From assembly GCA_916048095.2 (NCBI GenBank), contig OU696588.1, positions 4,107,501 through 4,171,500 of the forward strand: 64,000 nucleotides of DNA. The letters run 5' to 3'. Shown one piece after another: positions 1-64,000 of this stretch; positions within the stretch are counted from its first letter, which is position 1, and each line of letters starts with the position of its first letter. The notes beneath the pieces are model-generated. The model saw only the letters and a list, made by a program, of their open reading frames with translations. It ran no database searches and was not told the origin of the DNA. The DNA comes from Sacculina carcini (lineage: Eukaryota > Arthropoda > Thecostraca > Sacculinidae). The position numbers were made by a program, and so were the translations under genes.

Positions 1-87
1 CCTCGACTACGACGCAATTCCTACTGCTGCCTGTTCTTTATAATTTGTCATGTATTTTCACTTAGAGTCGTAGCAAAGAATCAAATT

Positions 88-121
<34 letters not shown>

Positions 122-131
122 TGGTTGTTAG

Positions 132-321
132 GCGGCAGTACGTTGGCTCAGTGGGAGGACGTGACAGGCTCGACACCGCTGACGTTCGTGCAGGATTGTG
201 TATCATTCACGACCACGGTGTCGGCGCGCTTCTGGCTGGTAGACTGTCGTCACGCCACCGACACGGTCTCCTTGGCAACCGAGCTCTACCGCCAGGCCAT
301 CCACACTCCCTTCATCTGCAG
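132..321 (+). CDS. ANK: Ankyrin exon: end of second ZU5 domain
   Basis: The exon encodes a stretch beginning with TLAQWEDVTGSTPLTF and continuing with DCVSFTTTVSARFWLVDC, which is the highly conserved end of the ZU5-C domain of ankyrins (part of the ZZU spectrin-binding supramodule). The acceptor is the AG at 130-131, preceded by a (GT)n tract. The donor is GT at 322, leaving two bases of a codon (phase 2). The frame was chosen by homology; the other frames give only poly-Cys/Val from the microsatellite. Upstream exons are outside the window. Confidence 0.92.
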
Positions 322-567
322 GTGACAGATGAAACGTCCTGCCATACTCCTCATGAAGTGGATCTTTCAACATATTTGGTTTCATTTATTCCGGGGACTG
401 GCTTCAATGTTCCACTCAACATGTGTTACCGAAGTTGCTCCATGCATGTTACTCGCAATATGTTCTGCTAGCTGATTTTGATTGGACGCGATTTTGTCTC
501 GACGAACATACTGCCCAAACGTTCTATTGGTGGCAACTGTTTCCAGCCGTTTCTGATTTGGTTTCAG

Positions 568-703
568 AATCGGAGTGTTCGCCAAGCGTCACGACCCGCT
601 GGAAGGTCGTGTCAGGGTGTTTTGCATGACAGACGACAAGGAAGACAAGACTCTCGAACAACAGGAACATTTTGTAGAAGTGGCCAAGAGCAGAGATGTC
701 GAG
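568..703 (+). CDS. ANK: Ankyrin exon: start of UPA domain
   Basis: The acceptor is the AG ending at 567 (after a GTTTC stretch) and the donor is GT at 704. Joined in phase 2 to the previous exon it reads [18 protein letters not shown] then [17 protein letters not shown] and [10 protein letters not shown]. This matches the ankyrin UPA segment ([27 protein letters not shown]). The UPA domain packs on the ZU5 pair and is shared with UNC5 and PIDD. The exon ends in phase 0. Confidence 0.93.
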
Positions 704-1019
704 GTGATGTTTTTTTGCTAAATTTATCTTTTGTTATATTTTTCAGTACGGTAATGTTGTCTGAGAGAGAGAGTCAGTTGCAACGTATTGGAGGAGATAA
801 AATGGAGAAGATGAGCGATGATTCAGCGTCATTGGTCTTCCTCATTCGCTCATTCAGCACGGGCGTAGATCCCCGGGTATACCCCGACCAATTGGCAGGA
901 GTATGAATATGCAATTACAATATGCAATATGAATATGCAATTAAACCCCCCGAGAATTCTACTGGGTTCAGTTCATTGGATATATTGTCATCAAGCAATA
1001 CAGTAACAATACACGACAA

Positions 1020-1055
<36 letters not shown>

Positions 1056-1384
1056 GCAATTATGTGCAATATAATTTTAGTGATGTACGAGTGTGTGTGT
1101 TGTAATTGACTGAGCATAAAATAGTTGACGGTCCCTTATAATTGACCAACTGAACCATCATTGGACATTAATACATGATGGTTGTCATCCCCCGAGCCTC
1201 GACACCAATCTAATCGTTCTTGGTATTAGAAGGTGCAAGAAGTACTGCGCAGCAATGTCTCGTCTACAAGTGAACGTACAAAACTGGCAATATAAGTTCA
1301 GTTGAGCTGACCTCCTCATGCTGGCTTGAATCACAGCAATTACGAGGATGATACAATAACTTCGTTGCAATGTTGACTGCGCAG

Positions 1385-1567
1385 GTGATGGAAGGAAAGC
1401 CACTGTACCTGGAGTTTGCCGGTAACCTGGTTCCGGTTACCAAGTCTGGCCAGCAGCTCAGTCTCAAGTTTGGCTCGTTCCGCGAGAACCGCTTGCCGTT
1501 CAGTGTGCGCGTGCGCGACTCCACCGAGGAACCAATGGCCCGCCTTACTTTCATGAAGGACAAAATG
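1385..1567 (+). CDS. ANK: Ankyrin exon: UPA domain core
   Basis: The exon follows the AG at 1383-1384 and reads VMEGKPLYLEFAGNLVPVTK, then SGQQLSLKFGSFRENRLPFS and VRVRDSTEEPMARLTFMKD. These are ankyrin UPA signatures (EGKP.Y....GNL.P.TK.GQ, F.ENRLPF..+VRD...EP..RL.F.K). The donor is the GT at 1568 (phase 0), followed about 30 bases later by a short (TG)n run. The preceding intron (704-1384) contains a (TG)n tract at about 1021-1052 and nothing else that I recognise. Confidence 0.94.
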
Positions 1568-1795
1568 GTGTGCTATATTGTGTACTGTTCTCTCTGTGTG
1601 TTGTGTGTGTGTGTGTATGTGCTCCGTTTTTCTCTACCGTGCTACACTTGACCTTGTTTCAAACACGTGCTCCAATTATGTCCAATCTCTATATGATATT
1701 TAGCTGTACTGGTGTATTTTGACCTCATAAAATTCGTTATAAAACATTTCTCAATGTATTTTAATATTATAATTGTTTTAATAGTTATGAATATT

Positions 1796-1945
1796 CATAT
1801 TATTATTGTTGTTATTATTGTTGTTATTATTGTTGTTATTATTGTTGTTATTATTGTTGTTATTATTGTTGTTATTATTGTTGTTATTATTGTTGTTATT
1901 ATTGTTGTTATTGTTGTTATTGTTGTTGTTGTCATAGTTGTTGTG
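1796..1945 (+). repeat. 12-bp tandem repeat (TTATTATTGTTG), ~12 copies
   Basis: It is a nearly perfect run of TTATTATTGTTG units in ankyrin intron 1568-2153. The apparent Ile/Val-rich and Thr-rich frames on both strands are products of this repeat and not genes. Confidence 0.95.
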
Positions 1946-2153
1946 TTGGTTTTTTTAGCATAACATATTTCGGTGTTTATCTTCCCTGTTATATTTTTGT
2001 CCTTACTAGCTTTTGTTTTCTTCTTTTTGAGCTCCCGTTTTGGTGTAATTATTGCTCTTGTATCTCTATATCTCATGTTTATCGCGCCTTTGGTGATTAG
2101 TGCGCTATATCAATTACACGCTTGTTGTTGTTGTTGTTGTTTGTGGTTGTCAG

Positions 2154-2313
2154 ATGACGCGCGACCAGGCTCCACAGAGTGCCGTGTGCAGTCTCAACGT
2201 TCAGTTGCCCAGTGAAATTTGTGCCGACGCGAGCGTGTCGGCTGACAGCGGTGACCTCTTGTGCACCTCGCTGGGACGTCTCACACCCGCCTCTCGCAGT
2301 CTCTTCCATATGG
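2154..2313 (+). CDS. ANK: Ankyrin exon: end of UPA domain and linker to death domain
   Basis: After the acceptor CAG at 2151-2153 (preceded by a GTT-repeat) the exon reads RDQAPQSAVCSLNVQLPSE, corresponding to the ankyrin UPA end (..LPQTAVC.LN..LP). It is followed by a Ser-rich, poorly conserved linker (GRLTPASRSLFHM). The best donor is GT at 2314, giving phase 1, which fits the next exon exactly. Confidence 0.88.
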
Positions 2314-2795
2314 GTGCGACTCACTCACTGACACGCGCGTGTCTGCTTGTATTACTTGCTGCTGAACAGCGGCGTCATAGTCTTGAAGTGTCGTCTTAGA
2401 CCAATTGCAACCGGCACAATCACAATATATTCACTGGTCACACTCAGCGACACAACGAAAAAGAGAGAGAGCCTTTAATTTCGGTCGCACGTATATTTAT
2501 ACATCTACACACACGCATACATACCAATAGGCCATAGTTACAAGGAAGTGACATGAACACTCATTGACAGACACGCATACAAGCCTACCCTACACACACG
2601 CACACATTACATACACACACGGTTAACGCTGACCTGAACTTAGCCAAAGGCACCATAGAGTCAACACAAACCTCCGACCTTGACAAACCCAACACGAACT
2701 AACACACAGGCAAGCACACACTTGAGTTAGCCACATAACACCGACATACACAATATACAATATGCACATATGACAATTCACAGACACCAGTGTGG

Positions 2796-3060
2796 CTATT
2801 ACCACAGTCTCAAACACGCCGCCCGCCAATCTAATTATGAACCACAACAAAATATGACACATTCAAATTAACATACATTATCTGATGTCATTTAATTATA
2901 CATTGTTTAATTCACATGCTCACATTCACATGTTCTTCTAGACTATTCTATACAATGAAATTCAACGGTATATTTCTCATACACGCAACCCGCTTGTCAT
3001 TTCTATTTCATAAAAATGGCCTTTGTTTTCATTTGAATTTGCAATTCTTGTAGTGGACAA
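2796..3060. repeat. Dispersed repeat copy 1 (related to 9492-9830)
   Basis: Segments such as GCCCGCCAATCTAAT, TTTAATTATACATTGTTTAA and GTCATTTCTATTTCATAAAA occur in the same order here and, slightly changed, at 9492-9830. The TCAAACxCxC..GCCCGCCAAT start resembles hAT-derived repeats. It lies in the ankyrin intron 2314-3243. Confidence 0.6.
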
Positions 3061-3143
3061 TGGATATGCTGCAATCTCAACTGAGCTTGAACAATTGGAA
3101 ACTGAGTTATCTTTTCATCTATCATTTAAACATCCACACATAA

Positions 3144-3147
<4 letters not shown>

Positions 3148-3225
<78 letters not shown>

Positions 3226-3229
3226 ATGT
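3148..3229 (+). repeat. (TG)n microsatellite adjoining a 3' splice site
   Basis: About 80 bases of nearly pure TG end 14 bases before the acceptor of the exon at 3244. Confidence 0.95.
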
Positions 3230-3243
3230 ATGTCTGGCTGCAG

Positions 3244-3333
3244 GAGGCATGCAGATTCACAGAGCAGACATGCGTATTGTTGATATCGGCGACAAATTGG
3301 CGGAAGATTGGCCTCGTCTCGCCTCACAACTAG
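3244..3333 (+). CDS. ANK: Ankyrin exon: death domain, first part
   Basis: The 30-codon phase 1-1 exon reads [20 protein letters not shown] then WPRLASQL, matching the first helices of ankyrin death domains (R.DIR...+AD.LG..W..LA+.L). The acceptor is CAG at 3241-3243, reached directly through a (TG)n run of about 80 bases. The donor is GT at 3334, followed by a short (CT)n run. Confidence 0.92.
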
Positions 3334-3454
3334 GTGACTCTCTCTCTCTCTCTCTCTCTCTGTCCAACACACATATATATATACACACACACACATACTC
3401 ACACACACTCACTCAGACACGCAGGTATACATATACTCACACACACAGAGGTTG

Positions 3455-3535
3455 AATAAAGCTGGATATTGACAAGGAGACAGGACAGCTCGAGATAAAC
3501 TCACTTCCTTTAGCTATAAATATGTGAGTATACAC
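3455..3535 (+). mobile_element. 3' end fragment of the CR1-like LINE, abutting a (CA)-rich tract
   Basis: About 75 bases (including AAAGCTGGATATTGACAAGG and GACAGCTCGAGATAAACTCA) match, in reverse complement, the 3' end of the LINE near 57800-57880. Directly after the shared end ATATGTGAGTATACACGCAC a CA-rich run begins. It lies in ankyrin intron 3334-4639. Confidence 0.75.
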
Positions 3536-3735
3536 GCACAGACACACAGACACACTTACACACACACTTACACACAGACAGACACTCACTCGTTTATTCA
3601 AATTCACATGTACACATACACACATCTGCACATATACACGCATACACATTCGCATGGACAAATATTTTCAAATTTTTTAGTCTAGTAGAGATACTATGCA
3701 ATGTTTAATGTGGCTACGTGCATCAGTTGCAGATA

Positions 3736-4010
3736 TACTCATTACTCATATTGCAATATTATTCATATTGCAATATTACTCATTTTGCAATATTACTCAT
3801 TTTGCAGTATTACTCATTTTGCAATATTACTCATTTTGCAATATTATTCATTTTGAAATATTAATCATTTTGAAATATTACTCATATTTCCATATTGCAA
3901 TATTACTCATATTTCAATATTACTCATATTGCAATATTACTCATATTGCAATATTATTCATTTTGCAATATTACTCATTTTGCAATATTTCTCATTTTGC
4001 AGATATACTC
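3736..4010 (+). repeat. 17-bp tandem repeat (TGCAATATTACTCATTT-like), ~16 copies
   Basis: The unit TTTTGCAATATTACTCA recurs with small changes (A/T in the TTTT block, GAAATA instead of GCAATA) across 275 bases of ankyrin intron. Confidence 0.9.
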
Positions 4011-4585
4011 ATAATATTACTGCTGGAAGAAGACAATGAACCAGTGAATTACCCATTTTATTCTACTTAATTATCTAATATAAATGTTGAAATTAATATT
4101 AAGTGTATTCTACTAATGATACTATTCCAACGTCTCTTATGCATCTCTTATTTTTCTTAATTAAAGTAAAAAATATTCGCAGTAATTACTTATAGCATAT
4201 GGTATGTGCGTCTGTGTCTTTGTGCGCGTGTGCGCGTCTGTGTGTGTATGTGTGTGTGTGTGTCTGTTTGTGTATGTGTATGTGTAATAGTAATAGTAAT
4301 GTCACAACAAGCACAAGAAAAGCAATATTAATTAAGTGCAATAGCATAGCCATCTGTCAAGCCAATTTTTGGCTTCTCAACAGACAAAGAAAACAAAACG
4401 CTTATGGAAAAAAACTTAGCAAAAAACCTTCAGACTAATTAAACTTGAGAATTTATCATATAAAAATACAACATGACAACAATACAACAACAAGACATAC
4501 AACCATTAACAACAACAATGTGTGTATGTGTGTGTGTGTGTGTGTGATTTTGTCTATGCGCATGTGTGTGTGTCATGCTATATGT

Positions 4586-4634
<49 letters not shown>

Positions 4635-4639
4635 TTCAG

Positions 4640-4753
4640 GAGTGCGAGACAGTGATATACAGTTGATACAGAACGAGTATGATCGCGACGTGAAGCAACA
4701 GGCCACAGTAATGTTGAGACTGTGGATGAACAACTCCGGTCAGCAAGCTACTG
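4640..4753 (+). CDS. ANK: Ankyrin exon: death domain, second part
   Basis: The 38-codon phase 1-1 exon reads VRDSDIQLIQNEYDRDVKQQ followed by ATVMLRLWMNNSGQQAT. This fits death-domain helices 3-5 of ankyrins (DI..I..E......QS..ML..W....G..A). The acceptor TTTGTTCAG lies immediately after a (GT)n tract (about 4593-4631). The donor is GTCAGT at 4754. Confidence 0.92.
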
Positions 4754-4765
4754 GTCAGTACCACG

Positions 4766-4767
4766 TG

Positions 4768-4852
<85 letters not shown>

Positions 4853-4927
4853 GTCTCTCTCTCTGTCTCTCTCTGTCTCTCTCTCTCTCTTTCTCTCTCT
4901 CTGTCTCTCTCTCTGTGTCTCTGTGTG
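4766..4927 (+). repeat. (CT)n microsatellite
   Basis: It is a nearly pure CT tract with scattered G, starting about 12 bases after the donor at 4754. Ser-Leu and Arg-Glu frames within it are artefacts. Confidence 0.95.
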
Positions 4928-5128
4928 TGCATGAATGTATATGTGTGTGTGTGGCACCCATCGTTTTGCCTAAGAAAGGGTTTGTGAGCATTCATTATAG
5001 GTGATGAGTGTAACGCCTCAAATTCGCTAGATTATATTTGCTTGGATTATAGCTGCCAATCTGACGCTAGTTACATTTGATTCCGTACTCAAGCGAGCAT
5101 AGGACATAATGCTGCTGATATCTCCATG

Positions 5129-5402
5129 CAGTGGCGGCGCCAGGATTCTGCCGATGGGGGATCTGAGGGAGGGATAAGGAAAAAGTTGAGAGTATGCTTG
5201 GCGAAGCATGAAGAGCTACACTCGAACGCTGACTACATAATATTATAATATGGGACTGGGGCACACTGATTCAGTCCTCGAAATTTAACCAAAACTACAG
5301 GGCTTCATTTACAGTGGTAATAAATTGTAATGTCCATGCTTATGATTTTGGGGGGGGCTTAGGGGGTCTCCAGCCCTCAAGCCCCCATTGGTGACGCCAC
5401 TG
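5129..5402. mobile_element. hAT-type MITE (274 bp) with 8-bp target duplication
   Basis: The element starts CAGTGGCGGCGCCAGG and ends with the imperfect complement (TTGGTGACGCCACTG). TCTCCATG is duplicated at 5121-5128 and 5403-5410. The inner sequence has a G-rich block near 5349 and no coding capacity. Confidence 0.9.
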
Positions 5403-5676
5403 TCTCCATGTAATCGCAAATTATGTCACCGAGGTATATTAAGAATCCGTAATGCATCACTAATGATATGTCGCTGTTTTCCAAATACTTTCATCAATCG
5501 TGCTGGTGTTTTTTAGAAACAAAATCGCCATGATGTATGAAATAATTGATAATATGAGAGAATACAGGAGAAATATTGAGTATCTTCACTATTGTCATAA
5601 CTCGCAATATGATTCAGCCTCGATTGAAATAAGCATATCAAGCGTGAGTGTAAGTGTTTGTGTGTGTGTGTGTATA

Positions 5677-5720
<44 letters not shown>

Positions 5721-5843
5721 TGTGTACCAGCATTTGTTTGACCGGGCAATCATTTTTTAGGCAATCGTATTTAGGTCATATCACTGAACTTGTGTTGTGT
5801 GCTCTGAGATGGTTATATGATGGACAAGTGGTCCCCTCCGGCT

Positions 5844-5845
<2 letters not shown>

Positions 5846-5911
<66 letters not shown>
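5846..5911 (+). repeat. (GT)n microsatellite
   Basis: A pure GT tract of about 65 bases in the long intron; a second one lies at about 5656-5723. Confidence 0.95.
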
Positions 5912-5913
<2 letters not shown>

Positions 5914-6689
5914 CTACCCTGGACGCCGTCAGTGACGTTATTCTGAAATAACATTACCTCTCCTATTGTAGAGCTAAATTGTTGTCCTTTTTTGTGACAG
6001 CACACACACACACACACACTCACAAGCAAACATATATACATCACTCACCCTCTGACAAGAAGACAGGGTCACAGAGCATTGGAATATCAAGAGGTAAATA
6101 GCGTAATAAAATGTCACTGCATATATTATGGCATATGTCATATAATATCGCATACGTCGTTACGACACGAACATCGCTCAAACGTAACTGCATACGTATT
6201 TAAATATACATCATGCATGTGCATATAATTCACTGTGGTTGTATCCGTAAACTCTTATTTATCAAGTTCTTCTCCACAACTTTGTGATATTTTCTCGATT
6301 TTGCCCAAGGTCATACAAACACACACACACATACGGGCACAAACCCACAGGCATGCACAGAAGCACAGGAACAGCGTGCAATGCTTGTACTGTTGCCATG
6401 GCACCGGAATTGTCTGTGATAAAATAGTAATAGTAATAGCATTGATAATTCACCAACATTCGTCTCCTTCACACCTGTGTGTCGGTCTGTCAAACTGTGC
6501 AAGATCAAGTGAAAATTACTGCACATGGTGCGTGAAGGCATTTCAGTGTGCACGTGAATCAACAATGGCGGAGGAGTGGGGGGGGGATTTGGTGGATGGT
6601 TCGCCCCGGGCAGAATGTTCTAGGGGGCGGCGCGAAATCATTTGAACACATTGAATTATCGTTATATCTGAGTCGTACTCTGAATATAT

Positions 6690-6727
6690 TATTTCGTATT
6701 TGCTATTTTAATAGCAAATACGAAATA
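6690..6727. repeat. Perfect 18-bp inverted repeat with 2-base loop
   Basis: The arms 6690-6707 and 6710-6727 are exact reverse complements (TATTTCGTATTTGCTATT and its complement), separated by TT. It forms a stable AT-rich hairpin; it may be a palindromic MITE remnant. Confidence 0.85.
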
Positions 6728-7434
6728 AAGACATGATCGATTGAAAATCATTATCTTCTCCGATTAGGTGACTGGAAGCATGCACTATTATAAGAGGTTC
6801 GTGTTTTCAGCTCCGAGTATATTGACATACTGATTCCCTGTTACAGTCGTGTTGAAGCGCACAGTTTCTTGCAGGTAGTCGACTCGCAAGCAATCATAGT
6901 GAGGGGCGGCAGGAAAACACCGGCCCGAGCGGCAGATATCCTAGCTACGCCACTTTCAATCAATATCGTAGAGGGTGTGTCTTCACTCTGGTGGTATTTG
7001 CTAGGCATCATATTGCAAAGAACTGGTTATTTTCACAACATACGCAAGCGACCACACCATAATCCACTGTGCAAATGATTACTCCTTGGATTTTTTTTTA
7101 CAATATCAAATATATAATGTTAAAATTTGGCCTACCCGCGAACATCTGTTTATAATATCCAATAATGACTCGGCAACGACAAAATCCATACCGATGACTT
7201 GCAGTTCCATCACAACTACCCCTCTGTTAGATACAGCTTGCTATGCTCGACTCGCAAGACCCCTGGTTACAGTGACTTTCAGCCTGCCATGAACGAACAA
7301 AAACCAACTTTACCTATTTAAACCAATATCACCTGGTCTAAACCTACCAAGCGCAACCCAGCCCTTCAATCTTGTATCTTACCAATCTCATTAATTAACC
7401 AACCTAACTCATCCTAATCTGAGGTCATCTTACT

Positions 7435-7700
7435 CAGTGTTTCTCAACCTTTTTCTTGTTATGGTCCCTACAACACCATGCCAATTATTGTGGCCCCCAG
7501 AAACAGCTCCTGGTCCACTAGAAGTCATTGCGGCTCCATGCACTCATAGATCGTAGCGATGCGACTTTTCCAGAGAAGCATATCCTGAGCTGGATCGCAG
7601 TTTTTCCTCATCAACAACATCCGACACGCACGCACACGCGTACAGCTGTAGAATACCACCAATTGGTGCCGAGTCAAGTTTGACCTGGAATCCAGTTTAC
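7435..7700. mobile_element. Fragment of the same hAT family as 44681-45392
   Basis: The start CAGTGTTTCTCAACC and the following segments (for example CCCAGAAACAGC and GACTTTTCCAGAGAAG) correspond in order to the right half of the 44681-45392 element read on the other strand. No clear second end or target duplication was found. Confidence 0.65.
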
Positions 7701-7840
7701 CGAAGCTCATTTGGTCACATCCGGGAAAGTGTTTTGTAAAATCCGCCTCTTTCAGTATATGCCGACCATCAAACATACGAAATTTCCACCAAAACCCTGT
7801 CATATCAATTTATGTCAGACATAAACAAGATTCAGCTATA

Positions 7841-8940
7841 TCAGAGGTTTTCAAACCTTTTCGCTTCACTCTTCAATACTTTGGCCAAAACCTACTTCCA
7901 ACGAACGCCAAAACGACAGAAATTGTTTAGTTATTCACTTACACCTATAAATACCTTTAAATATGTTGAAGAACGAAATATTGTCGGGAGCGATCCAAAT
8001 TTACCTCGCATTATCCTCATGATGCTTAGTTTAATCTTATGTTTGGCGAACAGCATGGACAAAGCACTGAATCCTCTCTCAACCAGGTAGAAAGTTGCTT
8101 TTGATGATAGGTTGAAGGCCTTGTGATTGGTTCAGTGAGAGGATCGATGACACATCCATGGATTGCAACAGAAAACAAGTGCTAAAATCTGAAAGACCTA
8201 TTTCGGTGGAGTTCCACAAAATGAGTACAGTACATCACAATGTCATCGTTCTTCACTAGTTTGTTCTCTTATTCCCTTCTTTAAGTAAAGCTCCATTTGT
8301 TCTTTGTTTCAACACAATCTTCATTACGTGCGAAAGGAGAAGAAAGAGTTTAAATACTCGTAAGTTTTCCATCGCATGGAAATCTTGAAATCGCCTGTCG
8401 AATTCATCACACAAAGTAAGAACAACCATGTCTTGTTCTTTCAAGCATTTTGGCGGACTGCGAGAAAACTCCTGGCGCACCACGTGTTTTGTACCATTGA
8501 CCAAAACCTTCATATTATATTATAATTTCCACAACGCTCATACATCATTTCAATGCCGTCGCCCGAAAGTTTACTCGCCATGGCCTGAACGTTCATATCG
8601 TCCCTGGAGGAAGGGGTGGAAGCGCCCACCTTGAAGACCATTTATCTATATTACGTCAGAACCGTGTGTTGTGTTGACTGGCTATCATCCAAACCCGTAT
8701 GTTGCACAACGCACTAAGGATCATTAGATCATTATTGATCGAACGCGCAGAATACTGGCAAACGAGTGATACAAACAGTACTTGCAAATAATGAGTAACG
8801 AACACTTGTGACCAAGGCGATGAGGGTGGATTGACGCTTGAAGTGCGCCAAACGCCAACAAATTGCTGAAATGGACACTCGGTTCAACAAGCGGATGAAT
8901 GAACACCAAATGAGCCATCGTGCTCGGCAGAGTGACCTGT
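7841..8940 (-). pseudogene. Decayed hAT-type (ZBED-like) transposase
   Basis: On the minus strand, short open pieces in different frames give motifs of hAT transposase C-termini. LCDEFDRRFQDFHAMEN lies at about 8360-8430 and LVERGFSALSMLFAKHKIKL at about 8030-8090; the latter resembles the ERGFS dimerisation motif. Stops and frameshifts separate them. A terminal-repeat-like CAGAGGTTTTCAAACC begins at 7841. Known function of the family is cut-and-paste transposition; this copy is inactive. Confidence 0.6.
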
Positions 8941-9491
8941 GACATTATTAATGAGATTAACTGAGAAAATGTTACCGGACGCTGGTGTCCTGCTAGCGGT
9001 AGCAGTGAAATTGACTATGCCATCAGCTTGCCGTCGTGCAGGGCTGCTCGTAAATAGACCAAACCAATAATACTAATACAAAATAGTTCCCAATGCTAGT
9101 GTTATCGTATCAATTGTTAATTATTTATTATTTTGTTCTCCAGCTCTCTTTCTCTCTAGAATTCTTTTTTTAACTTGCTTTCTCTCCACATCGTTTACGC
9201 GCTTCCAGTACATGGGGCCATCGCAGCGTTGTGATAGTGCTTACACTCTTCCTATGCTACTGGATTTTCCTGTGGTTAATAATAATAATAATAATAACAG
9301 TGATTGACATATGTCCAGGATACAAATGCATGTATGATAAGCAGCGATCTAAACTGCCTGGTGAAGACACATGAATGCAGCGAATGATGGAGTTGAGTTA
9401 GATTAATAAGTTAGGTTCTAATTTATTAGTTTGTGATCGCACATTGAACAGATCCGATCATAATTTCTAATCAGAATCTTGATATCATCTA

Positions 9492-9830
9492 CACCTGAGG
9501 TATCAAACGCACTGCCAACCAATCATTTTCTCGCAGCCCGCCAATATCGTATAGAAACCAAAGTGTAAGACAGATAAATTCATAATTGCATAATGCGATT
9601 TAATTATACATTATTTAATTTTCATTTTATGAGTGATTTTAGATGTTTAAGTTAAATCCGTGAGTTTTGTATATGAATTCATTCTACACGGTGAAGTTTT
9701 ACCTTCTATTGTCTATAGTTGCGCCCGCGGGTCATTTCTATTTCATAAAAATGAGCCATAGCTTCGTTTACGTTTGAACTATAGCTTGATCTATACCATT
9801 GAGCCCGAGCAATTATGTCACCTCATATTT
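9492..9830. repeat. Dispersed repeat copy 2 (related to 2796-3060)
   Basis: It shows the same order of blocks as at 2796-3060 (GCCCGCCAATATCG, TTTAATTATACATTATTTAA, GTCATTTCTATTTCATAAAA) with about 80 extra bases. No open reading frame is seen. Confidence 0.6.
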
Positions 9831-10129
9831 AAACATAGATACAATTGTTATTGTTGATTCGTGTAAATATTGATTCGTGTAAATATTGAGTACAATAAAG
9901 TCTTTCGATTCAGTATAGTGGAGTCTTAGTTAATTCGTACGCAATAAAACCACATCATCGATGCTTGGAGCATAAGCTATTATGCATTCTAAATTATGAT
10001 TGGCTTCAGTGAAATTTAATCGGGGTATATTCATGATTAATCGCAAGTACCCCTGTAAATACTTCACGTGATTTCCAGCAGCATTTCAGAATTTTGTATA
10101 GAATTTGTCGCTTTGACCAACGCATTTTC

Positions 10130-11090
10130 GTGCGCAAAGATCTGTCGTCATTTTCGATTTAAACGTCCGTAACTTTTCTAAGATGTCTTGTTATGGAACT
10201 TGTAATACCGAAAAATGTAGACGATAAAATCTCCTACATGTTAATATAATTTGTATTGGTATAGCCCAAGTGATTAGTGTATAATAGCTGTCAAATTGGC
10301 AACAGGTCATTTTGACTTGATACCGCCGTAACTTTGTTTAAATACACTTTGGAAAATATATAATTATACCGTATTGTAGAAAACTAAATTTTCAGCACGA
10401 TGGTAACAATTTTTTTTAGTGTGACGAAAAGTTTTATGGAAAAAAGTAATTAATTTTAGTCGCCCCGTGTTAAAGTAAAATTTTGGAGATACGTTATAAT
10501 TTTAATATTTCAATAGATTAAATTTTTTTCATCAATTTTACACGTTTTGTGAGTAATTTTTGGCTAGGGATTAAAGCCTATCGTTTAGAACACAAAATTC
10601 TCTACACAATGATATATTTGTTTATCTGTGCCGTTGCTGGTTTATGAGGAGTAGATGGCAGAATATTGAGAGAAATAATTCGCGTTTTGTGTTTTTACTT
10701 AGTCATTTTGACTTAACATCGTCGTCATTTTTTACAGTATACTTTAGAAAATAAAAAATTATACCGTATTGTAGAAAATAATATTTTCAACATAATGGTA
10801 TAATTTACTTAGATGTGTAAATTTTGAATGTAGATTGGAATTATATTATTTTTACATATTTTTAAAATAATTTTTGGGTTTGAATGAAGTACTATCTCGT
10901 AAAACACACAATTCTTTACTCAGTGGTGTAATATTTATAGCTGTACCTTTGCTGGCTCATGAGGAGTAGATGGCAGAATATTGACCAAAATGTTCGCATT
11001 TTTCAGGGCTCATTTTGTCTTTATACCGCTGTAACTTTTTTCTAAATTGTTTTTCCGACTTGAAATTTAGCCCATCTTGTAGACGACATT
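10130..11090 (+). repeat. Diverged repeats with a shared GCCGTAACTTT block
   Basis: Related segments occur near 10165, 10320, 10730 and 11020 (a CCGYNGTAACTTT-like block followed by TTATACCGTATTGTAGA in two of them). GAGGAGTAGATGGCAGAATA occurs at about 10648 and 10962. They look like old tandem or dispersed copies of one AT-rich sequence. No coding sequence is apparent. Confidence 0.6.
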
Positions 11091-11924
11091 TGTATTTTAC
11101 CAATGTTTACAAATTGATTTACGACGTTCCACTGTCTGTCTGTCTGTCTATCTGTCTGTCTGTGCTTTCATTCGTCCGCTGTCCGTCTTGGTGTGTGTTC
11201 ACGCTGTGTTTTCACTGTCAATCATGTAGGATGTGCGCTTTATTTCGCAAGCTCATACACGATTTGCGCTCTCTCTCTCACACACACACACGCACACAGA
11301 CATGCATACACATGCATAAATACACACACCTGTCAATCAAATGTGTTCGTATCAATTATGCGCGTGTGCTACGATGCTTACAATATTGAGTGATTGAAAT
11401 CCCTGCATGTCCGTGAGTTCCGGTATTTAGTATTGTGCTGAATTAAAACAAGTTTAGCTTACTCGTACACGTACACACAGACACACATTCGGTGTGTATG
11501 TGTACACATTTGTGAATGTATCTGTACCGTAAAATATTTCTTGGAACTGCCGTTCTATTTTTGCAAACGTTTCCCCGTAGTGATGGGCAATTAGAGTACC
11601 GCTCTAATTTTTTACTAGTTGGGCATAATTTTGAGAAAATACGGTAAGTTATATTTATGAAAAACAGTTAGCATTTGCCTATTTATTTAAGAAAAGACAC
11701 ATATATAGGATGATTTCTGATATGAAATCACCAATTCGCCAAGTCATAATTATTGCCAAAAGAGAAGAATTAATCAAATTCATCAATAATTCTATTTTTC
11801 AATTATTCCCCCAATGTGTCGTACAGACAGAGGTTTTACGGTTTGTACTGCGCATATTGAGAGCAGCGCCGAATATATTTCTTTCTTTCATATTGACACG
11901 TACACCTCGTGGGCATTACTCTCG

Positions 11925-12358
11925 AGTGAGAAATAGCGAGTGGCGGTGCGCATAATCACTGCAACCTGCTCGCGACCTTCACATAGCCGCGTGGACTCGC
12001 AGGTGCTGGCGCACATCCTCCGCCTAGCATTGCCGCAGGCAGGCTCGTCTAGTGCGCATGCGTAGTGTTGATGGGCGCGCCTCCTTCCCACGCCGTCTCT
12101 GACGTCACGGCAGATTTCAGAACGTTGAGATATGCGTGCGCTCCAAGCAACTAGGGGCCGGCGGCCGGCACGAATTCCTGCGCTGTGAATGCGTGCGTGT
12201 TGGCTGGCAGGTCCTCCATCGTTCACCAGTGTGTTTGTGTGGGTGTATGGGTGTGTTCCTATCAGCTCCATTCCGCGCGTGTGTGTGTTAGTGTTTGGCG
12301 AAAGTTCCCTGAGTGACTTTGTTGCTCATGATGTCGGTCACATAGCGAGACCAGTGAC
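11925..12358 (+). promoter_or_regulatory. CpG-rich putative internal promoter of the ankyrin gene
   Basis: This stretch is visibly GC- and CpG-rich inside a very AT-rich 7.7-kb intron. It contains a perfect palindromic CRE (TGACGTCA) at 12100-12107 and an NRF1-like TGCGCATGCG at 12053-12062, and there is a GGCCGGCGGCCGGC block near 12156. No TATA box is evident, consistent with a CpG-type promoter. An in-frame ATG follows at 12359. Internal promoters are known for small muscle ankyrin-1 in mammals; the function here is inferred. Confidence 0.45.
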
Positions 12359-12452
12359 ATGGCAGTGTGTTTGTGGACGAGTGACAGTGGTTGCAGGCGC
12401 TATGCTCGTGTGTCAGTCGACCAGCCCAGTGACAGGGGTGTTGATGTTGCAG
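12359..12452 (+). CDS. Possible alternative 5' coding segment of a headless ankyrin isoform
   Basis: An ATG at 12359 with G at -3 and G at +4 opens a frame with no stop that runs directly into the death-domain exon at 12453 in the correct reading frame. The extension would be 31 residues beginning MAVCLWTSDSGCRRYARV. It lies just downstream of a CpG-dense stretch with promoter-type motifs. If transcription starts there, no splice at 12452 is needed, and the product would lack the ANK, ZU5 and UPA parts and most of the death domain. This is an inference from open frame plus context; no transcript evidence is available. Confidence 0.4.
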
Positions 12453-12581
12453 GCAATAGACTGGCAGAGGCACTGCAGGCAGTTGGACGCGCAGATATTG
12501 TGCTCGAGACGGCCGAGGATGCTGTGCAGGTGACTGACCCTCTCGAGGCGGTCACGGCCAGGTCACAGCTCGACCAATCAG
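12453..12581 (+). CDS. ANK: Ankyrin exon: last death-domain helix and linker
   Basis: Joined in phase 1 to the exon ending at 4753 it reads GNRLAEALQAVGRADIVLET, the conserved final death-domain helix of ankyrins (GN.L..AL...GR.DIV). It continues with a linker (DPLEAVTARSQLDQS). The acceptor AG is at 12451-12452 and the donor GTATGT at 12582. The intron before it is 7.7 kb, by far the longest of the visible ankyrin introns. The frame is also open upstream of the acceptor back to an ATG at 12359 (see the alternative first exon). Confidence 0.93.
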
Positions 12582-13725
12582 GTATGTCGCGTGTCAGCTC
12601 TCTGAACAGACCACCAGATCAACGTCATTATTGCCCTAAATCTCCCGCCTCTGTTATGGTATGTAATGATTAGCCAGTAAACAAGGTGAAATGTGAAGAA
12701 CGGTATAAATTCAGTATATTTTTGACTCGGACGGTTTGGATTGGTGTTTCTCATGTTTTATTGATTATTTGTGTAAATGTTTATATATACCTTGTTGTAT
12801 TTATTTATTTTTGTTAATACTATTCCAATGCATTTTGTATACAGCTAACTATAATTGCATTGTGGTATTTCCTGGATGTGCTCCATGAATTTAAAGTAAT
12901 CAAGGCACTGAGACATGACAAAACAAATATTGTTTTTAGAATAAATTTTCGTTATTTGAGAACAGTTCTTTATAACAATTTATATTTCAACAAGTGACAT
13001 TCAATTGCGACACCAAATTTATTGTTGCTAAAATTAGTGCTAATTTCTTAAATAAATTACACAATTTGTTTTGTACTTGGAATAATTCATGCTTCATCAC
13101 ACTCATTTACTCTCGAGGATGTGTTGTATGGCCAAGCTAACGGCAGAACATTTTGTGAAAATATAATTATTTCATCAGTTTATTGTGGGTGACTTTTGTA
13201 CATCTGTATTCATGGGCATATATCCTGGATGTATGGGTGGTATATACAACCCCACCTAAATACATCTTGTAAGCAACTCAGATACTTGACAATACTTTAT
13301 TGGATAGATATCATTGCCAAAATGTTCAGGCGATTTTGCGTCATTGTTGTTCTCAAATATTGTCTTATTAATTTCAACTTGCAAGATTTTTTGTCAATGT
13401 TATACGAAGGGTTGTATTCCTGCATGATTCGTGTGCGAGGCCACCACCAATATGAGGTCCTAGGTGGCCTCCTAGTTAGCCTATACCTAGGGCCAACACT
13501 GCACGGGATTTAAAACCACATCTGTTCAAGCATGGATGAGTTGGTTGTTATTCAACGATCATCTAGCAACACTCCCGCATCCGCGCAAACTTGTTTTTAA
13601 TTGTTTCTTGCACATTTGCGCCTATTTTCTCGATATTCCCACTGTCTATTGTTTTTCCCTTACTTTTACGCGCCTGTGTGTTTATATTAGTGCGCTGGGT
13701 TAATACACGTGGTTGCTGTTTGCAG
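12582..13725 (+). other. Ankyrin intron, AT-rich, no gene seen
   Basis: Nothing recognisable is seen except a short GC-richer patch at about 13430-13510 with internal complementarity (AGGTCCTAGGTGGCC), possibly a transposon remnant. Confidence 0.5.
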
Positions 13726-13821
13726 ATGGCTGCAAGTTTATGTACTTCTCTTGTCCTCCAGTACCCTATAATCTGAAGATACCTTTGGATTGTATACGTG
13801 TGCGATGTGATTTTGTGGCAG
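13726..13821 (+). CDS. Optional 5' extension of the ankyrin linker exon (alternative acceptor)
   Basis: The sequence between the acceptor TTTGCAG (ending 13725) and the acceptor at 13821 is exactly 96 bases, is free of stops in the ankyrin frame and keeps phase 1. It encodes a segment with CKFMYFSCPPVPYNLKIP and LDCIRVRCDF. Whether it is used cannot be told from sequence alone. Confidence 0.45.
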
Positions 13822-14148
13822 GATTTGAGACACTCCAGGATGAACTTGCTCAAGGATCCAGCAGCACTGGACACGATGTCAAGTACTCCACCGAACAGAA
13901 GACAAGCAGGGCTGTGGTGACCCCTCGTGACCTCCCGGTCACAGGTCAGGTCACCGTTTCCGATCTCAGGTCATCCGAGGATGAATCACCAGTGGTGGCA
14001 TCCTCGGTGACCTCGGCTGCTGCAGCTGTTGACAATAGGCGCCAAGGAAACAAGCAGTTGGTTCTAGACGAACTTGGTGAGGCTCTGGTACGCATGGAGA
14101 AATCACAGCCTCCACTGTCTACTGCACTCACCAAAATGACGTCATCAG
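13822..14148 (+). CDS. ANK: Ankyrin exon: Ser/Thr/Val-rich linker after death domain
   Basis: The 109-codon exon in phase 1-1 begins FETLQDELAQGSSS and is low in hydrophobic core residues (SDLRSSEDESPVVASSVTSA). The acceptor is AG at 13820-13821 and the donor is GTTAAC at 14149. The frame is also open upstream to a second acceptor (CAG at 13723-13725) with a better pyrimidine tract and the same phase. That form would add 32 residues containing four cysteines. No domain is recognised. Confidence 0.7.
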
Positions 14149-14346
14149 GTTAACATCACTTGCTTCTTCATCATTCCATTATTTCTTTCTTAAAACTATG
14201 AATTATTAGGGTTTTTTTCTCGCTCAACTACATTACCCAGTACAGTACAGTGTATCCGAAAGGGGCCAGATATTCTTGAAGATTTTTTCACTAGCTCAAA
14301 CATTAATTGTGCTTTGTTTTGGTAACTTATATTTGCATATGTGTGC

Positions 14347-14377
<31 letters not shown>

Positions 14378-14559
14378 AGTGTGTGTGTGTGTGTTTTTAT
14401 ACTATTGTGTCACTATTCTCTAACTGTATGCGTAGCAAGCTGATATAGGGATACTTATCCTGTTAGTTAAGTGTAATAAAAACAAATATTTATTTTCCCA
14501 ATGCCGTGCGGCCACGTGTTGATGTATCTTCTTTTGTCATTGCACATTGCACATTGCAG

Positions 14560-14718
14560 ACTTGAGCTCAGTCGTTGCAGAGCCCGAGGTGGTTGTGCAA
14601 GACAAGAGCGTGCGTTCTGCTGTGACAGCCACTGCAGTGGTCACCACTGCCGCGGTACAGCAGAGCAGAACCACGTCACACACGCCCCCCGACCACACAG
14701 CACAGCGGCCACACCAAC
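14560..14718 (+). CDS. Ankyrin linker exon (probable), Val/Thr-rich
   Basis: The acceptor CATTGCAG ends at 14559 and the phase 1 frame reads LSSVVAEPEVVVQDKSVRSA then VTATAVVTTAAVQQSR. A phase-1 donor GTCAGC at 14719 gives a 53-codon symmetric exon, but this donor is weak. Without it the frame stays open to a stop at 14904-14906 and would add a strongly hydrophobic tail (ending YKCHY). Either a cassette exon or an alternative 3'-terminal exon is possible. Confidence 0.55.
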
Positions 14719-15534
14719 GTCAGCTTAGCAAATACATCATACACAACTGCCAAATTGCCGTGACATTCTCCTCAGTGCTGTTTTTATTCATTCATCTCGT
14801 GTCTGCATTATCACTTGGTTTTATATATTCACTTTCTTATTATACATTCACCTCACATACACACATCACTGTTTCATTGTCGACATCATATAAGTGTCAT
14901 TATTAAGTGATATTGTAAGTTTGTTTATAAGAACCACGACGTGAAGAACAAATATATGTACTTGATGATAATAATGATAATTATTACATGATAATAATAA
15001 TAATAATAATAGTGATGATGATTTTAGCCTGACAGTCCATATTGCTGCTAGAAACATTCACATTTTGGTAGTGGACATTGTGGTGTACGTTGCTGTGAGG
15101 CTTTATCAAGTGGCTTGAAAGAACTGTTGTTTTATGGGAAAATTGTTCATTTGAGTCAGGACTGTGAAGATCAGCAGCACACATCTGGATTATTAGAACC
15201 ATTCATATGAGTCTCACTGCATGAGCCCCACAATATTACCATCACATTATGTTCAAATGGTTTTCCGGTTGAAAATATTCATCGAGCTTTAACGTAATAC
15301 AAATTTCACACGAGTCCCAATTTTACAAAAATAGTCCCAATGTTTCCATGCAGTTCAACTGAAATACAAAATGCATCTGCACCTTTGATTATGATGCCTT
15401 ATTTTGTCATTTTGCAATTATTTTTGGTAATCAATGGCTTTTGTGTATGCGCTACTGCGGATTTTTCTGTTTGTGTGTGCGCGTTTTGTGTATGTATATA
15501 TAGATATATGTGTGTGTGTGTTTGTGCTTTTTAG

Positions 15535-15636
15535 ATACACGCGCAACGATACAACAACAAACAAGCGATACTTCTTCGAATTTCGAGTCTCAAAATGCTC
15601 CAGTTTCGACCACGATCACAACAACATCTCTTGAAG
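15535..15636 (+). CDS. Small ankyrin linker exon, Thr/Ser/Gln-rich
   Basis: A 34-codon phase 1-1 exon lies between acceptor CTTTTTAG (ending 15534, preceded by a (TG)n run) and donor GTGCCA at 15637. It reads TRATIQQQTSDTSSNFESQN and APVSTTITTTSLE. Composition resembles the neighbouring Ser/Thr-rich linkers. There is no known domain. Confidence 0.55.
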
Positions 15637-15779
15637 GTGCCAATATAAACAATATTTTCGTACAAATATTAACACACAGGCGCGTAAAAGAGTAGCGAAA
15701 TCAACAATGAGGCAGATGGAATATTCAGAATCAAGGCGTAGACGAACAACAAACAACGAGAGGAATATTAGCTCTGCTT

Positions 15780-16270
15780 TTATTTAATTTAATCATATGT
15801 AAATTAATTAAATTTGAGATTAATTTAATTCAAGTTAATATAAATCAACATGACTTAAATCAATTTAATTTAAAATCATTTAAATATATTTAATAAAAAT
15901 TTAACATAATTTAACGTAGTTTAATTTAATTTATTTGAATTAAATTATTCAAGTTATATTTATTTGAATTAAGTTTATTTAAATTTAATTTTAATATTTT
16001 TTTTTAATTATATTTATTTTAAAACAAAAATTATTCATAATAATTTGATTTTAAATGTTTAGTTTAGTTATTTTAATGTAAAATAATCTATTTTAATTTT
16101 ACTTCATTATTTTGATTATTTAAATCGAATATATTTTAATTAACGTGATCTAATTAATTTGAATTTAACTTAATTTAATTTTATTCCGTTCTATTTATTT
16201 TATTGTAATTTAATTTAATTTAAATAATTTTATTTAGTATAATTTAATTTAATTGAGTTTAGTTTGCTCT
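15780..16270 (+). repeat. AT-rich low-complexity tract (TTTAATTTAA-like)
   Basis: About 490 bases consist mostly of degenerate TTTAATTTAA and AAATTTAA words without open frames. It lies in the intron between the exons at 15535 and 16376. Confidence 0.85.
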
Positions 16271-16287
16271 TAACGTGGAACGATATG

Positions 16288-16370
16288 TAAGTTTGGTATT
16301 AGTTAATTATGTGCTAATTAGTTGTGTTTGGTATTAGTTAATTATGTGCTAATTAGTTGTGTTTGGTATT
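16288..16370 (+). repeat. 35-bp direct repeat (2.3 copies) ending at a 3' splice site
   Basis: GTTTGGTATTAGTTAATTAT followed by GTGCTAATTAGTTGT is repeated exactly, and a third partial copy (GTTTGGTATT) ends immediately before GACAG, the acceptor of the microexon at 16376. Confidence 0.9.
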
Positions 16371-16375
16371 GACAG

Positions 16376-16423
16376 GCGGCGTTGACGTCGCTATTACTGA
16401 TTCAAGCAACGCTCATAAGCCAG
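16376..16423 (+). CDS. 16-codon microexon of the ankyrin linker
   Basis: A 48-base phase 1-1 exon (GVDVAITDSSNAHKP) is bounded by acceptor TTGACAG (ending 16375) and donor GTACAG at 16424. The 35-base direct repeat just upstream ends next to the acceptor. Its symmetry, short length and match to the phase of neighbouring exons support it; conservation cannot be checked here. Confidence 0.5.
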
Positions 16424-17164
16424 GTACAGTTCACACCTGACATGCATCACTACATACTGCCTATTATTGTATGCCATATTAAGCTGATAGAGAGGCCATA
16501 CAAGCCATATTTATGCTCATATTATTGTTAATATATTCATTTCATTTCATTTATAATTATCTCATTTCAAATATCTTAAGGAATCGTAATAAATGTGTAA
16601 TATATATTTCTTATTAATTAGTAAGCAGTATATCAAGTATACTATACTATTTATTTATTAATATAAAGAGTAGAATATATAAATATAGTGAATTATTTGC
16701 TATTGTTTTACATTATTCATCATTATACAATTAAATTGCTTTACTCAAACTTGGGCATTTAACTTAATTGCTTGAAATAATAATATATTTTGAATATGTC
16801 AAAATAGCCAATAACAGTGACAGTATACAGTTCAGGAATTGTATGATTGCACATTATAGTTCTGTGTTAACTATATAGATTGCAATCAATCTGACAAATG
16901 CCTTCTCATGCTCCACTCACAGTATTTAGCGTCAACACTTCATTGCATATTGCATGCTGTTCATCTTTGTTTGTCATTTTTGCCAAATTATTTTTGTGTG
17001 CCGTGGTTATTTTTACTATTATTTCTGGGTATATTTTATTTACGGGTGTTTTTTTATTTTATGATTTCTTGGTTTGTTATATGTTTGTGTGAGCGTGTAT
17101 GGGGCGTGTGTGTGTGTGTGTCGTGGTATATAACATGTGTTTGTCGAATTTGGTGCGGGTGTAG
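16424..17164 (+). other. Ankyrin intron before the giant exon
   Basis: AT-rich, with a short (TG)n run at about 17105-17121 upstream of the acceptor. No coding sequence or mobile element is recognised. Confidence 0.6.
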
Positions 17165-20100
17165 GTTTCTATTGGCGGCAGTATGTGGACGCGTCACCAG
17201 TGCCCAAACGTCGCCGACACCTCATTCGTCTTGCGACCACTTCTGCTCCCTCGGCCGACATTGAGTCCGATTTTGGTCCCCTAGTGACCCGTTACAAACA
17301 CGCTCATGCACTTTTGCCCTTTATTGATAGTTTTCCTGACGATTTTGACAATCCTTCATCCGCTCCCGTTGCCTCGGCGTCTTCAGCTTCGCAAACCAGT
17401 TCCTCTTCGGATGATTTTGATCAAATGGAACCTCGTCGTCGTAGAAAATTGAGAAAGAAGAAAATGTTAAGTTCGCGTGATTCTAGCAGTGCTAGTTCCT
17501 CAGAAGATGAAACGGGTGATACATCAGTATCGCCGTTTAAACGTATAAGGAATTTCTTCTATCGGTCCGTTTCTCCGCAGCATAGAGGTATACCTCAAGA
17601 AAAAGCTCCTTTGTCATCCAAGTCCGGTGGAAATCTCAAATTTCACAGTCATCCTGAAAATCAAGAGACCGGCAATGATAATTCAACAACTCCCGATGAC
17701 AGTGCATTTTCTAGACGTGCCCAGAACAACGGCGATGACGGTAATGACGAAGATGACAACAATGGTGAAAGTAAGCGCGATGGACAATGTTCAGATAATG
17801 ACAGTAGTTCTCACGAAAATGACACAAAGCAGGTGAACGGGAAACGACTGAGAACACCGAGCTCATCAGACTCGGAATGCGACTCTCACAGACTAAATGG
17901 AAAGTCCGCCTGTTCCTCCGAAGACGTACAAGAAATTATTGTGCCACTCGGAAGTGTTCTAGAAGTGCTGGATTTTACTGACGGCAGTCATCGACTGACT
18001 GTGAGCAGGGACATCAATGAGGAGGCTCGCCCTCATGTGTCCGATGAAGGGAAAATGCTGCGTGGTCAGGCGAACAAGCAACGACGAGTTTGGGTACACA
18101 GCGTTGACACGAAGGCCGATGTGTGGCTCACAGAAACTGGTGACTCGGCCACACAAACACTGGCAGATGGTACCGTCAAACATACGTACAGGCCGCACCG
18201 TGGATGGAGGCTCAAACTGACCGAAAATGATCCACAAACAGAGCAAAAGCTTGCTTTAAAAGAACACGACTTTATATCGAAACCAAAGTCGAAGACGTTT
18301 CTTGAAAGAGTGTTCAAGCGGAAGCATGGGGAATATGATGTAAATCCCGATTTGAGTGCATCTCTGAATTCGAAATTGAATATGCAACAGGTCAAGTCAG
18401 ATTACAATGAAATGAAACCTGTTCAAGAAGAGTCTATACGGCAGGATAACGTTGTCAACGTTCACAATATTTACAGAGCCAGAGAACCTAACCAGAAATC
18501 AAAAACTGATATAGGAAGATTGCTTTGTAGCCTTTGTCCCCCCAGACCAAATTTTTCTATTCCCAGCGATTCTGAAATAATAATATTGGATTATCCTGAT
18601 GGCAGGCGTGAACTGGTGGTGCGACAGAATCATACATTAGAATCGATATCAGAATCACACTTAGTTGACTCGTCCGTTCCACTGTCTCAGGTGGAGGGTG
18701 CCAATGTGGAATACTCCATTTTGCCTGATGGCACTAAGTCAACTTCATATGTGCCAAAAGAATCGTGGAATATGGACTTTGCTGCTATCGATTCCGGTGG
18801 AATAATCAACGGCGACAATATATTCTCCCCCGTAAATGGGAATCTTGTAGAGAGTGAATGGGTGGAAAGAAAACGATTTTGGATGTTGGCAAATAGCAAT
18901 AAGGTTGAGATATCTGACCTGGTCAAATCTCTGGTTCCTGAGGGTGGCATTCACATACCCAAGCGTGCATCCATACATGTGGTAAATAGGAAGGATGGTA
19001 GTAGATATATGATGGTTGTCAATGACATATCGAAAGTTAAGTGTCCCGTTATTCCCCCTGGCTCTAAATTGTGCAACATAGTCTATACCAATGGTGACGA
19101 ATGCAAGGTATGCGTTCAGAAAATAGCTTGTGATAATCAAGCTTTATTGAGGAATGTTAAAAAGGCCAAAGAGTATAATTCCTTATTACCTAACGGTGAT
19201 TCTAAAGTTGTGTACGTCCCAAAAACCAGGTGGAACTTTAATGTTTCAAGCAGTAGCTCTGAATCGTCGGGTGCTTCAGAGATTGAAAACGATGGTAAAG
19301 GGTTAAAAGGTACGACACGTTCTGATGGGGCACTTAATACTCGAGTGAAATTTGAAAAAGATATCTATGGTGGGCAGAAAGTATTTGACAAGCTAGAAGA
19401 GTTCTTGACTGAATTTCTCACTGAAAGCGATTGTCACAAAATCGTAATTGAAGATAACACCGAGATAGACATTATTGATGATACAGACAATGGAATACGC
19501 TATCTTATAGCAAGAAATCCTAGTGTAGACTCGAATGATAACTCTGACGGGATAGCAATTGATGAAGACAAACAAGAACTTCCAAAGAATGCCTTTAAGG
19601 TTGCATATGGTCATGATATTCCGATGTTACGGTCTGCTGACGTATTATGCTCAACAAACTCCAATGGAAGTCGAATTACTACATTGAGGCCAAAATTTGC
19701 TGGAGCATGGACTCAGGTGGACAGTCAGGACTTTTCTGTAAATAATTCCAATATTTCAGGCAAACATAAAAACCGTACACCTTCGAATGTGCCATTATTG
19801 CGGCTTCCTTCACATACATCTAAAGTTCATAGATTGAAAAATGTTGGAGATCTGCTCGTGGAATTAATTCCTCATGTAGATGTATCCGAGGTGTTCATGA
19901 ATAATTCATCTTTTATCGAGGTGATTGATAAGATAAATAGTGACACGAATCTCAGTGAGCGTGTTCTCAATATACATTCAATGGTCAAAATAGAGGCACC
20001 CAGTAATAACAACAGCATTACGGCAAGCACGGATAATCCATTGACATATCCTGGGATGAAAGTTATTAGTGATGGAGAAAACACTGAAGGCAGTGAAAAT

Positions 20101-23100
20101 TTGTGCTCTCAAAGTTTCATTGGAGACCCGAAATTTCAGTTGCCCGTTGTAGATCTCACTACCATGGAGGATATCTTATTAGAGGATGGTTCTAATAAAA
20201 GGATCTATCGACAGCAGCCCGGAAGTGATTGGTCTGGACAAATTGTAAAATTGATCGCAGGTAATCGTAAACTGTTAGCGAAAATGAGTGACAAAACGAA
20301 AATTCGGCATATGACACTGCCTGGTCGTCACGAGGCTCAAGCTGATTTAAAAGTTCATGATATTAAACTTCTGCTGAATGAACTCATTGACAGTACTTTA
20401 CATTCCAAGGTCGACCTTCGTAATAATTCCGAAGTACATATTATAGATTCGCCCCCAGAGTACAAAACAAGGCATGTAGAAATTGTGACAAATGTATCCG
20501 ATACTGCTGGGACGACTCTGGCTGATAATGTTGAAAGTAGGAGTGTTATAAGCCCTGTTGATATGTCAAAACAAGCCGTTGTTCAAGTGTATTGCGCCAA
20601 TCCAGATGTTAGCCTACCTCATCTAAAATCTGCCCTTGTTGAAGATTATTTAACTGACGATAAGAAAAAGAAAAGGGTTTATAGGCCAAAGGGGGGTCGT
20701 TGGTTTCCATCTCTGGATGTAAATACAGAAATTGACTTGGAAAATGGTTCATTAAGAATATATCCTAAGAGAGGAGGTTCATTGGACAGGTTACAACATA
20801 TTTCTATTGCTGAAAAGATACGTACATTCTTTGGTTTCACTCCTAAGCTTACGGTAACAAACGATAAGGAGCCTACTTCCCATTGTTCCTCTCGTAATGA
20901 GCATACTATTGAGGCTGAACAAATAAGGGATTGTGATGTTGTCAGCTTTAAAAGCGATTTGACCACTAGAAAGGTTTCTAGTAGTGCTGGCTCAGAAGAC
21001 GGAGAAAAGGAGATAAGATATGCCCGCGTAGATCACAAAGTAGGGATGGGGTTCTCTCGAAGAGAGGATGTAGGCAGTGATTCAATTGAAAGAAAAAACA
21101 GCTCAAAACCAACCGAAAGTTCATTAAACTGTAGTGTTGATTCTCAACCAGAAATGAAACGGCTGCTGAGTTTTAATCTGAAGAACTTACATAATATATT
21201 CAGAGATGGCCAGCGCGTTGATATACAACGTGGAACTAAATCTACCTTTGACGGATTGGACAGTTTGTTTTATCTTCTACCTGAGGCGGTTGTCAGTCAA
21301 CTGCGCGTAAATGACCAGACTGAAGTCACCGTAACAGACTCTCCAGATCTGAAGAATCGTCTGGTGTCATTCTCAACTAAGATACCTGAAGACCGATTGA
21401 ACAAGTTGCCCCCCGGCTTGAACGTGATCAAGATGACCGATAATGATGGTAATGTCACACATGTGCTCAAACAGGAATACAATTGTGATGTAGACACTGA
21501 CTTACAGATACCTCACGGTATTGTATTTGAGCGTTCTAGATTATCCGACGGATCCCATGAGAGCTCTTACAAACCGAAAAAGGGTCACGTCTGGTCGGCA
21601 ATTTATATGCCCATTTTTGACATTCCCGATTGGAAATTCCAGACCACTGCTAAGTCTTCTGAAAAGATTATAACACCTGATAAAATCGCACCCAGTCACA
21701 CGTTTGATTTGAAAATGCCATCGTTTTCATTTGGCAAAGGAGCAAAGTCGCCGAAGTTTGATGGGATTGACCGTATGCTCGAGTACCTACTTCCAGAATC
21801 CGATCTATCCAAGGTTCGTATCCGAGACAACACAGAGGTTGAAGTGGTTGATTTGCCAGATATGAAAGGACGACATATACTTGTGAAGACACCAGTTGAC
21901 AGCAATGAAACCGACACTTTGTCCTCTGAGCTTGATGTGGAGCGTGTGGAAATGCCCGACGGTTCCATTAAATGTGTGATCAATCAGAGGTTTGATGGCG
22001 ACGTGAATTTACCTCTGCCAAAATTGTCTGGTGCTGAAACTACTCATGCGAAACAAATTGACGGTTCAAAAAGAACCACACTTAAACCCAAATCAGGTTT
22101 CCGTTGGCCTTCTATTACCCTTCCTACATTTGACCTGCCCGACTGGAATTTCAAATCGGATGGTAATATTGATGCTAACGGTGGTGAGGGCATCGATGTC
22201 CAAGTCGTCAAACCGCTCTCATCAGCCACCATGAAATCTCCGAAGGCACCCAAGTTTGATGGTATAGACACAATGTTGGCATATTTTCTTTCTGAACCAG
22301 AAATGGCTACATTGCGTATTCGTGATGATACTGAGGTGGACGTTGTTGACAGTCCAAGTGATGGGTCACGCAAGGTGATTGTGAGAACGAATGTGCCGGA
22401 TAATCTGGTGACCAGTGTGCCGTCTGGATTTCAAGTGGCACAAGTCACACTGGAAGATGACAAGGTGAACAACATTCTCACTCAAACTTTCAACAGCGAC
22501 GTAAATTTGTCAATGCCAAAATTGACTGGTGCTGATATTGAACAAACGAATATGTATGATGACACGCAAAAAAACACTTTCAAGCCAAGAGTTGGATACA
22601 GTTGGCCCGAGCCTTGTCTGCCTACTCCTGATATAACAGACTGGAGATTTGGGCGTGAGAAACAATCTGACAGTTTACCGAGAAATGTTGAGAAGGATGA
22701 GCAACATCCCAATTTCGGTCTTAAATTGCCCTCACTCAGCTTTGGCAAGTCTGTTAAAGTACCTAAATTCGACGGCATTGACGCCTTCCTGAGACACCTG
22801 CTACCAGAGATCGATCTTGGTGAGATGTGTCTACGTGACAATTCCGAGATTGAATTGCTTGATCCGATCGATGCTACACGGCGAGAGATTGCCATTAAGA
22901 CTAGTTTGCCCGATGCAGACTCGAAAAACCTGCCTCGATCAGTGCATGTTGACGAGATGCATCAGTCTGATGGCGCAGTTAATAAAATTTTGACGCAGAC
23001 ATTCGACGGAGATGCCTGTATTGAAATTCCAAAACTATCGTGTGCAAATGTCAGCTCTGCTAAACTACCCGATGGATCGGTGAAAACATCAATCAAACCA

Positions 23101-26100
23101 AAAAATGGTCATAGGTGGCCTGACATTTCGCTACCGAATATTGGTATGCCTGAATTTCAGTTCAGATCGGGTGATAAGCCTGATGAAACTGACAGAAAGA
23201 TTGAAAGCGCTGATCATGACTTCAAATTTTCATTCAAAATGCCATCATTTTCACTATCCAGAGACCACAAATCTCCCAAGTTTGATAGCCTTGGTGCCAT
23301 GCTGAAACATTTGCTGCCTGAAACCGAGCTATGCAATTTACGCATCAAGGATAATACAGAAGTCACACTGATTGATTCGGCTGATCTGAAGAGTCGTCGG
23401 TTAACTCTGTCGACGGAACTTGCTGATAATGAACTGGAGAAGATATCCGGTAGTTTGAACATTGAGAAAATCACCGAGAATGATGGAAACGTTAGGTATG
23501 TACTCAAACAGGAATTTGACTGTGATGCAAACACCGGTGTACCCAGTCTTCACGGCGCTGTATTCGAACAAACTAAATTGCCCGATGGATCATTGAAAGC
23601 GTCTTATAAACCGAAAAAGGGTCATTTCTGGTCGTCAAAGGATTTACCAACACTTGACATTCCCGATTGGCAATTCCAGACGGATGTTAAATCTCCTGAA
23701 AAGGGTAAAATGTCCGATAAAGACGGACCAAATCATGGATTTGGTGTAAAAATACCATTGTTTTCATTTGGCAAAGGAGCAAAGTCGCCGAAGTTTGATG
23801 GGATTGACCGTATGCTCGAGTACCTACTACCAGAATCCGATCTATCCAAGGTTCGTATTCGAGACAACACAGAGGTTGAAGTGGTTGATTTGCCAGATAT
23901 GAAAGGACGACATATACTTGTGAAGACACCAGTTGACAGCAATGAAACCGACACTTTGTCCTCTGAGTTTGATGTGGAGCGTGTGGAAATGCCCGACGGT
24001 TCCATTAAATGTGTGATCAATCAGAGGTTTGATGGCGACGTGAATTTACCTTTACCAAAATTGTCTGGTGCTGAAACTACTCATGTGAAACAAATTGACG
24101 GTTCTAAAAGAACCACACTTAAACCCAAATCAGGCTTCCGTTGGCCTAATATTACCCTTCCTACATTTGACCTGCCCGACTGGAATTTCAAATCGGATGG
24201 TAATATTGATGCTAACGGTGGTGAGGGCATCGATGTCCAAGTCGTCAAACCGCTCTCATCAGCCACCATGAAATATCCGAAGGCACCCAAGTTTGATGGT
24301 ATAGACACAATGCTGGCATATTTTCTTTCTGAACCAGAAATGCCTACATTGCGTATTCGTGATGATACTGAGGTGGACGTTGTTGACAGTCCAAGTGATG
24401 GGTCACGCAAGGTGATTGTGAGAACGAATGTGCCGGATAATCTGGTGACCAGTGTGCCGTCTGGATTTCAAGTGGCACAAGTCACACTGGAAGATGACAA
24501 GGTGAACAACATTCTCACTCAAACTTTCAACAGCGACGTAAATTTGTCAATGCCAAAATTGACTGGTGCTGATATTGAACAAACGAATATGAATGATGAC
24601 ACGGAAAAAACCACTTTCAAGCCAAGAGTTGGATACAGTTGGCCCGAACCTTGTCTGCCTGCTCTTGATATAACAGACTGGAGATTTGGGCGTGAGAAAC
24701 AATCTGACAGTTTACCTAGAAATGTTGAGAAGGATGAGCAACATCCCAATTTCGGTCTTAAATTGCCTTCACTCAGCTTTGGCAAGTCTGTTAAAGTACC
24801 TAAATTCGACGGCATTGACGCCTTCCTGAGACACCTGCTACCAGAGAGCGATCTTGGTGAGATGTGTCTACGTGACAATTCCGAGATTGAATTGCTTGAT
24901 CCGATCGATGCTACACGGCGAGAGATTGCCATTAAGACTAGTTTGCCCGATGCAGACTCGAAAAACCTGCCTCGATCAGTGCATGTTGACGAGATGCATC
25001 AGTCTGATGGCGCAGTTAATAAACTTTTGACGCAGACATTCGACGGAGATGCCTGTATTGAAATTCCAAAACTATCGTGTGCAAATGTCAGCTCTGCTAA
25101 ACTACCCGATGGATCGGTGAAAACATCAATCAAACCAAAAAATGGTCATAGGTGGCCTGACATTTCGCTACCGAATATTGGTATGCCTGAATTTCAGTTC
25201 AGATCGGGTGATAAGCCTGATGAAACTGACAGAAAGATTGAAAGCGCTGATCATGACTTCAAATTTTCATTCAAAATGCCATCATTTTCACTATCCAGAG
25301 ACCACAAATCTCCCAAGTTTGATAGCCTTGGTGCCATGCTGAAACATTTGCTGCCTGAAACCGAGCTATGCAATTTACGCATCAAGGATAATACAGAAGT
25401 CACACTGATTGATTCGCCTGATTTGAAGAGTCGTCGGTTAACTCTGTCGACGGAATTTGCTGATAATGAACTGGAGAAGATACCCGGTAGTTTGAACATT
25501 GAGAAAATTTCCGAGAATGATGGAAACGTTAGACATGTACTCAAACAGGAATTTGACTGTGATGCAAACACCGGTGTACCGAGTCTTCACGGCGCTGTAT
25601 TCGAGCAAACTAAATTGCCTGATGGATCATTGAAAGCGTCTTATAAACCGAAAAAGGGTCATTTCTGGTCGTCGAAGGATTTACCAACGCTTGACATTCC
25701 CGATTGGCAATTCCAGACGGATAAAGACGGACCAAATCATGGATTTGGTGTAAAAATACCATCGTTTTCATTTGGCAAAGGAGCAAATTCGCCGAAGTTT
25801 GATGGGATTGACCGTATGCTCGAGTACCTACTTCCAGAATCCGATCTATCCAAGGCTCGTATCCGAGACAACACAGAGGTTGAAGTGGTTGATTTGCCAG
25901 ATATGAAAGGACGACATATACTTGTGAAGACACCAGTTGACAGCAATGAAACCGACACTTTGTCCTCTGAGTTTGATGTGGAGCGTGTGGAAATGCCCGA
26001 CGGTTCCATTAAATGTGTGATCAATCAGAGGTTTGATGGCGACGTGAATTTACCTTTACCAAAATTGTCTGGTGCTGAAACTACTCATGTGAAACAAATT

Positions 26101-29100
26101 GACGGTTCTAAAAGAACCACACTTAAACCCAAATCAGGCTTCCGTTGGCCTAATATTACCCTTCCTACATTTGACCTGCCCGACTGGAATTTCAAATCGG
26201 ATGGTAATATTGATGCTAACGGTGGTGAGGGCATCGATGTCCAAGTCGTCAAACCGCTCTCATCAGCCACCATGAAATCTCCGAAGGCACCCAAGTTTGA
26301 TGGTATAGACACAATGTTGGCATATTTTCTTTCTGAACCAGAAATGCCTACATTGCGTATTCGTGATGATACTGAGGTGGACGTTGTTGACAGTCCAAGT
26401 GATGGGTCACGCAAGGTGATTGTGAGAACGAATGTGCCGGATAATCTGGTGACCAGTGTGCCGTCTGGATTTCAAGTGGCACAAGTCACACTGGAAGATG
26501 ACAAGGTGAACAACATTCTCACTCAAACTTTCAACAGCGACGTAAATTTGTCAATGCCAAAATTGACTGGTGCTAATATTGAACAAACGAATATGAATGA
26601 TGACACGGAAAAAACCACTTTCAAGCCAAGAGTTGGATACAGTTGGCCCGAACCTTGTCTGCCTGCTCTTGATATAACAGACTGGAGATTTGGGCGTGAG
26701 AAACAATCTGACAGTTTACCTAGAAATGTTGAGAAGGATGAGCAACATCCCAATTTCGGTCTTAAATTGCCTTCACTCAGCTTTGGCAAGTCTGTTAAAG
26801 TACCTAAATTCGACGGCATTGACGCCTTCCTGAGACACCTGCTACCAGAGAGCGATCTTGGTGAGATGTGTCTACGTGACAATTCCGAGATTGAATTGCT
26901 TGATCCGATCGATGCTACACGGCGAGAGATTGCCATTAAGACTAGTTTGCCCGATGCAGACTCGAAAAACCTGCCTCGATCAGTGCATGTTGACGAGATG
27001 CATCAGTCTGATGGCGCAGTTAATAAAATTTTGACGCAGACATTCGACGGAGATGCCTGTATTGAAATTCCAAAACTATCGTGTGCAAATGTCAGCTCTG
27101 CTAAACTACCCGATGGATCGGTGAAAACATCAATCAAACCAAAAAATGGTCATAGGTGGCCTGACATTTCGCTACCGAATATTGGTATGCCTCAATTTCA
27201 GTTCAGATCGGGTGATAAGCCTGATGAAACTGACAGAAAGATTGAAAGCGCTGATCATGACTTCAAATTTTCATTCAAAATGCCATCATTTTCACTATCC
27301 AGAGACCACAAATCTCCCAAGTTTGATAGCCTTGGTGCCATGCTGAAACATTTGCTGCCTGAAACCGAGCTATGCAATTTACGCATCAAGGATAATACAG
27401 AAGTCACACTGATTGATTCGCCTGATTTGAAGAGTCGTCGGTTAACTCTGTCGACGGAATTTGCTGATAATGAACTGGAGAAGATACCCGGTAGTTTGAA
27501 CATTGAGAAAATTTCCGAGAATGATGGAAACGTTAGACATGTACTCAAACAGGAATTTGACTGTGATGCAAACACCGGTGTACCGAGTCTTCACGGCGCT
27601 GTATTCGAGCAAACTAAATTGCCTGATGGATCATTGAAAGCGTCTTATAAACCGAAAAAGGGTCATTTCTGGTCGTCAAAGGATTTACCAACGCTTGACA
27701 TTCCCGATTGGCAATTCCAGACGGATAAAGACGGACCAAATCATGGATTTGGTGTAAAAATACCATCGTTTTCATTTGGCAAAGGAGCAAAGTCGCCGAA
27801 GTTTGATGGGATTGACCGTATGCTCGAGTACCTACTTCCAGAATCCGATCTATCCAAGGCTCGTATCCGAGACAACACAGAGGTTGAAGTGGTTGATTTG
27901 CCAGATATGAAAGGACGACATATACTTGTGAAGACACCAGTTGACAGCAATGAAACCGACACTTTGTCCTCTGAGTTTGATGTGGAGCGTGTGGAAATGC
28001 CCGACGGTTCCATTAAATGTGTGATCAATCAGAGGTTTGATGGCGACGTGAATTTACCTTTACCAAAATTGTCTGGTGCTGAAACTACTCATGTGAAACA
28101 AATTGACGGTTCTAAAAGAACCACACTTAAACCCAAATCAGGCTTCCGTTGGCCTAATATTACCCTTCCTACATTTGACCTGCCCGACTGGAATTTCAAA
28201 TCGGATGGTAATATTGATGCTAACGGTGGTGAGGGCATCGATGTCCAAGTCGTCAAACCGCTCTCATCAGCCACCATGAAATCTCCGAAGGCACCCAAGT
28301 TTGATGGTATAGACACAATGTTGGCATATTTTCTTTCTGAACCAGAAATGCCTACATTGCGTATTCGTGATGATACTGAGGTGGACGTTGTTGACAGTCC
28401 AAGTGATGGGTCACGCAAGGTGATTGTGAGAACGAATGTACCGGATAATCTGGTGACCAGTGTGCCGTCTGGATTTCAAGTGGCACAAGTCACACTGGAA
28501 GATGACAAGGTGAACAACATTATCACTCAAACTTTCAACAGCGACGTAAATTTGTCAATGCCAAAATTGACTGGTGCTGATATTGAACAAGCGAATATGA
28601 ATGATGACACGCAAAAAACCACTTTCAAGCCAAGAGTTGGATACAGTTGGCCCGAACCTTGTCTGCCTGCTCTTGATATAACAGACTGGAGATTTAGGCG
28701 TGAGAAACAATCTGACAGTTTACCTAGAAATGTTGGGAAGGATGAGCAACATCCCAATTTCGGTCTTAAATTGCCTTCACTCAGCTTTGGCAAGTCCGTT
28801 AAAGTACCTAAATTCGACGGCATTGACGCCTTCCTGAGACACCTGCTACCAGAGATCGATCTTGGTGAGATGTGTCTACGTGAAAATTCCGAGATTGAAT
28901 TGCTTGATCCGATCGATGCTACACGGCGAGAGATTGCCATTAAGACTAGTTTGTCCGATGCAGACTCGAAAAACCTGCCTCAATCAGTGCATGTTGACGA
29001 GATGCATCAGTCTGATGGCGCAGTTAATAAAATTTTGACGCAGACATTCGACGGAGATGCCTGTATTGAAATTCCAAAACTATCGTGTGCAAATGTCAGC

Positions 29101-32100
29101 TCTGCTAAACTTCCCGATGGATCGGTGAAAACATCAATCAAACCAAAAAATGGTCATAGGTGGCCTGACATTTCGCTACCGAATATTGGTATGCCTGAAT
29201 TTCAGTTCAGATCGGGTGATAAGCCTGATGAAACTGACAGAAAGATTGAAAGCGCTGATCATGACTTCAAATTTTCATTCAAAATGCCATCATTTTCACT
29301 ATCCAGAGACCACAAATCTCCCAAGTTTGATAGCCTTGGTGCCATGCTGAAACATTTGCTGCCTGAAACCGAGCTATGCAATTTACGCATCAAGGATAAT
29401 ACAGAAGTCACACTGATTGATTCGCCTGATTTGAAGAGTCGTCGGTTAACTCTGTCGACGGAATTTGCTGATAATGAACTGGAGAAGATACCCGGTAGTT
29501 TGAACATTGAGAAAATTTCCGAGAATGATGGAAACGTTAGACATGTACTCAAACAGGAATTTGACTGTGATGCAAACACCGGTGTACCGAGTCTTCACGG
29601 CGCTGTATTCGAGCAAACTAAATTGCCCGATGGATCATTGAAAGCGTCTTATAAACCGAAAAAGGGTCATTTTTGGTCGTCAAAGGATTTACCAACACTT
29701 GACATTCCCGATTGGCAATTCCAGACGGATGTTAAATCTCCTGAAAAGAGTAAAATGTCCGATAAAGACGGACCAAATCATGGATTTGGAGTGAAAATAC
29801 CATCGTTTTCATTTGGCAAAGGAGCAAAGTCGCCGAAGTTTGATGGGATTGACCGTATGCTCGAGTACCTACTTCCAGAATCCGATCTATCCAAGGTTCG
29901 TATCCGAGACAACACAGAGGTTGAAGTGGTTGATTTGCCAGATATGAAAGGACGACATATACTTGTGAAGACACCAGTTGACAGCAATGAAACCGACACT
30001 TTGTCCTCTGAGTTTGATGTGGAGCATGTGGAAATGCCCGACGGTTCCATTAAATGTGTGATCAATCAGAGGTTTGATGGCGACGTGAATTTACCTTTAC
30101 CAAAATTGTCTGGTGCTGAAACTACTCATGTGAAACAAATTGACGGTTCTAAAAGAACCACACTTAAACCCAAATCAGGCTTCCGTTGGCCTAATATTAC
30201 CCTTCCTACATTTGACCTGCCCGACTGGAATTTCAAATCGGATGGTAATATTGATGCTAACGGTGGTGAGGGCATCGATGTCCAAGTCGTCAAACCGCTC
30301 TCATCAGCCACCATGAAATCTCCGAAGGCACCCAAGTTTGATGGTATAGACACAATGTTGGCATATTTTCTTTCTGAACCAGAAATGCCTACATTGCGTA
30401 TTCGTGATGATACTGAGGTGGACGTTGTTGACAGTCCAAGTGATGGGTCACGCAAGGTGATTGTGAGAACGAATGTACCGGATAATCTGGTGACCAGTGT
30501 GCCGTCTGGATTTCAAGTGGCACAAGTCACACTGGAAGATGACAAGGTGAACAACATTATCACTCAAACTTTCAACAGCGACGTAAATTTGTCAATGCCA
30601 AAATTGACTGGTGCTGATATTGAACAAGCGAATATGAATGATGACACGCAAAAAACCACTTTCAAGCCAAGAGTTGGATACAGTTGGCCCGAACCTTGTC
30701 TGCCTGCTCTTGATATAACAGACTGGAGATTTAGGCGTGAGAAACAATCTGACAGTTTACCTAGAAATGTTGGGAAGGATGAGCAACATCCCAATTTCGG
30801 TCTTAAATTGCCTTCACTCAGCTTTGGCAAGTCCGTTAAAGTACCTAAATTCGACGGCATTGACGCCTTCCTGAGACACCTGCTACCAGAGATCGATCTT
30901 GGTGAGATGTGTCTACGTGACAATTCCGAGATTGAATTGCTTGATCCGATCGATGCTACACGGCGAGAGATTGCCATTAAGACTAGTTTGTCCGATGCAG
31001 ACTCGAAAAACCTGCCTCAATCAGTGCATGTTGACGAGATGCATCAGTCTGATGGCGCAGTTAATAAAATTTTGACGCAGACATTCGACGGAGATGCCTG
31101 TATTGAAATTCCAAAACTATCGTGTGCAAATGTCAGCTCTGCTAAACTTCCCGATGGATCGGTGAAAACATCAATCAAACCAAAAAATGGTCATAGGTGG
31201 CCTGACATTTCGCTACCGAATATTGGTATGCCTGAATTTCAGTTCAGATCGGGTGATAAGCCTGATGAAACTGACAGAAAGATTGAAAGCGCTGATCATG
31301 ACTTCAAATTTTCATTCAAAATGCCATCATTTTCACTATCCAGAGACCACAAATCTCCCAAGTTTGATAGCCTTGGTGCCATGCTGAAACATTTGCTGCC
31401 TGAAACCGAGCTATGCAATTTACGCATCAAGGATAATACAGAAGTCACACTGATTGATTCGCCTGATTTGAAGAGTCGTCGGTTAACTCTGTCGACGGAA
31501 TTTGCTGATAATGAACTGGAGAAGATACCCGGTAGTTTGAACATTGAGAAAATTTCCGAGAATGATGGAAACGTTAGACATGTACTCAAACAGGAATTTG
31601 ACTGTGATGCAAACACCGGTGTACCGAGTCTTCACGGCGCTGTATTCGAGCAAACTAAATTGCCCGATGGATCATTGAAAGCGTCTTATAAACCGAAAAA
31701 GGGTCATTTTTGGTCGTCAAAGGATTTACCAACACTTGACATTCCCGATTGGCAATTCCAGACGGATGTTAAATCTCCTGAAAAGAGTAAAATGTCCGAT
31801 AAAGACGGACCAAATCATGGATTTGGAGTGAAAATACCATCGTTTTCATTTGGCAAAGGAGCAAAGTCGCCGAAGTTTGATGGGATTGACCGTATGCTCG
31901 AGTACCTACTTCCAGAATCCGATCTATCCAAGGTTCGTATCCGAGACAACACAGAGGTTGAAGTGGTTGATTTGCCAGATATGAAAGGACGACATATACT
32001 TGTGAAGACACCAGTTGACAGCAATGAAACCGACACTTTGTCCTCTGAGTTTGATGTGGAGCATGTGGAAATGCCCGACGGTTCCATTAAATGTGTGATC

Positions 32101-35100
32101 AATCAGAGGTTTGATGGCGACGTGAATTTACCTCTGCCAAAATTGTCTGGTGCTGAAACTACTCATGCGAAACAAATTGACGGTTCAAAAAGAACCACAC
32201 TTAAACCCAAATCAGGTTTCCGTTGGCCTTCTATTACCCTTCCTACATTTGACCTGCCCGACTGGAATTTCAAATCGGATGGTAATATTGATGCTAACGG
32301 TGGTGATGGCATCGATGTCCAAGTCGTCAAACCGCTCTCATCAGCCACCATGAAATCTCCGAAGGCACCCAAGTTTGATGGTATAGACACAATGTTGGCA
32401 TATTTTCTTTCTGAACCAGAAATGGCTACATTGCGTATTCGTGATGATACTGAGGTGGACGTTGTTGACAGTCCAAGTGATGGGTCACGCAAGGTGATTG
32501 TGAGAACGAATGTGCCGGATAATCTGGTGACCAGTGTGCCGTCTGGATTTCAAGTGGCACAAGTCACACTGGAAGATGACAAGGTGAACAACATTCTCAC
32601 TCAAACTTTCAACAGCGACGTAAATTTGTCAATGCCAAAATTGACTGGTGCTGATATTGAACAAACGAATATGAATGATGACACGCAAAAACCACTTTCA
32701 AGCCAAGAGTTGGATACAGTTGGCCCGAACCTTGTCTGCCTACTCCTGATATAACAGACTGGAGATTTGGGCGTGAGAAACAATCTGACAGTTTACCGAG
32801 AAATGTTGAGAAGGATGAGCAACATCCCAATTTCGGTCTTAAATTGCCTTCACTCAGCTTTGGCAAGTCTGTTAAAGTACCTAAATTCGACGGCATTGAC
32901 GCCTTCCTGAGACACCTGCTACCAGAGATCGATCTTGGTGAGATGTGTCTACGTGACAATTCCGAGATTGAATTGCTTGATCCGATCGATGCTACACGGC
33001 GAGAGATTGCCATTAAGACTAGTTTGTCCGATGCAGACTCGAAAAACCTGCCTCAATCAGTGCATGTTGACGAGATGCATCAGTCTGATGGCGCAGTTAA
33101 TAAAATTTTGACGCAGACATTCGACGGAGATGCCTGTATTGAAATTCCAAAACTATCGTGTGCAAATATCAGCTCTGCTAAACTACCCGATGGATCGGTG
33201 AAAACATCAATCAAACCAAAAAATGGTCATAGGTGGCCTGATATTTCGCTACCGAATATAGGTATGCCTGAATTTCAGTTCAGATCGGGTGATAAGCCTG
33301 ATGAAACTGACAGAAAGATTGAAAGCGCTGATCATGACTTCAAATTTTCATTCAAAATGCCATCATTTTCACTATCCAGAGACCACAAATCTCCCAAGTT
33401 TGATAGCCTTGGTGCCATGCTGAAACATTTGCTGCCTGAAACCGAGCTATGCAATTTACGCATCAAGGATAATACAGAAGTCACACTGATTGATTCGCCT
33501 GATTTGAAGAGTCGTCGGTTAACTCTGTCGACGGAATTTGCTTATAATGAACTGGAGAAGATACCCGGTAGTTTGAACATTGAGAAAATTTCCGAGAATG
33601 ATGGAAACGTTAGACATGTACTCAAACAGGAATTTGACTGTGATGCAAACACCGGTGTACCGAGTCTTCACGGCGCTGTATTCGAGCAAACTAAATTGCC
33701 CGATGGATCATTGAAAGCGTCTTATAAACCGAAAAAGGGTCATTTCTGGTCGTCAAAGGATTTACCAACACTTGACATTCCCGATTGGCAATTCCAGACG
33801 GATGTTAAATCTCCTGAAAAGAGTAAAATGTCCGATAAAGACGGACCAAATCATGGATTTGGAGTGAAAATACCATCGTTTTCATTTGGCAAAGGAGCAA
33901 AGTCGCCGAAGTTTGATGGGATTGACCGTATGCTCGAGTACCTACTTCCAGAATCCGATCTATCCAAGGTTCGTATCCGAGACAACACAGAGGTTGAAGT
34001 GGTTGATTTGCCAGATATGAAAGGACGACATATACTTGTGAAGACACCAGTTGACAGCAATGAAACCGACACTTTGTCCTCTGAGTTTGATGTGGAGCAT
34101 GTGGAAATGCCCGACGGTTCCATTAAATGTGTGATCAATCAGAGGTTTGATGGCGACGTGAATTTACCTCTGCCAAAAGTGTCTGGTGCTGAAACTACTC
34201 ATGCGAAACAAATTGACGGTTCAAAAAGAACCACACTTAAACCCAAATCAGGTTTCCGTTGGCCTTCTATTACCCTTCCTACATTTGACCTGCCCGACTG
34301 GAATTTCAAATCGGATGGTAATATTGATGCTAACGGTGGTGATGGCATCGATGTCCAAGTCGTCAAACCGCTCTCATCAGCCACCATGAAATCTCCGAAG
34401 GCACCCAAGTTTGATGGTATAGACACAATGTTGGCATATTTTCTTTCTGAACCAGAAATGGCTACATTGCGTATTCGTGATGATACTGAGGTGGACGTTG
34501 TTGACAGTCCAAGTGATGGGTCACGCAAGGTGATTGTGAGAACGAATGTGCCGGATAATCTGGTGACCAGTGTGCCGTCTGGATTTCAAGTGGCACAAGT
34601 CACACTGGAAGATGACAAGGTGAACAACATTCTCACTCAAACTTTCAACAGCGACGTAAATTTGTCAATGCCAAAATTGACTGGTGCTGATATTGAACAA
34701 ACGAATATGAATGATGACACGCAAAAAACCACTTTCAAGCCAAGAGTTGGATACAGTTGGCCCGAACCTTGTCTGCCTACTCCTGATATAACAGACTGGA
34801 GATTTGGGCGTGAGAAACAATCTGACAGTTTACCGAGAAATGTTGAGAAGGATGAGCAACATCCCAATTTCGGTCTTAAATTGCCTTCACTCAGCTTTGG
34901 CAAGTCTGTTAAAGTACCTAAATTCGACGGCATTGACGCCTTCCTGAGACACCTGCTACCAGAGATCGATCTTGGTGAGATGTGTCTACGTGACAATTCC
35001 GAGATTGAATTGCTTGATCCGATCGATGCTACACGGCGAGAGATTGCCATTAAGACTAGTTTGTCCGATGCAGACTCGAAAAACCTGCCTCAATCAGTGC

Positions 35101-38100
35101 ATGTTGACGAGATGCATCAGTCTGATGGCGCAGTTAATAAAATTTTGACGCAGACATTCGACGGAGATGCCTGTATTGAAATTCCAAAACTATCGTGTGC
35201 AAATATCAGCTCTGCTAAACTACCCGATGGATCGGTGAAAACATCAATCAAACCAAAAAATGGTCATAGGTGGCCTGATATTTCGCTACCGAATATAGGT
35301 ATGCCTGAATTTCAGTTCAGATCGGGTGATAAGCCTGATGAAACTGACAGAAAGATTGAAAGCGCTGATCATGACTTCAAATTTTCATTCAAAATGCCAT
35401 CATTTTCACTATCCAGAGACCACAAATCTCCCAAGTTTGATAGCCTTGGTGCCATGCTGAAACATTTGCTGCCTGAAACCGAGCTATGCAATTTACGCAT
35501 CAAGGATAATACAGAAGTCACACTGATTGATTCGCCTGATTTGAAGAGTCGTCGGTTAACTCTGTCGACGGAATTTGCTGATAATGAACTGGAGAAGATA
35601 CCCGGTAGTTTGAACATTGAGAAAATTTCCGAGAATGATGGAAACGTTAGACATGTACTCAAACAGGAATTTGACTGTGATGCAAACACCGGTGTACCGA
35701 GTCTTCACGGCGCTGTATTCGAGCAAACTAAATTGCCCGATGGATCATTGAAAGCGTCTTATAAACCGAAAAAGGGTCATTTCTGGTCGTCAAAGGATTT
35801 ACCAACACTTGACATTCCCGATTGGCAATTCCAGACGGATGTTAAATCTCCTGAAAAGAGTAAAATGTCCGATAAAGACGGACCAAATCATGGATTTGGA
35901 GTGAAAATACCATCGTTTTCATTTGGCAAAGGAGCAAAGTCGCCGAAGTTTGATGGGATTGACCGTATGCTCGAGTACCTACTTCCAGAATCCGATCTAT
36001 CCAAGGTTCGTATCCGAGACAACACAGAGGTTGAAGTGGTTGATTTGCCAGATATGAAAGGACGACATATACTTGTGAAGACACCAGTTGACAGCAATGA
36101 AACCGACACTTTGTCCTCTGAGTTTGATGTGGAGCATGTGGAAATGCCCGACGGTTCCATTAAATGTGTGATCAATCAGAGGTTTGATGGCGACGTGAAT
36201 TTACCTCTGCCAAAAGTGTCTGGTGCTGAAACTACTCATGCGAAACAAATTGACGGTTCAAAAAGAACCACACTTAAACCCAAATCAGGTTTCCGTTGGC
36301 CTTCTATTACCCTTCCTACATTTGACCTGCCCGACTGGAATTTCAAATCGGATGGTAATATTGATGCTAACGGTGGTGATGGCATCGATGTCCAAGTCGT
36401 CAAACCGCTCTCATCAGCCACCATGAAATCTCCGAAGGCACCCAAGTTTGATGGTATAGACACAATGTTGGCATATTTTCTTTCTGAACCAGAAATGGCT
36501 ACATTGCGTATTCGTGATGATACTGAGGTGGACGTTGTTGACAGTCCAAGTGATGGGTCACGCAAGGTGATTGTGAGAACGAATGTGCCGGATAATCTGG
36601 TGACCAGTGTGCCGTCTGGATTTCAAGTGGCACAAGTCACACTGGAAGATGCCAAGGTGAACAACATTCTCACTCAAACATTCAACAGCGACGTAAATTT
36701 GTCAATGCCAAAATTGACTGGTGCTGATATTGAACAAACGAATATGAATGATGACACGCAAAAAACCACTTTCAAGCCAAGAGTTGGATACAGTTGGCCC
36801 GAACCTTGTCTGCCTACTCCTGATATAACAGACTGGAGATTTGGGCGCGATAAACAATCTGACAGTTTACCGAGAAATGTTGAGAAGGATGAGCAACATC
36901 CTAATTTCCGTCTTAAATTGCCTTCACTCAGCTTCGGAAAGTCTGTTAAAGTACCTAAATTCGACGGTATTGACGCCTTCCTGAGACACTTGCTACCAGA
37001 GAGCGATTTTGGTGAGATGTGTCTACGTGACAATTCCGAGATTGAATTGCTTGATCGGATCGATGCTAAACGGCGAGAGATTGCCATTAAGACTAGTTTG
37101 CCCGATGCAGACTCGAAAAACCTGCCTCAATCAGTGCATGTTGACGAGATGCATCAGTCTGATGGCACAGTTAATACAATTTTGACGCAGACATTCGACG
37201 GAGATGCCTGTATTGAAATTCCAAAACTATCGTGTGCAAATGTCAGCTCTGCTAAACTACCCGATGGATCGGTGAAAACATCTATCAAACCAAAAAATGG
37301 CCATAGATGGCCAGATGTATCACTGCCGAATATTGGTATGCCTGATTGGCAATTTGGTTCGGACAACAATCCCAGTCAATGTGAAACGTCAGAAAAACTT
37401 GGTAATCAATCGCCACAACCTAAATTTCATATGAGTTCGAAACTGTCTTCATTTGGTAGTTTTGGTGATTTTTTGGCCGGAATCATTCCCAAAAGGTCTC
37501 ATTCCAAGGTTGTTATCAAGCGAAATTCAGTAGTTGAAATTGAATCGGCTCCTGATGGTTGTCGAAGACTTGTCGTGTCAACAGATCTTTCTAACTCACC
37601 GGCTAAACTTTCTCCCAATTCTGCTATTGAAATCGAGGATCATCCTTCTGGAAATAAGAAGATTTGGAAACAGTATTTTGACATTGATGCTAATGTTGAT
37701 ATTCCGTGCTTTGACGATACCATTACCACCGATGTGTTTCTTCCAGATGGTACACATAAAAGAGTATTTGCTCCGAAGACTAATTGGTCCGATATAACTT
37801 TTCCAGATTTTGATATGTCTAGTGTCGATTGTTTAGATTCACCTAAACTTTGTGAATCAATAGAACCAAAACCTTTTCCTGAAAAATTATCCGGCTTGAA
37901 ATTCCCGCCTAGTCATGAGATGCCGTATTCAATACTATCGAATATGGTATCAAAAGGTGACATGGCCAAAATTGTTTTCCATGATGACTCGATAATTGAA
38001 TTGATAGAGTATCCTGATCTGTCCAGAAAGGTTGCGATTGCCACGCTAATTACAGAGGATAGCATTCACGTTGTTCCGAGACTGGAAAATATATCAGATA

Positions 38101-39426
38101 ATCGTCCCGAAGGTGAGCGACGAATATGGACGCAGTTCTTTGACGTAGAGGAAAATTACGTTTTACCGGATTTTGATACGGTTGATATTCTCGATGTAAT
38201 CCTCTCCGACGGTACGAAAAAATCTGTTCTTAAACCCAGAGAGGGGTTTTCTTGGTCTAAAAAAGATATTGAACGTCCGTGCGGTATGGGTGACACTGAG
38301 GTTGTGACTAACTATAACGAGTCAAATTGTGCCAGCTCACCAACTAATTTTGAGCGTTACAAAGAAGATATTCTACCCGACGGAACAAAAGTCCGTTGTG
38401 TTTTACGACAACGCGTAAAGTCCGCCGAGACCTACGAATCGCCAAATGGTAACTGCATCGTCTACGAAAAAACATCTCCTGACGGCATCAATCGGAGAAT
38501 CGTGAAACGCACTGTGTTTACTTCATCACGGCCATGTGCTGATAGCGGAAATACCGCCGTTACTACAGAGCTATTATCTGATGGATCGTTAAGGAGAGTT
38601 GTTCAAGAGCATTTCGAGTTCCCTTCGTGCGTGGGTGTGGAGGATTCGAAACCGGTAAATATGTGTGGTAACGCTAGTGAGGAACAGGAATCACGCAAGA
38701 TAATACGGCACCGTGTGGTAAAAATGCCTACTATAGATATTGACGCAGAAGATGAGACATCGGCCATTTTAAGCAATGATGAGTGTAGTCCAGATGGTTC
38801 TATTCGTAGGGTTATTCGGAGGCGCATTGTTCGCAATGTTACAGATATTGATATGGACAATCTTCCTGATGGGTGTGTTGTTGAGGAACAGAGTATGCCT
38901 GATGGAAACACCGTTACGGTTGTGAAGAGACGCACTGTACGCACTGTCGTTACTTCCGATATAAGTAGTGTTCCTAGAGGTCTAGAAGTTATCGATCGAA
39001 CTGGCTGTGACGGTCATCTATACAGAACAATTCGACAACCTTACAACTCATCTGAACCGATTCCTGAGGGTGCCAAGCTGGTTGAGGTATCTGGAAACCA
39101 GATGATTCAATGGGACGTTGAGGACAACAATATTCCTTCCTCTCTTTCAAATATCCTACTGCTTCCCGGTATTCACGAAAATTGTGTCTCGTCTTCCGTT
39201 AATGCCCAAGTATCCCATGGACATTCCATCCCTTCTGCCGAGGCGCCAGCAACGTGTCATCGTCATGTCGAAGGGATTAGTGCTGATCCTAATCCGAGCT
39301 GTCACTTTGAATCCTCGCCCGATGAAACATCAAATGATTCTCATTTTGGACACGTTTCTAATGAATCATCTCGCAACTCTGAAGATTGCAGCATCCAGCG
39401 GTCTGTGAGGCGTCCATTACGACAAG
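17165..39426 (+). CDS. ANK: Giant ankyrin exon, about 7,421 codons, built from ~40 repeat units
   Basis: One uninterrupted exon (acceptor GTGTAG ending 17164, donor GTAGTT at 39427, phase 1 at both ends) encodes the giant insert. Order by nucleotide: an acidic Ser-rich start with a basic cluster RRRRKLRKKK (17165-17920); about seven diverged units (17930-21700); the nearly identical four-unit higher-order repeat (21733 to about 37330); two diverged units (to about 38280); six short PDG/RR repeats (38366-39050); and a Ser-rich end. A typical unit has PKFDGID, then LLPE, RIRDNTEVEVVD, MPDGSIKCVI, FDGDVNLPLPKLSGA, LKPKSGFRWP and PDW. It looks beta-rich with DG turns and matches no domain I know. 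The exon length is one base short of a multiple of three because of a deletion near 32690, after which a stop appears at 32752-32754. The frame reopens at once and continues to the donor. The role is presumably as a long cytoskeletal spacer or scaffold, as in other giant ankyrins (inference). Confidence 0.88.
17930..21700 (+). repeat. Seven diverged copies of the giant-exon repeat unit, N-terminal side
   Basis: The end motif of the unit (aromatic + P-K-x-x-W) recurs in changed form: YRPHRGW (about 18184), YVPKESW (about 18748), YVPKTRW (about 19210), LRPKFAGAW (about 19684), YRQQPGSDW (about 20205), YRPKGGRW (about 20680) and YKPKKGHVW (about 21569). Each is preceded by motifs of the E(V/I)..(V/I)D type. 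The last one (21240-21660) is clearly a D-type unit and sits directly before A1, so the D-A-B-C order already existed at this border. Confidence 0.75.
21733..37330 (+). repeat. Coding higher-order tandem repeat, ~2,037-bp period, about 8 copies
   Basis: The anchor GGCAAAGGAGC occurs at 21733, 23770, 25774, 27778, 29815, 31852, 33888 and 35925. Spacings are therefore 2037, 2004, 2004, 2037, 2037, 2036 and 2037. Each period holds four ~170-residue units: A (GIDRMLEYLLPESDLSKV), B (GIDTMLAYFLSEPEM), C (GIDAFLRHLLPE.DLGEM) and D (SLGAMLKHLLPETELCNL). The 2004 spacings come from loss of 33 bp in the linker after D in copies 2 and 3. The 2036 comes from the single-base deletion in copy 6. The last copy has A, B and a diverged C, and then leaves the pattern. 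Confidence 0.95.
32687..32691 (+). other. Single-base deletion in an A-run disrupting the giant frame
   Basis: At this site five A follow GC, whereas the same place in copies 4, 5, 7 and 8 has six A (for example 34723-34728). The loss shifts the frame and brings a stop at 32752-32754. The frame of all other repeats resumes directly afterwards and stays open for another 6.7 kb to the donor. The exon length modulo 3 fits exactly one missing base. A sequencing or assembly error in a homopolymer is the simplest reading; a true allele is possible. Confidence 0.85.
37400..38280 (+). repeat. Two diverged copies of the giant-exon repeat unit, C-terminal side
   Basis: After the last C-type unit the sequence reads FGDFLAGIIPKRSHSKVVIK with RNSVVEIESAPDG and ends in FAPKTNWSDITFPDFDM. 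A second unit follows, with PYSILSNMVSKGDMAKIVF and ending LKPREGFSW. Spacing and motif order follow the repeat unit but sequence identity is low. Confidence 0.75.
38366..39050 (+). repeat. Short PDG/RR repeats in the giant exon
   Basis: Within about 230 residues the pattern x-P/S-D-G-x-x-x-R-R/x-V-x-R occurs repeatedly: DILPDGTKVRCVLRQRV, SPDGINRRIVKRTV, LSDGSLRRVVQEHF, SPDGSIRRVIRRRIVR, MPDGNTVTVVKRRTVRTV and GCDGHLYRTIRQPY. They resemble isolated DG hairpins of the large unit but with Arg-rich strands. The region is strongly basic, unlike the acidic exon that follows. Confidence 0.75.
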
Positions 39427-39574
39427 GTAGTTTTTTTGTTTTATGTAAATTTTATTCCTAACGCTACACTAACGAATGTACGAAATGGTACTACTGTAGA
39501 GAATGCTTGGTTACATATGTTCAGCATGATAATATGTTTAGTTTTCATTTATATGTTTATATATTACCAGTCTT

Positions 39575-39578
<4 letters not shown>

Positions 39579-39623
<45 letters not shown>

Positions 39624-39650
39624 CGTGTGTGTGTGTGTGTGTGTGTGTAT
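39579..39650 (+). repeat. (AT)n-(GT)n compound microsatellite
   Basis: About 40 bases of AT are followed by a GT tract in the 426-bp intron between the two long ankyrin exons. Confidence 0.95.
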
Positions 39651-39852
39651 CCGTGTGTGAGTGTATGTGTGTGTGTGTGTTTTTTCACTCGTTTTTTAGG
39701 TATATGTTGGTTTTTTCTTTAGTTGGGTGGATTGTTTTGTATAATGTCCTTCGTTTTCTTTCTAACGATTCCTTCTTTTTTTCTATACACACGTTCTTCT
39801 ACATCGGATGAAGTGTACATGTACTTACAGTGTTGCTTTGGCCCCTTTTTAG

Positions 39853-42800
39853 AGCACAACATATCTGGATGTACACTCGTTTCGGATGTCACCAACGTTG
39901 ACACTGTGACTGCTACTGACGAAAGACAGACGTATATTATTAATGACGATGAGTTAAAGTCTGATGATAATGTTGCCTATGAGGTCGAAACTGAGTCACC
40001 ACAAACGGGTGAGTCAGGCGTAGAACATCAATTGGAAAGCTACGAGGAAAGGCGCTCGTTTTGGGAAGCATTGTCAAAATCTTCTGAAGAAATTGTCGAT
40101 TCAGATACACCTTTGACTGCCGGACAAGATAATGCCGCGTTTATTGGCGTAGAGGCCATAGATCGATATGAGGTTGATATAGATCGTAGTCATAGTCCTT
40201 ACGAATTTATTTCCCACGAAGAAGTTGTTCCTGAAACTACGTCTTTTGAACTGAATGCCAGCAGTTGTGATGCTGAAAGTGTTCCCACGTCCCAGAATGA
40301 GGATAGTGTTTTCACTTCTGAAAAAGTATGCGAAGTTTCAGATAACTCCAAAAACACATTTATTGAGAAGAAATTAGAGGATAGCTTAAACAGAGATCAT
40401 TCATCTGATGTCCAACCCAATACATTGAGTGATTCGGAAAATATATCTTATGTATCGGAAACACTCAATGACATATTGGATGTTCCTGATGAAGTTGTTG
40501 AAGAGGTCTCATTGCTTCAATATGACGGTGAAATCCGAGTTTCTGAATCTCAGAACCGTTATTTTTCCGAACACTTGAATCTCATTGATGAAATGAGCTC
40601 GAAAGCTGAACTTCAAAACGTTCCCACTGAAATTCACTCCAGTATTGAGCATGATATCAGTATGAGCTCTCCCAAATTTGTTTCCCATGATTCGACTGCT
40701 GATTCAAATGAGTTTAACTTTGTTTCATCAGCTCATGTATCTGAGGATTCTTCAAAATCTAGGGAAATAACTGAGGAAATCGCTAACACGTCTTCAAGCC
40801 TCTCTGATGATGGGAATGCCGGGAGCATTATAATTGCTTCAAAGTGCAGGTCGCCAACAGTTGGATTTTTGAATAAGACAACTTCGGATAATGTCGATAA
40901 TGTGAGTCAGCTCACAGATGTATATGATAAGAGTATTTCTCTTGAGAAGGCGAATGCTGTTGCTTCTGAACTATTGTTTAATGTTAAGGCCCTTGTTATG
41001 GAGCATCCTCAAATAAAAAATATTCATGGTTCCTACACTGATATTCATGGCGATGAAGTTGATGGATCCTCAGAGAAGAAAGAAGTTTCACCTTCGCCGG
41101 ATTGCGAGCGTGATAAAATTTCCAATGTACTCCAGAGTAGAGTGTATGACGATGATGTCTCAACATTGAATCGTGATATGTACGATGCAGCGGGTGTGCT
41201 TTCACATCCTCCACCCAACTCTGTCTTCACTGAAGAGACCTCATCCAAAGTCGAGGAATATCTCAGTAAACTGGATGATATGGATCCACGCCATGCTGAA
41301 GTCGTTCAGAACGTTGCTAAGAGTAAATCTGCCAAATTGAATACGGACAAGAAAAAAATTGAAAGCTTAGAAATTACAGACGAGGACTTGAAAGAGTCAC
41401 AGCATGATCTTTCACCCGTTGAGAGTCATGTGGAACGATTGCGGCAAATGTCTGTACCACATTTAGCTATTGATGAATTGAAGTTGATAGAGGCGTCGGC
41501 TTCTGAACGAAGAAATACCGTTTCCTCCATGGTTAATGAGCCTGCTAACGAAGCACATGCTGAATCTAACTCGAGCCGAATCAGCCAGATTTATGATTAC
41601 GCTGATTCTCCCAACGAGAAGTCTCCTGGAATAGATCATGCGTCAAGACCATTATCTGCAATAAATTACGTTGTGACAGATAGTGAAACACTGAAATGTG
41701 ATCATTCTGCAACACTCGACTTTTCTGGAACTCGACCGCTTCAATCTAGTGTACTCATGTCTGATTCGACTATGATATCGGATAAAAACCCGGTCGTCTC
41801 TGTTTTTTCATGTACAGATAACGTTATTAATTTGAGTCAGTCAGATGGTAATGTATCACCTGTTATCCGAAGAACAAAGTCGTCTGCCAAGGGTGGAGAT
41901 CGCTCTCCAAGGTATGGCTCGGGCTCTCGACCTAATAGCGAGTTTTTGCGATCAATTGCCGACCCTGAGTCAACCAGTTCTGGGGAGAGTCGTTATTATA
42001 CTGCTCACGAAACGGGTGGTACAGTGTCAGACAGCAGTCATGCTGAATCTCGTCCGACAAGTTCGGATGTAGAGCTTCTGCTGACCACACCCAGTAGTGT
42101 GCCATCTGTTTCACAAGATTATGTTACTGCCAGGACTTCACCAAGTTCTCGTTGCTCCGCTCCTTCACTGGGCTCTGAAAGTAGCGGTAATTTGGCCAGC
42201 GGAGAAATCAGCGAGATCTCTGATACATTGATGTCCTCAACTATTGAGCCTGATAGAGAAGCAACTCCTCTAGGTATTGTCGAGATATCCGATGTTGTGG
42301 TAGGAGCAGAAATTGCTGAGGATATGGCTTGTTCTTCTAGCTCCGCTCCTTCCAATTCTGAGGTACGTATAAATATGGATCAATGTGACGAGCTTTACAC
42401 CGAACCAAGTATGAAACGCTCAGCCGAGATGATGTTTAGTGAAGTACAACAATTTGACTGCTCAGAACCTAGAGATGAACGACCATTGGAATTCAGTGGT
42501 CATGTTTTTCAAGAAAAAGAGCGGGAAAACGACTTTGCTGTATCTCCTGATGAAAGCAAATCAATTTGTTTAACCGCCGATAAAGAACACACCAAGTGTG
42601 TAATGGAGGATTCGCTAGAGAGTTGTTCGGACAGCGCATGCGCTCCAGCTGAACGTTCAGCTACTGAGTCACAATGTGCTGTGGAAACATGGCAAACCGA
42701 GTCAGATCATCAAGAAGCACTCAGTGCGTCAGAAAATTTGAGCACCATGACCTTGTCACAAATGTCTGGTGGAACTTTGCAGGCCTCAGATGATGACCTG

Positions 42801-44229
42801 GAGAACAATGCAATTGATTGTACGAACGGGCTTCTGATACGTGCTACAGATCACAGTCAGTCTTCTCGACCTGCTTTTATGCGTTCATTGTCGGAATCTG
42901 CAAGCTCAGCGATGAGGAATGCTTCATTACATAAGAACCTTTCTGAAGAAAAAGCTGAATGGGAAATAGAACGTATTATGGCATTGCCATCTGATCCTAA
43001 CATGTCATCCAACGGGGGATTGGAACGTCCACACAGCCCAGAACCCATGTCAAATTATAGGACATCAGCTGAATTATTTTCTCCCGTTGATCAAGCTTCG
43101 GAACCTGAGCATTTTGCTTTCACTGAACGTGCAGCCATAGATGATTTAACATCGACTTCTTCAAGTGTTGTCGGGGAGAGTATTATAGGGGATGACCCAG
43201 AAACTGTTTCAATACCTCCGCGTGTTCCTGAAACTATTTTGGAAGAAGAAGAAAATGCCGATGTGAAGCAGTTGCCTTCTCCTGACGAATTTATTCTTGT
43301 TGAAGGAAGTGGCGGTAGATTGGAATCTTTATCGTCTCCTCATGTTAACGTCGCAACGCTTTCTGAGGTGAGGTTTTTTCCACCTGAGGATGTGCAGAAA
43401 ATTGAGGATGTTTCACCTCCGTCGAATGAGTCAGATATTGAATTGCAAAAGCAATGGGCTGCAATGCAATTTGACGACCAGTCAATAGGTGATTCATGTC
43501 AATTAAATCGACGAGATCTTGAAGATATTGAAGAGGAAAATCTGAGGATAGATAATAGACAACTGCAGAAGCTCAAAGAAACGCTGAGTTCTGTGCCTGA
43601 ATTCGATGCCCAACTATTGTGCTCGAAGGGTACGACACGTAGTGGTAACAGTGCCAGCAACAGAAGTGAAAGTGATGATGTATCCATGTCGTCTCTACAA
43701 GAATTCGAGCGTCTCGAAGGGCTTCTGGGTCAGCGTGGTTCATCACTAGACTCTCTAGCCAGCGGCCACAGCGGCGAACAGACACGCCATCGTCGCACCG
43801 GATCGCAGCAGGGAGATAACACTTCAATAGGCTCCCTGCAAGAGTTTGAACATTTGGAAAACCAATGTACGCTCACAGAGCAGGTAGAGGCGCGTGCGTC
43901 TCAAGCTGAAGAATTGCTTTCGGAAATTGAGGAGGGCCATGAGAGTCAGATGTCGGAAAGTGACACTTGTGAAACGATATCTGATGTGGATGCCAACGAG
44001 CATGAAGGCGAAATTGATCAGAACAAGATGTTCGAAGTAGATGAGATGATACGACAAGCTCAACACAGCCTAGTAACTGGAGGATGTTTGTCCTCCTCGG
44101 GTCTCAGGCCTCCTAATGTTTCATTAATTCATTCAGACCATTTGACTACCGACCTAAGACTTTCGGACCATTCACCTATGCTGGATATTCAGTCTCAGGA
44201 TTCGATAATCTCTCAAAGACATCTACCAG
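39853..44229 (+). CDS. ANK: Second long ankyrin exon, acidic Ser/Glu/Asp-rich, 1,459 codons
   Basis: The exon follows acceptor CCCCTTTTTAG (ending 39852) and ends at donor GTATCG (44230), with phase 1 at both sides; it directly extends the frame of the giant exon. The sequence is of low complexity (EEVVPETTSFEL, SSSVVGESIIGDD) with few hydrophobic clusters and probably is disordered. Near the end two related motifs appear, DVSMSSLQEFERLEGLL (about 43676-43728) and TSIGSLQEFEHLENQC (about 43821-43868), followed by an acidic helix-like stretch (AEELLSEIEEGHE). Such acidic Ser-rich tails with repeated short motifs occur in giant ankyrins. If the donor is not used, translation stops after ten more residues at 44256-44258. 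Confidence 0.85.
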
Positions 44230-44680
44230 GTATCGTGCGTGCTCGAGCGCTGCGTTAGTTGGCTGATTTTTTGTCCTTTTTGTTGAGAAAATAGAGCGAA
44301 TGGTGGTGGTGACTGCTTTTGATGTACTTCATTTTGTATAATAGTTTCATTTTGCAACGCTGTTGAGCTGTCATTGTTTGTATGTTCATTTGTCATGTTT
44401 TCAAGTATTGCATTTGATGTCCTTGCTTGATTGTGTTTTTGTAGACACGTTTTGTTTTTTTCAATGCTTCCTCACGTATCCACTTCATACGTATTGATAC
44501 CGCGTTGGAATGCTTCAAATATGTATCTTTGTTCTACTTTTGCCTGCAGTATGTCATTTATTTGACAATTCTTAGCATTCGCAAGCACCTGCACTCTCAC
44601 TCGTACTTGTTTCTTGAAGTTGTCTCCATGCTACACTTCCATGGACTTTTTAGTGGACCAAAATATGGCATTGTTTAGTG

Positions 44681-45392
44681 CAGTGTTTCTCACGAGGGCC
44701 TACTTGGGGCCAAGGGATTTTTCTGAGGGCCATGAGACCAAGTTTTAAAAATGGGGGTCACGATGTTTCCTCATGGGCCCCGAAATATATATGCTGAAAT
44801 AATTTATAATTATATGTTATTGTCGACGTTGTACATCTGAATTGTGTGATCCACCGCTACAGTGAGACCACTGACCAATCCAGAGGAGACTCAGGGGGCT
44901 CAAGCCCTCCCCCCAAATGTTTCCATCAACTCCTCATAACCAAGAGCTTCAATAAATGAGGTTACGAAAATGTGGAATCTGTTGATATAAGCATTATCGC
45001 AAAGATGTTGTATAATAATACATGTACATGACTGATCGTCCTAAAATTTAGCCCCCTCCCCCAAATTGATTCAGCCCCTCCCAAAATTTCACTCTGGATA
45101 CGCCACTGAGTGAGACCGCCCGCCGGTTTACCTGACGCGTGAATTTAATCCACCGACCTGCGTGTATGTCTGTGTGTTCACCCCATCTGTACGCACAGTC
45201 GTGGCGTTGTTTTGGTAGTCAGTGGAAATAGTCAACGGCGCACATGAGCTAATTCTCTGGAGAAGTCGCTTTGCGACAATCCATATGCGTATGGGACCAC
45301 AAGGACTTCTAGTCGGTCAAGGGCTGTTTCTGGGGATCGCACTCACATTGTGTTGAAGGGGGCCATGACAAGAAAATGGTGGAGAAACACCG
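44681..45392. mobile_element. hAT-type non-autonomous element with 8-bp target duplication
   Basis: The ends are imperfect inverted repeats (CAGTGTTTCTCAC at the left; CGGTGTTTCTCC read inward from the right). The element is flanked by the direct repeat GTTTAGTG at 44673-44680 and 45393-45400. Eight-bp duplications and CAGTG-type ends are typical of hAT transposons. No transposase is present. It is interrupted by a smaller element (44869-45108). Confidence 0.85.
44869..45108. mobile_element. Nested hAT-type MITE (240 bp) with 8-bp target duplication
   Basis: The left end CACTGACCAATCCAGAG and the right end read inward, CAGTGGCGTATCCAGAG, form imperfect inverted repeats. AGTGAGAC is duplicated at 44861-44868 and 45109-45116. 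It lies inside the larger hAT element, so it inserted later. Confidence 0.85.
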
Positions 45393-45718
45393 GTTTAGTG
45401 GAACAATAAGCGTTTGTTACCGTTGTGATGTGCGACTGAAGCACATTGTGGCTCTCAAATTTTTGCCATTTAGAACGTGTGAGACCATACGTCATATAGA
45501 AAAGATAACCATTCTTTCTTCTTTTGAGCGCGTGCTTTGTTTTTTTTAGTGTTTTCTTTTGAGCGCTTTTTTTGGGTGCGCGTCTTGAAACTTAAAATAT
45601 ATATCATATGCTAGGTTTATTGAAATTCCATACTTTCACTTAACTCAATGACGCATTAGTTATCGATATGTTGTACAAAAACTCCAGCAAGCTCTAAGTT
45701 TAACTCATTTGTGTACTC

Positions 45719-46020
45719 TGTGGTGTAGTGGTACACCACAGTACACCACACCCGCCTCACAAGCGGGAGATCCGTGGTTAGAAACCCGGCGGAGCAGAAT
45801 TTCTTGGGCGAATTCTATAATCCAACAGCCCCTGTCCACCCAGCAGTAAATTCTGGGGAGGTGGCCCTCTAATATGTATTTCGTCCTTGTGTCGCCATAT
45901 CGTGGAGAGGGTCGGTTCTGCGATGGCAGCGAGCTGCACGGGGCACGCCTGTGTGTTCATAAGCTTCGGCTTCTTCCCGTGTAGCAGCTGTCACTTAGGC
46001 CTTTAACCTTTAACCTTTTG
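45719..46020 (+). mobile_element. tRNA-derived SINE (Val-CAC-like head)
   Basis: An A-box-like TGGTGTAGTGGT at about 45721, an anticodon arm CCCGC-CTCACAA-GCGGG and a B-box-like GGTTAGAAACC (45776-45786) form a decayed tRNA head with anticodon CAC. It has a short internal duplication in the D-arm region. About 200 bp of unrelated body follow, ending in the tandem CCTTTAACCTTTAACC tail. This is typical of SINEs rather than a working tRNA gene. Confidence 0.75.
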
Positions 46021-46538
46021 CAAACTCCATCTACCAACAAGTGTTTTCAGGGCATGCACAAGTGGAAGCTCGTAGGCGCATGTTTTCATGGAACAATTGT
46101 TACAATCGTTACATATTGGGGCTGCATTTTACTATCTGCTGAAGATTTGTCTATGATTGACTCTTGTTTTTCTATTTGATCATCGGCGGTGTCTTATAGC
46201 ACCTGAGTAATTTATATTTATGACCGTTGTTGTTATTGGTTGTTCATGCCTTTATAGAGATTTCGCTCTGGTGTTCTCACCGATTGCATGATTAGGGTGG
46301 AATGTGGTCGCTTGTGGTCTTTCGCCAATTTTCATTTTCGTTTCAAAGGCATTTTGGTGTCATTAAAATTAACTACTGGTGACTGACCAATAAATAATTT
46401 TCTGTCATACGTTTACTATATTTGTTTTTCAGTCTTTGCACTTTATTCTTCATTATTTCTGTCGTTTCATTATTGGCCGGGTCACCGCAAGTTTCGGTTG
46501 AGGCTCACTCGCACTGTACTTCACTGTGTCACCGACAG

Positions 46539-46648
46539 GTGTCACTAGTATCGTGGGAGCATGTCTGCTGGCTGCCCTAGTCGTCGGCATTGCGTTTGTT
46601 TACAGCAGGTCTGCAGAGGTCGATGTCGGACAGTGGTCCTTTGTCTAA
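46539..46648 (+). CDS. Candidate terminal exon: transmembrane helix plus short tail
   Basis: The acceptor ACCGACAG ends at 46538. In phase 1, as required by the donor at 44230, the frame reads VTSIVGACLLAALVVGIAFV followed by Y, SRSAEVDVGQWSFV and a stop (46646-46648). The first part is about 21 uninterrupted apolar residues, long enough for a membrane helix; the tail is 14 residues and ends in WSFV. No other stop-containing exon of phase 1 as convincing was found between 44230 and 49000. If joined, the giant ankyrin would be a tail-anchored membrane protein. The pyrimidine tract is only moderate, so this exon needs transcript support. Confidence 0.5.
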
Positions 46649-49600
46649 GGTTTTGTCCAACTGACATTTTTCCCAGGGTCAGCTTGTGCTTGCGGGGTGC
46701 CTGTTCGTGTTTGTGTGTGGGTGGGTGCGGGTGTGCTTGTGTGCGGGTCCATGGAGAGTATGGATACGAGGGTGTGTCTTGCTGGTGGCTTTGATTGCCT
46801 GAGCATTATGAAAAGATGGCTTGCCGACAATTGAATCATGCTATTCGAATTGGGTGTAGGTTTTGTACGGCCTTGCGAGCACGTAATTAAATGGCGTACT
46901 GTTTGATATGGACAGACACTACGTTCTTCATTGATCCCAATTTATCCCATGTTCGTGTTCCACTTGTTTAGCTTGTGGCTCATATACTGCCCAATATGAT
47001 CTTATGATAGCTACTGATATGGCTATGCAAGTATCTGTTTCAGCACACCAGCTGAATTTTCGTGTCTGTGTGTGTGTGTGTGTGGTTTTTGTTCATGTGT
47101 TTGTAGCACGTTCACACACACACACATACACATATAGTCAGCATGCATATTTTCACTGCTGGGTTGTTTTAAAGTTTGCATTCATTGCCTCGGTAGCTAA
47201 TTGCATTCACGAGTTAGTTTATTGTGCATTGTGTCAGTGAGCAATGCCAGAGTTGCCTCGTTATTTTCTGCATGCTGCCAGTGGCGTCTATCTCACACTC
47301 AATATCTCCTGTTTTATACGCCAATTATACGCCAATTATGCGCCAATTATACGCCAATTATTCTCATGCAAATTTTACGAGTTCTAATTTCACTACGAAC
47401 ACAAAGCTTAATCAAATATAATATTCTAATGTACGCAATAATTAATGTTATATTTTTATAATAGTTTGCGTAAAATTTTCATATTGAAAATTCAATTAGT
47501 AAAAGATCAAATTTATACTTCTTGATGTTGCTTTCCATATGCAGTTTAAGTCAACGGCTCGCTTTCACGTGCAGCTTATTTGTTTGTGCCCGCGTCTCGT
47601 GCTGTTATTAGCACATACTGATGGTGCATTGTTGACAGATGTTGAGGCCGATTGGTCCGCCGGCCGCGACGGCACAGCCACAGATAGTGCGAGTGCCGCT
47701 CAACAAGACCACAACTGCTGAGTGCGTCCCAGCCAGCCACTCCACTTCTGTGTCGGTGGGTCTCTCAATCACGACACGTGTTCAGTTGTCTGTTTATTTG
47801 CCTCACACCTGTAACAGAGCATTATGAGAAAGAACACCATAAAACCAACCGAGCCAACGGCTGCTTGATGGACAAAACGTCATCAAACATAATTATGTTC
47901 ACAGTAAGCAAATGTGTGTGTGTGTGTGTGTGTTATGTTTGCAGATATAGCTGGAGCTGTTGTGTTTATACATTTAAATGTGTGCATAGCGTTAATGTCT
48001 ACATTGGCGTGTGTGTATGTATATGTGTGTGTGTGTGTGTGCATATATGTGTGTGTGTGTGTACATATGTGTGTGTGTGTACATGTGTACCTGCAGTCAC
48101 CGTCACCGACACTTGATGATCTGTTTTGCACGTGCGATAACTCCCAAATCAGTCTCTTTCTTGAACTGTGTGTGTGTGTGTGTGTGTTCTCATCGGTTTC
48201 TTAGGTGTGTGTGCGCGTGTGTGCATGTAATTGCCCCTGCATGCACACACGACACACCATCAGAAAGATTAGATGAGTACATGCCAGGAACACCATATTT
48301 GTGTGCACATTAGCGCGATCAATGAACGCGTTCACAAGGTCCATGTTTTCTTATCATTCGTTCGTAATTAACCTATCCAGAGTAGTCGAGCAATTTCTCA
48401 CTACTGGCGGGCTTTGTAAATGCATGTGTATGTATATTGGTGTATATGCGTGTATATATACACACACGTCTACCCGAATATTCTTAATCATGTTTCTACG
48501 CTAGATTGATGAACGGTATTTCCGCTGTTTGTGCTAGTGTTTGTTTTGCAGCAACATTCTAATTATCTTTGCCGTCGTTTAAGTTCGCTGTTTGTGCGGC
48601 CCTGTTTTACGTGTTTTACGCGACGCTTCTCGCAGTCGCAGTGCGGTGGGCTTCTGGTGCCGTTTGTGTTGTGGTTTGGCTCATTTGGAACTGGCTTCGG
48701 GCTGCTTGCTTGCATATGTATGTGTGTGTGTGTGTGTGTGTAAGTGGAAATAAACAGGCTGCATTATACGCTGTAAACTGTTGTTTTACATTTTAGACCA
48801 GCAGTTCCTAGGGGTGCGAGCCTGGCTCCTGTGAAAGTTTTAGGAGACATGCTCTTGCCTACGGTTTATATTTTTTCCTCAAAGAAACTGTTTGCTAATG
48901 TAATGAATCTTAAATAAAAAAGTGTTGTTATTACGTCGTTTGAAATTTTACTAATTTTCATATAGCTATATGTAATAAGACGGTATTGACGAGCGATTCC
49001 CTGGTGTATTTGAAGGACAGAAACGATAAATCAAATAGGAAATGACATCACACAACAATACACGGTCTCATAAAGATACACAGAAAGCTACTCCTGTCGA
49101 CCACACGTCCCACAACAACCACACTGTACCACTGCGCTCACCACACTGCCCTCTTCTTGTCTACGAGGGCGATACATCTAATCCAGACTCGTCATACGAT
49201 ATCTGTCAGTATTAGCTGACACTGCACCAGTACTCTGCAGGCACTCAAGTTGCAACCGCTTCCGGTACGCACGCTAACACACCGCTATGCTCGCTATACA
49301 TACAGATGCCAACACACACATACACATGCTCGTACACATGTACATATGCTCGTACACATGTACACATGCTCGTACACATGTACACATGCTCGTACACATG
49401 TACACATGCTCGTACACATGTACACATGCTCGTACACATGTACACATGCTCGTACACATGTACACATGATCGCACGAGACTGTCGTATCAGCACTCTCGT
49501 TACGCACACAATTCACTCACGCTATCAAAAAGCCAGGGGTGCGAGAACGGATCGCTGATTTTTAAAAGCGCGAACACTGAAAAAGGTTGATTCAGGGATT

Positions 49601-49835
49601 CTCTTAGTCTCGATTCAGGGAAGGTTGATCATCGTAGATTCAGGGTAGACACAAACAAACAAACATAAACACACCGCGTCACAAACAACTTTATTTTCCC
49701 ATAACATTATCACAAGTCGACGACGAGTGTGCATATTTGACGCCAAACACTCAACAAACATATGTGAAACGTGCAAAACATATGTGTGTTTGTGTGTGTG
49801 TGTCAGTGATGAGTATGAGATGACTGGACTCTGAA
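46649..49835. other. Region between the ankyrin gene and PLA2G12, mostly repeats
   Basis: It contains (TG)n tracts (about 47068-47083, 47911-47932, 48017-48080, 48165-48187), a 12-bp tandem repeat (about 47323-47360), the 20-bp array at 49320-49470 and two AATAAA hexamers (48749, 48913) that could serve an ankyrin 3' UTR. Open stretches with possible acceptors occur at 47641 (frame MLRPIGPPAATAQPQIVRVP) and at 48585 (a hydrophobic frame). Neither could be tied to a gene. Confidence 0.4.
49320..49470 (+). repeat. 20-bp palindromic tandem repeat, ~8 copies
   Basis: The unit TACACATGCTCGTACACATG repeats about eight times with single changes. Each unit junction contains ACATGTACACATG, so the array is partly self-complementary. 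Spacers between units are absent and the unit encodes only Thr/His/Cys-rich artefacts, so it is a minisatellite. Confidence 0.92.
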
Positions 49836-49963
49836 TCAAAGTTCTCTGTGTCGTGAGGAAGTTGCAGGCACACACAGACACGCGTCACGCTGGGCGTCAA
49901 GATACGGCTTGCAGCCAAGTGCCAGCGTGCCTGTATATAACAGTTTAGCAGCCGCCTTACACC
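49836..49963 (-). CDS. PLA2G12: PLA2G12 exon 4: C-terminus
   Basis: The minus-strand acceptor TGTTGACAG leads in phase 1 into CKAAAKLLYTGTLALGCKPY and LDAQRDACLCVPATSSRHREL, then stop TGA (49838-49836). Confidence 0.9.
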
Positions 49964-51420
49964 CTGTCAACACACGCACACACACACACACGCACACATA
50001 TATATGTATTCATCCTGCGTGTGATATATATTTGATTGTTGTCGACTATATGAATATCAGAATGAATGTGGCGCTAGCTAGCAAATAGTAGTAGTCTTGC
50101 TTATTGTTTAAGTATCAGTCCGAAAAGAAGCGTGAGCTTGTCGGACTATTGTCACATGTGCTTTTATCTCGTGTATACGTACTCGTGTACACGTACTATT
50201 GACTGCTTGTATGAGTGACCAATAAACTTACTTACTTACTTACACACTGCGTCTAAGCGTACCTGTGTTTGGGTACTTGTATGTGCGATTGTGTATTCTT
50301 ACTAGTTATATCCGCACGAATAAGTAAGAGGCTCTTGACTCCCGCCTTCCAGATGTCATATTTCTTCTTGTCCGTGTGTGTGTGTGTGTGTGTGTCCGTG
50401 TGCACGACTATTTGTACCTGTGAGATGCAGTTGGTCCCAGTGTGGAGCGTGTTGCCGACACACGGAATAGAGGCAGCGTTTGAAAGTGTCGTCGCAGACC
50501 GCCTTGTCAGCACCGCACTGATCGTAGCACAAATCGTGCGAGTCACAACAATCTGTCAACTCAGCCACTGGCATCTGCTCACGCGCCCACTGACACACAC
50601 ACACACAAGGCGACTTGATCACCATTTATAGATGCCTGACAAATTGAGAGCGAAAACAAATTTCGACACTCAAAATCAAACAGAAACCATAATTTCGGCC
50701 TTCAAAAACGAAGAATCAAGAAAGACGTACAAAAATATAGCTTCCCAAACAGGGCAATCGATTATTGGAATATATTACCCAATGTATTGGCTATTATTGG
50801 AATATATTACCCAAATAAATTGTTAAACAGACCACAACACAAACGTTCAAACAGAAATTCGATCTTTGGAAGGCAGGAGACACGAGTCTTTGACTCAATT
50901 CTGCGGAGACAACTCGACGAGAACACACATATTATCATAGTTGAATGGTGTAGTTCACCTTCAAACCAAGACTGCCGCATCCATTAGCTGAAGGAACGTG
51001 CCGTGGGTTTGCAACAGGTATGTGCCCTGAAAACAAAATAAATCGAAATTATGTAAATGACAAGGAACATGCTGAAAAGCATTGTGCACCTTGTGTGCAA
51101 TATCAATATGAAACCGGCACGTGCGACATTGCAATTGATCCAATCGTAGCACGCCATGATGCAGAGATTAAAATCAATTGGAAAAACCAATCATCTTTTT
51201 CGCAGCGAAATTCACAGTCTTCTTCAACTGTCGAATCCACCAGGTCGTGAAAAAACCTTATTCCTTCAAGAACCTGCATAAGCGTCCCACTGGGGTCTGA
51301 GAAATATGATCCTAATGACTTGAACGAATCGTAAAACTCTTCCAGCAAGCAATGGCTCTCCTTAAAAGTATATGAACACAAAATCAACAACAGAACCGTA
51401 ACTCTGACCAATACGGTCAT
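49836..51420 (-). CDS. PLA2G12: Group XII secreted phospholipase A2 (gene, four exons)
   Basis: Minus-strand exons: 51420-51188, 51026-50959, 50589-50418 and 49963-49836 (stop). The product starts with a signal peptide (MTVLVRVTVLLLILCSYTF) and has the N-terminal pair CEFRC. The Ca-loop-like NGCGS follows, then the active-site motif CCDSHDLCYDQCG (catalytic His-Asp), CDDTFKRCLYSVC, and the C-terminal LGCKPYLDAQRDACLC. Motif order, spacing and Cys pattern are those of animal group XII PLA2, which hydrolyses phospholipids weakly and is secreted. Splice phases agree at the last two introns. At the first intron no GT donor of the required phase is visible; the nearest GT (after 51188) gives the wrong phase. 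AATAAA on the minus strand at 49695-49690 is a likely poly(A) signal. Confidence 0.9.
50418..50589 (-). CDS. PLA2G12: PLA2G12 exon 3: catalytic Cys/His motif
   Basis: The minus-strand acceptor is reached through a (TG)n tract. The exon encodes AREQMPVAELTDCCDSHDLC then YDQCGADKAVCDDTFKRCLY and SVCRQHAPHWDQLHLT. The donor is GTACAA (phase 1). Confidence 0.92.
50959..51026 (-). CDS. PLA2G12: PLA2G12 exon 2: calcium-loop region
   Basis: The acceptor TTTTGTTTTCAG and donor GTGAAC on the minus strand enclose 68 bases reading PRHVPSANGCGSLGLK, corresponding to the P..Y.PS.NGCGS segment of group XII enzymes. It ends in phase 0. Confidence 0.85.
51188..51420 (-). CDS. PLA2G12: PLA2G12 exon 1: signal peptide and N-terminus
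   Basis: It begins with ATG at 51420-51418 and encodes a hydrophobic signal sequence. A helical region (LEEFYDSFKSLGSYF, VLEGIRFFHDLVD) and CEFRCEKD follow. The exact 3' border is uncertain by a few bases; the stated end is the only nearby GT. Confidence 0.75.
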
Positions 51421-53442
51421 CCTAGAGCAAAAACTACCTTTTATCGCAAAATTATTTGCATTATGTATGACAAGACTGACAACACATGAGCTCGATGTAT
51501 CACAGAGGCCTATCGTCTGCGTCCAGTATCAAACTAAGCCTTTCAATTGGTTGATCGGTTATTGGTATTCAAAACAACACAAGTCTGTTATCGCCGTATG
51601 ACAAAACCAGTTGCCATTCGTTTGCAATAAACTATCGCTATAAGGGAGGAATTGATACAATTCCGCACTAGACGCTATCAATTATATTGTTGTTAATGGT
51701 TATGAACTATAAACTATCAACTATGAACTGTAAACACGTCAGTCCTCGAACGAAAGAACGTGTATTGAGTGACACCAGGACGTATATCTTAATACTTGCA
51801 CAAACAAATTTATCCAATTGAACGTGTCTCGAACCACCAATTGATTTTTGCAAATACACACGATACTGCAAAACTATAACAATCGAATCATTTGTTTATA
51901 GTAAAATTCCGAATCTCTATTAGTTTCAAAAGTAGCGCACTAGAATTTTAAACAGCGAATCTCACATGAGTGTGAATTCACGTGATCATGGTTGGTTTTC
52001 AATTTAGCTTATTAGTCAGTGGCGACAAAGTTGTAATACTTATTATCACTAGAAGATTCGCATATAGTGTATCTCATTCATTAGTTGCTATCTTGCTTAA
52101 ATCGCGAAAACTATGTTTTAGACTTCTTCTTGACGTCTTCTGAATCGGTCCAAGTCTGAATTCTTAATCTAGGAGGAGTTTCATCCTCCTAGAATTTCGC
52201 CTCCACTTCTTCGATTTCCAGTGTCTGAGTCTGTGCCTAACCTTGGTGTGATTTTCGATTCTTCTGTTTCGTTCTCATCTGATATTTCCTCTGTTGCCAG
52301 GACCTGCCGTCTTATTCTTCGGTCACTGTATCCCATTCGCCCTTTTCTTGATAGTCCGTCTGCTATCAAACTTGTACTCTCTTATCTGTTCTCGGATTGA
52401 TTATTGCTGTTCCTTGTACTTTCATGTTCCTCGATATTCTCTCCGTATTCTCCGGCGTGTCATCAACTCATCTTGTTGTGTTATCTCGCCCTCTCCTTGT
52501 CATACATCCCAATTTTTTTTAATTTTGTTGGCTTCTCATTATTCCTCGTATTCATTTTCGCCTTTGCTGTATTATTTTTAAACTTATTCATGACCCTAGT
52601 CAACCCTCTTATCTTTCTGATCTCCTCACTGTTGCTACTGACCCTTCTCGTCATCCTCACCCTCTTGTCTGCCCTCGAACTTTGAACGAGTCATCTTGGT
52701 CTTCTAAGTCTTTTCTTTCTTTGCTCCTCGACTGTACTCGCTTCCTCGTGCTATTCTATCAACCACTTCCTATTCCTCATTTGGTTCGACACTCTTTAGA
52801 TACTTATTTGAATTATCGTTTGATTCCACTTCTCTTACCCTTACTTCGTATGCTTCAGTCTGATTTCGTACACTTGCTCTGACCTTTCTATCTATTTGTG
52901 ATGTATCTGGATTAAGTCATGTTCCCTTTTGTCAGTTACTCTTGTGCTTGTTCATGTCTTGTGTTTCTCTTTGAATGTTTTTGGCTTATCTTGCTGTTTA
53001 ATACGCGTGTGTTTTTCATATGCGCTATACCAAATGCATGTTGATGTCGACCTAGCGCTTTATATCCGCAAAGTCTGCACAATCTAATCCTGAAATTATG
53101 GTGATAATTATGATGATTGTCAATCACACAAATGAACACCTGAAATAGCATGCACGACTATGATATATGATGATGTGAACGTAGAGAACCGATTGTCAAT
53201 GTGTTATAAGAGGGAAAACGCAGTGTTTTATCTTCATCACAGTCGCCATAGGAAGTACTGCCATTTTTGCATACGAACAGCCGTATATAAATGAAATGCG
53301 TCACATTTATTGATGGCAAATTATGGAATGTGCACGTATTTTGTGTATTGCATGTTGTACCTCCCGAACATCCACCTAAATCCTTCCTCTCTTTTGTGTA
53401 GTAAGCATCTCGGTGATTTAATGTGTTCGATTATTTGCACAG
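51421..53442. other. Region between PLA2G12 start and first visible TMA16 exon
   Basis: It should hold the promoter of PLA2G12 and the missing first exon and promoter of TMA16, as the two genes are divergent. Neither could be fixed. A decayed LINE occupies 52200-52910. Confidence 0.5.
52200..52910 (+). mobile_element. L2/CR1-type LINE 3' fragment, decayed
   Basis: Plus-strand pieces in changing frames give typical C-terminal sequence of these reverse transcriptases: VPNLGVIFDSSVSFSSDIS, SRIDYCCSLYFHVPRYSLRI, KLIHDPSQPSYLSDLL and HPHPLVCPRTL. The order is preserved and several frameshifts are present. Only the part after the RT core remains. Confidence 0.8.
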
Positions 53443-53525
53443 GTTAAGCAGACTTCGAGGAAAGCGGCCAAACTTGTTCATCCCAACAGCCGGAAAGCTG
53501 TTAGAATTGTTAAAAATAACTTATG
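53443..53525 (+). CDS. TMA16: TMA16 exon: HPxSRKA motif
   Basis: The acceptor is TTTGCACAG (ending 53442) and the donor a consensus GTGAGT at 53526. It encodes VKQTSRKAAKLVHPNSRKAV and RIVKNNL; the split last codon is completed to Trp by the next exon. Confidence 0.85.
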
Positions 53526-56500
53526 GTGAGTTGACATGGACTGACTGTGATTTTCTATGAGAGATATTGTTGGGCTTCTGAGCATTTCCACGGAGATTGT
53601 TGACTGTAAATATCGGTGCATACGCAACGAGCCCGCGTTATCTCGATGATCAATAAGTTGTTATTGTGGTTTTTAGCGTTCACCGGTCAGTTTAGACCAT
53701 ATGGCGCGCCCCACTGTGTGCCCATCTACAGGGGTGACTCCAGGTAGACTCAAGCGGAGGTGTTAATGAACGAACCCGGGCCAGGATTCGAACCGCGAAT
53801 CTCTGACACGAGAGATCAGCGCCTACCCACTGAGCTACTCGTGAGCTAATGATGAATAAGTGTTACGTATATGAGGGCCATCCAAAAAGTATCCGACCTT
53901 TGTCCATAAAAACAAAAATTTCACATATGAACAGGAATGTATTTAATCGTCTTCAAAGTCCTCTCCATGGGAGTGTACACACTTCTCCCACCGGTGCTGT
54001 CACGGCTGGTAACATCTCTGGAACGCCGTCATTGGGAGGATGTTAAGCTCTGCCGTCGTTTTTTCATAATTTCTTCTTTAGACTCAAAACGTCTCTCTTC
54101 AAGGGCTGATTTCAGTTTATGAAACAGCCAGAAGTCACAAGGTGTCATGTCTGGAGAGTAGGGAGGATGCCGAACAAGGAGTGCTGTTTTGGCCAGATAA
54201 GCTTGGTTCACGTGGGCAGAATGAGCAGGTGCATTGTCATGGTGAAGTGGAAATTTCGCGCCGCCCACATTTCCGGTCGTTTTCGTCGTAGAGCATCTGG
54301 AAGGTGTCTTATAACCTCAAAATAATACTCCCTAGTAATTTTTTGTCCTACTGGTACGTATTCATGATGTAGAATACCATTGGAATCGAACAAACATGTC
54401 AGCATGGTCTTGACATTGCTGCGAACCTGTCGCACTTTTTTGTTTAATATACATACATCCGTGTTTCATCACCGGTGATGATACTCTTCATGAAGTCAGA
54501 GTCATTGCTAGCACGGTTAAGCAGGTCTTGTGCAATTTTCAGGCGTTGATGTGTGTGATGTTCCACCAGCAGCTTGAGAACGAACTTATCAGACATCGTC
54601 GCATGGCCGAATCTTCCTTTAAAATCGTAGAAACCGAGCCTGTGCTTATTCCTACTTCTTCTGTAATTCCATCGATGGTTATACAATGCTCATCCTCCAC
54701 TATTTGACGAACATTTTCAATGAATTCTTAGTTTCTGCTGGTGGATGACCTGCCTGAACCACTATACCACTCCTTACTAATCCTACTACCACTCCTGACT
54801 ATACCACTCCTTTATCTGCGTTATTTCCATGGCTTCATCGCCAAAGGCTTGCTGCATCTTATGGATGGTTTGCGCTTGTGTATCTCCAATTTGCAGCAGA
54901 ACTTGATGCAGTAGCGCTGCTCAATGCGTTCTCACATGTTGTGTAAGGACGAGCTTCAGCTGGATGTCTACACTCTAGCTTTCACAGAGGGTCACTGCCT
55001 CACACTACAACCATTAAAACTTGTACACATGAGCAGTACGGGTGCTGTCAACTCCCGCAAGAATATGTGGCTGATTGATGAGTTATTTGTCCTTTTATGG
55101 GCAAAGATCGGGTACTTTTTGAATGACACTCGTATGTGTGTGTGTGTGTATGTGTCCACCGTGTTGAGATGTATGTGCGTGTGTCTCATTAGGGGTCTGG
55201 TATGCTTTTATGCGGCAACAGTTTGACATTATTGAAGGCAGTAATTGTCGGGAACACAAGCGGTGTTGTGTCGGTTCACTGGCGTGTCGAGGTGGTAACA
55301 ATGTGTTTTTTCTACAACATGGTAGTATGTAGTATTTGTGTTCTGTGTGCTAACTGCCAATTATCATAATCAATAGCGCATTCTGCATCTGATTAGTGCA
55401 TTTTTGTGTCGTCCGAAAAACTGGTTCGCTTAACGTTATGTTATTGCTGTTGTAAAACTAGCAATAAGCGTTGTATTGTACGTTGAAAATCGCAGCTCAA
55501 TGTAATCCAACCCGGTTTTATCAGCGGAACTCCTTAGGATAAAATTAAGTATCGATATTAATACGTTTATCTGTTAGTTTGACCGTTTTTCTAGTTTGAT
55601 GTATTATCTCGCGAACTCTCATGGAGCAGGAAGGCGAAGAAAGAGAGCCGACGACAGAACGGCTGTCATAATGCACGCGTGCTCGCCGAGCGTATTGTCT
55701 GGGCCAAGCGGAATATCAGCGACCAGCAAGTGTTCAGCCTCGAGCAAATCAGCCAACTTATATTGCGGTAAAAATGCCCATCCATATCTCACTGTGTGTG
55801 TGTGTGTGTGTGTGGATTCGTCAGTGGTTGCCAACCTTTCTGTGATCAAATACCACTTGGAGGTCCCATACAGTCGCAGCGTATTAACAACTTTGAGATA
55901 TTGATGAGGATGATGGAGCAAGTATGACAAGTTACACTACAACACTGTTAAAAAATATCGTAACTCAAACACAACTGCCCAAATACCGCTTATTATAAGA
56001 CTCATTGAGTAAGCCCAAACAAACCAATTTCACACTGAAACACAACTAGCCATGAACGCAACAGCACACACGCATACAAACATCGTCAATCGCTCACACA
56101 CACACGCGCATACATACGCGCATACGTAGCCAGCACGCATAGATACACGTAAGCACACATACACGCATACATATATAACACTACTAAATGCGAGGACTGT
56201 ATCTGCTTCTTCTCCACCAGCTGGTCAATGAGGGACATTACTTTGCTCACAACACATCGGAAATCATGCCCTGGTGCCATTGTTCATGACTCCGAAAGTG
56301 TTCGCGTGCCACTAGTGATACCGCAGGTTGAGAACCACTGGAGTGATTGCGCTCGCGTGCCCGCAGGTACATCGAGCGCAACGACGCTCAGATGCAGCAG
56401 TTGGAGAGTGAGCATTTGCGACACACACAGTGCGAGGCAGTTCGCAGTCGTCAGAACAAGGAAGGCGGGGCCAGGCAACGTACTGCGCTCTACTTGAAGC

Positions 56501-57002
56501 TGCAGGAGTCGAGGAGCGCCGCCATGAAACTCTTCAATACCACCGGCTTCGGTCAGTACATTAACTGCGTGCAATGGAGGCTTTGTTTTAAGTGTGTGAC
56601 AGAGGACACTTAAGAGAGACGGTGTGTTTTATCATTATGAGTTCGTTTATTTTTCCCTGCACTTTCTGCAACGGCGCTGAGAAAGACAATGAATTTAGTG
56701 TTCTAACAAATTAAATGTCAGCAAATCACTAGAAACAACAGCAAAATACTTATGATTCATAAAAAACACGCATTTAACCTCTAATTCCCTGTTTGTTAAC
56801 CCCTACAGTGGAAAATTTCCCACGCGTTACAGAACACTGAACTAGTGTGTGCGTGTGTGTCTGTATGTGGTCAGAGTTTCCGGATTTGAGTAGTTCGGAG
56901 ACCGTGTTGGACGTGCGATTGTGGAACGGACAGGTGGGTCGTGCACAGGCTATCAAGTGTCGTCACTTTATCAACTGCCTGCACCACACACCAGCCACCT
57001 GA
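53443..57002 (+). CDS. TMA16: TMA16 homologue (translation machinery-associated protein 16), exons 2-5
   Basis: Four exons (53443-53525, 55630-55767, 56367-56551, 56875-57002) join in matching phases (2, 2, 1). The product has the TMA16 N-terminal signature KLVHPNSRKAVRIVK (family: K.IHP.SRKA.Q..R), then a helical middle (SLEQISQLILRYIERNDAQM, QLESEHLRHTQCE, SRQNKEGGARQRTALY). It ends with GFEFPDL and VLDVRLWNGQ, parallel to the GLEIPDI...F..WD motif of TMA16. TMA16 acts in 60S ribosomal subunit assembly. The exon with the start codon was not found upstream. The tail after VGRAQAIKCRHF is shorter and differs from the acidic tail of vertebrate TMA16. Confidence 0.85.
53695..53848 (-). mobile_element. 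tRNA-derived SINE fragment
   Basis: On the minus strand TAGCTCAGTGGGTAGGCGC (A box, about 53820-53839) and GGTTCGAATCC (B box, about 53784-53794) are intact, with a DNA stem between them (ATCTCT...AGAGAT). The outer acceptor stem does not pair, and non-tRNA sequence continues to about 53695. It is therefore a SINE head rather than a functional tRNA gene. Confidence 0.65.
53871..55132 (-). mobile_element. Mariner-family transposon with broken transposase
   Basis: The ends carry imperfect inverted repeats (GAGGGCCATCCAAAAAGTAT at the left, its diverged complement CGGGTACTTTTTGAATGACA near 55110 at the right) next to TA. Minus-strand pieces give SIITGDETRMYVY (first catalytic Asp), LFDSNGILHHEYVPVGQ, HHDNAPAHSAHV (second Asp) and HPPYSPDMTPCDFWLF (third Asp). 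All three acidic residues are visible, but in separate frames. Length about 1.26 kb is normal for mariner. It lies in a TMA16 intron. Confidence 0.9.
55630..55767 (+). CDS. TMA16: TMA16 exon: helical region 1
   Basis: The acceptor is AG at 55628-55629 and the donor GTAAAA at 55768. The frame reads KAKKESRRQNGCHNARVLAE then RIVWAKRNISDQQVFSLEQI. The pyrimidine tract is poor, so the 5' border is somewhat uncertain. Confidence 0.75.
56367..56551 (+). CDS. TMA16: TMA16 exon: helical region 2
   Basis: The exon lies between CCGCAG (ending 56366) and GTCAGT (56552). It reads YIERNDAQMQQLESEHLRH, SRQNKEGGARQRTALYLKLQ and SAAMKLFNTTGF. Confidence 0.88.
56875..57002 (+). CDS. TMA16: TMA16 last exon
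   Basis: The acceptor GGTCAG follows a (TG)-rich tract. The exon reads FPDLSSSETVLDVRLWNGQ and ends HHTPAT followed by TGA (57000-57002). Confidence 0.85.
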
Positions 57003-57780
57003 CTCTCTCACACACACAATATACCCTACCCGCACACACGGTGTTCAGAACGAAACCAGTGCACTTATGAAATACACGTTTATTATTTAATGCGCTGCCT
57101 TCAGTGTTGGTGGGAGCAAACAGAAACTCACTGATGTAAGCGTGACATAAGCAGCACAGCAGTATGGTCGCCGATAGATGTGAGTGTGGAAGGTTATATA
57201 AAAAGCAAGGTCCTATAAGGTCCTGATATTAGTTTGTGCGCTCTTCTGTGTCTAACTAAGCCTCCAGCGGGATGGTTGTAAGCAATCTCTATGACTGGAC
57301 GCACCCGTCTACACAATAACTAAATATAATAATGGGTATTGAACGTACGCAGTCAATCATTTTGTCCACCCGAAAATACACGCCAATAATCATCACGCCG
57401 AGCAATTTCCGACACAGTTGTTTTTAAGAAGTCGTTGCGTGGACACCATAGTTTCATCTCCATTTGGACTTTTGAGCGAAAATATCGGCACGCATATTTT
57501 GTGCGAAACAAATGCCCAGAATCTGAAACAAAAACAAACACCCACATATATAGTATCACTTCAATCCGTGCATAAATCCATCACTATTCATGATCTCCAG
57601 TCTTACTATGAATATTTGACCTTTACACACTTTTCTCGCGATAAGTTTCAAGCTTTCAAGTTTTTCAAATTAACCATAAAATACATAAACGCGGACACAA
57701 ATAACGACAGTTGTGATGGCGTGATATTCTCTGCGAACATGCACTATCACCGTGCAGCACACGGCTTGGATTGATGCCGA
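57003..57780. other. Region 3' of TMA16, no gene seen
   Basis: It presumably contains the TMA16 3' UTR. No clear AATAAA within it and no supported coding sequence were found; the remainder is unremarkable AT-rich sequence. Confidence 0.5.
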
Positions 57781-60200
57781 CTAGTGTGTGTGTGTGTACT
57801 CACATATTTGTAGCTACAGGAGATGAGCTAAGCTCGAGCTGTCCTGTCTTCTTGTCAATATCCAGCTTTATCCAGCCTATCTTTGAATTTGCCAATACAC
57901 TGCACTCACTATTTGTACACTCAAACCGTTTCATGCGTCCACACACACCTACTAGGCAAGCTGAACAATTTCACATTGCTAATACACCTTTTTCTCAGTT
58001 TACTGTTATCGCCTTGATCCATCCACTTGATGTCATCCATTTGATCCAGCCCACACTAAACAATCCTCTCTGTCAATCTTCTTTATTCTTATTTTTATAC
58101 ACGTTGATCAAGTCCCCTCTCAATATCCTCTTCTCCAGAGTAGACAGATAAAGTCTAGCTAATCTTTCATCATAGCTCAATTCCTTAAGCTCTTCCACCA
58201 TCCTTTTGGCCACTCTCTGTATTCTCTCAAGCTTCCTTTTGTATTTGGCCTTATGTGTAGACCACACCACAGCTGCATACTCGGTCTTATAATCTTTTTC
58301 AGCATATCGGCATACAGATATGGTGATGATATTGACCATATTGCACCCCGTCAATGAAACACGATGAAACAACTAAATAAAATAAAATGAAAATACACAA
58401 ATATAATGTCATGATTGAGTCAGTGTAAATAAATGGTAAATAAATTGATTGACATTGATCGTAAAAATCAAAGGCATACATCATGATTGGCATCCAGATA
58501 GTTAAACGCCAACCTCAGTCTTCTCAGTGACGCGTAGGCTACTGCAGCAATCCTTCCTATATGTTTCTCAGCCGAAAGTGTTTCTTCAATAACAATTTCC
58601 AATTATTTTTCCTCAAGTTTTTCTCCTTCAATTCTTCGTTTCCAAATTTATACACCATGGACGATCTTCTTTTGCCTCTACCTATTTCCATGACATGACA
58701 TTTATTGCCATTGAATGACATCTCCCATTTCACACTACATCTGAATATACTATCTAAATCATTATGAAGTTCCTGGCAACTATCACAATTTACAACCCTT
58801 ATTGTATCTTGGCATCATCAGAGAACAAACTAATATAACTTTTAATCCCTTCAACCATATCATTTATATAAATCAAGAACATGATGGGTCCCAGTGCAGA
58901 CCCTTGTGACACTCCACTCTTCACTGGTCCCCATGCCGAAGATACTCCTTTAACCACAGTTCTCATTCTTCTATTCATCAGATAATCCTTCATCCACTCC
59001 AGTAGCTTTCCTTTTATTCCTCCCTCATGCTCAATCCTCCACAAGAGCGTGGTACCTTGTCAAAGGTTTTCTTCAGGTCCAAATATATTGCGTCCACCCA
59101 ACCATATCTTTCTTTCACATCATCAACTACCCATGAGTAAAACCTAAGAAAATTTGACACACATGATTTACCTTTTCTAAAACCATACTGAGCTTCACAA
59201 ATTGTGTTATTGTCTACCAAATAGAACACCCACCTATCCTTAATTATCCCTTCCACCAATTTGCTTAACACACTCGTTAAGGATACCGGCCTGTAATTCA
59301 AAGGATCTTCTTTATTCCCTTCCTTATATATGGATATGACATTTGCCTGCTTCCACTGTTCTGGAACCTTACCCTCTGTCAAGCTACATTGCACTATGTC
59401 TAGAATTGGCAAGGCCAATATTCGACTACAACATTTTAAGATACCACCTGCAATCCCATCAGAACCCACTGATTTCCGGCTATCCAGTTTTCCCAGTCTA
59501 TGTATAATATCTTCAAGCCCCACACTTATGTTATCCCATCCGCACTTTCCTTAGGTTCATTGCTAAAATAACTCTTCAGAAAAAAACTATTATTTTTTCA
59601 TTAATTAATTCGCAAATTTCCACTTGGTTTTTATACACCACACCATCCGATTTCAATTGATCAACTCCCATCCTATGTTTCGTGTTGCTGCTGACAAATT
59701 CAAGAAACAATTTCAGATCTTGCCTACACTTATTCACAATGTTCCTTTCATACTCCCGTTCCTCTTGTCTCCTGACTCTAACATATTCATTTCTAGCATT
59801 TCTAAATTGCTCTCTGGCCTTCACTGAGTTTCTCTGAGTTTCTCTTCCGAAGTTTATGCCTTGATCATCCTTGCCTTCTCGCATTTCTCATTGTACCATT
59901 TATTTCTACCAGGTGCTTTGTACTTTGGCACATATTTTTACCGGCCTTTCGTACACCTCCATGAACAAATCATACTTATTCTGTATGTCTTCTGCAAATA
60001 ACTAATTTCAATCTATTCTACTGAAAAACTCATTTTTCCAATATCTACCTTCCCTTAGTCATACTTATCTTCTGCTCTCACTCCTTATCTCTCCTTCCTG
60101 ATATCATCTACTTCCAATTCTATAAGGACATGGTAATTTTTACCCAGGGGACTTTTATAAAACATCTCGTCTAGATATTGTATTCCTTTCGTGGAAGCCA
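57780..60200 (-). mobile_element. CR1-like LINE, 5'-truncated and frameshifted
   Basis: Read on the minus strand: the end of the endonuclease domain (YKSPLGKNYHVLIELEV, about 60085-60190); a basic linker region (REQFRNARNEYVRVRRQEER); RT motifs (SVGSDGIAGGILK, VPEQWKQANVISIYKEGNK, LNYRPVSLTSVLSKLVEGII, QYGFRKGKSC, AIYLDLKKTFDKVP, SGVSQGSALGPIMFLIYIND); and the C-terminal KRKLERIQRVAKRMVEEL with SYDERLARLYLSTLEKR. The catalytic YADD-type motif appears as FSDD. Frames change several times. The 3' end at about 57790 abuts (CA)n. Confidence 0.92.
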
Positions 60201-60397
60201 GGTGTGTGTGTGTGTGTGTGTACCACATGCACAATATCGGTTTTCCCATGGTTGAACTTCTTATCAACGTTCATCCCATTCACAATACACGGTTGTCCCT
60301 CACCACTCAATTTGAATTATATTATACTGTGGTCACTTTTCCCAATTGGACATCCACTGTGTGTGTGTGTGTGTGTCAGTTTGTGTGTGGAGCACAG

Positions 60398-60526
60398 ACT
60401 GATGACCCACCTGAACATGCCCGGTTGCGGAGATATTCTTCAAACATTGATAATGCGTTCATACAGACTGATTCACTCAGTCAGCATAGGAGGCTGTACT
60501 GTAGGAGAATGGACATGGACAAGTAA
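60398..60526 (+). CDS. Uncertain short coding stretch (possible terminal exon)
   Basis: After an AG at 60396-60397 downstream of a (TG)n tract, a frame reads TDDPPEHARLRRYSSNIDNA then FIQTDSLSQHRRLYCRRMD and stops at 60524-60526. Composition looks like coding sequence but I recognise no family and found no partner exon on this strand. It may be chance. Confidence 0.2.
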   Translation, partial: TDDPPEHARLRRYSSNIDNAFIQTDSLSQHRRLYCRRMDMDK

Positions 60527-60756
60527 TAATTTTTCCTCAGTGAACCCGCCTATGAGTGTACACAGTATGGCTGACTTGATGAACGCATGATTCATGCATA
60601 TTTGACTTACAAGACCACTATGCTGCTATGTATCAAGTACAACCTGCTAACTGATGGCGGAGGAGTTTCTCGCGATATCCCTGTTCAGACAGACAGTTGT
60701 GCCAGCCAGTAGTAAGGTGCTAATGATGGGTGATTTGTAGTGACAGTGTGTCCCAC

Positions 60757-60873
60757 CTGCAGAAATGATATGGCTATGACGACCCCGGCCACGACGAGCA
60801 GGTTCCTCTTAATCCACTCCTCGCCGGCCGGAAGACAGCCGATATCGTAGATGGCAGTCAATAAGTCGCCCGA
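60757..60873 (-). CDS. Tetraspanin alternative exon 2: loop end and TM4
   Basis: Thirty-nine codons run from acceptor CTGCTTTCAG to donor GTGGGA. They read SGDLLTAIYDIGCLPAGEEW then IKRNLLVVAGVVIAISFLQ. It has the same phase and layout as the exon at 61645-61758. Confidence 0.82.
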
Positions 60874-62413
60874 CTGAAAGCAGTGAGCGAGACACGAACA
60901 GGAGAAATGCAGCAATCGGAGCGATAGCAGCGGGAAGACGACAGACAGAAAATGAAGGACAAATGACAGACAATACAGCGACACACAGAGCACATCTATA
61001 GACTACAAGCCAGCTGACATTATGGTCAGACAAAAACAAAAAACAGCCCAGATAATCACGTGACTATTAAGCGCCAACACTCACATCAACCACTGACTAT
61101 TCTACCAGAGAAGCTCGCGTGCCATTGCTACAAGCCAAAAAAGTAGCACTGAAAGCTGCATATGGATAATTCTGACGTGCGATGCACAAGTTTGCACCCA
61201 TACACGTAGCAGTTGTCTCAACAACTACACTCAATACACCGCCTATACGTCCACGAAATTGCACTACGAACGACCAACAAGAACCCCGCTCGCAAAGCGC
61301 CCGATTTTTGCTGGCCTCTGAACTATTTGCTTCTTCAACTGCGACCATCAAGCGCGTGCACATTGACCATGTCAAACAGTGGCGACACCAAGATATCACA
61401 CTGAGGGGACGAGGTATAAGGCAATTTCAATCAAGAGTCCAGCTACAACCGTATTTCATCATTCACAAATTAACATCAGATTGTGATATTTGTCGATCCC
61501 CTGTGTATTCTGGTCTCATCTGCTGTCTGCCCTCCCATGGGAATGTCCTGGTGCCGCCACTGGCATCACAAAGCAGCAGACAACCACTACTCAGCCACTA
61601 ATTCAGGCCACATCATCTGTCAGTGACATAACACAACACACGACCTTGAACACTGCCAGCGACAACATGACCCCGGCGACAGGGGTCAAATTGTTCTGGG
61701 TCCACTGTTCCCCCGCCTGCAAACATCCTCGTTCATAAATCAACGCCTCACCATCACGCTTCATAAATACACACACAAACACACACGCAAGTGGTGTCAT
61801 GGCCTCATAGCGTCTCTTCCACGTGGACATGATTGAGGTCGAGGGATCTTTGTGTCTGTGGAGAACGGGGGTAATTACGCACATTCCGCCTTATAAGATC
61901 AACCCCGCTGTTTATTTTACCAAGACAGTGAAGCAGAGAAACTGGTCTGGTTCACAAGTGAATCGTCCCTAAGACTAAATTAAATACAAAAGCCAGCATT
62001 GGCACGCCGGAAAACACGAGTATTGTCTCAGAAAACACAGCCAGCAACATCGCAGAAATTACATAAATAAAATTAATGAAACTAATCGATAATACTTGAG
62101 CCAATAATACTTGTCACAACACACACCCACAGCCTGCCAGTAACTGATATTCCCATGCTATCAGACACATCCATATCGACAAAAAAACAAATGTCCCGCA
62201 CTATTATAATTATTAATAATAATAACACGGCTCAAAAATTCCAACACTCAACCAATTACAATGCGAGCACGAGTAATTATGTATATATGTATCTGTTTGC
62301 GTGAGTGTGTGTTAGTGTTAGTATGTGTGTGTTTGTGTGTGTGTGTGTGTAAGAAAACTTACATATTTCTCGCTGCGAACGTTGTAGCCACATTGTTTGT
62401 TACGAATTATCTC
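60757..62413 (-). CDS. TspanC8-type tetraspanin (Tspan5/14/17-like), 3' half
   Basis: Three minus-strand exons of phase 0 were found: 62413-62363, 61758-61645 and 60873-60757. The first has NKQCGYNVRSEKY, matching the late large-extracellular-loop motif (..QCGYDVR..) of Tspan5/14/17. The other two are alternative versions of the same segment. Each has a loop-closing GC (YERGCLQAGEQW and YDIGCLPAGEEW) and the start of TM4 (NNLTPVAGVMLSLAVF and RNLLVVAGVVIAISFLQ). TspanC8 proteins escort ADAM10 to the cell surface. TM1-TM3 and most of the loop lie upstream, to the right of the window part seen. The cytoplasmic tail exon was not identified. Confidence 0.8.
61645..61758 (-). CDS. Tetraspanin alternative exon 1: loop end and TM4
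   Basis: Thirty-eight codons run from acceptor TTATGAAG (after a (TG)-rich tract) to donor GTCGTG. They read RDGEALIYERGCLQAGEQW then TQNNLTPVAGVMLSLAVFK. The acceptor is weaker than that of the second copy. Confidence 0.72.
62363..62413 (-). CDS. Tetraspanin exon: CGY motif of large extracellular loop
   Basis: The acceptor TTTTCAACAG and the consensus donor GTAAGT on the minus strand enclose 17 codons, EIIRNKQCGYNVRSEKY. It is phase 0 at both ends. Confidence 0.82.
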
Positions 62414-62460
62414 CTGTTGAAAACACAAAAACACTCGTGAAAATGACTGCACCCTCCTGC

Positions 62461-62985
62461 TTCAGTGTGTGTGTATGCCTGTGTGCTAGTGTGTGTGTAT
62501 GTGTGCTAGTGTGTGTGTATGCCTGTGTGCTAGTGTGTGTGTATGCCTGTGTGCTAGTGTGTGTGTATGCCTGTGTGCTAGTGTGTGTCTGTTTGCTAGT
62601 GTGTGTGTGTGTGTGTGCTAGTGTGTGTATGTGTGCTAGTGTGTGTATGTGTGCTAGTGTGTGTATGTGTGCTAGTGTGTGTGTATGTGTGCTAGTGTGT
62701 GTCTGTTTGCTAGTGTGTGTGTATGTGTGCTAGTGTGTGTATGTGTGCTAGTGTGTGTATGTGTGCTAGTGTGTGTGTATGTGTGCTAGTGTGTGTATGT
62801 GTGCTAGTGTGTGTCTGTTTGCTAGTGTGTGTGTATGTGTGCTAGTGTGTGTGTATGTGTGCTAGTGTGTGTGTATGTGTGCTAGTGTGTATATGTGTGC
62901 TAGTGTGTGTGTATGTGTGCTAGTGTGTGTGTATGTGTGCTAGTGTGTGTGTATGTGTGCTAGTGTGTGTATGTGTGCTAGTGTT
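62461..62985 (+). repeat. Minisatellite with GTGTGCTAGTGTGTGTGTAT-like units, ~26 copies
   Basis: About 525 bases consist of 18-22-base units GCTAGTGTGTGTxTGTxT, with variants carrying CCTGT or CTGTTT. It lies next to the tetraspanin exon at 62363. Confidence 0.95.
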
Positions 62986-63079
62986 TTTACATGAGAGCGA
63001 GACAAGGCGAAGACACACAACGTATAACACAGCCTGTTATACGTTGTCCATGACCTAGACAACGGGCGGGAGTGGGCTA

Positions 63080-64000
63080 GGTCAACGTTAAGACTGTTGT
63101 GTTGCCGCGAGCACCGCAAGGCTGACTCGCTGTCGAAACCAACATGTCTCCCGAGGCTCTCTGGACAATGCCGTTATACGTTGACCCAGTTCTTGTAGCA
63201 GAAGGGATGGTCCCATCACGCCGCTTGTTTCCACCGCCAGTGGCTCAAAAGCGATAGCGCTGCGCCAGCTCGGCATAGCGATCTCGCTTGCGCCGCTCAG
63301 CGGCTCTAGTGGCGCAGTCGCGGAGTTGAGTAGTGCCGAACATGTTGGTACACGTGGCGTCCCAGACCAGTGACTTGCCATTGCTGAAGGGTGAGATGGT
63401 AATGCCATCATGTCGTCTACCGTCGCCGCGGTCGAGGCCGCGAGGCTCTAGCAAGGCTGGTACACCAGCAGCTGCCAACGCACGGCGAATCACATCGTTG
63501 AGTGCCGCATGACGTGGCAGACACCCGGGATCACGGTGGCAGGACAGCTGGTGGTGACCAAGACTGTCTGTCATGGCTCCGCACCGACACCTGGCAAGCA
63601 GACTGTCGCTCCCAATCGCAAGGCAATGTTGACGCGCACCGCCTCGTCTGGTAATAGTGGGCCTAGGCGCTCTACCGGTACAGCTACCAGCCAAGCGGCA
63701 CTGTGAGGCTCTGCGGCGGCAAGAAGGCGGGCACGGTGCAGTTCGTTGGCGCGGTTGAGTAGTTCGTTGAGGCGACGAGTAACGAGTCGTAATCGTCATA
63801 TACGCTCCCGACCATGGCGGAAAATATCATCTGTGCTTTGCCCAGCAGTGCTGGTCTGTCGTCGCAGGGGCGACAGGTGATCAGACTGACCAGCCTGCGA
63901 GTCGCAGACGCAGAGGATATGTAGGCCGGTAGTGCGATGTCCACCAGTCGTCCTACTCCGATACCGACGGGACGAACTGGGAGAGTGTCCTGCAACCAGC
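63080..64000 (-). mobile_element. Retroelement C-terminal fragment, frameshifted, runs off the window
   Basis: Minus-strand frames give, in order, LPVRPVGIGVGRLVDIALPA, then CGAMTDSLGHHQLSCHRDPG, HAALNDVIRRALAAAGVPAL, EPRGLDRGDGRRHDGITISP, FSNGKSLVWDATCTNMFGTT and ERRKRDRYAELAQRYRF. After a one-base frame change PLAVETSGVMGP and REPRETCWFRQRVSLAVLA follow. This Cys/His module followed by a nuclease-like domain is common at the 3' end of non-LTR retroelements of invertebrates. Changes of frame near 63244 and about 63690 show it is broken. GC content is higher than the surroundings. Confidence 0.78.

What the first reader, a model, noticed from the sequence alone, without database searches (positions are those of the whole stretch)
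17165..39426. A 22-kb coding exon: one of the largest ankyrin giant exons, with a repeat unit of unknown fold
Upstream exons are unmistakably ankyrin ZU5/UPA/death domain, and matching phase-1 junctions lead into one open exon of about 7,421 codons. Giant exons are known in vertebrate Ank2/Ank3, Drosophila Ank2 and nematode unc-44. Here, however, the exon consists of about 40 copies of a ~170-residue, apparently beta-rich unit (PKFDGID..LLPE..IRDNTEVEVVD..PDG..LKPK.G.RWP..PDW). I do not recognise it as any described domain or as homologous to the other giant exons. It could be an independently evolved elastic or spacer module of the axonal cytoskeleton.
Basis: partly seen in the sequence, partly recalled or inferred. 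Interest (0 to 1): 0.92.

Follow-up and report, generated by a model that had tools for sequence, protein, structure and literature searches.

The report
Barnacle giant ankyrin with folded beads
A barnacle-like crustacean carries a nerve-skeleton gene (ankyrin) with a 22-kilobase exon that seems to encode a string of about 38 small folded beads, of a kind otherwise met here only in barnacle proteins, where giant ankyrins elsewhere are described as Ser/Glu-rich.

Summary
An ankyrin gene runs through the window. A 22,262-bp exon (17165-39426), phase 1 at both ends, lies after the death-domain exons and before an exon homologous to an Artemia ankyrin tail. It is not one open frame: a 1-base deletion in an A-run (32687-32691; 7 of 8 sister copies have six A) splits it, probably an assembly error. 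It holds about 38 units of ~170 aa, 31 of them (8 A, 8 B, 8 C, 7 D) in ~2,037-bp ABCD blocks, 97.9-99.9% identical except the last. No unit scanned had a convincing Pfam match in the copy held, and none matched the PDB by sequence. The unit is 44-45% identical to a Pollicipes 'AHNAK-like' protein and two unnamed ones. AlphaFold2 predicts a helix plus three beta-hairpins (pLDDT 84.7) and, in tandem, two beads with a low-confidence linker. Two hairpins and a 37-aa tail repeat are mutually homologous; the third hairpin is weaker. Best reading: a folded-bead spacer in a giant ankyrin. Splicing and function are inferred.

The parts
152..1567 (+). ankyrin exons covering the ZU5 end and UPA domain (152-321, 568-703, 1385-1567); 152 is where reading was begun, the acceptor lies slightly upstream
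   Evidence: GT-AG exons; UPA_2 E=1.7e-50; 67-96% identity to barnacle ankyrins exon by exon
2154..2250 (+). exon between UPA and death domain
   Evidence: 50% identity
3244..12581 (+). death-domain exons 3244-3333, 4640-4753, 12453-12581 (all phase 1-1)
   Evidence: Death E=3.1e-18; homologous in barnacle ankyrins; exon 12453 matched in 111 of 120 best-hit ankyrins at E<1e-3
13822..14148 (+). post-death-domain ankyrin exon, phase 1-1
   Evidence: 42% identity to Amphibalanus ankyrin-3-like over 69 columns, E=3e-11 in a 120-protein set
15535..15636 (+). ankyrin exon directly upstream of the giant exon, phase 1-1
   Evidence: 47% identity to Amphibalanus ankyrin-3-like over 32 columns, E=8e-4 in a 120-protein set, the only one of 120 below 1e-3; phase-1 donor
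17165..39426 (+). giant exon, 22,262 bp, phase 1 at both ends, split by a one-base frameshift
17165..17907 (+). Ser-rich/basic N-terminal stretch before the first unit hit
   Evidence: first unit hit starts at 17908
17908..20742 (+). degenerate N-terminal units (7 hits, 4.1-65.4 bits, two of them overlapping)
   Evidence: unit HMM
21214..37454 (+). main array: one single unit, then seven full A-B-C-D blocks of 2,004-2,037 bp and a last A-B-C
   Evidence: unit HMM; block alignment, first seven 97.9-99.9% identical, last 92-93.5% to the others
32687..32691 (+). 5-A run where 7 of 8 sister copies have 6 A: frameshift, most likely an assembly error
37416..38321 (+). two divergent C-terminal units; the second has a C-terminal unit of P0003 as nearest neighbour
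   Evidence: 68.6 and 66.6 bits; tree
38361..39149 (+). C-terminal hairpin motifs (PDG...RRR), counterpart of the 37-aa tandem repeat of P0002
   Evidence: two hits over 10 bits, E=1.5e-17 (a copy that is in the profile) and 2.4e-9; exon end aligns to the end of P0002, E=3.5e-60
39853..44229 (+). next ankyrin exon, 4,377 bp, phase 1-1, Ser/Glu-rich (27.6% S+E)
   Evidence: 41.7% identity over 252 columns to Artemia ankyrin-2-like, E=1e-34; 7 of 120 ankyrins at E<1e-3, the further rows seen being 19-22% and perhaps partly compositional; composition

Best explanation
This is the giant exon of an ankyrin gene of a barnacle-like (thecostracan) crustacean. It is a cassette with phase 1 at both ends, placed after the death domain. 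Including it adds about 7,400 residues, mainly about 38 small independently folded domains (one helix region and three beta-hairpins each) joined by flexible linkers. The membrane- and spectrin-binding head and the Ser/Glu-rich tail encoded by the next exon would thereby be held far apart by a long, compliant string of beads: a spacer in the axonal cytoskeleton. The domain grew from a ~36-residue strand-PDG turn-strand hairpin, copied into a ~170-residue unit. Units were then multiplied and homogenised in four-unit blocks, probably separately in this lineage. Shown: gene context, splice phases, unit homology to barnacle proteins, homology of two hairpins and the tail repeat, purifying selection among copies, confident predicted fold, low-confidence linker. 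Inferred: splicing into ankyrin mRNA, neuronal use, spacer role, third hairpin, separate expansion.
For: Ankyrin repeats, ZU5, UPA and DD exons match two barnacle ankyrins in order on one strand, apart from cross-matches among the repeats themselves. Exons on both sides of the giant exon match other ankyrins. Exons from 3244 on are phase 1-1. In this genome the unit is found only here (36 of 36 matches), and in the protein collection only in P0001-P0003. P0003 and the Pollicipes ankyrin P0005 are both listed with a contig of 28,334,671 bases. P0001-P0003 all begin inside a unit, as truncated gene models would. Single-unit model: pLDDT 84.7, pTM 0.77. Two-unit model: both beads mostly above 80, linker 141-176 below 50, pTM 0.45. 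dN/dS 0.30-0.53. Ser-Pro is denser in the stretches between folded parts (25 in 1,203 residues) than in them (13 in 3,528).
Against: No transcript or proteomic data. The assembled exon is frameshifted. The Pollicipes array is catalogued as a separate gene. No joined ankyrin-plus-array protein was found; by the tool's length rule one search covered about 2,860-9,110 aa and about 4,255-13,540 aa, where only the 673 candidates sharing most words were scored. The match of the exon just upstream is short (32 columns). Models rest on 31 and 13 sequences and no coordinates could be inspected. No function is tested; 'neuronal' comes from other species.
Confidence: 0.66

Rival explanations
1. The array is a separate AHNAK-like gene lying inside an ankyrin intron, with its own promoter; the splice-phase match is accidental.
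For: Public annotation of Pollicipes names the homologue 'AHNAK-like', a gene of its own.
Against: Both ends have splice sites in the phase shared by the neighbouring exons. The exon lies between two ankyrin exons. P0001-P0003 start in the middle of a unit. Protostome giant exons are known at this place (PMC5135030, sections 8 and 9 read).
Confidence: 0.08
2. The exon is real but no longer makes the full giant protein: the one-base deletion is genuine in this individual, ending the protein about 5,195 residues into the exon.
For: The deletion is in the assembled sequence; its block differs from the next one by only 2 of 2,036 bases, so a genuine deletion could be very young.
Against: Homopolymer length errors are common in assemblies (recalled); the frame downstream stays open for 2,259 codons, over the phase-1 donor.
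Confidence: 0.1
3. The beads are binding platforms (for microtubules, channels or signalling proteins) rather than spacer; length is a by-product of repeat turnover.
For: Some unit residues are invariant (T61, Q93, P127 in 31 sequences) and dN/dS is below 1. Only part of the Drosophila XL array is needed for axon diameter, according to PMC5135030.
Against: Near-identical tandem blocks and a probable separate array expansion (core-unit clade with low support 0.52) suggest copy number matters more than individual sites. No binding motif was tested.
Confidence: 0.3
4. The array is mis-sized by assembly: the true number of 2,037-bp blocks is smaller or larger.
For: Blocks 3/4 and 5/6 (counted from 0) differ by 3 of 2,037 and 2 of 2,036 bases.
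Against: The other pairs among the first seven blocks differ by 10-42 bases; three related proteins have 34-42 units over 20 bits.
Confidence: 0.2

Closest known systems
[quoted passage not shown] elegans UNC-44), as surveyed in PMC5135030
   Same: Ankyrin repeats-ZU5-UPA-DD gene; very long exon after the death domain, reported there as broadly found in protostomes; a second large Ser/Glu-rich exon, as Drosophila has two.
   Different: Unit of ~510 bp against 36-228 bp reported there; 15.9% Ser+Glu against about 25% reported; predicted folded domains.
Drosophila Ank2-XL array (93 repeats of 76 aa, postulated molecular spacer; described in PMC5135030)
   Same: Similar size (93 x 76 aa is about 21 kb) in an ankyrin long exon downstream of the death domain.
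   Different: Unit length ~170 aa. Sequence homology not tested: no fly XL sequence was obtained. That 76 is about twice the 37 aa of the tail hairpin repeat is only a lead.
Pollicipes pollicipes 'neuroblast differentiation-associated protein AHNAK-like' (P0003) and unnamed P0001, P0002
   Same: Same unit, 44-45% identity; same end of the exon (P0002, E=3.5e-60); 34-42 units each over 20 bits.
   Different: Catalogued as stand-alone proteins; a 37-aa RRR hairpin is expanded in P0002 but gives two hits over 10 bits in the window.
TCP10_C / CPAP G-box (PF07202)
   Same: Short strand-PDG-turn-strand motif (G-box structure recalled); weak matches in 5 of 31 units, best E 0.0028, and in pieces.
   Different: At best 18.7 bits against a cut-off of 36 in the calls that gave bits; no G-box chain among the fold matches shown.

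Membership tests
Giant ankyrin gene | Ankyrin repeats, ZU5, UPA and death domain in order on one strand | tested here: met
Giant ankyrin gene | Kilobase-long coding exon within the gene, flanked by ankyrin exons in matching phase | tested here: met
Giant ankyrin gene | Uninterrupted open reading frame through the long exon | tested here: inconclusive
   One-base break at 32687-32691; two open frames of 5,206 and 2,259 codons
Giant ankyrin gene | Long exon joined to the ankyrin mRNA | not testable with these tools
   No transcripts held
Ser/Glu-rich giant-exon polypeptide type (in PMC5135030 a shared, not the defining, property of giant ankyrins) | Ser+Glu about 25%, S/E/T/D/K/P above 55% | tested here: not met
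   Giant exon 15.9% and 46.5%; the next exon 27.6% and 49.1%, so it meets the first figure only
AHNAK family | AHNAK central repeat (recalled) | not tested
   Only the NCBI name of P0003 suggests it; no AHNAK sequence was compared
PF28549 (Pfam model newer than the copy held; name unknown to me) | Match to the model | not testable with these tools
   Precomputed on P0002 and P0003, not on P0001; not in the library here
TCP10_C (PF07202) | Score over Pfam gathering cut-off (36 bits) | tested here: not met
   10.6 bits (window), 14.1 and 18.7 bits (pieces of P0003 and P0002)
TCP10_C (PF07202) | G-box fold | tested here: inconclusive
   Not among the 50 rows shown
Rab3-GAP_cat_C (PF19533), precomputed on P0001-P0003 | Match to the model in single units | tested here: not met
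   2 of 31 units at E<=1, best 0.15; no match in this genome, but the control rang nowhere either
Drosophila Ank2-XL repeat | 76-aa repeat homology | not tested
   No fly XL sequence obtained; protein searches exhausted

The most novel reading that the evidence does not exclude
A previously undescribed protein domain (helix plus three beta-hairpins), built by triplication of a ~36-residue PDG hairpin, which may itself derive from a strand-turn-strand motif in the ankyrin tail. Barnacles multiplied it into a titin-like chain of dozens of folded beads inside a giant ankyrin. That would make it, as far as my searches saw, the first giant-ankyrin insert predicted to be folded, and an independent solution to spacing membrane from microtubules.
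Probability: 0.38. Interest if true: 0.78.

Novelty: new variant of a known kind. Interest (0 to 1): 0.61.

Why it matters
Giant-ankyrin inserts are described as fast-evolving, Ser/Glu-rich and without detectable homology between the phyla compared (PMC5135030, sections 8 and 9 read). This one is predicted to be a chain of folded domains, ~45% identical between this genome and barnacle proteins. A single recombinant unit is small enough to crystallise or to pull with optical tweezers. That makes the question 'what does a giant ankyrin's enormous insert do mechanically?' directly testable. It also suggests that a catalogued 'AHNAK-like' gene is the missing giant exon of barnacle ankyrin.

Tried and rejected
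Known domains: DUF6823 reached 38.9 bits on the 2,259-aa frame against a cut-off of 25, but with 0 stretches significant on their own; it was absent from a single unit and from the families listed for 31 units. I reject it as chance summed over near-identical copies. PF19533, precomputed on P0001-P0003, is Rab3-GAP_cat_C: 2 of 31 units, best E 0.15. PF22780, PF03789 and PF08368, precomputed on P0003, were not followed up. PF28549, precomputed on P0002 and P0003, is not in the library held and in no paper held: open, and I lowered two odds slightly for it. FtsH_ext (E 0.0015 in 1 of 31 units) and Tcp10_C (5 of 31, best 0.0028) stay below cut-off where bits were given, or without further support.

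Origin of the hairpin from the ankyrin tail: the 37-aa repeat HMM gave no significant hit in 120 ankyrins (best E 1.2), phmmer with an Amphibalanus motif passed the inclusion threshold only for itself, and a regular expression matched 5 of 120. Kept as speculation. Only the best 120 of 6,655 ankyrin hits were available for such tests.

Hairpin triplication: h1-h3 (scores 12.4 and 13.0) and h1-tail (15.1) do not clearly exceed permuted controls (maxima 15.5, 12.7, 14.2). h1-h2 (21.5-22.5 against maxima 13.2-13.7) does; for h2-h3 one control reached 26.1 against 29.8 observed (30 permutations each).

Tree: besides the last unit, the other divergent edge units (four N-terminal, one C-terminal) all have P0002_636-797 as nearest leaf at distances 1.85-3.19, which says little.

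Taxon: inferred from the closest ankyrins, Amphibalanus (52%) and Pollicipes (63%); a rhizocephalan is my guess only; a paper search for Sacculina settled nothing.

Literature: the listings show no title that I recognise as describing a crustacean giant ankyrin or this repeat; the listed papers were not read, except PMC5135030 (abstract, sections 8 and 9, passages) and PMC6703079 (passages).
Full report
OBSERVATION. The window is C23:4,107,501-4,171,500 of a 264.4-Mb, 43-contig genome. On the plus strand two overlapping open frames span the finding: 17134-32754 (5,206 codons) and 32682-39461 (2,259 codons). The claimed exon, 17165-39426, has AG before and GT after it and is 22,262 bp, one base short of 7,421 codons. 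The frame changes at a run of five A (32687-32691) where 7 of 8 sister copies have six. In an alignment of the eight block copies this is the only gap not divisible by three. I take it for an assembly error, without proof.

GENE CONTEXT. Spliced window exons give UPA_2 (E=1.7e-50) and Death (E=3.1e-18). I fetched 44 kb, mostly upstream, and aligned two barnacle ankyrins (Amphibalanus P0004, Pollicipes P0005) by tblastn. Ankyrin repeats, ZU5, UPA and death-domain exons match in order on the same strand from C23:4,065,556 to window position about 14,117, apart from cross-matches among the ankyrin repeats. Exons 13822-14148 and 15535-15636 match the Amphibalanus ankyrin (E=3e-11 and 8e-4). Exon 39853-44229 matches the ankyrin tail of Artemia (41.7% over 252 columns, E=1e-34); 7 of 120 ankyrins pass E<1e-3, but the other rows seen are 19-22% identical over long Ser-rich stretches and may be partly compositional. 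These E-values are for a set of 120 proteins, without composition correction. The giant exon thus lies between two ankyrin exons, after the death domain, where PMC5135030 finds long exons broadly in protostomes (sections read). Exons from 3244 on are phase 1-1, so they could be skipped or included without breaking the frame (the giant one given its missing base). The first and last coding exons were not identified.

THE UNIT. A profile built from 102 distinct units finds 27 hits over 20 bits in the first frame and 12 in the second, one unit being cut by the frameshift: 38. Seven further hits are weaker. It finds 42, 40 and 34 over 20 bits in P0001, P0002 and P0003. The seed included these same proteins, so the counts describe them and do not test homology; homology rests on the independent search (44-45% identity over 99-100% of the query). 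P0001 and P0002 come without organism names; P0003 is Pollicipes. In the collection of 5.8 billion proteins, within the tool's length limits, the unit hit only these three (3 of 4,877 candidates; 3 of 673 scored, the query included). In its own genome it was found only here (36 of 36 matches). In 120 best-hit ankyrins (arthropod or unnamed) it gave no significant hit (best E 0.15).

REPEAT HISTORY. By order the array holds 8 A, 8 B, 8 C and 7 D units. Anchors of type A are spaced 2,037, 2,004, 2,004, 2,037, 2,037, 2,036 and 2,037 bp. The first seven blocks are 97.9-99.9% identical; blocks 5/6 and 3/4 (counted from 0) differ by only 2 and 3 bases; the last block is 92-93.5% identical to the others. 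In the 7 pairs computed dN/dS is 0.30-0.53. In a midpoint-rooted tree of 138 distinct units, 26 core window units form a clade without barnacle units (support only 0.52), and the last window unit is nearest a C-terminal unit of P0003; the other divergent edge units are too distant to place. The end of the exon aligns with the end of P0002 (35% over 460 columns, E=3.5e-60). So the 3' edge looks orthologous and the core probably expanded separately.

UNIT WITHIN THE UNIT. I cut the unit into three slightly overlapping pieces of 40, 42 and 44 columns (h1, h2, h3) and compared profiles with the 37-aa tail repeat (mostly P0002, one window copy). Tail-h2 96% probability, tail-h3 94%, h2-h3 91-92%, h1-h2 62-69%; h1-h3 and h1-tail are not clearly above permuted controls. 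The AlphaFold2 model of one unit (31 sequences, pLDDT 84.7, pTM 0.77) has a helix and strands 43-48/55-63, 76-81/87-97 and 109-115/121-127, three hairpins at these three pieces. A two-unit model (13 sequences, pLDDT 73.6, pTM 0.45) repeats the pattern twice with a linker 141-176 below pLDDT 50. The drop in pTM with two confident halves is what flexibly joined beads give, but could also reflect the thin alignment.

COMPARISON. None of 31 units scanned had a convincing match in the Pfam copy held (best E 0.0015, FtsH_ext in one unit; Tcp10_C in 5, best 0.0028). DUF6823 passes its cut-off only on the whole repeated frame, with no single stretch significant. A newer model, PF28549, is precomputed on P0002 and P0003 and could not be examined. 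No PDB chain matches by sequence, and no fold match is convincing. Composition departs from the Ser/Glu-rich giant exons (15.9% against about 25%), while the following exon has 27.6% (PMC5135030 section 9). The fly XL array, 93 repeats of 76 aa, is about as long; so 'one of the largest' is fair against the mean of 8,103 bp given there, 'the largest' is not shown.

MECHANISM. [quoted passage not shown] By analogy the barnacle array would hold the membrane-bound head and the tail apart. Ser-Pro is denser between the folded parts (25 in 1,203 residues) than within them (13 in 3,528) in the stretches counted; such sites could be phosphorylated (recalled) and might tune spacing. This step is inference.

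VERDICT. A real, well-placed ankyrin giant exon of known kind, carrying an apparently folded repeat domain shared with barnacle proteins: a new variant of a known kind.

Noticed in passing
window 59017-59550, minus strand: 178-aa open frame with a reverse transcriptase match (RVT_1, E=2.2e-9): piece of a retroelement.
   Followed up: partly
window 63248-63826, minus strand: 193-aa open frame with no Pfam match at E<=0.01; looks like a retroelement C-terminus (recalled impression).
   Followed up: no
G000:C23:3,918,528-3,951,928, minus strand (outside the window): A second cluster of ankyrin-repeat matches and a ZU5 match on the opposite strand, ending about 114 kb before the first exon match of this gene: possibly a second ankyrin gene.
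   Followed up: no
window 100-131, 3144-3240, 4600-4638, 4755-4990, 39578-39680 and elsewhere: Introns hold many TG/TC/TA microsatellites, several close to splice acceptors.
   Followed up: no
P0002 residues about 6,836-7,250: Eleven nearly identical PDG...RRR hairpin repeats at 37-residue spacing, expanded in that protein but with only two hits over 10 bits in the window.
   Followed up: partly
window 14540-14740: Open stretch with an AG acceptor but no clear phase-1 donor; possible alternative exon left out of the model.
   Followed up: no
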